From: a virus
Virus record (IMG/VR): IMGVR_UViG_3300027608_002931
Span: 1-48,721 of that record
DNA: 48,721 nt
Direction: 5' to 3' (one strand)
Shown here: in pieces, positions 1 through 48,721 of the stretch
Layout of the letters: each line of letters opens with the position of its first letter
Numbering within the stretch: the first letter of the stretch is position 1
Notes under the pieces: model-generated
The model's input: only the letters and a program-made list of their open reading frames with translations
What the model was told of the DNA's origin: nothing
Databases searched by the model: none
Position numbers and translations under genes: made by a program

Positions 1-557
1 AAGACGGTCTATTTGGTGAGGGTTATGATTCTGAAGAAGAAGAAGAAGAAGAAGAAGAAGTTGAATTTAAAGAATCTTCAAGAACTTTAGGTAACGGTAG
101 GACACATGGTCGTAACGGATTACCTAAACCAAAAACGTATTCTAATCTTAGACGTGAATCAGTAACATCTGAATTAAATTTATTAAAAGAAAAAAATGAA
201 GAATATAAAAAAGCTTTAGATTTCTTTAGAAATAAATTAAATGAAGTTGCGATTTTTAACTCAAACTTAGCCTATTCAACAAGATTGTTCACAGAACACT
301 CAACAACAAAACAAGAAAAAATAAACATTCTTAGAAGATTTGACAATGTTGAATCAATTAAAGAATCTAAATCGCTTTATAAGAATATTAAAGATGAATT
401 AGTACCACAAAGTGATAACTCAGTAGTTAATGAATCAGTTCATAATAAAATTACTAAAACACCATCAAATGGTTCATCATCAAATTTAATAGAAAGCAAA
501 ACCTATGAAAATCCTCAATTCATGAGAATGAAAGATTTAATGGGAAAAATAAAATAA
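1..557 (+). CDS. Probable prohead core/scaffold protein, C-terminal part (gp22-like position)
   Basis: The reading frame is open from the first bases and ends at the TAA at 555-557, so only the last 184 residues are visible and the real start lies upstream. The visible part opens with a run of nine Glu codons (33-59), followed by a basic stretch and a long Leu/Lys/Glu-rich helix, probably coiled coil, encoded at about 160-400, then a polar tail. T4 genes run 21 (protease), 22 (scaffold), 23 (capsid), and this gene sits 32 nt before a gp23-like gene. Its charged helical composition fits a core scaffold protein. This role is inferred from position and composition, since no catalytic motif is visible. 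Confidence 0.55.
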   Translation, partial: DGLFGEGYDSEEEEEEEEEVEFKESSRTLGNGRTHGRNGLPKPKTYSNLRRESVTSELNLLKEKNEEYKKALDFFRNKLNEVAIFNSNLAYSTRLFTEHSTTKQEKINILRRFDNVESIKESKSLYKNIKDELVPQSDNSVVNESVHNKITKTPSNGSSSNLIESKTYENPQFMRMKDLMGKIK

Positions 558-589
558 AATAAAATAAACTCAATTAAAAAAATAAAAAA

Positions 590-2425
590 ATGGGAGCATT
601 ATTAGAATCAGGTCTTGTTGGTAACATCGGGTTAAAACACCTTAAAGTTATCAAAGAAGATACAATTAACAAATGGGATCGTTTAGGATTCCTTGATGGC
701 CTTAAAGGTCACACAAAAGAAAACATGGCGCAATTATATGAAAATCAAGCGTCACATTTGATAAACGAAGCAGCATCTAGTGATAGTTCAGGTTCTTTTG
801 AAACTGTAGTATTTCCTATCGTTAGACGTGTATTCTCTAAATTATTAGCTAACGACTTAGTTTCTGTACAAGCAATGAATTTACCTATTGGTAAATTATT
901 CTACTTTGTACCTAAAATTCAAAATTACAACACAGCAACTGTTTATGACAATCCACACTATGCACCAATCGGAGCACAAAACGGACCAACACCTGCAGAA
1001 TCTCAAGCGGCTTATCCGGCAACTTCTAAAAACCTTTATGATAGATTTTATGAAGGAACTGAACCAGAGGTGGATCCAGCAGGTTTATGGGATTATTCAA
1101 AAGGTGCTTATACTGCTATCACTAAAGCTGCAGTTACTTATGTATGGTCAAGCGGACAATTAGTTGAAGGTACTTACACTATAACTAACGGTGGAACACC
1201 GGCTGGAGCAACTACAGGTGGTCCTGTTCACAGAAAAGTACTTATCGCCCTTTCTGGTTTCACATCAGGTGGTGCTGGTAAATTGATTGGACCTGATGGT
1301 CAATTAATGGATAACGAAGCTTTCTTATCTGATTTAAGAGTTAAAGCTGTTCAAACTACAGGTGCGTTCTCAGGATTAGGTACAAGTGAGTTATTATTTA
1401 GAGTTGTAACTCAAAAATATGGTAAAGGTATTGTACAATATGGTGCTCAAACTACTACAACATGGCCAGGCACTGGTAATGGTGGTTCTTATGACAACCT
1501 TTGTGATGCTGCTGGTATTATCTATTTAGAGGTTGACTGTCAAGTTCCTGCGTCTATCGGAGCGGCGTCTTTAGATGGTTACTCAGGATTTACCATTCCT
1601 TCTTCTGCGACTGACGTTGCTGGACAATTTAACTGTTTTTACAGAGTTTACCAAGAATTAGAATTCGAAGATAGAATTGGTGAGGTTTCTTTTGACCTTG
1701 AGTCAGTTACTGTTTCTGTAACAGAAAGAAAACTAAGAGCACAATGGTCTCCTGAATTAGCACAAGACGTTTCTGCATTCCATAACATCGATGCTGAAGC
1801 TGAATTAACAGCTTTATTGTCTGAACAAGTGGCAGCAGAGATTGACCGTGAAATTTTACGTGACTTACGTAAAGGAGCTGCTTGGAATCTACGTTGGGAT
1901 TACAACGGATGGAAAAGAGGTACTACCGCAAATCCATTAACACAATACACTCAAAAAGATTGGAATCAAACTTTGATTACAGCAATTAACCAAATTTCAG
2001 CACAAATCCACAAATCTACATTAAGAGGTGGAGCTAATTGGATTGTTGTATCTTCTGAGATTTCTGCAATCTTTGATGACTTAGAATACTTCCACGTATC
2101 TAACGCATCTCCTGAGCAGGATTCGTATAACATGGGTATTGAAAGAGTAGGTACTCTTGCAGGACGTTACCAAGTATATCGTGACCCTTACTTCCCACCG
2201 AACACAGTATTGTTGGGACACAAAGGAACATCATTGTTAGACACAGGTTATGTTTACGCACCGTACGTACCTTTACAATTAACACCTACAATGTACAATC
2301 CGTTCAACTTTACTCCGATAAAAGGAATAATGACGAGATACGCAAAAAAGATGGTAAATAATCGCTTTTACGGTAGAATTACCGTAGATGGTGTTCGTAC
2401 ATTCGATTTAAGAGAATTGAGATAA
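590..2425 (+). CDS. 23: Major capsid protein, T4 gp23-like
   Basis: 611 residues, longer than T4 gp23 (521). The conserved core is visible: a WSPELAQD segment near residue 386, followed by the IDAEAEL and EIDREIL stretches typical of T4-type capsid proteins, and the C-terminal YQVYRDPYFP segment. Near the N-terminus HLINE ends at Glu60, followed by a small and polar stretch and then a hydrophobic helix. T4 gp23 is cut by the gp21 protease at an (I/L)-X-E site after Glu65, so maturation after Glu60 is likely. The extra length lies mainly around residues 190-370, possibly an inserted surface domain. The ATG at 590 follows an A-rich leader with no Shine-Dalgarno sequence. A strong terminator follows directly. 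Confidence 0.93.
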   Translation: MGALLESGLVGNIGLKHLKVIKEDTINKWDRLGFLDGLKGHTKENMAQLYENQASHLINEAASSDSSGSFETVVFPIVRRVFSKLLANDLVSVQAMNLPIGKLFYFVPKIQNYNTATVYDNPHYAPIGAQNGPTPAESQAAYPATSKNLYDRFYEGTEPEVDPAGLWDYSKGAYTAITKAAVTYVWSSGQLVEGTYTITNGGTPAGATTGGPVHRKVLIALSGFTSGGAGKLIGPDGQLMDNEAFLSDLRVKAVQTTGAFSGLGTSELLFRVVTQKYGKGIVQYGAQTTTTWPGTGNGGSYDNLCDAAGIIYLEVDCQVPASIGAASLDGYSGFTIPSSATDVAGQFNCFYRVYQELEFEDRIGEVSFDLESVTVSVTERKLRAQWSPELAQDVSAFHNIDAEAELTALLSEQVAAEIDREILRDLRKGAAWNLRWDYNGWKRGTTANPLTQYTQKDWNQTLITAINQISAQIHKSTLRGGANWIVVSSEISAIFDDLEYFHVSNASPEQDSYNMGIERVGTLAGRYQVYRDPYFPPNTVLLGHKGTSLLDTGYVYAPYVPLQLTPTMYNPFNFTPIKGIMTRYAKKMVNNRFYGRITVDGVRTFDLRELR

Positions 2426-2449
2426 TCAAAATCTTAAAGTATTACACTC

Positions 2450-2478
2450 AAAAGGGACAATTTATTGTCCCTTTTTTT
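2450..2478 (+). terminator. Rho-independent terminator after the capsid gene
   Basis: An 11-bp perfect stem (2450-2460 pairing with 2465-2475) encloses the loop TTTA and runs into a T tract to 2478. It starts 25 nt after the capsid stop codon and should insulate the capsid transcript from the next gene. Confidence 0.92.
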
Positions 2479-2488
2479 ATTGTGTTGA

Positions 2489-2495
2489 TATTTAT
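2489..2495 (+). promoter_or_regulatory. TATTTAT element upstream of the gene at 2512
   Basis: The heptamer TATTTAT lies 16 nt before the ATG and directly after the capsid terminator, where a new transcript must begin. It is one of ten such sites in the window and a candidate phage promoter core. Confidence 0.4.
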
Positions 2496-2511
2496 CAATA
2501 GTAAACAAATT

Positions 2512-2976
2512 ATGGATTTAAATATAATAATAAAGAAAATTTTATCTGAAGTTAGTTCAGGGAGTGAAAGGTCATATGTTTCACCACGACTAAATGAATG
2601 GGTTGAGTTAGATACTATTCCTTTAAACGAAGACTTGGCGGTTTGGTTTGGTAAAAAAAAGAAACCTAAAGGGTCTTCTCAACCAAAAGGTCCTTGGGTT
2701 AATATTTGTAGTAAAGTCGACGGTAAACACCCTCCCTGTGGACGACAAGACACATCTAAAGGGTCTTACCCTAAATGTAGAGCTGCTGGTGTTGCAGGTA
2801 AAATGTCTGATTCAGAAAAAAAATCAGCATGTCAACAAAAAAGAAGTGCAGAGAAAAAAGACACTCAAACGGGTAAAGGTCAAAAACCTGTAATGACTTC
2901 ATACAAACCTAAAAAGAAAAAGACTCAAAAAGAGTCTTTAGAATTTGTTATTAAAAATGTTTTAAGTGGTCTTTAA
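2512..2976 (+). CDS. Small basic Cys/Lys-rich protein (DUF5872-like), candidate internal head protein
   Basis: 154 residues from the ATG at 2512. An upstream in-frame GTG at 2482 would add ten residues but lies against the terminator and promoter-like element, so the ATG is preferred. Residues 62-135 (WVNICSKVDGKHPPCGR, then YPKC and a Lys-rich tail) resemble a small domain of phage and environmental-virus proteins that I remember as DUF5872, with no known function. The N-terminus MDLNIIIKKILSE is a short hydrophobic/basic helix ending in L-S-E, which fits the (I/L)-X-E prohead-protease rule. Position beside the capsid gene and high positive charge suggest a packaged internal protein (inference). 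It converges with, and overlaps by 4 nt, the next gene on the minus strand. Confidence 0.75.
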   Translation: MDLNIIIKKILSEVSSGSERSYVSPRLNEWVELDTIPLNEDLAVWFGKKKKPKGSSQPKGPWVNICSKVDGKHPPCGRQDTSKGSYPKCRAAGVAGKMSDSEKKSACQQKRSAEKKDTQTGKGQKPVMTSYKPKKKKTQKESLEFVIKNVLSGL

Positions 2977-3437
2977 CAGTAATCTCCTGAACAATGTCTT
3001 TTACCATCAAGACCTTTGATTTTTCCTTTACAAACTTGGACAGCGTGTCCGTTCGAATAAGCACTTGGGTACACGTCATATTTTGCCTTTGCCGATGCCT
3101 TACCTCTAGCACAAAGAGGTGTTCCTGTTTTTTTACGACCTTCCGACATAAACATATCTTTATCGTCAATATTCATAGACAATTCCATACCGTCTTTTTT
3201 TGATTCATTCATCATGAAATCAAATACTTGATCCATATTGTTTTTAGCTTCAGAAATATGATCTTGAGCCCAATCATGTCCATTATCTAAAATAGATTCA
3301 ACCATATTACGATCGAAATCTAATAATAAATCACATTGTCTTCTCATTTGTTCTAAATTAGAAAAGAACATATATCTTTGAGATTTTTCTTCGTGAGTCT
3401 CTCTAATAACTTTTCTAATAATATAATCTAAATTCAT
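2973..3437 (-). CDS. Small Cys/Lys-containing protein with a capsid-targeting-like N-terminus
   Basis: 154 residues. The N-terminus MNLDYIIRKVIRE closely resembles that of the convergent neighbour at 2512 and ends in I-R-E, again an (I/L)-X-E motif. The middle is acidic and Met-rich. The last 50 residues (LCARGKASAKAKYDVYPSAY, then a VCKGKIKG segment and a CSGDYC end) form a Cys/Lys/Tyr module that I recall from many phage and giant-virus proteins, of unknown function. It is the last gene of the long minus-strand block, 3 nt after the gene at 3441, and ends tail-to-tail with the capsid-side unit. Co-packaging in the head is a guess; the ORF itself is secure. Confidence 0.72.
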   Translation of the reverse strand: MNLDYIIRKVIRETHEEKSQRYMFFSNLEQMRRQCDLLLDFDRNMVESILDNGHDWAQDHISEAKNNMDQVFDFMMNESKKDGMELSMNIDDKDMFMSEGRKKTGTPLCARGKASAKAKYDVYPSAYSNGHAVQVCKGKIKGLDGKRHCSGDYC

Positions 3438-3440
3438 ATC

Positions 3441-3638
3441 TTAAGAATTTAATCCGTTACCCCCAATGAGGGTCATGTTTAATTGTACTACATCACCACC
3501 ATCTTGGGAACTCCAAGTTGGGTGTTGTGGTTCTACCGATACTACAGTGGAACCTGTGTCACCAGTAGTACATATTTGAACACAAATTGTGGTGTTTGTG
3601 TTTGCACTTGTTGTTGTTAATCCTTCTTCGCGTCCCAT
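3441..3638 (-). CDS. Small hypothetical virion-associated protein
   Basis: 65 residues, Thr/Gly/Val-rich, with three Cys, no membrane segment and no recognisable motif. It sits between two same-strand genes (15 nt after the gene starting at 5117, 3 nt before the gene starting at 3437) with an A-rich leader and an ATG start. The composition resembles a small beta-structured virion decoration or fibre-associated protein, but this is only an impression. It is called a gene because it fills the operon gap exactly. Confidence 0.55.
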   Translation of the reverse strand: MGREEGLTTTSANTNTTICVQICTTGDTGSTVVSVEPQHPTWSSQDGGDVVQLNMTLIGGNGLNS

Positions 3639-3653
3639 AATTTTTGTTTTTTT

Positions 3654-5117
3654 TTATTTTTTATTTACTATTTGAAATTTTATTTGTTTCTTATAAGTAT
3701 TAACTTCTCCGCTTGATAACACTTTAATATCAATAAAATATTCATTAGGTATTTTATCTCTTGTGTCAAACATAAAATAATACTCATTAGGTGTTCTATT
3801 AATTTTTGTCCAATCTTGAACTTGAACTTCCGTAGATCCTTCTTTAACATAAATTCTATACGATGCTTTTACTTTAAGTAATAGTTGATTAGTGGTATAA
3901 GCCTTTTTAATAATTACCCCCACTTTACGAACATCCGTATTTAAAATCTTTTCATCTTGTTTAATTCCATAGAAATCAAACCCATATATTGATGGGTCTT
4001 GAGATAGAGTACCAATCTGTAAAGACTTATGTAGTGGGTAGATTGTAAATTCATTTGTAATATTAGGTAATGGAAAACCATTAATAAATAAATTGCTCCA
4101 AACATCAGTAAACGTACAAGGAGTTTTGTAACCAATTAATGGGGGAATAATAACTTCATAAACCCCTTTTGATCTACGACAAGTTGTTAGTCCTGTTAAA
4201 CCTGGTATTGCGGTACAAGATGTGTCCCGTAATTCAACAAATGGATTAAAATCTAAATTTTTAAAATCACCATCTTCATAAACATATAGATACAGTTTAT
4301 TAATTTTACCCAAAACAAACATATTTCTATCGTCTTCAATTAGATCATTATAATTTGTTTGTAGATATGGTTCGTAAAATGTCTGAGTATGACGAGTAAA
4401 AAATCCAACAGAATAAGTTCCTGTTGTCCCTGATAAACTTTCAACTTGAGGTAGGTATGCAATACCCCAACCAACAGGTGTTGTAATTGATCCGTTTAAT
4501 ATTGAGTTTATTTCATTTGTCATATCAAAATCAATATTTTCATCCCCAAATTCAAAATGTTGGGTGTCTATAACTTGTAATGAATTATAATTAAATGAAC
4601 CACTATTAGTGTTACTATAAATTCCCGGTTCTTCCCAAGTATCTATTGTTGTAATTGCTGACCAATTAGATGGTCTATCTGAATAATTTTTATCATTAGG
4701 AATGGGGGTATTTGCCGATATAAAATCATACCCTACTCCTTCATCCCAAATTTGTGGGGTTGGGGGTATTGTACTATTATTGGGGGGTATTCTAAATAAG
4801 AATAAATCAAATGATGTTGCCCGATATCTACCTTGTGATGTTGATGTGTTTAAAAAGTCTTTATCAAAATATGATGTGTTGGTCATATTCAATGTGTGAG
4901 TCATTGCTGATGTACACCCTGTTGATACAATACCATTATTAACTTTTTCAATTAATAAACTTAAATCAATATCAAAAATAAATCGACTAAAACCTCTTGG
5001 ATTAACAATCCCGTCTTCACCATAATATAATTCTGTAACGGGGTTTCTTCCCGTATTTGTTAAATCATTATAAATGATAGTATTATTTCTACTAAAATAT
5101 GAGTTATTAATTGACAT
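3654..5117 (-). CDS. Virion structural protein (probable baseplate or tail beta-sandwich protein)
   Basis: 487 residues, rich in Thr, Asn, Tyr and Ile, as is typical of all-beta virion proteins; no signal peptide or membrane segment. Residues 239-267 (FFTRHTQTFYEPYL, then DDRNMF) resemble a segment I recall from DNRLRE-like beta-sandwich domains of phage structural proteins. The C-terminal 100 residues look like an Ig-like or carbohydrate-binding fold. It follows the gp5-like spike gene by 21 nt, so a baseplate or tail-tip role is likely. The exact T4 counterpart cannot be named. A TATTTAT element lies 14 nt before its ATG, so it may start its own transcript. Confidence 0.7.
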   Translation of the reverse strand: MSINNSYFSRNNTIIYNDLTNTGRNPVTELYYGEDGIVNPRGFSRFIFDIDLSLLIEKVNNGIVSTGCTSAMTHTLNMTNTSYFDKDFLNTSTSQGRYRATSFDLFLFRIPPNNSTIPPTPQIWDEGVGYDFISANTPIPNDKNYSDRPSNWSAITTIDTWEEPGIYSNTNSGSFNYNSLQVIDTQHFEFGDENIDFDMTNEINSILNGSITTPVGWGIAYLPQVESLSGTTGTYSVGFFTRHTQTFYEPYLQTNYNDLIEDDRNMFVLGKINKLYLYVYEDGDFKNLDFNPFVELRDTSCTAIPGLTGLTTCRRSKGVYEVIIPPLIGYKTPCTFTDVWSNLFINGFPLPNITNEFTIYPLHKSLQIGTLSQDPSIYGFDFYGIKQDEKILNTDVRKVGVIIKKAYTTNQLLLKVKASYRIYVKEGSTEVQVQDWTKINRTPNEYYFMFDTRDKIPNEYFIDIKVLSSGEVNTYKKQIKFQIVNKK

Positions 5118-5131
5118 TATACTTTTATTAT

Positions 5132-5138
5132 ATAAATA
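5132..5138 (-). promoter_or_regulatory. TATTTAT element upstream of the gene starting at 5117
   Basis: On the minus strand TATTTAT lies 14 nt before the ATG, within a 21-nt gap in an otherwise overlapping block. The local context GATATTTATA matches the site before the gene at 39016. Confidence 0.38.
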
Positions 5139-6677
5139 TCAATTAAGTCGGATATTTTGATTTAGAATATTATTTTCAGCATTATTAATTGTTTCTAGTA
5201 ATTTTTTACTTGAAACTCCTTGATTTGGGTATTCTTTGATTGGAGGTAAGCCAGGAAAAGGATGAACATGTGTTAACATAAAATCAACTATTTGATTTAA
5301 TAAAAACATAAGTTCTTCACCTCTTACCATTGAGTTTGTTCTTTCATGTATTTCTATTGCCAACTTGGATTGGGGAATACCATAAAGAGTATCTTTAAGA
5401 TCTATTTTAAACTTTTCATCAGATTTGTTTGTTAAAAAATAAACTTTATCTCCACCCAAAACAGAGTATGTAATTGGTTGAACTAAATAATTTCTTTTAT
5501 CTACTTTAGTGGTTTTAATTTCGGTTAGTATTCCTAATTTTGAAGGATTACTTTTCCATACTAACCCAAAACCTCTTTCGTCATAAGCATAACTTAAAGA
5601 TATTTTATTATTTAATAACATTATTTTACTTGATTGTAAAATATTAGATGTTGCATTTATTAATGAGGCAAATCCACTTACCACATATTCATATGTTGAT
5701 TGATCAGGTCCGTAAAAAAATGGGAATTGATTAGATATAGGTTGATTTGAGTATCCTAAAGAAGGGTCCCAAGAAATTTCACCATCATTAACACCTTTGA
5801 TTAAGTTGTTAATTATTGTGGAACTTTGTTCTAAAGTTTTACCAGTAAATATAATTTCATAAATGGGACTTATAGTTTGCCCAAGTAGTAAGTCAATACT
5901 TTGATTAATAACTGAAACTTTATAGTTATTGTTATTGCCAGGTAATGAATATACACTTACTTTACCATCATAAGTAAGTGATGTGGAATTTAAATTAGTT
6001 ATTGACCATTGGACATATGTTTTTGTTGATATGTCCTCAAACGACTCATTAGTTATTTCTTCGGTTCCCTCACTAACATTTTCTAATTCAAAACTTGATA
6101 TTTGTAAAAAACTTCTTAAATCATTTCTAACTACGGGAATATTATTATTTCCAGAAGATAGTGTTTTACCTGCTCTAACTAAAACTTCGTTTTCTTTCAC
6201 AATAACATCTGCGGTTCCTCTACCTAAAATTGCATTATCTCCCTGTTTTGGATAAACACCTGTTAACGATATAATTACTTTTCCTGTCTTTGGGTCTATG
6301 GGGGAATAAGCTTGTTGTAATTTTTCACCACTTGCTAAAACTGACTGAGAATTATTATAGTCTTCTTTTTTATTATTCCACGGTCTACTTAACGGTCCTT
6401 GAATATAAAATTTGTTTGCGTCAACTGTTTCCGATTTATTTGAATAAATAATGTGAACATATTCTCCCACCGCAGGAATTATACTTAAATAATAAGGTAT
6501 TAAAGGATTAAAAATTAATGGATCTGTTTCTTTCCATTTATCTGTTGATTCATTCCAATTTTCAGGATATATAAAAGCTTGAATTTCTTGTTTTGGTTCA
6601 ACTCTAATCCTACCAATTAATAATGGATCATCAACATCCGTAACTTTACCAAAAAATATTATTTTATTATTTTCCAT
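5139..6677 (-). CDS. Baseplate hub/spike OB-fold protein (gp5-like)
   Basis: 512 residues. The N-terminal 100 residues form a gp5/VgrG-type OB-fold signature: FFGKVTDVDDPLLIGRIRV, then PLIPYYLSIIPAVGEYVHII. This is the domain that joins the hub to the needle in contractile tails. The T4 gp5 lysozyme domain is absent; the middle instead carries a large Ser/Asn/Thr-rich beta region. Near the C-terminus an amphipathic helix and THVHPFPG (469-476) resemble the end of other hub proteins. It should act at the centre of the baseplate during membrane puncture. Its start overlaps the preceding gene by 11 nt, suggesting coupled translation. The domain call is good; how the tip is completed is unknown. 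Confidence 0.78.
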   Translation of the reverse strand: MENNKIIFFGKVTDVDDPLLIGRIRVEPKQEIQAFIYPENWNESTDKWKETDPLIFNPLIPYYLSIIPAVGEYVHIIYSNKSETVDANKFYIQGPLSRPWNNKKEDYNNSQSVLASGEKLQQAYSPIDPKTGKVIISLTGVYPKQGDNAILGRGTADVIVKENEVLVRAGKTLSSGNNNIPVVRNDLRSFLQISSFELENVSEGTEEITNESFEDISTKTYVQWSITNLNSTSLTYDGKVSVYSLPGNNNNYKVSVINQSIDLLLGQTISPIYEIIFTGKTLEQSSTIINNLIKGVNDGEISWDPSLGYSNQPISNQFPFFYGPDQSTYEYVVSGFASLINATSNILQSSKIMLLNNKISLSYAYDERGFGLVWKSNPSKLGILTEIKTTKVDKRNYLVQPITYSVLGGDKVYFLTNKSDEKFKIDLKDTLYGIPQSKLAIEIHERTNSMVRGEELMFLLNQIVDFMLTHVHPFPGLPPIKEYPNQGVSSKKLLETINNAENNILNQNIRLN

Positions 6678-6894
6678 TTCTTGTCTTATATTCTTTTAAA
6701 ATTGTATTATAAGAAATTTCTAAATTATCTAAATGTTTTGTCATTTTAATTACACTTTCTTTAGTTAATTCAAAATCTTTGTTAATAAATTCTAAAGCCA
6801 AAGTTAAATCTTTATTTGGTCTTGTTTTGTATTCCTTTATAATTTCCAATATTTCATTAGAAGTTACTTTTATTTTTTCATCACTATTTTCCAT
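6667..6894 (-). CDS. Small helical hypothetical protein in the baseplate operon
   Basis: 75 residues, Lys/Glu-rich and predicted wholly alpha-helical, possibly a coiled coil (two heptad-like stretches around 10-35 and 40-70). It starts 3 nt after the stop of the 644-residue virion protein and overlaps the start of the gp5-like gene by 11 nt. That placement suggests a small baseplate or assembly helper. No family is recognised. Confidence 0.62.
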   Translation of the reverse strand: MENSDEKIKVTSNEILEIIKEYKTRPNKDLTLALEFINKDFELTKESVIKMTKHLDNLEISYNTILKEYKTRNGK

Positions 6895-6897
6895 ATT

Positions 6898-8832
6898 TTA
6901 TAATTTTTTTCCAAATACAACTTGTGGTACTGTAACTCCAATTGGCAAAAGACTTAATGGGTCTACAGCAATTTGAACTTGTCCATTTTTTGTTTCTTCT
7001 TCATCTATCGCACCAATAATTGCGTCCGCAGCGGCTAAAAATAAATTTGGACTTCCATCAGGCATAGGTCCGGTTGGTAGTCCTAAAGCCTCAAATTTTT
7101 CAATAACCCCTATCATTGCTCTTGTTTTTGAGAATCCAGATAAAACTCTACTCGCAACTAATAAAGGATATGGTAATGGTTTTTTTTGATCTTTTAATGA
7201 TTTTTGAACCATACTTAAAATAGCTTGTAGTTCATCTATAATACTTTTACATTCTCTAAAATCACGAATCAGTTTAGCAATTAACGCAACTAAAGACAAA
7301 ATTAATAATGATTTTTTTACAATAGACTCACTTTTTATATCAGATATAATTGATTTGGTTAATTCAATAATATCTGCTTTAATAATGTTAAATAATATTT
7401 TAACAAATAAAGCCATAACTTTAGAAACTAATTCTACAAAATATGTTTTAAATTTTTTGGCAAATTCCACCATTGAATTAATTGAGTCTATGGCGTTTTG
7501 TCCTAACGATTTTGCCATAATCATTATTGGTAAAATTACTTTAGGCGATAGGATTGTCATTAACAATGCTCTTGGATATTCTTTTAAAAAACTTAGATCT
7601 AAATTAAGTCCTCTTCTTTCAAACGGTTTTGTTACATTTTCTGCAGCGTTATTAATTTCATTATTATTGTTAGTTCCAGGTGTAAATATTAAACTACTTA
7701 AAGTATCTAATACAGCGTTTACATCAACAGGTAATTTAACATTACCACAATCTTCAAACTCAACCACCCCTAATTTTATATTCGATACGACCATATCGAT
7801 ATATCTTAAATCAACCTCACTAAACTCAAAAAACGCATCATCAACAATGTCTGTCTCTGATATTTTTCCAATTCCAGAAACGTTAATTTCTTTGGTATTA
7901 TCAAAACACATACCAAAAATTCTTTTCATAATTAATAATAATTTAGTAAAGTCTATCAGTTTTTCTTTACCATCTTTTTTTTCTATTGAAATTGCTCCCG
8001 TTAATTGATTAATTAAATTAGTGAATAAATATTGGTAATCAATAATATCAATTGATGAATAGTAGTCTTTAAAAAATTCAGAAACTTTATTGGTATTACT
8101 AGATCTAGGTTTAAGATCAACTTTAAAAAAACTACCATTAATTATATTACCTGTTGGGATGTCTACGTAACTTTCAACATATGTTATATCAAATAAACTT
8201 TGGGTTGACGGTCCTTGATAATCAACTCCTGCAAACGAAGCTGATGAATATGGGACATTAATATTTTGTATTCTATTATATAACTCTTTATTCATTGAAA
8301 ATGGGTTTGAACTATATACAATAGGGTTTTTTTCGTACGATATTTTTCCAACTGTTCCACTTGGGTCTTCTTTTAATAACCCAACTAAATCAATTGCCCC
8401 TACTTTTATGTATATGCTTGTATTGGCAGGAAACTCTTGTTCAGATTCACATCCAACCGCTTTAACACCTAATTCTGAAATAATATCAAATATTTGAGGC
8501 TTTATCTGTTCAAGTGCAGTAACAAAAGTTTTTTTTAAATATTTTGCGGTTTTTGTGTCCCCACTTTTTTCAGTTAGAAATTTAATCTCTAACATTTGAT
8601 CAAATTGGGTTTTAATTGATTTTGTGTATTTTTGTACGTTTTTTTCCGCTGAAGTTAATTGTTTGTTTGCGTATTTACCAAATTTATTTTCTAAACCACC
8701 ACCCCACTTTTCAAATGAATCCCCAGTTTTTTTTTTAAGTTTTTTTATATCTTTTTTTGTTTCAACATATTTTTTACTTACACTTACATTCTTCTTTATT
8801 TTATCATAACCATCATCCGTATCTAATGCCAT
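6898..8832 (-). CDS. Large virion structural protein with hydrophobic C-terminal helices (probable baseplate component)
   Basis: 644 residues. Residues 1-125 are Lys-rich and helical, 125-400 are mixed beta with many Ile/Asp/Tyr, and 410-600 contain strongly hydrophobic helices: LLMTILSPKVILPIMIM (about 413-430), about 465-484, and LLILSLVALIAKLI (about 509-522). The tail from 570 is Pro/Gly/Ala-rich. Hydrophobic segments in a structural operon can mean membrane interaction during infection or buried assembly helices, and the sequence alone does not decide. It lies directly upstream of the spike gene, and its ATG shares one base with the TAA of the preceding gene. The T4 equivalent is not recognised. 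Confidence 0.65.
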   Translation of the reverse strand: MALDTDDGYDKIKKNVSVSKKYVETKKDIKKLKKKTGDSFEKWGGGLENKFGKYANKQLTSAEKNVQKYTKSIKTQFDQMLEIKFLTEKSGDTKTAKYLKKTFVTALEQIKPQIFDIISELGVKAVGCESEQEFPANTSIYIKVGAIDLVGLLKEDPSGTVGKISYEKNPIVYSSNPFSMNKELYNRIQNINVPYSSASFAGVDYQGPSTQSLFDITYVESYVDIPTGNIINGSFFKVDLKPRSSNTNKVSEFFKDYYSSIDIIDYQYLFTNLINQLTGAISIEKKDGKEKLIDFTKLLLIMKRIFGMCFDNTKEINVSGIGKISETDIVDDAFFEFSEVDLRYIDMVVSNIKLGVVEFEDCGNVKLPVDVNAVLDTLSSLIFTPGTNNNNEINNAAENVTKPFERRGLNLDLSFLKEYPRALLMTILSPKVILPIMIMAKSLGQNAIDSINSMVEFAKKFKTYFVELVSKVMALFVKILFNIIKADIIELTKSIISDIKSESIVKKSLLILSLVALIAKLIRDFRECKSIIDELQAILSMVQKSLKDQKKPLPYPLLVASRVLSGFSKTRAMIGVIEKFEALGLPTGPMPDGSPNLFLAAADAIIGAIDEEETKNGQVQIAVDPLSLLPIGVTVPQVVFGKKL

Positions 8833-9203
8833 TATTTCTTCATTTTATAGTTTTTATCATCAGAAATATCTTTTTGTATTAAATTTTGAATAGTTTCGTC
8901 ATCTAAATCCATATCAGAAAGCGTAAAATCTTCTTCTTTCTCCGTAGATTTTTGCCATATTGTAGATTGTAATTTAGATAAAGTTAATTTTTTCTCAACA
9001 CAATCATTAATTATTTTTTGTTGTTTTTCAATAACAGGACCAATAAGTGTCATATCTTCTGGTTCTTTCATCATTGTTAACATTTTATTTTGTATTCTAA
9101 TGGCAGTATTTCTTTGCTCAACCAACTCATTGTAGATTTCTTGCATTAAAGATAACATTGAATCTTTAGTTAAATTAATTGTTTTTTTAGTTGGTCTTGG
9201 CAT
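8832..9203 (-). CDS. Small helical protein of the baseplate operon, function unknown
   Basis: 123 residues. A basic N-terminus (MPRPTKKTINLTK) is followed by a long helix (15-80) with Gln/Glu/Lys/Met-rich heptads, likely a coiled coil, and an acidic segment (90-115, DMDLDDETIQ) before a Lys-rich end. The TAA overlaps the ATG of the large virion protein (TAATG), indicating coupling. A small terminase subunit or baseplate chaperone could look like this, but nothing specific supports either. Confidence 0.6.
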   Translation of the reverse strand: MPRPTKKTINLTKDSMLSLMQEIYNELVEQRNTAIRIQNKMLTMMKEPEDMTLIGPVIEKQQKIINDCVEKKLTLSKLQSTIWQKSTEKEEDFTLSDMDLDDETIQNLIQKDISDDKNYKMKK

Positions 9204-9210
9204 ATAACTA

Positions 9211-9217
9211 ATAAATA
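9211..9217 (-). promoter_or_regulatory. TATTTAT element upstream of the gene starting at 9203
   Basis: TATTTAT on the minus strand, 7 nt before the ATG, in the 26-nt gap after the sigma-factor gene. If it is a promoter core the mRNA would be nearly leaderless. Confidence 0.33.
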
Positions 9218-9229
9218 TTTGTTTTTTTT

Positions 9230-10024
9230 TTATTTTAATAAATCTTGAACTAATTGAAAATAAACTTTTTTATATCTTTTAATTGAGGATCTAATTTCCT
9301 TTGTACTTAAATTTGTCATTTCCCGTAATTCAAATAATATGATATTTTTATTAAATTTATTATTACTTGTATCTAAAAAAATATCATTATAATTTTCAAA
9401 AATATCATACAACGCTTGACCTAATTTTACTTCTTGTTCAGTAATGGATTTTTCAGACATAGAATCTTTTAATTTAATTAAAAACTTTTTAATTGTTTCT
9501 TCAGTTGTTAACGTATCATCATCTATATGATATATCATATCAGGAGTATGTTGTAAATCTGAAGATATATCTTCATATGATATTTTTCTGTTAGTTTCTT
9601 TTTGGTCTTTCATTATTTGACCCATCAAATAATTTTTACAAATAGTACCAAAATATGAATAAGCCTTTTTTTCCTTTGAAGGTTTAAATTTATCAACTTT
9701 GGTCATTAAAAATGAATGTGTGTCTACGTGAATTTCTTCAAAACTCATGTCTTTTCTGTATAACTTATATCGTCTTATAATTGACGATATCATTTTATCT
9801 AAAGGTATTTTCAAAAACTTATTATATATTTTATTTTTTTGATCCATTGTTGTTGCGGTTAAGTATTCTCTAACCGCGTTTTCCTCAACTTCGGCAAAAT
9901 AATTATTTGGATTTGGTTTTCTACCTTTCTTTTTTAATTCATCACTATCCTCGATAACAATTTTATTACTATCCTCGACAACAATTTCATCACTATTTTG
10001 GATAACAATTTCATTATTATTCAT
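9230..10024 (-). CDS. Late-transcription sigma factor, T4 gp55-like
   Basis: 264 residues. A sigma-70 region-2-like block lies at about 70-150: a helix around LDKMISSIIRRYKLY, then the gp55-type signature FKPSKEKKAYSYFGTICKNY followed by a basic helix. In T4 gp55 the equivalent block binds the RNA polymerase clamp and reads late promoters. The C-terminal half is helical and ends in basic residues, and no classic region 4 is apparent. The N-terminus carries three 8-residue acidic repeats (residues 5-28). The gene sits between glycosyltransferases and baseplate genes; its ATG overlaps the preceding TAA by one base. It is the likely partner of the TATTTAT elements (inference). Confidence 0.72.
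   Translation of the reverse strand: MNNNEIVIQNSDEIVVEDSNKIVIEDSDELKKKGRKPNPNNYFAEVEENAVREYLTATTMDQKNKIYNKFLKIPLDKMISSIIRRYKLYRKDMSFEEIHVDTHSFLMTKVDKFKPSKEKKAYSYFGTICKNYLMGQIMKDQKETNRKISYEDISSDLQHTPDMIYHIDDDTLTTEETIKKFLIKLKDSMSEKSITEQEVKLGQALYDIFENYNDIFLDTSNNKFNKNIILFELREMTNLSTKEIRSSIKRYKKVYFQLVQDLLK
9941..10012 (-). repeat. Three 24-nt tandem repeats at the start of the sigma-factor gene
   Basis: Three imperfect 24-nt units encode EIVIQNSD, EIVVEDSN and KIVIEDSD (residues 5-28). The period is in frame, so unit gain or loss would change length only. Confidence 0.85.
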
Positions 10025-10830
10025 TAAATTTCTTGTGGTTCATAATTTATTTCTCTTTGTACATTAAAAAAATACTCTTTTTTTGCTGAATCAATCCAAA
10101 ATTTAACCTCATCTTCAGTTAAACGGTTTTCCCCATTTTTATAGTTCCAAAAAATAGAACCTTCACGTAAATTACTGTGTTTGTATCCAATTCTTGGTAT
10201 TGTTAAAAACTTGACAGAATTTTGTGTCATTCTTAATAAAAACTCATAACCAAAAGTTAATTTAAAATTACTTTTAATCATACCGTATTCAATAAATACG
10301 TCTTTTTTAATAACTATTCCAGAAATTTGAAAATTTTGATATGAATGTAATGTTTCATTTGTTAAAATTCCCATTTCTTCAGAAATATTTGAGGCAAAAG
10401 ATGCTTCATTAGTGAATCCAACAAAAACTCCCTTATCGTCAACATCAACCACAATAGGTAAAAATGCTTCAGTATTTGGATATGTGTCTATGTATTTTTT
10501 TACATTTTTAACCCAAATATTTGCGTATTCATCGTCAAATTCAAAAATAGAAATCCATTCTGATGTTGATACATTAACACCATGATTAACTTGATCGGCA
10601 AAATTTGGTTCTTTAGTCCACGATTCTAATTTAACATTTAAATCCCCAAAATCAAACTCACCTAAAATTTTAGTTAGTAGACTTTCATCTGTGTGGACAA
10701 TAATTAATTCGTCAAATTTTTCTTTTTGAACTTTTATCGATTCAATTGCTTTGTTTAGATACTCTTCAAAAAAACCAGCTACTGCCGATTTAATTGGTAA
10801 AATTACTGAGATTGTGTTTTTATTTTTCAT
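10024..10830 (-). CDS. GT2-like (GT-A fold) glycosyltransferase
   Basis: 268 residues. The N-terminus (TISVILPIKSA) is the first beta-strand of a family-2 GT-A domain. WISIFEFDDEY near residue 92-102 holds the acidic cluster at the DXD position, and a GYEFLLRM segment near 206 matches the E/D-x-D acceptor region of this fold. It should transfer a sugar from a nucleotide-sugar donor in the cytoplasm; donor and acceptor are not predictable. It lies between a GT-B enzyme and the sigma factor, overlapping the latter's ATG by one base. The acidic motif is FDDE, not DXD, so reduced or altered metal binding is possible. Confidence 0.75.
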   Translation of the reverse strand: MKNKNTISVILPIKSAVAGFFEEYLNKAIESIKVQKEKFDELIIVHTDESLLTKILGEFDFGDLNVKLESWTKEPNFADQVNHGVNVSTSEWISIFEFDDEYANIWVKNVKKYIDTYPNTEAFLPIVVDVDDKGVFVGFTNEASFASNISEEMGILTNETLHSYQNFQISGIVIKKDVFIEYGMIKSNFKLTFGYEFLLRMTQNSVKFLTIPRIGYKHSNLREGSIFWNYKNGENRLTEDEVKFWIDSAKKEYFFNVQREINYEPQEI

Positions 10831-10831
10831 A

Positions 10832-11893
10832 TTATTCTGTTGTTATAAATTTAGATAATTGGTCTTCAAAGTTTTTAAGACGGTTGTTTATCATTTCACT
10901 AAATATTTTAATTACCACATCATTGAAGTTAGTAACGTCTGTATACTTAGTTATTGTTTTTTCCATTTCATTATATAATTCAGGATTTAAATTGTCTTCT
11001 AACCAATTTTGTATTACATCTGCAATTACATCTGGTAACATATTGACATTATTGATCCATATTCCATTATCTTCATTCATCCATTCCGGAACTAAATTAG
11101 GTGTCAAACCAATTACGGGGATACCCATCTTCATTGACTCTAAAGGAAATGTTCCAAACCCACTTGTTGGATCCACCCACACTGATACAAAACTTTCTTT
11201 CATTGCGTTTGCAAACTCAACTTCAGATAGACCTCTCATATCTCTAAAAGTAATCCATCTATATTGTGGGAATTTAGAGTAAAAAGTTTTAATTAAATTT
11301 ACAGTATCCCTGTGCTCTCTTGTATGAATTGAGATAATTGTTTTAGGTGGTAACTCTTGTTTTTCAAATACTTCAGAAATTACCGGTTCAATAATACTAA
11401 ATGACACATTTCTCATTACGGAATTAACGTACTCTTTTTGTTTTTCAGATGTTATAATACATTTATTAAACCCTAATTGTGACCATGTTTGTCCCGGTTG
11501 TAAAGTTTCAAAAATATGATCATACGCTTGACATAAAACAATTTTACCACAAGGTAATTTAGTTATTTGATCCATTACAAATCCAAAAATTTCTGGAATA
11601 ATAATTAAATCATCAGGAGAAATTTCTAAATTATTACCCTCAATTGATTTATGTGTTAAATCTGTCATGTATTTTTCACCTAACCAATCGGATACCCCAA
11701 AATAATCAGGTTTTTCATGTAAAATTATTGGATTATATCCATCAGATTTAAGTGCCATTGCCATCTGATAAATGTATTTTATCGATGCCTTAGCATTTCC
11801 TTTGGTATCTTGTACCACAAAATAAATTCTTGAAGATTTATCCTTCATATTTTGGATTGATCTTTCTAATTTTGTTATTTGTTCTTCGTTCAT
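10832..11893 (-). CDS. GT-B glycosyltransferase (GT4-like)
   Basis: 353 residues. An N-terminal Rossmann-like half begins RIYFVVQDTKGN. The C-terminal half carries the donor-binding motif FGTFPLESMKMGIPVIG, the usual E-X7-E type signature of GT4-like enzymes with one Glu conserved. It is predicted to transfer a sugar from a nucleotide-sugar donor. It follows a small unknown gene by 4 nt and precedes a GT2 enzyme by 1 nt, so the two probably work on the same glycan or target. The last 30 residues form an extra charged helix. Confidence 0.8.
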   Translation of the reverse strand: MNEEQITKLERSIQNMKDKSSRIYFVVQDTKGNAKASIKYIYQMAMALKSDGYNPIILHEKPDYFGVSDWLGEKYMTDLTHKSIEGNNLEISPDDLIIIPEIFGFVMDQITKLPCGKIVLCQAYDHIFETLQPGQTWSQLGFNKCIITSEKQKEYVNSVMRNVSFSIIEPVISEVFEKQELPPKTIISIHTREHRDTVNLIKTFYSKFPQYRWITFRDMRGLSEVEFANAMKESFVSVWVDPTSGFGTFPLESMKMGIPVIGLTPNLVPEWMNEDNGIWINNVNMLPDVIADVIQNWLEDNLNPELYNEMEKTITKYTDVTNFNDVVIKIFSEMINNRLKNFEDQLSKFITTE

Positions 11894-11897
11894 ATAT

Positions 11898-12167
11898 TTA
11901 TAATTTATTTATTATTTTTTTAAAAAGTAAGGTATTAAATGCAATTTTAAATGGTATAGTTATATCATTTGAATTCATTCCCAATTTTTGATCAATTGCT
12001 TCATTTTCTGTCATTATAATTTCCAATAAAAATTTAATGGTTTCATATTTAACAACGTGAATTTGATTTTCAGTATCACCTGATAATTCATCATTAGACC
12101 TAATTCTTGTACATTCTTCAATTGAGTCTAAATCTATATAGTAGTGTTCATCAAATATTTTAAACAT
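11898..12167 (-). CDS. Small hypothetical protein
   Basis: 89 residues. The acidic N-terminal half looks beta-structured (HYYIDLDSIEECTRI) and the C-terminal half helical (about 40-89), ending LLFKKIINKL. No motif is recognised. Its start overlaps the end of the HAD-like gene by 8 nt, placing it firmly in the operon. Composition suggests a small cytosolic partner protein. Confidence 0.62.
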   Translation of the reverse strand: MFKIFDEHYYIDLDSIEECTRIRSNDELSGDTENQIHVVKYETIKFLLEIIMTENEAIDQKLGMNSNDITIPFKIAFNTLLFKKIINKL

Positions 12168-12840
12168 TTTTTATTATTTTTTTTAATTTATCTTCAAATT
12201 CGGATAGAGATGAAACACTATACTCAGATTCAATGTCTTTATTAAAATGAGTTATGTATTTTATTACTATCTTATTTGATGGTTTATTTAATAATAGGTT
12301 AGGATTTGCTGTAAGTAAAATGTCTATGTCATTCCACATGTTATTTTTTGTTATTTCACTATAAAAAAATATTTTTTCAACTAAACATCCAAATTTAGAT
12401 AAGAAAAATAATGAAGATGGTTTTGATCTTCCAATTTCGTCAGACACAATTATTAAATCGTGAGTATCTCTTAAATTATAATATATGTCGTTTAATAAAT
12501 TAAAGGTCATCATTTCTGTTGATGGTGCGTGACCAAATAACTCCATAGTATAATCCTCATACATAAAAGAATAAAGTTCATCTTTATCTTTAAACAAAAA
12601 ATGGTTTTCTAAATCTAAAGATGTTACAGGACTTAAAATTTTATATTCAAATTTATTATCATTGGTATTTTCATTAAGTTCAAGAATTTCTTCAGTATCT
12701 CCAGAAAATTCTATTTGATATGTTTTATCCGTTGATTCATAATGATTCTTATCGATCATATGTTTTTCATAAAGTTCTGTAAACTTTCCAATAGTGTCTC
12801 TTAATACCCCATTAATCTCAATCCCTACTCTCTTTGTCAT
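12160..12840 (-). CDS. HAD/5'-nucleotidase-like protein with an altered catalytic motif
   Basis: 226 residues. The start GIEINGVLRDTIGKF aligns by eye with the HAD motif I DxDGVLxD of phage nucleotidase-like proteins, but both catalytic Asp positions read Glu and Asn. A motif-II-like strand LIIVSDEIGRSKPSSLFFL lies near residues 134-152, and a later acidic strand DIDILLTANP could be motif III or IV. The fold is probably HAD-like with phosphatase activity lost or changed. Its start overlaps the PhoH gene by 23 nt. It could act as a binding or regulatory protein; the family call is moderate. Confidence 0.55.
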   Translation of the reverse strand: MTKRVGIEINGVLRDTIGKFTELYEKHMIDKNHYESTDKTYQIEFSGDTEEILELNENTNDNKFEYKILSPVTSLDLENHFLFKDKDELYSFMYEDYTMELFGHAPSTEMMTFNLLNDIYYNLRDTHDLIIVSDEIGRSKPSSLFFLSKFGCLVEKIFFYSEITKNNMWNDIDILLTANPNLLLNKPSNKIVIKYITHFNKDIESEYSVSSLSEFEDKLKKIIKNV

Positions 12841-13564
12841 ATTCTGATAATATTTTAGTAATTAATGGGTTTCTAACGTTCTTAGCGTCCCTAAAATCAT
12901 AAACACCAATGTCGGGAACATTAGCAAATTTTTGTATTGCATCGTATAATCCTGATTGTTTTTTATCTTTATATCTGTCAGTCTGTTCAAGATCTCCAGA
13001 AATAAAAAATTTACTATTATACCCAATTCTTGTTAACAACAATTTCATTTGGTTAGGGGTTGAATTTTGTGCCTCTTCAAAAATTAAGATTGAGTTGTCT
13101 ATATTCATACCTCTCATATAAGCTAATGCGAACACCTCAATAATTTCTGCCTTCTTTAATTCTTCTCTAGATTCTTTACCAATAATTTTATTTAATAAAT
13201 AATAAGATGGGAAAATATATGGGTCTAACTTTTCTTCAAGACCTCCGGGAAGACTACCTAATTTCTCTTCTGCTTCAACTGCCGGTCTAACAATGATTAT
13301 TTTCTCATATGAGTTATTTGTGTCTACCAAAAGATCGACCGCCGCCTTCATTGCAATAAAACTCTTACCAACACCCGCAGGTCCCGAAGCAACCGTAATT
13401 TGATTATTCTTTAAAATGTTATAATAATCTTCTTGGTGTTTAGATAAAAATTTGTTTTTTTGTTTTCGTTTAATTATCGAATTGATTAAATCCTTTTTTG
13501 TGAAAGGTTTAGAATCTTTAGATTCCAATTTAATTATTGGATCTGGTTTTTTTCTTATTGCCAT
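12818..13564 (-). CDS. phoH: PhoH-family ATPase
   Basis: 248 residues, full length for the phage PhoH core. Walker A is GPAGVGKS (61-68) and Walker B is ILIFEEAQN (159-167), with Glu where DEAQN is usual. SGD (189-191) is the sensor region, and the RPAVEAEEKLGSLPGG block (93-108) is characteristic. PhoH proteins are RecA-fold ATPases, some fused to RNase domains, and are very common in T4-like marine phages; the substrate, probably RNA, is unsettled. It follows the nucleotidyltransferase gene by 3 nt and overlaps the HAD-like gene. Confidence 0.93.
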   Translation of the reverse strand: MAIRKKPDPIIKLESKDSKPFTKKDLINSIIKRKQKNKFLSKHQEDYYNILKNNQITVASGPAGVGKSFIAMKAAVDLLVDTNNSYEKIIIVRPAVEAEEKLGSLPGGLEEKLDPYIFPSYYLLNKIIGKESREELKKAEIIEVFALAYMRGMNIDNSILIFEEAQNSTPNQMKLLLTRIGYNSKFFISGDLEQTDRYKDKKQSGLYDAIQKFANVPDIGVYDFRDAKNVRNPLITKILSEYDKESRD

Positions 13565-13567
13565 ATT

Positions 13568-14011
13568 TTACCTAATAAATCTTTTTTTACATTCTTCATC
13601 ATAAATAGTTTTTCTAAGGTTTGATGTTGAATAATTATGTTCTCGTTTATTGTAAATAATTCTAATTCCTCTTTTTTGACAAATACTTTTTGCTGTGTAG
13701 TTTTTGTCTTTATAATCCTCACCAATTATTCGGACATCCAAATCCAAAGAACTAAAAAGTTCTTCTAACTCTTCTTCATTGTTGTAGGGGATTATCTTAT
13801 CAACATATTTTACCACATCCAATTGTATATATCTTTCTACAAGAGATTGGATTGGTTTATTTTTATCTTTTCTATCTGTTGTTGGATCGTTTTGTAATGC
13901 ACATATTAAATAATCACAATGTCTTTTACATTCTTCTAACATAATAATATGTCCTGTGTGTAGCAGATCAAACGTACTACAAGTAATACCTACAATTTTA
14001 TTTTTTTCCAT
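13568..14011 (-). CDS. Nucleotidyltransferase, glycerol-3-phosphate cytidylyltransferase (TagD)-like
   Basis: 147 residues, the usual length. The HxGH signature is HTGH (18-21) within GITCSTFDLLHTGH. A GEDYKDKNYT segment near 97-106 and STSNLR (128-133) match the second nucleotide-binding motif of the family. The enzyme condenses CTP (or ATP) with a phosphorylated substrate; glycerol-3-phosphate, phosphoethanolamine or a heptose phosphate are all possible. Its first codons overlap the end of gmd by 14 nt, which ties it to sugar-nucleotide metabolism. Confidence 0.82.
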   Translation of the reverse strand: MEKNKIVGITCSTFDLLHTGHIIMLEECKRHCDYLICALQNDPTTDRKDKNKPIQSLVERYIQLDVVKYVDKIIPYNNEEELEELFSSLDLDVRIIGEDYKDKNYTAKSICQKRGIRIIYNKREHNYSTSNLRKTIYDEECKKRFIR

Positions 14012-14975
14012 AATATTCTAACCAAAATTTAATCATTTCATCTAACATTGTTTCAAATGTATACTCAGGTTCCCAACCCAATTGGGTTCTAATTTTTGTT
14101 GAGTCTCCTTTTAAATAATCTAATTCTTCAGGTCTTATAAATTTTTGATCCAGACTTATATATTTTGTATAATCTAAATCTAATTTTTCGAATACATACT
14201 CAACCATATCTCTTACTGAATGTGTGACCATTGTTGAAACAACAAAGTCATCAGGGACATCGTTATTTATAATTAAATGCATTGCTTTAACATAATCTTT
14301 TGAGTGACCCCAGTCACGATAAGAATCTAAATTACCTAAAACTAATTTATCATTTAATCCAAGTTTAATTTCAACCGCAGTTTTAACAACTTTATTTGTA
14401 ACAAAATTTGACCCTCTTCTTGGTGATTCATGGTTAAATAAAATACCATTTGATGCATGTAATTTATATGCCTTTCTGTAGTTTCTTACAATATTATATC
14501 CAAACACTTTTGAACAACCATATGGTGAAACTGGTGTCATAGTTGTTGTTTCTCTTTGGAACCCATCACCATCAACTGAACTACCAAACATTTCTGATGA
14601 ACTCGCTTGATAAAATCTTGAGTTTGGACAAGCTCTTCTATATGCTTCTAAAATGTTAATGACCCCTATTGCGTTTGTTTGAACAGTAAATTGTGGAATA
14701 TCATAACTAATTCTAACGTGACTTTGAGCTGCCAAATTATATATTTCATCTGGTTGTATATCACTTAATAATCTTTCTAAACTACCTTGATCCAAAAGGT
14801 CACCATAGTATATATGTAATTTATTTCTAATTTCATCTGTTAATCTACTTTGTTGGTTTTCAGGGACTGAATTTCTACGAATGATACCATGAACTTCATA
14901 TCCTAAGTCTAATAAGTATTCCGACAAATAAGATCCGTCTTGTCCGTTTATACCTGTGATAAATGCTTTTTTCAT
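13998..14975 (-). CDS. gmd: GDP-mannose 4,6-dehydratase
   Basis: 325 residues, close to the usual length. The extended-SDR NADP-binding site is GINGQDGSYL (8-17), with the GMD-typical VHGIIRR (28-34). The catalytic set is Ser126/Ser127-Glu128 in SSSEMFG and Tyr152-Lys156 in YGCSK. It converts GDP-D-mannose to GDP-4-keto-6-deoxymannose, the precursor of GDP-L-fucose, GDP-rhamnose and GDP-perosamine. No GDP-fucose synthase (fcl) is seen in the window, so the next step may be done by the host, by a gene elsewhere, or by the DegT-type aminotransferase just upstream in the operon. The latter would give GDP-perosamine. Confidence 0.95.
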   Translation of the reverse strand: MKKAFITGINGQDGSYLSEYLLDLGYEVHGIIRRNSVPENQQSRLTDEIRNKLHIYYGDLLDQGSLERLLSDIQPDEIYNLAAQSHVRISYDIPQFTVQTNAIGVINILEAYRRACPNSRFYQASSSEMFGSSVDGDGFQRETTTMTPVSPYGCSKVFGYNIVRNYRKAYKLHASNGILFNHESPRRGSNFVTNKVVKTAVEIKLGLNDKLVLGNLDSYRDWGHSKDYVKAMHLIINNDVPDDFVVSTMVTHSVRDMVEYVFEKLDLDYTKYISLDQKFIRPEELDYLKGDSTKIRTQLGWEPEYTFETMLDEMIKFWLEYYGKK

Positions 14976-14999
14976 TATTTTATATTTGTTATTTATTTA

Positions 15000-15596
15000 T
15001 TAAAAAAAAATTTTCATTTCTGTTAAGTCAGGCCAATCTGTTACAAACCATTTTCTTGGTGGTGTATTGATTGCATCTTCTAATTTATCTAAACCTAACT
15101 TTGCGGTTTCAGGGGTCATATAGTAATGAAACCCAATTGTATCAATATTTTGGTCTCGCCATGGAATGTTAGGTAGTCTTCCATCATAGGACATTTTTTT
15201 TAAGGTAAGATAGTCATCCTCATTATCAAGTAAAATAACACCACCTCTACCTAAAGATAGGTGTTTTTGATATTGGAAACTAACACACATAAATGTATTT
15301 GGAATATAACTGTCTTTTTTCCAAAGAACTGCAGCATCAATTATTCTTTTTTCATTATAATTTAATGTATAGTAATCTTCCCACTCCTCATCTCTCCATT
15401 CTCGTTCTAAACCCATCTTCTCAGCTAAAAATGGTACAGATAGATAAGTTCTTTTTGGTACATTTATTTTTGTTTCTTTAGTGTGCCTTAAACATAACTC
15501 AATCCCGTGAGTACAACTATCAACGGCAATTGCGTAAGGAGACCCAAAAAAATTAGAGATTGATTTTTCAAAATTAGATATAATTTCAAATGACAT
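15000..15596 (-). CDS. Compact DegT/DnrJ/EryC1-type sugar aminotransferase
   Basis: 198 residues against about 360-400 for the family. The landmarks are present in order: a phosphate-binding start AIAVDSCTHGIEL (22-34), the pyridoxal-ring Asp in IIDAAV (85-90), and the PLP-linking lysine Lys111 in FQYQKHLSLGRGG. The C-terminal small domain is missing and the spacing between landmarks is short. Full-size relatives transfer an amino group to 4-keto-6-deoxy sugars, so its place next to gmd fits a perosamine-like product. It may be a natural minimal form or a decaying copy, but no frameshifted remainder is visible around it. Confidence 0.75.
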   Translation of the reverse strand: MSFEIISNFEKSISNFFGSPYAIAVDSCTHGIELCLRHTKETKINVPKRTYLSVPFLAEKMGLEREWRDEEWEDYYTLNYNEKRIIDAAVLWKKDSYIPNTFMCVSFQYQKHLSLGRGGVILLDNEDDYLTLKKMSYDGRLPNIPWRDQNIDTIGFHYYMTPETAKLGLDKLEDAINTPPRKWFVTDWPDLTEMKIFF

Positions 15597-15614
15597 AATA
15601 AAATATTTTTATTT

Positions 15615-16415
15615 TTATTTACCTTCAATGAAGGTTTTAAAAATATAGTCCTCCGCAAGGGGAAAGTCAATTGATCTTTTAAAGTTATCTATAACCGAAT
15701 CTATTTTACTATGATACAGTTCAAATGATAAATCTTCAATTTTAAAGTTATCATCTAATATTATTATTCCATCCGTATTAAAGTAATTCCCAATATTACT
15801 AATCCCATAATAAATTGGAATCGTTCCTGTCATAAAACAATCTGTAATTTTTTCCGTAAACATATTTGAATATGTTGCGTTCTCCATTGCAAATGAAAAA
15901 CAATAATCTTTTAACCCATCTTCTTTATTATTTATGGGGTTATAACCTCTACCAAAATGATCACATTTATTGGAAAATTTTTGAATAATTTGTTGTCTAT
16001 AAATGTGTTCCGAACACATAGTTTTGTTTGATGCAATCATAGAAACCAATTTAGTTTTTGGATATATTTCACCGTGGGAAAAATATGATTTACCACTACA
16101 TAATGTCAATTCAAAAATATCTGATATACTTGATAACCACACATCGTGAGTAAAAACTTTTATATAATTTAATTTTAAAAACTCAATATTATTTTGACAC
16201 CAAATATATAAAGGACCAATTATGGTTTTTGATTCGCACAACCAAGCGTAATTTTTTTTTAATGGGTTTGTTGGTATAGGAATACTTTTATCAATGTGAA
16301 TAGAAATTTCTGCGGACCCATCTTTAGTCCATTCGATAAATTTTGGGGGTAAATCGTTTGTTGAGATACTATGTTGGAAACCTCCACCAATCATATTAAT
16401 TTTAACTCTACCCAT
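15615..16415 (-). CDS. GT10-family (alpha-1,3/4-fucosyltransferase-like) glycosyltransferase
   Basis: 266 residues. The GT10 C-terminal signature is clear: FSFAMEN (173-179), FTEKI (186-190) and TIPIYYG (198-204), which in characterised enzymes bind GDP-fucose. The segment VSMIASNKT (124-132) followed by a DHFGRG segment matches the start of the donor domain. It would transfer fucose, or a related GDP-deoxysugar, to a glycan. It sits 18 nt upstream of the aminotransferase, in the same cluster as gmd. The acceptor is unknown. Confidence 0.87.
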   Translation of the reverse strand: MGRVKINMIGGGFQHSISTNDLPPKFIEWTKDGSAEISIHIDKSIPIPTNPLKKNYAWLCESKTIIGPLYIWCQNNIEFLKLNYIKVFTHDVWLSSISDIFELTLCSGKSYFSHGEIYPKTKLVSMIASNKTMCSEHIYRQQIIQKFSNKCDHFGRGYNPINNKEDGLKDYCFSFAMENATYSNMFTEKITDCFMTGTIPIYYGISNIGNYFNTDGIIILDDNFKIEDLSFELYHSKIDSVIDNFKRSIDFPLAEDYIFKTFIEGK

Positions 16416-16417
16416 TA

Positions 16418-17221
16418 TTATGTGTTGTATATTTTTTTTATATTTTCAGATAAAATTGTAGTGATTAAGGAAACCGCAGATATTTTAGATCTTAAAAAAT
16501 AATCACATTTAGTTAATAATAACATATCTATTAAAACTTCTCTACATAGATTATATCCGTGATTTTCTCTTTCAGAATTAAGTCTCTCATAAGGGGATTC
16601 ACTTGAAGTTCTATAAATATTTTTTTGGTAAAGTATTGGTATTGGTGTTTTTTTAGATATAAATTCTATTGCTTCGTCATCATCGGTAGCCAAAAAAATT
16701 TGTTCTATCTGAGGATTCTCTTTTAAAATATTTAAAATTTTATTCCAGTAACCCTCAATATTTGGTACGTCATGAGTTTTAACCATATCCCCCAATCTAA
16801 TCTGACAACCTAATGTTATTTTATTTTTTAAATTTATTTCAAAGAATTGGTTCACCTCATCTAATATATCATCTTTTATTTTAAAATTATCGTAGAACAA
16901 CTTTTTAGATCTTATAATTAAACTATCTATTTGTGTGTACGGATAGTTGTAATTAATCATAGCGGGTCTAGGTGGTTTCAATAATATTTCCTTACCACCC
17001 TCAAAATTTTTGTTTTGGGTAAAATAGTATTCCCAAGCATTATTAGTATAATCTAAGTTATCGTAACAAATAGATTTATAGGACCCCATATCTACCCACA
17101 CCCCATCACCTTCATTCATTATTAATAGTTCATTAATAACTATTAATATATTACCCGCCATACCCACACCTGAAATTGGTGACTCAGGAAAAAGGGGTAC
17201 AAATTTTAAATTATAATTCAT
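16418..17221 (-). CDS. NodZ/FUT8/O-fucosyltransferase-like glycosyltransferase
   Basis: 267 residues. CQIRLGD (139-145) matches the H/Q-I-R-x-GD motif of the NodZ/POFUT-type GT-B enzymes. FLATDDDEA (176-184) is the following ATDD motif, and DMLLLTKCDYFLRSKIS (232-248) is the last donor-side block. These families use GDP-fucose. The first 100 residues are less typical. It overlaps the SGNH hydrolase gene by 11 nt. With the GT10 and GT11 neighbours it makes a third fucosyltransferase-type fold in about 5 kb. Family assignment is by motif order and somewhat less sure than its neighbours. Confidence 0.65.
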   Translation of the reverse strand: MNYNLKFVPLFPESPISGVGMAGNILIVINELLIMNEGDGVWVDMGSYKSICYDNLDYTNNAWEYYFTQNKNFEGGKEILLKPPRPAMINYNYPYTQIDSLIIRSKKLFYDNFKIKDDILDEVNQFFEINLKNKITLGCQIRLGDMVKTHDVPNIEGYWNKILNILKENPQIEQIFLATDDDEAIEFISKKTPIPILYQKNIYRTSSESPYERLNSERENHGYNLCREVLIDMLLLTKCDYFLRSKISAVSLITTILSENIKKIYNT

Positions 17222-17852
17222 TGTTAATTAATTTTATTAAGTTTTCTTTTATGAAAATTGGATCTTTTATATGACAATTAGTGTCTGAATATTCAGGATT
17301 TAAAAATCCTTTTTCATTTATGTATTTATCATATATATTGAAAAATATATATCCGTATTTTATACAATTTTCTTTAATTTTTTCATTCATATAAAGACTA
17401 TACCTAACTCTGTCTTCATCTGTACCTTGAGCGGGTAATATATCGGGTAGGTGACAATTTTCTTCATCCCACTTAGTTATCCATCTATTTTCAGGTAAAG
17501 ATCTTTCTAATTGTGGTACCACGTTATATACACAAGTTTTTACATTTAACCCCGATACATTTTTAGATATTGCAATAAAATATTCAGTTACTAAATTATC
17601 AATAGTCCCCATCCAATTAGGTTCATATTTGTTTATATGGACCCTACAATCTATTTCACCAAAACAAAAACAAATATAGTCACCAACATTAATTCGATTA
17701 TTATTAACTATTATGTTTTTATCCCTACCAAAACTATACATTAATTTAGGTCCTAACCAATTAACCACTATAGTTAACCCATCAATATTTATACTTTTCC
17801 AACCACCATGTTCTGATGCGTGGCTATCCCCATATGTGTGAAATTGTAACAT
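17211..17852 (-). CDS. SGNH/GDSL-type hydrolase or acyltransferase (copy 1)
   Basis: 213 residues. GDSH (8-11) gives the nucleophile Ser10, GEID (65-68) occupies the block III GxND position, and an Asp/His pair near 190-194 (SDTNCH) completes the triad region. SGNH enzymes remove or transfer acyl groups on sugars. It starts directly after a second SGNH gene, and the two share the GDSH and GEID patterns, suggesting a divergent tandem duplication. Beside a hexapeptide acyltransferase this fits O-acetyl editing of the cluster's glycan (inference). There is no signal peptide, so it acts in the cytoplasm. Confidence 0.78.
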   Translation of the reverse strand: MLQFHTYGDSHASEHGGWKSINIDGLTIVVNWLGPKLMYSFGRDKNIIVNNNRINVGDYICFCFGEIDCRVHINKYEPNWMGTIDNLVTEYFIAISKNVSGLNVKTCVYNVVPQLERSLPENRWITKWDEENCHLPDILPAQGTDEDRVRYSLYMNEKIKENCIKYGYIFFNIYDKYINEKGFLNPEYSDTNCHIKDPIFIKENLIKLINNEL

Positions 17853-18548
17853 TTATATTAAATTATTATTTATTATGTCAGAAAATTCTGTTAGTATAAA
17901 TGGCATTGATTCTTGAGAAAGATGTATGTCATCCATTATATACTTTGGATCTGTACCCCCATCAGGTAACATTAACTTTTTTGATATATCTTTAAATGGT
18001 ATATTATTTTCTAAACACTTTGTTTTAAGATATTTATTAAACTCTATTGTCATTTCATTTCTTTTTATTACATCCCCAAAGTCAATAGGTGATAAATTAC
18101 CCACTGAGGATGGGGGTGACCCATATACACCTACATTTATGTTTTTATTTTTTAAATATAAAACCGTTTCCATATACCTATCAACACAAATCTTTATCCC
18201 CTCAACAATACTAATATTGTTTTTAATTACGTTAAACCCAATATGATTTCTAATATCTATCTCACCAAAACATAAAAAAACATAATCGTTTTTAGTTACA
18301 TTATATTCTTCTATTGCTTGTTCAATTCTTTGTAATTTATTAAAAGAATTATATGCCGTATTTGACCCTATTTTTATGGGGCAAAAGTAAGGTATCTTTT
18401 GTTCGAAACGATTAATGTGTTCTTTTAATTGACCTAAAGATAAAGTGTAACACGTTCCAAACTCTGGTTGAATATGTCGTTTACCATCATATGTTTTATC
18501 TGTTCCAGAAAAAACTGAAACGTGACTATCTCCTATTATATAAATCAT
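17853..18548 (-). CDS. SGNH/GDSL-type hydrolase or acyltransferase (copy 2)
   Basis: 231 residues. GDSH (6-9) carries the nucleophile Ser8, GEID lies at 95-98 within FLCFGEIDIRNH, and DDIHLS (206-211) supplies the catalytic Asp206/His209. As in its neighbour, Glu-Ile-Asp replaces the usual Gly-x-Asn-Asp oxyanion block, so this looks like a distinct subfamily. It overlaps the acyltransferase gene by 23 nt and abuts the next SGNH gene without a gap. A role in acylation or deacylation of a sugar is likely. Confidence 0.8.
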   Translation of the reverse strand: MIYIIGDSHVSVFSGTDKTYDGKRHIQPEFGTCYTLSLGQLKEHINRFEQKIPYFCPIKIGSNTAYNSFNKLQRIEQAIEEYNVTKNDYVFLCFGEIDIRNHIGFNVIKNNISIVEGIKICVDRYMETVLYLKNKNINVGVYGSPPSSVGNLSPIDFGDVIKRNEMTIEFNKYLKTKCLENNIPFKDISKKLMLPDGGTDPKYIMDDIHLSQESMPFILTEFSDIINNNLI

Positions 18549-19065
18549 AACCTAATTTTTTAGCATTCTCAATTATTTTTGTGGGGTCAATTTTTTTAAC
18601 TAACACAGCGGGATTACCCTTATAAACCCCCCACTCTTCCGTATCACCAATTAAAAGACTACCCGCAGTTAACAATACACCTCTTCGTAAAAAAGATCCA
18701 GGTAAAACAATTGCATTAGTACCTATGTTAGAAAATTCTTCCATTATCACAGGTTTAATAATTTGATTGCCTTTTAATTCATTTGGTATCATGGCACCAA
18801 ATAAACCACTATCATCAAATCTGTCAGATCCGCAAATAATTCTAGCACCCGCCATAATATTATTAAATCCTTTTACTATAAACTCAGAATCTTTACCACC
18901 TATAACAGTAACATATGGGCTTATGTGAACATAATCCCCTATATCAATTTTTGTAGTGCAATAAAATCCTTTATCAATTGCAATATGTGATCCTTTAATA
19001 ACAGTTTCTTGTTTAATTAAAACATCGGAATCCACCATAACATCATTACCTATAATATTTATCAT
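18526..19065 (-). CDS. Left-handed beta-helix (hexapeptide) acyltransferase
   Basis: 179 residues. Imperfect hexapeptide repeats run from about 10 to 150. VHISPYVTVIGG (46-57) holds a probable catalytic His, and the end (LIGDTEEWGVYKGNPAVLVKK) is the classic closing coil of sugar O-acetyltransferases of the galactoside/serine acetyltransferase type. It would act as a trimer and move an acetyl group from acetyl-CoA to a sugar hydroxyl or amine. With the DegT enzyme upstream, N-acetylation of an amino-sugar is one option. Confidence 0.85.
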   Translation of the reverse strand: MINIIGNDVMVDSDVLIKQETVIKGSHIAIDKGFYCTTKIDIGDYVHISPYVTVIGGKDSEFIVKGFNNIMAGARIICGSDRFDDSGLFGAMIPNELKGNQIIKPVIMEEFSNIGTNAIVLPGSFLRRGVLLTAGSLLIGDTEEWGVYKGNPAVLVKKIDPTKIIENAKKLGYDLYNRR

Positions 19066-19066
19066 T

Positions 19067-19477
19067 TTATAAGAATGTTTTATCTAAAGATTGACCCTCA
19101 TATGGTCCTGTTTTATATTCATAAACAATCGTATCTTCTTCAAGTATTTCATATGTGTGACCACCATAAAGGGTAAAACTTGCATCTCCTGAATATAAAA
19201 TTGGGGTCGCAATAATTTGATCATCAATATCAAACAATATACATCTAACACTACCTTTAATAACAACCCAAGATTCTTGAGCAATTTGTTCCGTATAGTG
19301 TCTATCTTTAGTAATATGTTTATGTGGTGGAAATGTTTTATCTTTTTCCATCTTTAATGTTGCACATTGAATAAAATTATTTTCAGGTATAACTTCTGTT
19401 CTACCATTAATATCATCCAATCTATTAATTACGTGTAATAGTTTGTCCGTTTCTACTTTTGAGTATATTTTTTCCAT
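19067..19477 (-). CDS. Cupin-fold protein
   Basis: 136 residues. A single cupin barrel is visible: FPPHKHI (49-55) and an E-S-W strand (AQESWVVIKGSVR, 71-83) give the first metal-binding motif, and YGGHTYEI (104-111) gives the second. Small cupins in polysaccharide clusters are often sugar epimerases or isomerases, but this one lacks the features I would need to name the RmlC or FdtA types. It lies 1 nt from the acyltransferase and 3 nt after a fucosyltransferase gene. Confidence 0.72.
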   Translation of the reverse strand: MEKIYSKVETDKLLHVINRLDDINGRTEVIPENNFIQCATLKMEKDKTFPPHKHITKDRHYTEQIAQESWVVIKGSVRCILFDIDDQIIATPILYSGDASFTLYGGHTYEILEEDTIVYEYKTGPYEGQSLDKTFL

Positions 19478-19480
19478 TTC

Positions 19481-20269
19481 TTATTTATTAAGGATTATCC
19501 ATTCCGATGGGAATAAAGTTGATGTGTTAAGATGAGCATTTGCAGGTCCAAACCATTTATTTGTTGTTATTACTTTCTTGTCTTTATTTGGATTTAAATA
19601 TGCTGCCCACCAACTAAATGTGCTATTACAAATTATATTATCTTTACATAAACTCATCGTATATAAATCTAACCAATCTTTACCCGAAGTATAGAATATT
19701 TTATTGGGTAAATAATCAAACATATTTTTAATCCCCTCTAAATCATCGCTAAAAATTAAAAAAGTATTATTTATACCAATAATTTTTGCTGCCTCTTTAT
19801 AATATTCTTCAGATTGTTGTGGGTGATGATTCGGGTGTTTTAAATAATCACCTCTTCTAATATGTATAGAAACATAATTATTAACTTCAGGCAAACTTTT
19901 TAATATCTCATTTTTAATATCTTCCGTAGGTTTAAAAATATCTATAATAATTTGTTTATTATTTATAAAATATTTTTCACTCTGAAAGTATCCATCTAAT
20001 AATAAATTAGTTTCTTTAATATAATTAATATGTTGATGATTAAAATTAGTTTCATTATAAACATAATACTTCTGTGGTAATCTATCAATAAAATTAAAAT
20101 TTCTTAAAATATTATTATCATAATTTTTATAATCAGGATCGATAGGTCTTATAAATTCTTTAGAAAAAACATAATCAACCCCATTATCAATTGACATACT
20201 GATTGATGCCGCAAGTTTAAACATTACATTACCAATACCACCCCTATGATTTGTTGTTATAAAATTCAT
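19481..20269 (-). CDS. GT11-family alpha-1,2-fucosyltransferase
   Basis: 262 residues, typical for bacterial GT11. The motifs in order are GGIGNVMF (10-17, usually GGLGNQMF), HIRRGDY (136-142, GDP-fucose binding), FSDD (173-176) and CNSTFSWWAAYLN (214-226). Characterised members add L-fucose in alpha-1,2 linkage to galactose on capsules or O-antigens. It shares the minus-strand operon with gmd. GT11 genes are common in Bacteroidota, so acquisition from a host-like glycan cluster is plausible. Confidence 0.92.
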   Translation of the reverse strand: MNFITTNHRGGIGNVMFKLAASISMSIDNGVDYVFSKEFIRPIDPDYKNYDNNILRNFNFIDRLPQKYYVYNETNFNHQHINYIKETNLLLDGYFQSEKYFINNKQIIIDIFKPTEDIKNEILKSLPEVNNYVSIHIRRGDYLKHPNHHPQQSEEYYKEAAKIIGINNTFLIFSDDLEGIKNMFDYLPNKIFYTSGKDWLDLYTMSLCKDNIICNSTFSWWAAYLNPNKDKKVITTNKWFGPANAHLNTSTLFPSEWIILNK

Positions 20270-20272
20270 AAA

Positions 20273-20902
20273 TCACTTTATCAACCATTTATAATCTGTC
20301 ATCTTATTTTCTATATCACTAAAACTAACTCTTTGGGTTGCAATTAATGGATAAAAAGAATAAACATTTAATAATTTTTGTAACTCAACGTAAATAACAT
20401 CTAAAGCGTTATCATATTTTTTTATTCTATTTAAAACTTCAACAAATGATTTTTTATTTATTGCAACACAGTGAGTACTAAATGTGTAATGTAATTTACA
20501 AACTTTGTCGTTAACTAAGTTAGGTGGTTTTTTTCCCATATGAGTATTATGGTTTCCTCCAAAATATAACATATCCCAATCTTCAGGTAATGACTTAAAG
20601 AATGGTTCCATATTTTTAACTTGATCTGTAAATTCAACATCATCTTCTAAAATTAATATTGAATTATAATTATTTTTAATCGCGTCCTCCAATATATTAA
20701 CATTAGTTTTAACTAATGCCAACCTTGATGGTGTCATAAATCCCGATGAGGTTTGGTTTAACTTTTTTCCGTCTACCGCAATAAACCTGTCAATTCCTGT
20801 TAACTCGTATTTTTTAAATTCATTAAGACATTCTTCCCATCTATCTGACCTTCGCTCTAAATTAATACAATATGTTTTATCAAAAAATTCCGTTATTTTC
20901 AT
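20273..20902 (-). CDS. GT25-family glycosyltransferase
   Basis: 209 residues. CINLERRSDRW (12-22) is the family's opening motif and ILILEDDVEF (82-91) its DXD-like metal site. WDMLYFGGNH near 110 and THCVAINKKSF near 146 are also typical. GT25 includes bacterial LPS beta-galactosyltransferases and, in animals and mimivirus, collagen hydroxylysine glycosyltransferases. The latter link is notable because this phage encodes a long collagen-like fibre; that fibre has no Lys, however, so target inference must stay open. It starts 1 nt after a GT2 gene. Confidence 0.88.
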   Translation of the reverse strand: MKITEFFDKTYCINLERRSDRWEECLNEFKKYELTGIDRFIAVDGKKLNQTSSGFMTPSRLALVKTNVNILEDAIKNNYNSILILEDDVEFTDQVKNMEPFFKSLPEDWDMLYFGGNHNTHMGKKPPNLVNDKVCKLHYTFSTHCVAINKKSFVEVLNRIKKYDNALDVIYVELQKLLNVYSFYPLIATQRVSFSDIENKMTDYKWLIK

Positions 20903-20903
20903 A

Positions 20904-21464
20904 CTAGTGTCTTACATTATAATATACTTCAGGGGTAATAACCCAATTACTTGTTAAATTTTTTAATTTGGATAAAAAATCAAAGTCTTCACCATCTCTG
21001 TTATTATCAAATAATAATTTATCAAATTTATTTTTGTAACAAAAAGATATCCCAACTCTAGCAAATATTAAATCGGTTCTATGTGGTTCAGGAAGAATTA
21101 ATCCATTTTGATACTTCATTCTCCATACAACAAAATCGTAGTTAGAATATTCTTCAAATAATTTTTTTACATAGTCAGGATGAATTGTATCATCATCATC
21201 TAAAAATCCAATCCATTCTGTTTCACACAATTTTATTCCTTCGTTCCTAACTAAACCTGATTGTCCGTTACTTGGACCAACTAACCCTTTTTTATCAATT
21301 TTAATTATTATTATTCTTTCATCATCAAATGGTGTCCCATCCACACCATCATAAATAATAATGCATTTCCAATTTGGGTTTGTTTGATTTTTTAATGACT
21401 CAATAGAATTAAGAATAGTAAATCTATTTAATGAGGGTATAATAAAAGTTATAATATTTTCCAT
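20904..21464 (-). CDS. GT2 glycosyltransferase, short form
   Basis: 186 residues, a minimal GT-A domain. ITFIIPSLNRFTIL (5-18) opens the fold, GLVRNEGI (70-77) is the conserved nucleotide-side segment, and FLDDDD (87-92) carries the metal-binding acids. A second acidic patch GEDFDF near 158-163 may be the base. The C-terminus is short, with no membrane anchor. It lies 2 nt after the two-domain GT2 gene and 1 nt before the GT25 gene. Confidence 0.87.
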   Translation of the reverse strand: MENIITFIIPSLNRFTILNSIESLKNQTNPNWKCIIIYDGVDGTPFDDERIIIIKIDKKGLVGPSNGQSGLVRNEGIKLCETEWIGFLDDDDTIHPDYVKKLFEEYSNYDFVVWRMKYQNGLILPEPHRTDLIFARVGISFCYKNKFDKLLFDNNRDGEDFDFLSKLKNLTSNWVITPEVYYNVRH

Positions 21465-21466
21465 CT

Positions 21467-22975
21467 TTATTGTTTAATATAAAAATATTTTTTTAATTTA
21501 TCAACATTTTTTTGAATAAATGGTATTAATATATTGGAATATTGGGAAGTTATTTCAGTATTTTCTTTATCAATGTTTCTTGTTTTTGATTCATAATGAA
21601 ATGCCACTGATTTACCTGATATAATATTAATATATCCTTTTAAAATACATTTTAGATTTAATTCAACATCCTCCCAACAATAGTCATATAACTCATTAAA
21701 CATTCCAATATTTATAAACAAATCTTTACGTGTCATCATTAAGGCCGCTGTATTTCCAGCAACTTCATTATTTTCAACTACGTAATTGAAATATGAATTT
21801 GAATTATTATGGGTTACATTTATAGTTTTATCGATTTGGTTGAGGTACATAAAGATTCCGGAGTGTTGTAATGTATTATCTTCATAATGTAATCGTGACC
21901 CAACAATTCCAACTTTAGTATTTAATTTTAAGATCCTAACCATTTCATGTATAACATTATTTAAAATCTTTATATCGTTATTACAAAATAATAAAAATTC
22001 ATAATCTTTACCAATATGGTTTTTAACAACGTCATTATTAATTTTTGCAAAATTATAATAATCATACTCTATTAAATTAATATTATAATTTAAATATTTT
22101 TCCTTAATTTTGTTTTTTTCTTCATCAGTAGATCCTGTATCGGCAATAAAAACATCAAACATATTTTTATCACAATGTTCATATAATGAATCAACACAGT
22201 TAAACAATAATTCTAAATTTCCTTTAGTTGGGATAATAACTGCAACTTTACCAACATTCTTTATTGGCTTTGTTTTTATAATTGGAACATATGGGTACTC
22301 TGGTTTTAAATCTAAAGGTAAATTAGACCCCCACTTCTCAATAAACTTTTCTTTACTTTCCCAAAATTCTTGATTTGGTCTTCCCACAGATTCGTGAGTA
22401 ATTTCAAATGATGAGGTAACTCCAATTTTAACTCCATCTAAATAATTTGGAACACAGAATAAATGATCGTAGAAGTGAAACTTACCAATTGTTTCATCAA
22501 ACGCATGTTTAATTTTTGTTTTATCAAACGAGAGGAATAAACCATCTATGGTTACAACCGGTATTAAAAAAGGTAATTTAGGTGAATATCTATTAATCCA
22601 TTTTTTCTGTCCTTCGGGATGGTGATAAACTTGACCAACCATAGTTAAATTCATTCTTTCCCAATAAACACCTGACTCAGGAAAATAACAAGATCCGGCT
22701 TTTCCAATTATACCGAATTCGGGGTTATTAGAAAAATCTTCCAATAATTTTTTACCCCAATTTTTTTCAAGTTTAATGTCGTTATGACAACAAACAACAA
22801 CATCATAAATTGATTCTATTACTCCGTTGTTATAAACATGTGAAAGTGAATATTGATTATGATTAACATATTCTAATACTTGAACATCTTTAAGTCCAAC
22901 CGTTTGTAACAAATGTTGTTTAAATTTGTTATTATATATTTCGTCTTTATGTGTTGAATAAATTATTGTTATCAT
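21467..22975 (-). CDS. Two-domain GT2 glycosyltransferase (rhamnosyltransferase-like)
   Basis: 502 residues with two GT-A-like halves. The N-terminal half (1-230) begins ITIIYSTHK and has VVCCHNDIKLE where the acidic motif should be. The C-terminal half (about 240-502) begins KVAVIIPTKGN, has FLLFCNNDIKIL at the DXD position and ends with WEDVELNLK, the usual E-D-x-D-base region of rhamnosyl/GlcNAc-type GT2 enzymes. Two active sites could add two sugars in turn. The start overlaps the dUTPase stop by 4 nt (ATGA). Confidence 0.87.
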   Translation of the reverse strand: MITIIYSTHKDEIYNNKFKQHLLQTVGLKDVQVLEYVNHNQYSLSHVYNNGVIESIYDVVVCCHNDIKLEKNWGKKLLEDFSNNPEFGIIGKAGSCYFPESGVYWERMNLTMVGQVYHHPEGQKKWINRYSPKLPFLIPVVTIDGLFLSFDKTKIKHAFDETIGKFHFYDHLFCVPNYLDGVKIGVTSSFEITHESVGRPNQEFWESKEKFIEKWGSNLPLDLKPEYPYVPIIKTKPIKNVGKVAVIIPTKGNLELLFNCVDSLYEHCDKNMFDVFIADTGSTDEEKNKIKEKYLNYNINLIEYDYYNFAKINNDVVKNHIGKDYEFLLFCNNDIKILNNVIHEMVRILKLNTKVGIVGSRLHYEDNTLQHSGIFMYLNQIDKTINVTHNNSNSYFNYVVENNEVAGNTAALMMTRKDLFINIGMFNELYDYCWEDVELNLKCILKGYINIISGKSVAFHYESKTRNIDKENTEITSQYSNILIPFIQKNVDKLKKYFYIKQ

Positions 22976-23571
22976 ATGCCAGTACTACCAAAACCATTAT
23001 GTTCTCTATCTTTATTTGATATATCATTAACCTTAACTAATTGAATCCATTTACCGCAAACAACCGGAGTCATTACCGCTTGAGCAATTTTTTGTCCTTT
23101 TTCAATAATAACTTCACTATTTGTTGTGTTAAAAATAATAACTTTAATTTCTCCCGTATACCCTTGATCTATTGTACCCGGAGAATTCAAAACCATTAGT
23201 CCTTGATTAATTGCTAATCCGCTTTTTGACCTAACTTGTATTTCATAATTTTCGGGAATATCAAAATGAATTCCCGTTGGGATTAGTTCTCGACCAAAAG
23301 ATTTAATGGTAATTGTTTCAGTTGAAAATAAATCCATTCCTGAATCTGTTGGATATGAATAAGATGGTTCAATTGCATGATCCGAAGATTTACGATATCC
23401 AACTTTAATTGTTGGTTGCATAGATTCCATTGTTCTTTCTAATTCTTCAATGTCTAATCCAAACTCTTCAATAATAAGATTATAATCAAATTCCTCATCA
23501 TCAAATGATGATTCAAGAGAACTAACTCGTTTCATCATATCCTCAAACTCATTAACCTTATTTTTATCCAT
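22972..23571 (-). CDS. dut: dUTPase (trimeric)
   Basis: 199 residues. All five motifs are present: TDSGMDL (75-81), RSKSGLA (114-120), the NSPGTIDQGYTGEIKV block (129-144), KGQKIAQAVMTPV (158-170) and the C-terminal arm REHNGFGSTG (189-198). It hydrolyses dUTP to dUMP, keeping uracil out of phage DNA. An N-terminal acidic helical extension of about 54 residues is unusual and may tether the enzyme to a partner. The start overlaps the exonuclease stop by one base, so the two are a DNA-metabolism pair inside the glycan cluster. Confidence 0.96.
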   Translation of the reverse strand: MDKNKVNEFEDMMKRVSSLESSFDDEEFDYNLIIEEFGLDIEELERTMESMQPTIKVGYRKSSDHAIEPSYSYPTDSGMDLFSTETITIKSFGRELIPTGIHFDIPENYEIQVRSKSGLAINQGLMVLNSPGTIDQGYTGEIKVIIFNTTNSEVIIEKGQKIAQAVMTPVVCGKWIQLVKVNDISNKDREHNGFGSTGI

Positions 23572-24290
23572 TATTTTAATTGTTTTAATTTAATGATTGC
23601 GTCAATCAATACGTCAACATCTCGTTCACAATATTCCCCAATTTCTTTTAACATACCTTTGTTCCAATAACAATCATGTACTTTATCTCCGGTCACAGCT
23701 CCACCTTTTGGTGTTGGTATATCCAAACAAGAACACATTAAATCTAATGATCCAATTGCGGTATACGCTCCGTATTGCCATACGTCTTTTGTGTCAATTG
23801 CCTTAACTTCCCAAGGTTTTGTATCATATGAAGGTAAAATTGAAGATGGTTTTAATCCATTAATGATCATTCTTTTAGCAATCATTGGGATATCAAAATT
23901 CTTTAAGTTGTGTCCACATAAGTGAAAATCCAATTTACCACAACGATTTAATAAAGTTTGTAAATCTTTTAACACTTTTCCTTCATCATCACCTGAGAAT
24001 GTTTGTTTTTTAATTTCATTGTTGTCCATAACAAATGCAACACTCACACAAACAATCTTAGCGAACTCAGGTACCAACGCAGTTCTTGTTGCAAAAATTA
24101 AATTCTTACGTTCACTTTCATTCTTACCCTCAAGTGCATCCTCAGGGAATCTTTTTAAGAACCAATCGAAATATTTGTCAAATTGTTCAGACAATCTTGG
24201 ATATAATTCCACACAAGAATCATAATCTTTTGTTATCCCCACCGTTTCGATGTCAAGGAATAAAATTTTTGTAATCGGTATATTTATCAT
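23571..24290 (-). CDS. DnaQ-like 3'-5' exonuclease (PolB-exonuclease type, DEDDy)
   Basis: 239 residues. ExoI is FLDIET (11-16, Asp13/Glu15), ExoII is HNLKNFDIPM (127-136, Asp133) and ExoIII is YCERDVDVL (220-228, Tyr220/Asp224), giving a DEDDy set. The domain resembles the stand-alone predicted PolB-type exonuclease family. It should remove 3' nucleotides from DNA for proofreading, repair or host DNA breakdown. It lies 3 nt after a GT-B gene and overlaps dut by one base. Confidence 0.9.
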   Translation of the reverse strand: MINIPITKILFLDIETVGITKDYDSCVELYPRLSEQFDKYFDWFLKRFPEDALEGKNESERKNLIFATRTALVPEFAKIVCVSVAFVMDNNEIKKQTFSGDDEGKVLKDLQTLLNRCGKLDFHLCGHNLKNFDIPMIAKRMIINGLKPSSILPSYDTKPWEVKAIDTKDVWQYGAYTAIGSLDLMCSCLDIPTPKGGAVTGDKVHDCYWNKGMLKEIGEYCERDVDVLIDAIIKLKQLK

Positions 24291-24293
24291 TTT

Positions 24294-25511
24294 TTATTTA
24301 ATTAAGGATTTGTAAAATTCTGCTCTTTCTTTTGTTACATTATTAAGATCATATCTGTCTTTAACTGTTTCATAAAGTCTTTCACCTAAATCAACAATCA
24401 TATTTGGATTCTCAACTAATTTTTTAATATTTTTAGCCCAATCACTGTGATTATTGGAATCATTTACTAACAACGCATTTCCATCAGTAAATTGACCTTG
24501 GTGTAAGGCATGTTTTAAATCAATTGTGTAAGAACCAACATTTGAAGCAATTAACGCTTTTTTATAAAATCCAGCCTCAATAACTTTTAATTGAGATTTC
24601 ATTCTATTAAAAATGTGATTCTGAATTGGAGCCAATGAAATATCAAATTTAGAATAATTTTTTGCATATGTTGTTACAGGTTTTGTCCAAACTCGAACAT
24701 AATTTTCATTCTCCCAACCAAAAAATTCTTTTTCCTCAAACTTACTTAAAAATTCTTTGTATTTTGGAGTAACAATTTTATAGTTGTCAGTAAAGATTTC
24801 TTCATATCTCGCCCAAACAGTTTCCTCAGGTTTGATTGGTCTTTGTTTTTGTTCGCCAGTTTCTTTATTAATTTCAGTAACAGACCCCCTTATGTCAAAC
24901 CCACAAATAAAATATTGTAGTTTATCCTGTAGTGGAGTTAATTTTGATATAAAACCATTCATCAACCTTAAATCGTGTAGATGTGATGAACCTCCTAACC
25001 AACCAACTCTAATTTTATTTGAGGGTAGTGTTGGTTCATTAAATTGAGGGTCTTTAGGATTTATTGCATTTGCAAAAACTTCTACGTTTTTATTAAATTT
25101 TCTAATCTCGTCAGCAAATATTTTGGTTGTTGTTGTCACATATGACGCAACTTTTAAATTATTAACAATTTTTTTATGAATTTGATTTTGTATAATTAAT
25201 TGATGAATCGGATGCTCTTTTGTCGGTAACCAATAATCATCAATATCAACAATTACAATGATACCATTTAACTTTAACCATTCAATTATCTGAGGAGTTT
25301 CCTCGTAAGTTTGCCCAATATTTCTATGTATATGTACAATCTGATATTTTTTCCAATAATTTATATCGTTAATTTTTGGTTCGTAATCAATATCTACGTG
25401 AAAATCATCAGGGTACATATTTTGTAACATAATGTGGGGGTCAACAGATCGAAATTTTCCAACTCCCGATTTATCTGATGGTAGAACTAATACTTTAATC
25501 TTTTCTTTCAT
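24294..25511 (-). CDS. GT-B glycosyltransferase
   Basis: 405 residues. The N-terminal half carries VLVLPSDKSGVGKFR (9-23) and IVIVDIDDYWLP. The second half starts at IRVGWLGGSSH (about 173), typical of the donor domain of GT-B enzymes, and ends with a conserved-looking IEAGFYKKALIASNVG block at the E-X7-E position. The ending YDLNNVTKERAEFYKSL is the usual closing helix. It should act on a cytoplasmic glycan or protein. Its ATG lies inside the last codons of an endonuclease remnant in another frame. Confidence 0.85.
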   Translation of the reverse strand: MKEKIKVLVLPSDKSGVGKFRSVDPHIMLQNMYPDDFHVDIDYEPKINDINYWKKYQIVHIHRNIGQTYEETPQIIEWLKLNGIIVIVDIDDYWLPTKEHPIHQLIIQNQIHKKIVNNLKVASYVTTTTKIFADEIRKFNKNVEVFANAINPKDPQFNEPTLPSNKIRVGWLGGSSHLHDLRLMNGFISKLTPLQDKLQYFICGFDIRGSVTEINKETGEQKQRPIKPEETVWARYEEIFTDNYKIVTPKYKEFLSKFEEKEFFGWENENYVRVWTKPVTTYAKNYSKFDISLAPIQNHIFNRMKSQLKVIEAGFYKKALIASNVGSYTIDLKHALHQGQFTDGNALLVNDSNNHSDWAKNIKKLVENPNMIVDLGERLYETVKDRYDLNNVTKERAEFYKSLIK

Positions 25512-25737
25512 ATTTTTTTAATATTGTGTTAAGGTAATAAGGGGTTTTTAAATCGCATTCCCATATAACTTCTAAATTATAACCATTTTTTTTAATATTG
25601 TCAACTCTTATCCTATCTTCTTCCCATATATCCTTAGATTTTTTTTGTTTAATAATGTGATAATAGTCTTTACCATATTTATTGGGATTATAATAACAAA
25701 AAAACCCCCAAACTAAATAAGAATGGGGGTTAATAAA
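25495..25737 (-). pseudogene. Remnant of a Vsr-like/homing-type endonuclease (C-terminal fragment)
   Basis: An 80-codon frame with no ATG, GTG or TTG start, bounded upstream by a stop codon. It reads YYNPNKYGKDYYH, then KSKDIWEEDRIR and GYNLEVIWECD. The pattern NP-x-x-Y ... IW-x-x-D-x-x-R ... GY-x-x-x-x-IWE matches the C-terminal part of Vsr-fold homing-type endonucleases found in large phages. The catalytic N-terminal half is gone. Its first codons coincide with a terminator hairpin and its last 17 nt overlap the following glycosyltransferase gene. It accounts for the only gap of more than 200 nt in the minus-strand block. Best read as the relic of an intruding endonuclease gene. Confidence 0.68.
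25698..25731 (-). terminator. Rho-independent terminator inside the minus-strand block
   Basis: On the minus strand an 8-bp stem (25731-25724 with 25710-25703, five consecutive G-C pairs) and a 13-nt loop run into seven T residues. It lies 19 nt after the stop of the gene at 25750 and separates the upstream virion-type genes from the glycan and DNA-metabolism genes. Confidence 0.88.
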
Positions 25738-25749
25738 TTAAAATATTGG

Positions 25750-26340
25750 TTACTTACTTACTTTTTTAACTCTTAAAATTTTACCTTCAAAAATATGTTC
25801 ACCAACTCTAAACTTAAATAAATCATTACTGCTTGTTTCTGACTCAACCAATAACCCATTTTCTTTTAAAACATCTTCCATTGTTTCTCTGATAATATCT
25901 TTTAAATTAGAATTAGAAACACTTTCATTAATTTTTTGTTGTGGGTGTTGTTGTTTATTTGTTTCTCCCTTTGGTGTATTATTCATCAATCTTGTTGCTT
26001 TCTCAATCAATTCGTTAGATAATACAGAACCTGTAGATGTACCCATAGTTGGTTGTTGTATTGGGTGTTCCATCATTAATCTTTTTATTTCATCTGGTAA
26101 TCTTGAATTGAGTATTCTTTCTGATGTTGGTAATTCGTTGTTAGTTTGTTTTGGTATTGTACTTTCTTCAGATAAAAATTCTTGTGGTAAATTGTATTGT
26201 CCTTTTATTGGTGTAAATTCTTCCACCATAGGACTTGTTAGGTCATTTCCTTGTGATTGACCTCTACCCATATTATTATGTTTGTCCATAATTTTTTTGG
26301 AAATCATTAATTTTTCGATTAGTTCTTGTTCAGATCCCAT
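25750..26340 (-). CDS. Hypothetical protein, probable virion or head-associated
   Basis: 196 residues, Gln/Asn/Ser/Glu-rich and mostly disordered from 20 to 140. A helix NLKDIIRETMEDVLKENG (about 145-162) is followed by a small beta end with FRVGEHIFEGKILRVKK. I recall similar C-termini in T4-like phage proteins of unknown function. The gene starts 1 nt after the WYL-domain gene and ends before the terminator, so it closes the first sub-operon. Confidence 0.65.
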   Translation of the reverse strand: MGSEQELIEKLMISKKIMDKHNNMGRGQSQGNDLTSPMVEEFTPIKGQYNLPQEFLSEESTIPKQTNNELPTSERILNSRLPDEIKRLMMEHPIQQPTMGTSTGSVLSNELIEKATRLMNNTPKGETNKQQHPQQKINESVSNSNLKDIIRETMEDVLKENGLLVESETSSNDLFKFRVGEHIFEGKILRVKKVSK

Positions 26341-26341
26341 T

Positions 26342-26995
26342 TTATTTTAAATTATTTATTATTAGACTTTGTGATTGTTGGATTAAATTTTGTATTTGTT
26401 GTCTAAAGTTATCTTTATCTTCATCACTTAATTTTCTATTTAATCTTTTTTCCAACTCTTGATAAATTTGTTTATATGATTCTGCTGCTTTTGATAAATC
26501 AATGTTAGTTAAATAATCCTCACCATTTTTTTGAATTATTACATTTATCATTGAATTAACTACATCTGTTACAATATCATTAATAGAACTTTCAATTGTT
26601 TCTTCCTCATTTTGGTCAAAAACAGAGTTAATAATAACTCTATTCATACTTTTATCACCCTTAGGGTTATATCCAAGTCTTGGTGAGGTAAAATTTTCTC
26701 CCGATGGTTTATAGGTTAGTACTTTATCCAATCGAAATAATCTCCAACCAGGTAAAGGTTGTTCTCCATTGTAAGCGGTATGAGAAGCTCCTTCTAAATC
26801 CCAAGCTCTTAATACCGGATTATCCGACTTACTATACCCAAAACATACTGGTTCAATTAAACGCAAACCTTTACCTCCTGGTTCGTCACCATCATAGTAC
26901 ATCACAATTTTTTGTTTCTTTTTAATTGTGTCTGTAACTGAATTAACGGCGACTACCTCAAGAATAACATCTTTTAAAGTATTGTAAAGTTTCAT
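26342..26995 (-). CDS. WYL-domain protein without a DNA-binding domain
   Basis: 217 residues. Residues 28-115 show the WYL pattern: KIVMYYDGDE, RLIEPVCFGYSK, VLRAWDLEG and WRLFRLDKVLTYKP, that is, the strands ending in R-x-F-R-L-D-K/R. WYL domains bind nucleic acids or small ligands in transcription regulators and phage-defence proteins. Here no helix-turn-helix precedes it; instead a helical Gln/Ser-rich tail (150-217) follows. Phage WYL proteins of this plan exist, with roles unknown. It overlaps the preceding gene's TAA by one base. Confidence 0.72.
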   Translation of the reverse strand: MKLYNTLKDVILEVVAVNSVTDTIKKKQKIVMYYDGDEPGGKGLRLIEPVCFGYSKSDNPVLRAWDLEGASHTAYNGEQPLPGWRLFRLDKVLTYKPSGENFTSPRLGYNPKGDKSMNRVIINSVFDQNEEETIESSINDIVTDVVNSMINVIIQKNGEDYLTNIDLSKAAESYKQIYQELEKRLNRKLSDEDKDNFRQQIQNLIQQSQSLIINNLK

Positions 26996-27282
26996 TATGC
27001 CGATGGTGTCGAATAAGGCTTATTTGGTTGATATTCATTTATTTTAATTTCATTCTTTCTTTCAAGAATATCAATTGAAGATCCTCCATTAGCTGTATCT
27101 AAAAATATTCCAGTTCCTTTACCAGTATCATCTCCATCGGAAATTGCATCAGGATTTGTGACAGAATATTTATTAGTATCTTTATAATCATTCTTTGGGA
27201 ATAATTTAGATCTTTGTTGTACCGCAATTTGAGATAACTCATTGTCGGGTTGATTAAAATTAAGTGGTTCTGTAACTGGCAT
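26995..27282 (-). CDS. Small hypothetical protein
   Basis: 95 residues, Asn/Asp/Ser/Gly-rich, probably disordered, with no hydrophobic core and no motif. The end NEYQPNKPYSTPSA looks like a peptide docking tail. It sits 1 nt after the preceding gene and overlaps the WYL gene by one base, which supports its reality despite low complexity. Confidence 0.6.
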   Translation of the reverse strand: MPVTEPLNFNQPDNELSQIAVQQRSKLFPKNDYKDTNKYSVTNPDAISDGDDTGKGTGIFLDTANGGSSIDILERKNEIKINEYQPNKPYSTPSA

Positions 27283-27283
27283 A

Positions 27284-27751
27284 TTAAATTATTTTTTTCA
27301 TTATATCGTTTATCCTTCTTAAGGTTTCTGTTATTTTTATATCATCATTCACATCTTTATGTGATTTAACGTCTCTATTCATATTTGATAACCATCCCAT
27401 ATCATCAACAAGATCATCATTAACATCATCAGGCATAACATCATTTACTATTTCAGGTGTTGTTGTTCCTCTTCTTAAACCATCAATAGTTTGAGTCACC
27501 CAACTTCTCATGTAATCACTACCGTTTAATATATATGGTGCGGATTCTTTTTGACCATCATAATATTTAAACCAATTTTCAATTCTTTCTAATTGTTGGA
27601 AGGTTGCTTGTTTTTTATCACGCAAAAATTCATTTCTTTTGTGACCCTCAACGGAAGCATCCGAGTTTGGGACCTGATCAAAACATTGTTGTAAGTACTC
27701 CACCAATTCTTTTGGTAACGGTATTACTTTATCGTATAGCTCCTTATTCAC
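27284..27751 (-). CDS. Hypothetical helical phage protein
   Basis: 155 residues. A conserved-looking helical segment runs from 40 to 100 (QLERIENWFKYYDG, then YILNGSDYMRSWV and LRRGT), a pattern I recall from unannotated proteins of other T4-like phages near head genes. The C-terminal half is acidic, with a final helix TLRRINDIMKKI. It overlaps the LETM1-like gene by 8 nt. Function unknown. Confidence 0.65.
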   Translation of the reverse strand: MNKELYDKVIPLPKELVEYLQQCFDQVPNSDASVEGHKRNEFLRDKKQATFQQLERIENWFKYYDGQKESAPYILNGSDYMRSWVTQTIDGLRRGTTTPEIVNDVMPDDVNDDLVDDMGWLSNMNRDVKSHKDVNDDIKITETLRRINDIMKKII

Positions 27752-28703
27752 TTTCTTTAAAATGTTTGATTAATTTATTTAATGATAATCCTTCTCTTTC
27801 TGCTATTTTTTTAATTGATTCAATATTTCTCATTAATATTTTACTAATTGGTGATTTCTCATCTTCATCTTCTTCTTTAGTTTTTTTAACAACTTCATTT
27901 GAATTAGATTTTTTACCCAATAATATTTCATCAATCATTCTAACCATTTTTTGGTTTTCTAATTCCGACAATCTTCTTTTGGTAAAACAATTTTTACATT
28001 CACCTCTTTTCTTTTCTTGTTTTAATTGTTTGTCCAATTGAGGATCAAACCCTAATGTTTCCAATCTTTCGTGTCTTTCAAAAGGATCTTCTATTCCTAA
28101 ATCATCTAATACCTCATCTGCTTCGTCATATGTTGAAACATCTTCTGTTTCATCATAAGCAAACGTAGGTTTCAAATTATACTCGTCTAATATTTTTTCA
28201 TCATCCTTTTCTTCAGATTCACCGTAGTAAACTCGGTATCCTCTAACCATTGGATTATTTGTTTGTCTTGTTGCAACAACAGTTTGGTCCATTGTTTTTC
28301 TTGGGTGCATGTCTAACTGAAGTATTGGTGTACTTTTTCCAACCATTGACCCATCAGCATTAACAAGTTCTGATATTTCACCATCATTTTTTTCTTCTTG
28401 ATGTTTTTCGGGTATTTTACTATTTAACTTAATTCCTAATTTTTTACTTAATTCAATAATAAATGGTGTTGCGATCATAGAACCAGGTAATATTTGAAGT
28501 ACAATTAAAGGAATTAATTTTAAAATGTCTTGAGATTGATCTTTAATAAATTGAACTTCTTCAGTGTCTAATTTAAACTTTCTATCTTTTTTATATTCTT
28601 TTGCTGCAGACATTAATATTTTTACTAACAATCTAGTTTCTTTTGCCTCACTAGTTGCAGCATTTTTATATTTTTTAAGTCCTTCACTAATTTTACTCAT
28701 CAT
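27744..28703 (-). CDS. LETM1-like domain protein, first gene of the minus-strand block
   Basis: 319 residues. Residues 35-100 (EYKKDRKFKLDTEEVQFI, then DILKLIPLIVLQILPGSMI and a PFIIEL helix) match by eye the LETM1-type ribosome-binding-like domain, whose hallmark is a QxxDxxKLIPxxxxxxLPG helix pair. The hydrophobic part may be membrane-associated. The rest is acidic and disordered, with a CKNC pair near 235-240 and a basic helical C-terminus. LETM1 proteins act in mitochondrial inner-membrane ion exchange and ribosome contact; related domains occur in Bacteroidota. The phage role is unknown. Two adjacent ATGs are possible starts; the first is used. Confidence 0.65.
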   Translation of the reverse strand: MMSKISEGLKKYKNAATSEAKETRLLVKILMSAAKEYKKDRKFKLDTEEVQFIKDQSQDILKLIPLIVLQILPGSMIATPFIIELSKKLGIKLNSKIPEKHQEEKNDGEISELVNADGSMVGKSTPILQLDMHPRKTMDQTVVATRQTNNPMVRGYRVYYGESEEKDDEKILDEYNLKPTFAYDETEDVSTYDEADEVLDDLGIEDPFERHERLETLGFDPQLDKQLKQEKKRGECKNCFTKRRLSELENQKMVRMIDEILLGKKSNSNEVVKKTKEEDEDEKSPISKILMRNIESIKKIAEREGLSLNKLIKHFKESE

Positions 28704-28727
28704 AAGTATTTTTTATAATAAATACTT
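28704..28727. repeat. 8-bp inverted repeat in the divergent promoter region
   Basis: AAGTATTT (28704-28711) and AAATACTT (28720-28727) are exact inverted copies separated by 8 nt, placed between the divergent genes starting at 28703 and 28754. The right arm overlaps the minus-strand TATTTAT element, as an operator would. Confidence 0.7.
28718..28724 (-). promoter_or_regulatory. TATTTAT element for the minus-strand block
   Basis: TATTTAT on the minus strand, 14 nt before the first ATG of the 26-kb minus-strand block. Because the genes diverge here, a promoter is required in this 50-nt gap. Confidence 0.5.
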
Positions 28728-28736
28728 CATTTGTGG

Positions 28737-28743
28737 TATTTAT
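28737..28743 (+). promoter_or_regulatory. TATTTAT element for the plus-strand fibre block
   Basis: TATTTAT on the plus strand, 10 nt before the ATG at 28754. It pairs with the oppositely oriented copy 12 nt away, which supports a promoter role. Confidence 0.5.
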
Positions 28744-28753
28744 TTAAAAAAAG

Positions 28754-31700
28754 ATGGCACAACAGAACATTAATCAGTACGCATATCCAAAACTAAAAAT
28801 AAGTTTTGCTTTAGATGCGTCAGATATGTCAATATCTTCTGATGAGGTAGATTACAATCAAGAGGTTGTATTCTCACCATATCTTATTGCCCAAACATAT
28901 GGAAATAGATTACCTGTTTATTATGACCTTAATAGTTCAAACACCACACAAAATTTAACACTTACATATGGTCAATATGATTATAGAAATTTAGTTGTTT
29001 CTGAAAACTATTATAACCCAGATAATTTAGATCTTACTTGTTTTAGTGCTCAGAGTGCTTGTGACATAGGTTTAGTTGGAATGGATAATGGTTTAGTAAC
29101 ATCTTTAGTTGGTCAAACAATCACATTTACTAATGGATTATTTAATCAAACAGAAAAATTTCAAAGAACTTATTTTGATAGAAGAATGAAGATGTTCCAA
29201 GTTACGGGATATACTTCACAATATAATAGATTTTCAGGAATACCTAAAAATACTTTATATGAAATTGAAAGCACCGTAGATCCTAATGTTGGTAAATACC
29301 ATAAGTTATATGGTGGTTTTTATCAAGGGTTTTATAAATTATTTGGTTATGATTATGAAGCATTACCCGAAAGAACCAATAAAGGTTGGTCGGTGGAAAT
29401 GGTATTAAAACCAAGAATTATTAACGATAGAATTCCTAGTTTAGGTAACACAACATTAAATGAAATTTATCCTGAGAATAAAAATACATTTTTTTATTTA
29501 GGTACAAGAGCTGAAAATAAGTTTTATCACCATGCCGATGGACATCCAAAATGTTTTACAGGTTATACAAGAGTAACATCAGGATTAACAGATTGTTTAG
29601 TAACGTGTGCATGTTGTAACACGGGTGTGACAAATAGTAGATGTATTTTTGTTTACCCACCAAGATCTGTTGATGGAATCCACGACTACCATATTAATTA
29701 TGGGTGTGATGTCTGTAAGGAACAAAAACGTTATTGCGGTTGTGATTGTGGTGAGGAACCTTGTGGTACATGTGGTTGGGAATGTAAAACTCACCCTTGT
29801 GCTCTTATAACGGGAGTTACCCCAACACCAATGCCAATTGTTCCATTATTGTGTAAACCTTGTCAACCAACCCCTACACCAACACCAACTCCAACCCCAT
29901 CACCTGTTTATTGTGAAGTAACTCCTCCTTGTGATGCACCTTGTCCTGATTGTGATACGTGTGATGAATGTATTGATTGTATTACTTGTGCAACCACAGG
30001 TTACACATCAATAGAAGATACTTGTGAAAAAGATCCTTTATGGGATTCATTATCTAATGCGTTTTCTGTTAAATTTTCAGGAGACCCAAAAAATCCAAAA
30101 ATATGTGTTAAAGTATTAAGATTTACCGGTGATTGTGTTACAACAGGAAGTTGTGCAACAACAGGGATAACACAAATGACAGGATATACAATTGATACTT
30201 ATTGTTCCCCAAATGGAATTTATGATTATTGTTTAACAAGATGTGATTCATTTTTTGATTTAGAAAAATGGATGTTGATTGATGTTGTGTGGAGAAGATA
30301 TACTTGGCTTGATACTTGTGATTTACAATGGAGAGGAGGATTGGGTGATATAACAGAATTAAAATATTTGGATTCATTAGTGAATGATACCACTAAATTA
30401 ATAAAACCACCATATACTCATGAAAATTGTAGTATTGACCCCGAACAAATAGAATTGGTAAAACTTAACCAAAAATGGTTAAATGATTTAGAATATAGAA
30501 TGGGTAGATTAAAAATCTATGTTAATGGAAAACCATTCTTCACAATTGAAAACTTTGAAGAAGTTATTCCAAGAGCATTAGATACTGATAAAGAAAGACA
30601 AATTGGGGTACCATTTAATATGTCTTGGGGTGGTGGAACTCAAGGATTACATGAAAATTTAATTTTTTCATCATGTACTTTACCTTATACAGATTATATT
30701 CAAGACCCCGAATTATTTCCTGAAAATGTTCTTAGTGGGACTACATTTGCGGGAATGAAGACAAATATTTTATTAGAACAAAATTTTGGTGGTACTTTTG
30801 AAGGTGGTATTTCACAATTTAGAATGTATGTTGATCCATTAACTGCTCCCGAAATAAAACACAATTTTAAAATATTAAAGGACAAATTTAGTATGTTTGA
30901 TCCTGATTGTCCTGATTGCAACCCTATTGAATGTAAAACAAATGATTTCTATTTCCCTGTTTGCGATATAGATTATGAAGTAATGTCTGGAACCACACCA
31001 ACACCAACACCAAACCCACCAACACCAAACCCAACACCAACAGCTACCCCATCTTGTTTTATTGACGATTGTGCGAGTTGCGGACCATCATATAGTGCGT
31101 ATAATGAAACAACTTGTTATTCAATTTCATCAATTCCTGCAACACCACCATCAAACCCATATACCTTAGTTCCAGTACAATACGAGGACCGTTCTCAATT
31201 TGGCACGTATGTATATAACCCTGGATATACTGTAAGTGGGTATACAAATTCTATTACTGATGGTTTATATACAATAATAAATACGCCATTTTTATGGAAA
31301 AACACAACATCAACAAACGCAAGTGGACCTATGAATAGATGTGGTTTATGGGTAAATAGTAGTAGTGGACCATTTAATACTTGGGTTGGGTTTAGTGTTT
31401 GTTTAGATGTGTCGACCACAAAAACATATTACATTGGTATTGCTGGCGATAATCACTTTAAATTAACTTTAGATGGAACTGTTATTGTAAATACAAGATT
31501 AGCAATTTCTCAATGGTATGGGGCTAATCTTCCTTTTAAGAGATGGAATGTTTATCCAATAACTATAAATTCAGGTCCCCACATATTAGAACTATTTGGG
31601 TGGAACAACGAACTTGTTGCAGGTTTTGGTTGTGAAATATATGATAACACATTAAATGAATTAATTGCCGCATCAACATTAAGTGACCTAAATATTATTT

Positions 31701-31873
31701 TTACTTCAAGTGGAATAACTTCCGCTAACGTAATACAAGATTCTTACAACGAATATCTTGATACTGGATTTTCTTGTCCTGATGGTTATGTTTACAATCA
31801 TTGTACAAATACTTGTGAATTTTTTAGTTTTTGTTATACATGTCCAGATCCTACACCAACACCTACACCATAA
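28754..31873 (+). CDS. Large multidomain virion surface protein (ConA/LamG-like and PA14-like domains, Cys-rich, Thr-Pro linkers)
   Basis: 1039 residues. WSVEMVLKP (near 211) and LKIYVNGKP (near 586) look like strands of one concanavalin/LamG-like sandwich interrupted by a Cys-rich insert (about 270-400, many CxxC pairs) and a Thr-Pro linker (about 372-383). After a second Thr-Pro linker (about 745-766) a beta domain at 815-1010 has TYYIGIAGDNHFKLTLDG, a PA14/GLEYA-like strand pair. The protein ends abruptly in CPDPTPTPTP and a stop, as though the linker once led to another domain. Likely a carbohydrate-binding tail fibre or surface adhesin. It is the first gene of the plus-strand fibre block. 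Confidence 0.75.
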   Translation: MAQQNINQYAYPKLKISFALDASDMSISSDEVDYNQEVVFSPYLIAQTYGNRLPVYYDLNSSNTTQNLTLTYGQYDYRNLVVSENYYNPDNLDLTCFSAQSACDIGLVGMDNGLVTSLVGQTITFTNGLFNQTEKFQRTYFDRRMKMFQVTGYTSQYNRFSGIPKNTLYEIESTVDPNVGKYHKLYGGFYQGFYKLFGYDYEALPERTNKGWSVEMVLKPRIINDRIPSLGNTTLNEIYPENKNTFFYLGTRAENKFYHHADGHPKCFTGYTRVTSGLTDCLVTCACCNTGVTNSRCIFVYPPRSVDGIHDYHINYGCDVCKEQKRYCGCDCGEEPCGTCGWECKTHPCALITGVTPTPMPIVPLLCKPCQPTPTPTPTPTPSPVYCEVTPPCDAPCPDCDTCDECIDCITCATTGYTSIEDTCEKDPLWDSLSNAFSVKFSGDPKNPKICVKVLRFTGDCVTTGSCATTGITQMTGYTIDTYCSPNGIYDYCLTRCDSFFDLEKWMLIDVVWRRYTWLDTCDLQWRGGLGDITELKYLDSLVNDTTKLIKPPYTHENCSIDPEQIELVKLNQKWLNDLEYRMGRLKIYVNGKPFFTIENFEEVIPRALDTDKERQIGVPFNMSWGGGTQGLHENLIFSSCTLPYTDYIQDPELFPENVLSGTTFAGMKTNILLEQNFGGTFEGGISQFRMYVDPLTAPEIKHNFKILKDKFSMFDPDCPDCNPIECKTNDFYFPVCDIDYEVMSGTTPTPTPNPPTPNPTPTATPSCFIDDCASCGPSYSAYNETTCYSISSIPATPPSNPYTLVPVQYEDRSQFGTYVYNPGYTVSGYTNSITDGLYTIINTPFLWKNTTSTNASGPMNRCGLWVNSSSGPFNTWVGFSVCLDVSTTKTYYIGIAGDNHFKLTLDGTVIVNTRLAISQWYGANLPFKRWNVYPITINSGPHILELFGWNNELVAGFGCEIYDNTLNELIAASTLSDLNIIFTSSGITSANVIQDSYNEYLDTGFSCPDGYVYNHCTNTCEFFSFCYTCPDPTPTPTP

Positions 31874-31904
31874 AACATTTGTCCTTAATATATATAAATA
31901 TAAA

Positions 31905-34145
31905 ATGCAAACAGTACTTATAAGTTCACTTAATTATTTAAATCAATATGGAGATATAACTTTTTATCCTCAAACTGGTGGTACCGTACCTATCGGTATT
32001 CAACTTATCCCTTATTATTATACTGCGGATTATGTTTATGGTCAATATATTGTTTGTTTTACGGCGTCTAGTGAATGTTGTAATTTTACTTTTCCTGATA
32101 ATTTTATTACTCCAACCCCAACATATACACCAACATTAACACCTACATTAACACCTACCCCAACACCAACACCAAGTAATGGACCTATAAACTTATGTTT
32201 ACCTCCTTGTAGTTTAGGTTTTGACAGTTATAGTTCAAACACAGTTGGTCAATTAGTTGTTGGTAGTATAACAGGTGGATGTGGTTTTATAACATCTTAT
32301 GTTATTTATTGGTATGATTTAAATGGAATTGTCCAATTAGTAAGTGGTTATGGTCCATTAATTCCGGGTTACACAACATATACCGTTACCCACCCATTAA
32401 CAGGATCTTCATCTCCTCCAATACCTTCGGGAACATATACACCAGTATTACAAGCAATTGTAATTGCGGGAATAACATATACCTCAACAGGTTTAAGTGG
32501 TACCACAATATCAAATTTAGATTGTCTTAATAATATTGATGTTGTTGTATCATCATTCAGTTGTGAAAACTGCACCGAAATTGGACATTATAAATGTAGA
32601 AAATCATACTCTACTACACCAGGATCCAATGTAGTTCCAGGGTCATTGTCAACCACATTTAATTTAGATCCAACACAACCTTATTTTGCATACTCTTTTA
32701 ACGGAGAAGTAGTTCCCGATAAATTTAAAATAACTTTTGTTAATCAAGATGGAACAAATTATAGTGATCCAATTGTTGTTGAATATATTGAAGTTGGTCA
32801 ATACGTTATTGGAAATACCGATTGGAGGGTTTCTACAATACCTAAAAGAATTCAGACTTTTAATTCAAACGCATACTATGGTAAACCAATTAACTTAACT
32901 AATTTTACAATAAATAATGGTGACTATCTAATATTAGAAGTTATTCCAAACACAGGAATAACTCAAACAAGTTGGGATTTATATTTTACGTGTTTGGAAA
33001 CATTTAATTGTGAAAGTTGTTTGGAGACAAATCCAATATTTAAAATTCTTGAGTCTTCAATAAATACATCATTAGACATATGTAATGTACTTACTTTTAC
33101 CGCAAATGCCATAGGATGTCCTTCATATGGTAGTGAAGATATTTTTAAATATATGCACTCAGTATCAGGTCAATCATTAGATACTATATTTTATACTACA
33201 ATTGGTCAATCATCGTACCAAGCATTAGGTGGATACGGTCTTAATGGAGGGTTATCTTTTAACCCTATTTGTCAACAGTTAGGAACTGAAATTACCCCTA
33301 ATTGTCTTACAAACCCTGGAGAAGTTATAAATTTTGTAAAATCAGGACCAACGATAACAATTACTTGTTCTTCTCTTACAACTAGAGATAATTTTTATAA
33401 CACATATATGTCAATATATAATAGTTTACCAGGATGGACTCCAACACCTCCATCTCCAACTAATATTAATTATTATAAATATATTACCCTTAAAAATATT
33501 GAACCTTTATCGACTAATAGTACTTGTGGTGACGCACAATATAATGTTACTACGTATACCATTCACCCAAGTTCAATTTTAACAACAAGTGGAAGTATTG
33601 GTGCTTGGGTATTAACCATAAATTCATCAACGATAACAAATCAATATCCACAATTAAATTGTGTTAATTGTTATTCAGTTGCAGACAATATAGTTAATAC
33701 TGTTAATAATTTCAACCCTTTTTATGATGTTAATGTTACCACAACAAATGGGTTAAAGTGGGACATACCATTTGTCGGTTATCAATATATGTATTCTCCA
33801 CCAACACCAACAACACCAAGTGCTTGGTTAGGGTCCGCAAGGTTAGCAATACCGTATTATTCTACAAGAACATTACCTTATTCGGGTAGTCCATTAACTT
33901 TTATACCAACTTTATCTGCAACAACTTGTAACTTTAGTTGGATGAATTTTATAAATCAAATTGATTCAACTAATGGAAACGAGTCTCAATATTTTGAAGA
34001 AACGTTTTTTGATTATTATTTTGTTTTAACGGACCCTCTTAATCCAACATATTATGAATTACGTTTATCAAACGGAACCGTAATCTATGAGAGAAATGCA
34101 TCTTTCCCAAGTGGTAATGTTGTTGATAGTAATTATTTTATTTAA
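31905..34145 (+). CDS. Thr-Pro-linker fibre/adhesin protein, paralogue A
   Basis: 746 residues from the ATG at 31905. A longer in-frame start at 31758 lies inside the preceding gene and would destroy the match to the paralogue's N-terminus, so it is rejected. The N-terminal module (about 1-60: ISSLNYLNQYGDITFYP, GG, then YGQYIVCF) recurs in three neighbouring proteins. A short Thr-Pro linker (about 70-90) leads to a beta-rich body that aligns throughout with the next protein: NLCLPPCSLG, then the shared [17 protein letters not shown]. No enzyme motif is visible. Probably a host-binding tail or capsid fibre. Confidence 0.75.
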   Translation: MQTVLISSLNYLNQYGDITFYPQTGGTVPIGIQLIPYYYTADYVYGQYIVCFTASSECCNFTFPDNFITPTPTYTPTLTPTLTPTPTPTPSNGPINLCLPPCSLGFDSYSSNTVGQLVVGSITGGCGFITSYVIYWYDLNGIVQLVSGYGPLIPGYTTYTVTHPLTGSSSPPIPSGTYTPVLQAIVIAGITYTSTGLSGTTISNLDCLNNIDVVVSSFSCENCTEIGHYKCRKSYSTTPGSNVVPGSLSTTFNLDPTQPYFAYSFNGEVVPDKFKITFVNQDGTNYSDPIVVEYIEVGQYVIGNTDWRVSTIPKRIQTFNSNAYYGKPINLTNFTINNGDYLILEVIPNTGITQTSWDLYFTCLETFNCESCLETNPIFKILESSINTSLDICNVLTFTANAIGCPSYGSEDIFKYMHSVSGQSLDTIFYTTIGQSSYQALGGYGLNGGLSFNPICQQLGTEITPNCLTNPGEVINFVKSGPTITITCSSLTTRDNFYNTYMSIYNSLPGWTPTPPSPTNINYYKYITLKNIEPLSTNSTCGDAQYNVTTYTIHPSSILTTSGSIGAWVLTINSSTITNQYPQLNCVNCYSVADNIVNTVNNFNPFYDVNVTTTNGLKWDIPFVGYQYMYSPPTPTTPSAWLGSARLAIPYYSTRTLPYSGSPLTFIPTLSATTCNFSWMNFINQIDSTNGNESQYFEETFFDYYFVLTDPLNPTYYELRLSNGTVIYERNASFPSGNVVDSNYFI

Positions 34146-34174
34146 AATAATTTTAGATTGTATTTATATTTAAA
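34136..34174 (+). repeat. 39-bp intergenic direct repeat, copy 1
   Basis: Identical over 39 nt to 36909-36947. This copy spans the stop codon of paralogue A and reaches the ATG at 34175; it contains a TATTTAT element. Confidence 0.9.
34161..34167 (+). promoter_or_regulatory. TATTTAT element upstream of the gene at 34175
   Basis: TATTTAT, 7 nt before the ATG, inside the 39-bp duplicated intergenic sequence. Confidence 0.4.
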
Positions 34175-36907
34175 ATGATAACACGAATAACTTCGCCATA
34201 TTATAGTGGTCAAACTGCAGAAATAATTTTTTCTCCATGTAGTGGAGGGACAATAAATTTAGGAACTCATTTATTACCATATGATTATGTGAGTGATAAT
34301 TATGAGGGATCATATAGTCTCTATTTTTCCGGATTTTCTATATACTGTGATTTTAATATTCCATGTCCATGTGATTTAATTGTTGAATTCCCTACAACTC
34401 CAACACCAACTATAACTCCAACACCAACATTAACACCAACCATAACTAAAACTCCTACACTTACACCAACCATAACTAAAACTCCGACACCTACACCAAC
34501 ACCAACCTCAACAGATCCTCCTCCGACACCATCTAATACCCCAACAAATACCCCAACAAATACAAAAACACCAACAAATACCCCAACAACAACAAAAACA
34601 CCAACCAATACTCCAACAAAAACTTTAACACCAACACCAACTACCTCTTTTGGATTCACCCCAACTCAAACTCCAACACCAACTATAACACCAAGTACTG
34701 GATCAATAAATTTGTGCATACCACCTTGTAGTTTAGGGTTATCAACTTACGTTCAAAATTCTATTGGTCAATTAATCTGTGGTAATTTAACGGGATCTTG
34801 TGGAAGCATTACCGCATATACAATTTTTTGGTATAACTCATTAGGTAATATTGCATTAAAATCTGGATTTGGGACACCTTATTCATTTGTTGGTCCTTAT
34901 AATTATAACCACCCAATGACGGTTATTAACTCACCAATGTTACCACCAGATACATATACACCAATACTTCAAGCAGTAACAATTGCTGGAACAACTTACA
35001 CCTCAAGTGGTATATCTGGTACAACTTCAACAATAATGGATTGTTTCACTGCACAACAAGTTACTATTGAGTCGTTTAATTGTTCTAATGGAACACTAAC
35101 AGGAAATTATGAACATAGAGTACAATTTACCGCAGGACCTGGATCTGCGGTTCCTCCATCAAGTATGTATGCTCATTTCAATATGGACCCAAGTAAAAAA
35201 TATTTTCCTTTTATGTTTAGAGGGAATCTTATTCCTGACACATTAAAAATGTCATTCATTGGGTCAAACTATGGAAACGTACCAATTGTTGTTGAATTTA
35301 TTGAAGTTGGTGGAGTTATTGGGGCACCTGGTCCATTTTCATTTAGTAATGGTATTGACTATAGAGTTGTTGCAACACCTAAACTATATAAATTTAGTAA
35401 TTTGACTGAGTCTCAAAATTACTTTCCAAAAGTTTTAAATTTAAGTAATTTCGTTATTAATAGTGGGGATTATTTAATAATTGAAGTTATTCCAAACCCA
35501 ACAGAAAATCAAACCAGTTGGGATTTATATTTTACGTGTTTGGAAACTTTTAATTGTGAATCATGTATTCATCAATATTATACATACCCTTACGGACAAG
35601 AAATAATATTATCATCAATAACTCCTGTTTTTAGTCTTGATTGTAATAGACTTTATGTTAATTTTCAAGTTACTGGTTGTAGTGTGTCCACCTTATTGGC
35701 GGAAGATATATTCAAGTATTTTCACCCTGATTTTTCAGGTCTTAGTAATCCGTTTTTACGGACATTAAATACTCCCTCAGCTGGAGGCAATGCGTGTGGT
35801 TGTGGTGGGGCACAATCAAACTATTTTGGTTTAACAAATAACACAGTATTAGGTTTTGGAAATCAAAACTTTCCTTTGAGTCCAAATGGGTCTGCAGGAT
35901 GTTTTATATATAGTAACGGAACCACAACGCTTTGTACTACCAACCCACCAAATACTGTTATTGTTACCAAAATAAACAATGTCATTACAATTACGTGTAG
36001 TAATCAAACAGATAGAGATGCGTTTTATAATTCATATTTATCGTCATTAGCCTCAATATTATGGACCCCAACTCCCCCTTTATCGACATCAATTAATTAT
36101 TATAAAGTTATAATTTTTGATCATTATGAACCGGTAAGTGTGGCATCTAATTGTGCTGATAACCAATTTATATTAAGGTCTTGGAATTTCCACCCATCAT
36201 CAGTTGTAACAACACCTAATTTACCAAATGATTATAAAATGATTATTACAATGAATTTAATTACAAATAATTACGGTGGTGGGGATATTATTTGTGGTGG
36301 GTCATGTTCTGCAACCACAAATACTTTTATAAATAGCGAAATAACCCCAAGTTATAATATTAACCCTAACTATAGTTCAACCTCTAATACGGCACTTAGG
36401 AGTATAGATCCATTTATAAGAAATAGGGGAGTTGGTCAATCAAATGGTGGTTCGGTTATGAAACAGATTGCCTCAACACGGATGTATATTCCTTGGTATT
36501 CTAATATAACCTATCCATACTCTGGTACCCCATTAACAATAATACCTTCATTATCCGCAACAACTTGTGATTGGGGAGGAAACGATGGATTTTTCAAACA
36601 GAATCCGTGGGAATCACAACCAAATACACTTTGTGAGTCAAGTAGATGGTCTCCAAGAGTGTACATTGGACTGCCTTGGGATCCGAGTAACCCTAACTTA
36701 GTTCAAAACCCATTGGGTATTGATGATACAACATATACTATGTACACAGTTGTAAGAACTGATGTAAATGACCCAAGAAGTTTTGACATATATGCCGGAA
36801 GTTACATGAATTCCCCAACAAATTTTTTTAGCCAAATTGCGGATTTAATTTATCGACAAGTAGGTACAAACCCCCCAATTATTTATGATCCTAATTATTT
36901 CGTATAA
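34175..36907 (+). CDS. Thr-Pro-linker fibre/adhesin protein, paralogue B
   Basis: 910 residues. The N-terminal module (1-65) is like that of paralogue A. A much longer Thr-Pro linker follows (about 72-175, units such as [12 protein letters not shown] and [12 protein letters not shown]), then the same body: [29 protein letters not shown], and the ending IYDPNYFV against DSNYFI in A. The body is longer than A by insertions near 500-560 and 650-780. The linker difference between A and B shows that repeat number is free to change. It probably projects a receptor-binding body away from the virion. Confidence 0.75.
34394..34701 (+). repeat. Thr-Pro-rich linker repeat of paralogue B
   Basis: Low-complexity coding repeat built on ACA/ACT-CCA codon pairs, with Asn, Lys, Ile and Leu at variable positions. 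It creates a false open frame on the opposite strand. Confidence 0.85.
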
Positions 36908-36908
36908 G

Positions 36909-36947
36909 TTTTATTTAAAATAATTTTAGATTGTATTTATATTTAAA
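36909..36947 (+). repeat. 39-bp intergenic direct repeat, copy 2
   Basis: Identical over 39 nt to 34136-34174, here lying just after the stop codon of paralogue B and ending 5 nt before the ATG at 36953. Confidence 0.9.
36934..36940 (+). promoter_or_regulatory. TATTTAT element upstream of the gene at 36953
   Basis: TATTTAT, 12 nt before the ATG, within copy 2 of the 39-bp repeat. Confidence 0.4.
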
Positions 36948-36952
36948 CAAAG

Positions 36953-38956
36953 ATGAGTCAAACTATATTAATAGCAAGTGTTAATTATAATGGTGAAATT
37001 GCAACTGTTTTATTTAAACCTGACAATGAAAATATTGTTATTAATTTAGGTAATGTTGTTTTACCTTATTTCTTTAATGCCTCATTACTATCTCCACCAA
37101 GAGAAATATATGGTACATATACAATTTTAATTTTAGGTAACGATGGTAATTGTCGAACAAATTGTCCAAACATACTACAAGTACCAAGACCAACACCTAC
37201 GCCTACGCCTACAGTAACAACTACAAGAACTCAAACACCTACAGTAACACCAACAATTACTCCAACACCAACTTTTGATCCATGTAAGGTTCCGACTCCA
37301 ACCCCAACAGTTACTACCACACAAACAAAAACTCCAACCAATACTCCAACACCAAGTGCAACTTGTACAAATCCTTGTGGTTGTCCTGAACCAAGTAAAA
37401 CCCCAAGACCAACAAAAACTCCGAGATTAACTCCGAGTACAACAAGTGGGTATTGTTATCCGACACCGACACCAACAACAACACCAACCAAAACAAAAAC
37501 TCCAACACCAACAAAAACATTAACACCAACACCAGGATTATCACCAACCGTGACACCAACCGTGACACCAACACCAGGATTATCACCAACACCAACAAAT
37601 ACTGTAACACCAACACTAACAAAAACACCAACTCCTACCGTAACATCAGGGTTACCTCCAACACCAACACCGGCTTGTGCTTCTTGTACATCCGCAGGAT
37701 TATTACCTCAATTTGGTAATTCTGTAACACATAATGGTATAGTAATATCTGCAACCGGTACCGGAAGTATTGGTGCGATTAATAACTGGGGAACCGGAAT
37801 TATATGTCCACTTCCATTACCATATACATCAACAGGAACTGTTTGGTTGGGTAATAATGGAATGCCGAGTCAACCATTTACCTACACATTAACTTTTAGT
37901 GTCCCCGTTAATGATATTGTAATAAGATTATATGCGTATAATAGTAGTACTACACCCCCTCAAGCAGAATCATTTACGTTTACAACAAATATGGGAAGTG
38001 GGATACCAGTAATTTCATCTTGTCAGTATTGTTGCGCAACCATTAATAGTAACACTATAACGGCATCAAACACATCACCAATATGTGATCCATTACCGCC
38101 TGGAAGTGGTTACTCACACGGTAACGGTATTTTTACAATAAGTAATTCATCTCCATTTACAACATTAACTGTTGCAGGTCCTGGCGGAATAAACGGTGCC
38201 GCAATGGATATATGTACAGATTCTTTAACACCTGCAATTCCACCATTTTCAGGATCTTCATTTCTTTTAGTTGCAACATACTCACCAGGAATATATCCAG
38301 AAACAATAAACTCTTTTTACGAGTTATATCTTGATAGACCGTTGAGTGATGATATTATTTTATACTTTAAAAATAAACTTTATTTAAGGTCAGGAAGTTT
38401 TATTGAGATAACAGAATCAATATATATCCCAATAGGTGAAACTTATGGTACCACCCAACATATTAGTAGAACTGATTATTCGTTGTTAAATGGAGAATCA
38501 GAATTTACATATTTTGATCTTATTTCTTATGATGAAATATTTTATACTATAAATATATTAACATATTTTAATCCACCAATCCCAACACCAACTCCTACAC
38601 CAACAAATACTCCTACAAAAACTGTAACTCCAACATTAACTTCAACACCAACTCCTACACCAACTCCTACACCAGAACAATTGATTAACCCTATAATAAC
38701 TGAAAACGATGAATATATTGGTGTTGGTGAAAATGAATATTTGATGTTTGTTGATCCTGAACAAAATATTTTTAACGCTATTTTAACAACAATTGGTGAT
38801 TATATATCGGTTGGAGTTGACCAATTTTTAAGTTTTATTAATCCACCGACATTTACTCCGACATTTACTCCGACACCAACACCGACACCAACACCGACAC
38901 CAACTCCTACTATAACTCCAACACCCACCCCAACACCGAGTCCATATATTTTATAA
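36953..38956 (+). CDS. Thr-Pro-rich fibre protein with N-terminal anchor module
   Basis: 667 residues. The N-terminal module (1-75, ILIASVNYNGEIATVLFKP, then VVLPYFF and YGTYTILI) matches the neighbours. Residues 79-243 are a long Thr-Pro tract interrupted by a small Cys-containing knot (about 104-160). A beta domain follows at 245-425 (SFSVP-type strands; GSGIPVISSCQYCC). A second beta domain (about 440-540), another Thr-Pro tract, a short acidic segment and a final Thr-Pro tail ending SPYIL close the protein. The many Thr residues in extended Pro-rich segments are candidates for O-glycosylation. No enzyme motif is seen; likely a surface fibre. Confidence 0.72.
   Translation: MSQTILIASVNYNGEIATVLFKPDNENIVINLGNVVLPYFFNASLLSPPREIYGTYTILILGNDGNCRTNCPNILQVPRPTPTPTPTVTTTRTQTPTVTPTITPTPTFDPCKVPTPTPTVTTTQTKTPTNTPTPSATCTNPCGCPEPSKTPRPTKTPRLTPSTTSGYCYPTPTPTTTPTKTKTPTPTKTLTPTPGLSPTVTPTVTPTPGLSPTPTNTVTPTLTKTPTPTVTSGLPPTPTPACASCTSAGLLPQFGNSVTHNGIVISATGTGSIGAINNWGTGIICPLPLPYTSTGTVWLGNNGMPSQPFTYTLTFSVPVNDIVIRLYAYNSSTTPPQAESFTFTTNMGSGIPVISSCQYCCATINSNTITASNTSPICDPLPPGSGYSHGNGIFTISNSSPFTTLTVAGPGGINGAAMDICTDSLTPAIPPFSGSSFLLVATYSPGIYPETINSFYELYLDRPLSDDIILYFKNKLYLRSGSFIEITESIYIPIGETYGTTQHISRTDYSLLNGESEFTYFDLISYDEIFYTINILTYFNPPIPTPTPTPTNTPTKTVTPTLTSTPTPTPTPTPEQLINPIITENDEYIGVGENEYLMFVDPEQNIFNAILTTIGDYISVGVDQFLSFINPPTFTPTFTPTPTPTPTPTPTPTITPTPTPTPSPYIL
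37187..37677 (+). repeat. Thr-Pro-rich repeat tract with Cys-containing break
   Basis: Coding low-complexity tract of Thr-Pro units (TKTPTPT, TVTPTPGLSP and similar). The unit TVTPTPGLSPTP appears twice in tandem with near-identical DNA. Confidence 0.85.
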
Positions 38957-38994
38957 TAACTCAATTAATACCAACAATAAACTAAAATTAATGA

Positions 38995-39001
38995 TATTTA
39001 T
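38995..39001 (+). promoter_or_regulatory. TATTTAT element upstream of the gene at 39016
   Basis: TATTTAT (context TGATATTTATAAA), 14 nt before the ATG, in a 59-nt gap. Confidence 0.42.
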
Positions 39002-39015
39002 AAAATAAAAAGATT

Positions 39016-41160
39016 ATGGCATTAACAGGAAAAACAATTGGGGAATTAACATACCTTTCGGAAGTAACAACGGATACATTATTTCCCGTAGAGTTGAGTG
39101 GGGATACATATCATATATCATATTCCGCTTTCACTAATTCAAACTATAACGAAGGAACTTACGATGATTTATATTCATTCGCCACAGGTGGAACACTAAC
39201 CGCTGGAAGTTATTACTTAATGACCGACTTTCAAACGTGTTACGACCAACCAAACTATGATACTGATGGTATCCCAATAACTATTGGTAATTATAAGACA
39301 GGAACAACAGAACCTATATTATTGTTGGCAATATCAACAACAGGATTCTCTCCTACGGTATACTCAACATTACACCCACAAGATAAAATATCTTATGATA
39401 TAACTTGGGATATAACAGAAGTAACAAGTGGACCGGCTAAAGGTAGAATTACAGAAAGAATTGACGAATTTAATAACAGAGCCGACTATGATTTCAGATC
39501 GGTTCAATTTATTAGATATGTTGGATATTTTTCAGAACGATACTATGAAGGTAAAATTAGTTTAACTGGTTCAACCGGATTAGTTAATGGAACGGGAACA
39601 ACATTTACAACTGATTTTACTGTTGGTGATATTTTTGGAGTTTATGCACCTGGTATTAATGGGATAGCTAGTTTCCAATATTATGAAATTTCGTCGATAG
39701 TTAGTAATGTTGAAATGTATGTCACAGGTAGAACATTAGCAGATGTGAGTAACGTCTATTATTCTGCGGGGATAAGATTACCTAACTATATGAATCCATT
39801 CCAATGTAATATCACAGGAACAACTAATGATGAATTTGCTGAGTATTATACATTTAATGAAGGGGATAATTATAACACATACTTGGGGAATAATATTGAT
39901 TATAATATTTTCATATTATCAAATAACGTATTTCTAAACGGGCCATATGAAAATAACACATTTGGTGGAAATGTGGTAGGTAATACCTTCAACGATGATA
40001 TGAACTCAAATATAGTTGGTCCATATTGTCAATATAATATAATAACAAATGATTTTGACGGAAATAGTATAGGTTCATATTTCCAATATAATATTATTGA
40101 TTGTGATATGGACTCAAATCAGATTGGTAACTATTTTCAACATAATATGTTAGGAGATGCCGATGGACAAGATTTTGATTTTAACCGAATAGGTTCATAT
40201 TTCACAAATAATTTCTTAACGTTTAATAATAATGATTTCATTAACAATAATATTGGGGACACCTTTAATAATAACATCATAGATAGTGGATTCAGAAACA
40301 ATACTATTGTTGGTGACTTTAATCAAAACCTAATTATTAATGAGTCATTTAATGACAATTTTATAGGTGATAATTTTTATGATAATATCATACCTGTTTC
40401 TTTTACATCAAATAATATAGGAGATAATTTTAATACTAATGACATATATTGCGATTTTATAAAAAATTCAATATTAAATGGTTTTAACACAAATACAATT
40501 GGTGGAGTAGACAACTTAGGTCTTACTTTTGAGAACAACCAAATTATGAATAACTTTAAAGGAAATAATATTCAAGGTGATTTTTGGAGTAACCAAATTA
40601 AAACAGATTTTAAAGGTAATGAAACATTTGAGGAGTTTGGATATAATAATATAGGATTTGGGTGTTCACCTAATTCTTTTAGTGGTGTAACAACACATAA
40701 CAATATTGGTGATAATTTTTCATTTAATACTTGTTATGGTTCATTTTCGTACAACACAATAGGAACTGATTTTAACTCTAATGAGGTACAAGATGGATTT
40801 GGTTTTGGTGGATCGTCTTCTCAAGGAAATAGAATTGGAAATGATTTTACAGATAATACCATCGGTGAATATTTCTACAATAATATTATTCCTGATAATT
40901 TTTACAATAACACAATTGGTGATTCATTCCAATGGAATATTGTTAATACTGAAGTTAATAATGTTTGTTTAAGTACAGGTATGTTATATGATATCACAAC
41001 AGTTAATGTATTCAAAAATAAAAATGGAGATAATAGATTATCGTATTACGATGAAGTGGATGTTCTAACAATAGAAACATTAACTGAAGCTCCTTGTTTA
41101 GGCGGGTTAAACGTATTAGACATACCAGAAAATGATTTGAATTTCGGATTAATATTATAA
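39016..41160 (+). CDS. Tail fibre/spike with Asn-rich beta-solenoid repeats
   Basis: 714 residues. The N-terminus (GKTIGELTYLSEVTTDTLFP, then SGDTYHISY) looks like a short virion-anchor motif, related by eye to the start of the collagen-like fibre. Residues 60-290 form a mixed beta domain. From about 300 to 645 the chain is a regular repeat of the form N-x-I-G-x-x-F-x-x-N-x-I with 9-11-residue coils (for example SIGSYFQYNII, NIGDNFNTNDI), as in right-handed beta-helix or pentapeptide-like solenoids. A short non-repeat C-terminal domain caps it. Such solenoids form spikes that bind or cut host polysaccharide; no catalytic residues can be named. Confidence 0.75.
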   Translation: MALTGKTIGELTYLSEVTTDTLFPVELSGDTYHISYSAFTNSNYNEGTYDDLYSFATGGTLTAGSYYLMTDFQTCYDQPNYDTDGIPITIGNYKTGTTEPILLLAISTTGFSPTVYSTLHPQDKISYDITWDITEVTSGPAKGRITERIDEFNNRADYDFRSVQFIRYVGYFSERYYEGKISLTGSTGLVNGTGTTFTTDFTVGDIFGVYAPGINGIASFQYYEISSIVSNVEMYVTGRTLADVSNVYYSAGIRLPNYMNPFQCNITGTTNDEFAEYYTFNEGDNYNTYLGNNIDYNIFILSNNVFLNGPYENNTFGGNVVGNTFNDDMNSNIVGPYCQYNIITNDFDGNSIGSYFQYNIIDCDMDSNQIGNYFQHNMLGDADGQDFDFNRIGSYFTNNFLTFNNNDFINNNIGDTFNNNIIDSGFRNNTIVGDFNQNLIINESFNDNFIGDNFYDNIIPVSFTSNNIGDNFNTNDIYCDFIKNSILNGFNTNTIGGVDNLGLTFENNQIMNNFKGNNIQGDFWSNQIKTDFKGNETFEEFGYNNIGFGCSPNSFSGVTTHNNIGDNFSFNTCYGSFSYNTIGTDFNSNEVQDGFGFGGSSSQGNRIGNDFTDNTIGEYFYNNIIPDNFYNNTIGDSFQWNIVNTEVNNVCLSTGMLYDITTVNVFKNKNGDNRLSYYDEVDVLTIETLTEAPCLGGLNVLDIPENDLNFGLIL

Positions 41161-41187
41161 ATAAATAAAAAATAAAAAAACAAAAAA

Positions 41188-42264
41188 ATGATACAAGGAA
41201 TTAGAATAACAAGCACAAATTTATCAGGACTAACGGCAAACGTTACTTTTTATCCCACAACTGGTGGGTCAGAAAATTTAGGATCTGAAGTAATACCATT
41301 TAACAATATTTCGGATTATCCTTACGGAACATACGAATTAGACGTTCCATTATATGATAGAACATATGAAATAATTGTACCAGCACCATTAACAGGTCAG
41401 AGCGCATATACTGAAACAGTAAGAACTGTTACCGTTGACGGAGGATACCAACCATTCTCAGGAGCGGTATTATCTGAATTATGGGGAACATACACAACAG
41501 AATATATTACAAATGAAGGAATACTATCAACTGATATTGTTTTAGCTGAAGGTATTTGTTCTGATGATGTTGATGCGGCATACTTACCCGGAAATATCGG
41601 TGGATGGCCAACAAGTATTAATTCTTTCTTAGGACCGTTTATGTCCGGTGGATTGGCGGGTTATCCGTTTGTTGGTAGTGTTGGGTTTGGAGCATTTGCA
41701 AGTCACGTAGCAACAACTCTTGATGGAACCTTGTTTGTAACAAGTATGCCACACATTGGTGTTACTGAAGATGGTCGTTCAGGTAGAATGTTACGTAGAG
41801 GTAAAGTTAATAGTTTAACTGATAATACCTGTGGTGCCGTTGCGGGAGCAATTGATCAAGTTGTAAATCAACTAAGTTCAGCACCAAGTCAAAGTGATGC
41901 ACCTTTTGATAATGAAAATTATTCTTTTTGGAAATTAACAGATATTTTATGGTCACATAAGTCGACATTATCAGGATTCACAGGAACAACTGAAGAGGTT
42001 TATAATAAACAAATGATATTTGCTACAGAAACTATCAGGGATTCTGCTTATGATTATATTATTACAAATTTACCGGCAGCAACATCCGTGAATACCACAA
42101 ATGATGTATATTTTTTAAGTGGTATTTTTATTAATTCTGATGTTAGTTCCGGTACAACACAATTTGAATCATATGTTGTTGTCGATAAAGTTATGAAATA
42201 CGAATTTGGTATTGGGTGGAGTGATATTACTGTTGATTATAAGTTGGGATTACCAATTGACTAA
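41188..42264 (+). CDS. LCIB-like (beta/theta-type carbonic anhydrase fold) domain on a fibre anchor module
   Basis: 358 residues. Residues 1-65 repeat the anchor module of the Thr-Pro proteins (RITSTNLSGLTANVTFYP, GG, YGTYELDV). Residues 90-358 match, by eye, the LCIB/LCIC family of algae and bacteria. Evidence: a Cys-x-Asp start (Cys124-Ser-Asp126), SGGLAGYPFVGSVGFGAF (153-170), MPHIGVTEDGRSG (187-199), a following RRG, and NTCGAVAGA (213-221), with a late LSGIFIN strand (310-316). Known LCIB enzymes hold zinc with Cys-His-Cys; Cys124, His189 and Cys215 fit that order. The Arg expected four residues after the first Cys is Val128, so activity is uncertain. Context says virion surface, not cytosol. 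Confidence 0.7.
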   Translation: MIQGIRITSTNLSGLTANVTFYPTTGGSENLGSEVIPFNNISDYPYGTYELDVPLYDRTYEIIVPAPLTGQSAYTETVRTVTVDGGYQPFSGAVLSELWGTYTTEYITNEGILSTDIVLAEGICSDDVDAAYLPGNIGGWPTSINSFLGPFMSGGLAGYPFVGSVGFGAFASHVATTLDGTLFVTSMPHIGVTEDGRSGRMLRRGKVNSLTDNTCGAVAGAIDQVVNQLSSAPSQSDAPFDNENYSFWKLTDILWSHKSTLSGFTGTTEEVYNKQMIFATETIRDSAYDYIITNLPAATSVNTTNDVYFLSGIFINSDVSSGTTQFESYVVVDKVMKYEFGIGWSDITVDYKLGLPID

Positions 42265-42285
42265 ATAAATTAAAAAATAAATAAT

Positions 42286-42534
42286 ATGAGAATAAATATT
42301 TTAACAGAAAACGATAAGGCAGAACAAGTAAGAGAATCTTGGGTAAATAAAAATGTCATGAAAATACCTTGTTCATCAACAGGAGAAGAACCTGCAACTC
42401 ATTGGTTTTGCACAATGGCGGGATCTGAGGAAAAAATGAATTCTATTTACGCTAAGAAAAACTTATCTATAATGGAATTAGAAATTGGACCAAAAGAATT
42501 TCTTAATAAATGGAATCTGAAAATTATAAGATAG
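42286..42534 (+). CDS. Small hypothetical protein
   Basis: 82 residues: a charged N-terminal half, then ATHWFCTMAGSEEKMNSIY and a basic helical end (FLNKWNLKIIR). No family is recognised; the compact alpha/beta pattern could be a small cytosolic phage protein. Its last 25 nt overlap the start of the oxygenase gene in another frame, indicating translational coupling. The leader is A-rich with no TATTTAT element. Confidence 0.65.
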   Translation: MRINILTENDKAEQVRESWVNKNVMKIPCSSTGEEPATHWFCTMAGSEEKMNSIYAKKNLSIMELEIGPKEFLNKWNLKIIR

Positions 42535-43142
42535 TAAAAAATTTCATCAGTGATGATGAGGTTAAACTAATTGTTGACTGGGTAGATTCGTTAAATCCTG
42601 AAGATGGAGATCCGAATTACCACTTAAGTGAAATCTCAAAAACACTGAAGGGAAAATCTTGTATTATAGACATCTCAAATACCGAACTTACAAACTACAT
42701 TACAAATTTTCAATCAGTTTCTAAAGTTTCAAATCAAGAGATACCCCCAATTATCAAAACTATTTTAAAAAGGATATCTGAAAAGAACAACCTACCCCTT
42801 GATAATATCTTTATTCAGGCGGTTGATATGAAAAAAGGTGGTAGAGTAAAACCCCACTATGATGCGTCACTTGATGGTTACATAAATTATAAGTGTAACA
42901 TAAGTGTGTTATCAGAAGATTACAAAATTTTTATAGACAGTTCTTCACCTGTGATAGAACAAAAAGACCTATACTGTTTTGAGGCTTCTTTATACAAACA
43001 TTGGACCGAAGAGTTTAACTCAAGAAGGGTGTTTTTAAGTTTTGGGTTTATAGTACCATATAGTGTGGTTGGAAGAACGGAAAACGATCCAAGAGTTAGA
43101 TTAAGTCAAAGAATTACAAAATATTTTCAAAAACATAGTTGA
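42510..43142 (+). CDS. 2-oxoglutarate/Fe(II)-dependent oxygenase (prolyl-4-hydroxylase-like)
   Basis: 210 residues. The opening YKIVKNFISDDEVKLIV is the usual N-terminal strand-helix of P4H-type oxygenases. Iron ligands are His116 and Asp118 in KPHYDAS and His164 in LYKHWTEE; Arg172/Arg173 just after is the 2-oxoglutarate anchor, within RRVFLSFGF. It should hydroxylate a protein, nucleotide or small molecule using O2 and 2-oxoglutarate. Such enzymes are common in T4-like phages, with targets mostly unknown. Here it sits among Thr-Pro-rich and collagen-like fibre genes, so a fibre residue is an attractive but unproven target. Confidence 0.85.
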   Translation: MESENYKIVKNFISDDEVKLIVDWVDSLNPEDGDPNYHLSEISKTLKGKSCIIDISNTELTNYITNFQSVSKVSNQEIPPIIKTILKRISEKNNLPLDNIFIQAVDMKKGGRVKPHYDASLDGYINYKCNISVLSEDYKIFIDSSSPVIEQKDLYCFEASLYKHWTEEFNSRRVFLSFGFIVPYSVVGRTENDPRVRLSQRITKYFQKHS

Positions 43143-43158
43143 TATAATTTATTTGAAC

Positions 43159-43165
43159 TATTTAT
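43159..43165 (+). promoter_or_regulatory. TATTTAT element upstream of the gene at 43171
   Basis: TATTTAT, only 5 nt before the ATG; the weakest placed of the ten sites. Confidence 0.28.
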
Positions 43166-43170
43166 AAAAT

Positions 43171-43479
43171 ATGACACAAATCCAAATAAATTCCATAACT
43201 GGATCCGCATATCCATATACACTTTACGCTTGTGATGTTTATGGTAATCAATGTGTTTTAATTACGACTATACCTTCCACGGCAACGTTTCCATTAATCA
43301 TTACATTACCACCACAATTTAACGGTGCGCCGGCAGTTGGGTTAAAAATGATTGATTCAACAGGGTGTGAATTATTTGGTGTAATCTATTGTCAAGGTAT
43401 CAATAACGGTAAATTATTTGAGGACGGTGAAATATTCTTATTTATGGATGCAGAGATTTACATTTTTCAAGACCAATAA
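43171..43479 (+). CDS. Small beta-structured virion-type protein
   Basis: 102 residues: IQINSITGSAYPYTLYACDV, a hydrophobic Pro-rich middle (about 35-55), two further Cys, and an acidic aromatic C-terminus (DGEIFLFMDAEIYIFQDQ). The first strands resemble the short beta-modules of fibre accessory proteins. Position directly before the collagen-like fibre suggests an accessory or adaptor, but no homologue is recognised. Confidence 0.62.
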   Translation: MTQIQINSITGSAYPYTLYACDVYGNQCVLITTIPSTATFPLIITLPPQFNGAPAVGLKMIDSTGCELFGVIYCQGINNGKLFEDGEIFLFMDAEIYIFQDQ

Positions 43480-43491
43480 TCATTTTTACAA

Positions 43492-43498
43492 TATTTAT
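43492..43498 (+). promoter_or_regulatory. TATTTAT element upstream of the collagen-like fibre
   Basis: TATTTAT, 15 nt before the ATG at 43514, in a 34-nt gap. Confidence 0.42.
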
Positions 43499-43513
43499 TA
43501 ATAAAAATATATA

Positions 43514-46500
43514 ATGGGATTTCAAAGACTGACGGATAGGACAATTGCCACAGGTGTATCGATTAATGATTTAATACATATCGTTATTACCGGTGACACA
43601 TCCCAAAATCCGGCAGGATCTTCGTATAAAGCAACAATTGCACAAGTAGGTGCCGCAATTTCTACTGTCGGTACTTCAGGTACTTCAGGTACTTCAGGTA
43701 CAGATGGATCAAGCGGAACTGATGGAACCTCAGGAGCCAATGGGACTTCAGGAACAAATGGTACTTCAGGTGCAAACGGAACTTCAGGAACGAATGGTAC
43801 TTCAGGATCTAATGGTACAGATGGAACGTCAGGGTCTAATGGTACCAACGGAACATCAGGGACTCACGGGACAAGTGGTACTGATGGTTCTTCAGGGACT
43901 AATGGTTCTTCAGGAACTAATGGTAGTAGCGGCACTAATGGTAGTAGTGGTACTAATGGTAGTAGTGGTACAGATGGGACTTCAGGCACTAACGGTACAA
44001 ATGGTTCGTCAGGAACTAATGGAACAAATGGTTCGTCAGGAACTAATGGAACAAACGGAACAGATGGAACAAGCGGTACTAATGGGTCTTCAGGAACTAA
44101 CGGAACAAGTGGTACTAATGGGACTTCAGGAACAAATGGGACAAGTGGTATATCGGGAGTAAATGGAACATCAGGTACTGATGGTAGTAGTGGAACAAAC
44201 GGTACAGATGGTACATCAGGAACGAATGGTTCAAGCGGTACAAATGGAACTTCAGGATCAAGTGGAACGAATGGAACTTCAGGAACAAATGGCACTTCAG
44301 GATCAAGTGGAACGAATGGAACTAGCGGAACAAATGGGACTAGCGGAACAAATGGTACTTCAGGAACGAATGGAACATCAGGAACTAATGGTACAAACGG
44401 AACAGATGGAACTTCAGGAACCAACGGTACAAATGGCACTAGTGGAACGAATGGTTCAAACGGAACTGATGGTACTTCAGGAACTAATGGAACTAATGGA
44501 ACTAATGGAACAAACGGTACGGATGGAACTAGCGGTACGAATGGAACTTCAGGTACTAATGGTACAAATGGAACTAATGGAACAGATGGAACAGATGGAA
44601 CCAGCGGAACTAATGGTACTGACGGCACTTCAGGGACTAATGGTACAGATGGTAGTTCAGGGACTAATGGTACAAACGGAACTGATGGGACAAACGGAAG
44701 TTCAGGTACAAATGGAACTAGCGGTACTAACGGAACTGACGGATCTTCAGGGACTAATGGAACAGATGGTTCAAGTGGGACTAATGGAACGGATGGAAGT
44801 AGCGGAACAAATGGTACTAGCGGAACAAATGGTACAGACGGAACTAATGGAACAAATGGAACGGATGGTACTTCAGGTACAAATGGAACGGATGGAACCT
44901 CAGGTACAAATGGAACGGATGGGACTTCAGGTACTAACGGAACGGATGGGACTTCAGGTACAAATGGAACGGATGGGACTTCAGGGACTAACGGTACTGA
45001 CGGAACAAATGGTACTGACGGATCAAGTGGTACTAGCGGAACAAATGGAACAGATGGTACTTCAGGTACTGATGGGACAAATGGATCTAGTGGAACGGAT
45101 GGAACTTCAGGTACAGACGGAACTAATGGAACTTCAGGAACAAATGGTACAGATGGAACTTCTGGAACAAATGGAACAAATGGAACAAATGGTACTAGCG
45201 GTACTGATGGTACTAACGGAACTTCAGGTACTAACGGAACTTCAGGTACAGACGGAACTTCAGGTACAGACGGAACTTCAGGTACTAACGGTACTGATGG
45301 AACTTCAGGAACTTCAGGAACTGATGGAACTTCAGGAACTAATGGAACTTCAGGAACTAATGGTACAGACGGTACTTCAGGAACAAATGGTTCATCGGGT
45401 ACAGATGGAACTTCAGGGACAAACGGTACTGACGGAACTAGTGGAACTGATGGAACATCAGGAACTAACGGAACAAATGGTAGTTCGGGGACTGACGGTA
45501 CTAGCGGAACAGATGGATCTAGTGGAACAAATGGTACTGATGGAACTTCAGGAACAAACGGAACTGACGGATCTTCAGGGACTAACGGAACAGATGGAAG
45601 TTCTGGAACTAATGGTACGGACGGAACTTCAGGGACAAATGGTACGGACGGAACTTCAGGGACAAATGGAACAAATGGGTCAGACGGAACTTCAGGAACA
45701 AATGGAACAGATGGAACTTCAGGAACTAACGGAACGGATGGAACTTCAGGAACAAACGGAACTAATGGAACAAATGGTACTGACGGAACTTCAGGAACAT
45801 CACCATTAATTTGTACACCATTCTTAGCGGGAGATTATTATTTTCAATCGGTAGCTCAAACATACAATGGTCCTTCCTACGCAAATATGGCATGGGGACC
45901 TGGACAAACATTAAGTGTATATGCCCCTGGTGATGATATTATACAATATATGTTAATTAGCGGTTATACCGCCTCAACGGGTGATTTAATTGCAATTATT
46001 ACATATTCTCAAAGTCCAGGTTATAAAACAATTGGAGGTGTTTATCTTTGTCTTGTTGGAGAACAAGGTACATCCGGCACAAATGGTACTTCAGGAACTA
46101 ATGGTACGGACGGAACCTCAGGTACTAATGGAACAGATGGTACTAACGGTACAGACGGAACTTCAGGTTCAAATGGGACTAGTGGAACTGATGGAACTTC
46201 AGGAACCGACGGAACTAATGGATCAAGTGGAACTGATGGGACTAGCGGAACAAACGGAACTTCAGGGACTAATGGAACAGATGGTACGGATGGAACTTCA
46301 GGGACTAATGGAACTTCAGGTACGAGCGGAACGAATGGAACTTCAGGTACTAGCGGAACGAATGGAACTTCGGGTACGAGCGGAACGAATGGAACTTCAG
46401 GAACAAATGGTACTAGTGGAACTAACGGGACAAGTGGTACCAACGGTACTAGCGGAACAAATGGAACTTCGGGTACTAATGGTACGGATGGTACTAATGG

Positions 46501-48721
46501 AACTTCGGGGACAAATGGAACGAATGGAACTTCGGGAACCAACGGAACATCAGGAACCAACGGAACATCAGGTACCAACGGTACAAATGGAACTTCAGGT
46601 ACAAATGGTACATCGGGAACTAATGGAACTAACGGTACGTCAGGAACATCGGGTACTAATGGTACCAATGGAACTTCAGGAACAAATGGTACTTCAGGAA
46701 CAAATGGTACAGATGGAACTTCAGGCACTAATGGAACTTCAGGCACTAACGGAACAAATGGTACTAGTGGAACTAACGGAACTTCAGGAACAAACGGAAC
46801 GAATGGGACTAGCGGAACAAATGGTACTAACGGAACATCTGGTACTAACGGAACAAACGGTACTTCGGGAACTAACGGCACATCAGGCACAAATGGAACC
46901 AATGGTACTAGCGGCACCAATGGAACAAACGGATCATCGGGAACTAATGGGACTTCAGGTACAAATGGAACGGACGGAACATCTGGTACTAACGGAACCA
47001 ATGGTACTAATGGTACGAGCGGTACTAATGGCACTTCAGGTACAAATGGAACTAATGGAACCAATGGGTCTTCAGGAACCGATGGGACAAATGGAACCAA
47101 CGGGACTAGCGGAACTAATGGAACTAATGGAACTTCGGGTACAAATGGGACTTCAGGTACAAATGGAACAAATGGTACAAGTGGAACGAACGGTACTAAT
47201 GGAACTAGCGGAACCAATGGAACGAATGGTACTAACGGGACATCAGGAACAAATGGTACAAGTGGAACGTCAGGAACTAACGGAACGAATGGTACTTCAG
47301 GTACTAATGGAACAAGTGGTACTAGCGGAACGAACGGTACTAATGGAACATCGGGAACAAACGGAACATCAGGTACTAGCGGAACAAATGGTACGGACGG
47401 TACTTCAGGTACTAACGGAACATCGGGAACAAATGGGACTTCAGGTACGAATGGTACATCAGGTACTAATGGTACAAACGGAACTTCAGGTACAAATGGT
47501 ACTAACGGAACGTCGGGAACGAATGGTACTAACGGAACTAGCGGATCAAATGGCACTAGTGGTACAAATGGTACTTCAGGTACAGACGGTACTAGCGGAA
47601 CAAATGGAACCAACGGAACGTCGGGAACGAATGGTACGAACGGAACGAATGGTACAAGCGGGACTAATGGAACTTCGGGAACGAACGGTACTAACGGAAC
47701 TTCAGGTACGAATGGTACAAACGGAACATCAGGTACCAACGGTACTAATGGTACGGATGGAACTTCAGGGACTAATGGAACATCAGGCACAAATGGTACT
47801 AGCGGGACAAATGGAACATCTGGTACTAACGGAACAGATGGTACATCGGGAACAAACGGAACGTCAGGTACGAACGGAACCAATGGAACAAGTGGAACTA
47901 ACGGGACTAATGGTACAAGCGGGACAAATGGAACTTCAGGTACTAACGGAACGAATGGAACTAGTGGTACAAATGGGACAGATGGAACTTCAGGTACTAA
48001 CGGAACAAATGGAACTAGCGGAACGAATGGTACAAACGGTACATCAGGAACTAATGGAACATCGGGGACTAACGGAACAAATGGGACCTCAGGAACTAAC
48101 GGAACATCAGGTACTAATGGCACTAGCGGAACTAATGGGACAAACGGTACATCAGGTACCAATGGAACTTCAGGGACGAATGGTACAAACGGAACTAGCG
48201 GAACGAATGGAACAAATGGTACATCAGGAACCAACGGTACGTCAGGTACAAACGGTACTAATGGAACTTCAGGTACTAACGGAACATCAGGAACTAATGG
48301 TACCTCAGGTACAAACGGAACAAATGGTACAAACGGGACTAACGGAACATCTGGAACAAATGGAACAAATGGTTCAAGTGGTACTAACGGTACTAGCGGA
48401 ACAAATGGTACCTCAGGTACAAACGGAACAAATGGTACAAACGGGACTAACGGAACATCTGGAACAAATGGTACAAGTGGAACTAACGGTACATCTGGAA
48501 CAAATGGTACGAATGGTACTAGTGGAACCAATGGAACTTCGGGAACTAATGGAACAAACGGAACATCAGGTACGAATGGAACTAATGGAACTTCTGGTAC
48601 AAACGGTACAAGTGGTACCAACGGTACTTCAGGTACTAATGGTACATCAGGTACAAACGGAACAAATGGTTCAAGCGGTACGAATGGTACTTCGGGAACT
48701 AATGGAACAAGCGGCACAAAT
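43514..48721 (+). CDS. Collagen-like giant fibre protein, 3' end outside the window
   Basis: Open from the ATG at 43514 to the last base, 1736 codons, with no stop. Residues 1-52 are an anchor (LTDRTIATGVSINDLIHIV, then GDTSQNPAGSSYKATI). Residues 53-763 are an almost perfect G-X-Y repeat (GTS, GTN, GTD, GSS). Residues 764-851 are a non-repetitive beta domain with two Cys, and from 852 the G-X-Y repeat resumes to the window end. Pro is absent from the triplets, unlike animal collagen; Thr at X is typical of bacterial and phage collagen-like rods, and in Bacillus BclA similar Thr residues carry sugars. Expected to form a long trimeric fibre. A GIS-GVN pair near 44149 is a rare deviation. Confidence 0.9.
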   Translation, partial: MGFQRLTDRTIATGVSINDLIHIVITGDTSQNPAGSSYKATIAQVGAAISTVGTSGTSGTSGTDGSSGTDGTSGANGTSGTNGTSGANGTSGTNGTSGSNGTDGTSGSNGTNGTSGTHGTSGTDGSSGTNGSSGTNGSSGTNGSSGTNGSSGTDGTSGTNGTNGSSGTNGTNGSSGTNGTNGTDGTSGTNGSSGTNGTSGTNGTSGTNGTSGISGVNGTSGTDGSSGTNGTDGTSGTNGSSGTNGTSGSSGTNGTSGTNGTSGSSGTNGTSGTNGTSGTNGTSGTNGTSGTNGTNGTDGTSGTNGTNGTSGTNGSNGTDGTSGTNGTNGTNGTNGTDGTSGTNGTSGTNGTNGTNGTDGTDGTSGTNGTDGTSGTNGTDGSSGTNGTNGTDGTNGSSGTNGTSGTNGTDGSSGTNGTDGSSGTNGTDGSSGTNGTSGTNGTDGTNGTNGTDGTSGTNGTDGTSGTNGTDGTSGTNGTDGTSGTNGTDGTSGTNGTDGTNGTDGSSGTSGTNGTDGTSGTDGTNGSSGTDGTSGTDGTNGTSGTNGTDGTSGTNGTNGTNGTSGTDGTNGTSGTNGTSGTDGTSGTDGTSGTNGTDGTSGTSGTDGTSGTNGTSGTNGTDGTSGTNGSSGTDGTSGTNGTDGTSGTDGTSGTNGTNGSSGTDGTSGTDGSSGTNGTDGTSGTNGTDGSSGTNGTDGSSGTNGTDGTSGTNGTDGTSGTNGTNGSDGTSGTNGTDGTSGTNGTDGTSGTNGTNGTNGTDGTSGTSPLICTPFLAGDYYFQSVAQTYNGPSYANMAWGPGQTLSVYAPGDDIIQYMLISGYTASTGDLIAIITYSQSPGYKTIGGVYLCLVGEQGTSGTNGTSGTNGTDGTSGTNGTDGTNGTDGTSGSNGTSGTDGTSGTDGTNGSSGTDGTSGTNGTSGTNGTDGTDGTSGTNGTSGTSGTNGTSGTSGTNGTSGTSGTNGTSGTNGTSGTNGTSGTNGTSGTNGTSGTNGTDGTNGTSGTNGTNGTSGTNGTSGTNGTSGTNGTNGTSGTNGTSGTNGTNGTSGTSGTNGTNGTSGTNGTSGTNGTDGTSGTNGTSGTNGTNGTSGTNGTSGTNGTNGTSGTNGTNGTSGTNGTNGTSGTNGTSGTNGTNGTSGTNGTNGSSGTNGTSGTNGTDGTSGTNGTNGTNGTSGTNGTSGTNGTNGTNGSSGTDGTNGTNGTSGTNGTNGTSGTNGTSGTNGTNGTSGTNGTNGTSGTNGTNGTNGTSGTNGTSGTSGTNGTNGTSGTNGTSGTSGTNGTNGTSGTNGTSGTSGTNGTDGTSGTNGTSGTNGTSGTNGTSGTNGTNGTSGTNGTNGTSGTNGTNGTSGSNGTSGTNGTSGTDGTSGTNGTNGTSGTNGTNGTNGTSGTNGTSGTNGTNGTSGTNGTNGTSGTNGTNGTDGTSGTNGTSGTNGTSGTNGTSGTNGTDGTSGTNGTSGTNGTNGTSGTNGTNGTSGTNGTSGTNGTNGTSGTNGTDGTSGTNGTNGTSGTNGTNGTSGTNGTSGTNGTNGTSGTNGTSGTNGTSGTNGTNGTSGTNGTSGTNGTNGTSGTNGTNGTSGTNGTSGTNGTNGTSGTNGTSGTNGTSGTNGTNGTNGTNGTSGTNGTNGSSGTNGTSGTNGTSGTNGTNGTNGTNGTSGTNGTSGTNGTSGTNGTNGTSGTNGTSGTNGTNGTSGTNGTNGTSGTNGTSGTNGTSGTNGTSGTNGTNGSSGTNGTSGTNGTSGTN
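43670..45802 (+). repeat. Collagen-like coding repeat, block 1 (Asp-containing)
   Basis: 237 triplets of Gly-Thr/Ser-Ser/Asn/Asp. Codons for Gly, Thr and Ser vary freely from unit to unit. GTD is frequent here. Long open frames on other frames and strand are by-products of the 9-nt periodicity. Confidence 0.93.
46319..46399 (+). repeat. Three 27-bp tandem units in the collagen-like gene
   Basis: Three adjacent 27-nt units (46319, 46346, 46373), each coding GTSGTNGTS. Units 1 and 3 are identical; unit 2 differs at two positions. Confidence 0.9.
48296..48363 (+). repeat. 68-bp direct repeat in the collagen-like gene, copy 1
   Basis: Identical to 48404-48471; the offset is 108 nt, exactly twelve Gly-X-Y triplets. 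Confidence 0.9.
48404..48471 (+). repeat. 68-bp direct repeat in the collagen-like gene, copy 2
   Basis: Identical to 48296-48363. Synonymous codons otherwise vary, so the identity marks a recent in-frame duplication or gene conversion. Confidence 0.9.

Follow-up and report, generated by a model that had tools for sequence, protein, structure and literature searches.

Collagen-like fibres and the stability of repetitive genes

Synonymous codon choice has been shown to avoid mononucleotide repeats (Ackermann and Chao 2006; PMC1378130), and the engineered scrambling or diversification of codons in repetitive genes stops recombination between the repeats (PMC12365220, PMC10094428). Among natural repetitive genes, those for collagen-like phage fibres are represented by E. 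coli prophages, whose tail fibres are likely trimeric side-tail proteins that have been seen by electron microscopy, and a rise of approximately 0.29 nm per residue has been applied to a phage collagen (PMC3368898).

The gene considered here occupies positions 43514–48721 on the plus strand of the window, the whole 48,721-nt stretch of viral DNA that was analysed (IMG/VR record IMGVR_UViG_3300027608_002931). As in the E. coli prophage fibres (PMC3368898), phage fibre domains are joined by a Gly-X-Y stalk. The collagen region of the prophage fibres comprises 111 residues (~32 nm), whereas that of the window fibre comprises at least 1,599 residues, with proline absent from both of its arrays, and the terminal domain has no Pfam match to the prophage fibre families. 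In common with mononucleotide avoidance (PMC1378130), silent codon choice is arranged against slippage-prone DNA; there, however, the unit is one base and the scale whole genomes, while here the unit is 9 bp within one repetitive gene, the fibre also alternates at the protein level, and the shares of selection and mutational purging are not distinguished. The array differs from engineered scrambling (PMC12365220, PMC10094428) in being natural and in having its strongest effect between immediate neighbours. A limited search of the open-access literature yielded no account of such avoidance arising naturally on the scale of a 9-bp protein-repeat unit. Known stability-related codon choice concerns single-base runs, and the fibre gene presents the case of a whole repeat unit, testable in cultured phages or plasmids, with a measurable signature of how a genome retains a gene whose repeats would be expected to ruin it.

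Architecture of the fibre gene

The open reading frame starts with ATG and continues for 1,736 codons without a stop before the contig end. It encodes 533 Gly-X-Y triplets in two long uninterrupted runs, one of 237 (aa 53–763) and one of 296 (aa 849–1736, open at its end); 527 of the 533 are GTN, GTS, GTD, GSS, GSN or GSD, and the other six are GAN (twice), GTH, GIS, GVN and GEQ. The Pfam Collagen match (E 2e-223) is driven by this composition. The protein opens with a conserved, attachment-type N-terminal domain (aa 1–52; 43514..43669, +) that begins many collagen-like fibres: a 53-aa query found at least 160 relatives in IMG/VR, those kept being 66–96 % identical, and among PHROG families it matched 'virion structural protein' weakly (E 0.008). 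There follow array 1, with 237 triplets of the GTN/GTS/GTD/GSS kind (43670..45802, +; adjacent-codon avoidance z −2.5), a non-collagen knob of 85 aa (aa 764–848; 45803..46057, +) predicted to be a small all-beta domain (AlphaFold pLDDT 87.7), and array 2, with 296 triplets of which the first is GEQ (46058..48721, +; adjacent-codon avoidance z −3.3), which is cut by the contig end. Nineteen relatives of the knob lie on other viral contigs (alignment A1), and a Foldseek search with it returned no confident PDB relative (best E 0.06). The longest exact direct repeat of the gene, 68 bp in copies at 48296 and 48404 (48296..48471, +; 108 bp apart), is a recent block duplication.

Phage-type non-collagen terminal domains are thus represented by the common N-terminal domain and by the C-terminal domain of a complete relative, the window fibre's own C-terminus lying past the contig end. 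With two or more Gly-X-Y stalks between its terminal domains, the gene product is probably a fibre of great length on the virion of a T4-like phage; if triple-helical, the window arrays would span a calculated length of at least 460 nm at ~0.29 nm per residue. A tblastn search of the phage collection with the whole fibre protein gave no match, the array probably being masked by low-complexity filtering.

These counts bear out the initial annotation in its description of a collagen-like fibre of more than 1700 residues with more than 500 Gly-X-Y triplets that continues beyond the window. Its statement that the triplets use only Thr/Ser and Ser/Asn/Asp holds for all except the six listed above, its picture of the fibre missed the 85-aa non-collagen domain, and its suggestion that the gene is among the longest phage fibres is plausible, given complete relatives of up to 3,723 aa and an open reading frame of 3,488 aa in a 735-kb phage.

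On the strand opposite the array, an 892-aa open reading frame (46042–48720, −) is a by-product of the Gly-Thr-Asn/Ser codons. Genes have been annotated on the strand facing a collagen array in Microcystis phage Mel-JY01 (PP395634; L443, 1–651 and 739–2298).

The carrier phage and its relatives

The window encodes a gp23-type major capsid protein (phrog_138, major head protein, E 1.2e-65) with tblastn matches to gp23 of T4-like phages. Records whose capsid protein is 76–88 % identical to that of the window reach 292 kb, which makes it likely that the window represents part of a larger genome. A scan of genome contigs with the N-terminal domain found no relative, and therefore no host was assigned.

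The closest complete relative, G001, shares 96 % identity in the N-terminal domain; its gene, 3,723 aa long, combines 1,102 triplets with a single knob and a C-terminal domain, and its arrays, if triple-helical, would measure approximately 960 nm, again calculated at ~0.29 nm per residue. The tail fibre of Flavobacterium phage immuto (MW353175) matches the C-terminal domain of G001 at 44 %, and the major capsid proteins are 41 % identical, but the immuto fibre has 578 aa and no Gly-X-Y array. The model of the C-terminal domain was poor (pLDDT 66), and its best Foldseek hit, to a mycobacteriophage structure, was not a confident one (E 0.07). Further giant fibre genes, measured from stop to stop, include a complete one of 3,345 aa in G003 and two neighbouring collagen-like genes of 2,553 and 3,122 aa in G004 (L113, 114–17276). 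The 735-kb uncultured phage LR756501.1 (L442, 6696–26491) likewise carries unannotated collagen-like open reading frames, of 2,830 and 3,488 aa, whose GTS/GSS/GTT arrays display the one-triplet tendency described below, although its capsid similarity is barely detectable (24 %, E 4e-4). The window knob differs from that of G001 and occurs in the collagen-like genes of other phages; from these sequences, knobs appear to be exchanged between fibre genes.

The fibre is a member of a widespread and already known kind, and its codon arrangement is the new part. A widespread group of uncultured T4-like phages encodes fibres whose length, calculated for 1,102 triplets at ~0.29 nm per residue, approaches one micrometre, and short-read contigs frequently end within giant fibre genes.

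Codon order in the arrays

In the window arrays Gly and Thr each use all four codons, as initially annotated, and Ser uses all six rather than the five originally listed, TCC occurring once. Codon entropy in the array and in the other window genes is 1.50 versus 1.54 bits for Gly, 1.65 versus 1.62 for Thr, 1.96 versus 2.07 for Ser and 0.91 versus 0.77 for Asn; Asn and Asp codons are used somewhat more evenly in the array, and AGC accounts for 0.15 of its Ser codons against 0.02 elsewhere in the window (~7-fold). The entropy comparison proposed with the initial annotation accordingly found nothing unusual in variety: codon variety is ordinary, and it is codon order that departs from chance. In the window alone, neighbouring triplets differ by 3.66 bases out of 9, versus 3.14 after the triplets are permuted (z 10.5), and codon identity at a distance of one triplet is 0.339 versus 0.395 in shuffles (z −3.9).

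The same deficit is present in many separately assembled contigs. Across 50 dereplicated arrays one-triplet codon identity is 0.339 against 0.411 expected (z −24.9; Markov null z −20.5), and the deficit persists when the null models preserve each triplet together with its neighbours (z about −19), the full range being z −19 to −25 over five different context-preserving nulls and one Markov null. A dereplicated set of 102 viral arrays, totalling 22,511 triplets, gives a one-triplet ratio of synonymous-codon matches of 0.859, which is 14 % below context-preserving shuffles (z −29), rising to 0.963 at two triplets and 1.02–1.03 at three to six. Since the z-values count shuffles as the sole source of variance and the arrays are related to an unknown degree, safer evidence is provided by the number of arrays that fall below expectation (91 of 102) and by the 49 arrays outside the first set, where the one-triplet ratio is 0.856 (z −18.8).

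Whole repeat units show the effect more strongly. Adjacent identical 9-mers number 356 against 923 expected (0.39), whereas identical 9-mers at two triplets number 1021 against 919 (1.11) and at three 1446 against 917 (1.58), with enrichment of 1.11–1.58 over distances of 2–10 triplets. Exact matches of 9–14 bp at a 9-bp shift stand at 0.54 of expectation. The decay of such matches beyond 18 bp was set aside as evidence, because clumping produces a similar mid-length deficit in cellular controls, and the codon-identity and whole-9-mer measures were adopted instead. The arrays thus contain fewer slippage-prone repeats than their protein and codon usage predict. Amino acid order is affected as well: identical neighbouring triplets occur at 0.60 of expectation and GTD-GTD at 0.08, a scarcity that may be a charge effect. 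By amino acid, the one-triplet codon ratio is 0.755 for Asn and 0.67–0.86 for Gly, Thr and Ser; Asp contributes only 15 pairs at this distance.

The effect depends on the composition of the array. The ratio is 0.848 in viral arrays of the GTN/GTS/GSS/GTD type (n=81) and 0.951, or little to no avoidance, in those of other composition (GTQ, GIQ, GNQ, GYS; n=21), a result that counts against the explanation favoured below. All six arrays of the 735-kb phage lie under the one-triplet expectation. Avoidance was absent from 26 cellular collagen arrays (1,338 triplets), with one-triplet ratios of 0.99–1.035 and a 9-mer ratio of 1.14, these controls being few and different in composition.

Turnover of the arrays

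Near-identical contig pairs differ in their arrays mainly by in-frame indels (9, 18, 45, 63, 72, 90 and 135 bp), most of which are flanked by 11–138 bp of direct-repeat homology, often with zero substitutions. In one lineage of 12 near-identical contigs, a single 9-bp indel (present in 4 of the 10 contigs that span the site) and a single substitution were found over the 13 kb compared. The 9-bp indels are unpolarised, standing for either loss or gain, and a fresh duplication would itself resemble a tandem repeat; the larger indels with long homology (72–135 bp) could be differences in short-read assembly. A few divergent pairs show indels with little homology, and one indel of 243 bp has only 2 bp. 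The recurrence of in-frame indels between direct repeats demonstrates that the array is genuinely at risk of length change mediated by its repeats.

The window and G001 are 91 % identical across the 500 bp made up of upstream and N-terminal sequence, yet their arrays align no better than the window arrays do to a codon-shuffled copy, which indicates that the array turns over much faster than substitutions accumulate. Such turnover, possibly together with exchange between phages, has removed the positional homology between the arrays.

Origin of the codon arrangement

The Gly-X-Y protein pattern imposes a 9-bp near-repeat on the DNA and thereby renders it prone to slippage and recombination. 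Whole triplets are inserted and deleted rapidly between direct repeats, as seen in related contigs, while block duplications would lengthen the array and selection on the fibre would maintain its length. Deletion-biased slippage, selection acting against unstable alleles, or the two together would purge identical adjacent 9-bp units, two routes that are not separated here, and the outcome would be DNA that is codon-scrambled locally and carries duplicated blocks at longer range. This reading, in which block duplication rebuilds an unstable array while slippage, selection or both take away adjacent identity, is the best explanation, with a probability of approximately 0.68. The selection against DNA self-recombination proposed in the initial annotation is thereby recovered in its effect, that is, in direct-repeat-flanked in-frame indels and depleted adjacent identity, while selection itself is not distinguished from deletion-biased slippage.

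Toy simulations address only the sufficiency of these processes, their parameters having been set by hand and more than one set tried. Balanced neutral duplication and deletion gave one-triplet ratios of at least 1. Deletion-biased slippage with longer block duplication gave, depending on the settings, 0.86–0.97 for codons and 0.33–0.90 for 9-mers. A first simulation had produced only a weak one-triplet deficit (0.97), and a second, in which homology dependence was steeper and adjacent events were more numerous, matched the observed size. Direct selection gave 0.51–0.88 for codons and 0.09–0.55 for 9-mers. Slippage and selection models can each reach 0.86–0.89 for codons and 0.33–0.55 for 9-mers at one triplet, and the simulations fit the two about equally. 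A stricter and less probable proposal is that these phages are under direct selection for slippage-stopping codon arrangements in giant fibre genes, acting on the 9-bp unit and on amino acid order, with block duplication supplying length; if true, it would constitute a natural counterpart of engineered codon scrambling.

Explanations that dispense with instability fare less well. The initial annotation had also offered silent drift after array formation under protein-level selection only, and the array's codon entropy, close to that of ordinary window genes, agrees with this; however, under drift adjacent identity should equal or exceed chance, where 14 % below was observed, and drift accommodates neither the frequent recent block duplications nor silent sites that lack positional homology to a relative 91 % identical just upstream, so that drift alone deserves very little credence. 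An ancestral unit of several triplets whose neighbours differed by accident would explain the enrichment of identity at three triplets (1.58), as expected of a 27-bp unit. Such a unit would lower one- and two-triplet identity equally, and the undiminished two-triplet identity (1.11, against 0.39 at one triplet) speaks against a three-triplet founder; the pattern is also seen again in arrays that differ in composition, as well as in the 735-kb phage, and a founder effect is therefore considered unlikely.

Translation could in principle favour the alternation of synonymous codons, since every third codon is Gly and demand would be spread over tRNA isoacceptors, and Gly, Thr and Ser codons do alternate at three-codon spacing. 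The codons AAT and AAC are normally read by one tRNA, and their avoidance, similar to that of the other three amino acids, argues against tRNA cycling, as does the avoidance of identical adjacent triplets by the protein itself; we regard this account as very unlikely. Equally, short reads might assemble scrambled arrays only, leaving uniform ones missing from databases, and many contigs, including the window, do end inside such arrays. Two adjacent identical 9-mers nevertheless fit well within one read, assembly penalises long identity and yet identity at 2–10 triplets is enriched, and the final 21–127 bases of the window are found nowhere else within it, making ascertainment a highly improbable source of the pattern.

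Neighbouring genes

Just upstream of the fibre, a 210-aa open reading frame (42510–43142, +) contains an HYD...H pattern resembling that of 2OG-Fe(II) oxygenases; it was rejected as a hydroxylase, its prolyl-4-hydroxylase match being non-significant (E 1) and no family being found, and the gene is absent from the fetched relatives. Another gene (41188–42264, +) encodes a Pfam LCIB_C_CA domain (limiting-CO2-inducible B/C beta carbonic anhydrase; E 1.8e-29) together with an N-terminal stretch similar to the N-termini of late proteins nearby (34175, 36953), and had no match in the phage collection or the fetched relatives.

A sugar and glycosylation block (10024–25511, −) includes a GDP-mannose 4,6-dehydratase (E 3e-115), fucosyltransferases of families GT10 and GT11, a weak NodZ match, a GT25 protein, several GT2/GT1-like proteins and a DegT-type aminotransferase. 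The GT25 family includes procollagen galactosyltransferases, which makes glycosylation of the fibre conceivable and worth testing. Large late proteins with Thr-Pro (PTPT) repeats are encoded at 28754–38956 (+), and a 12-bp indel between the near-identical relatives L016 and L021 falls within a PTPT repeat.
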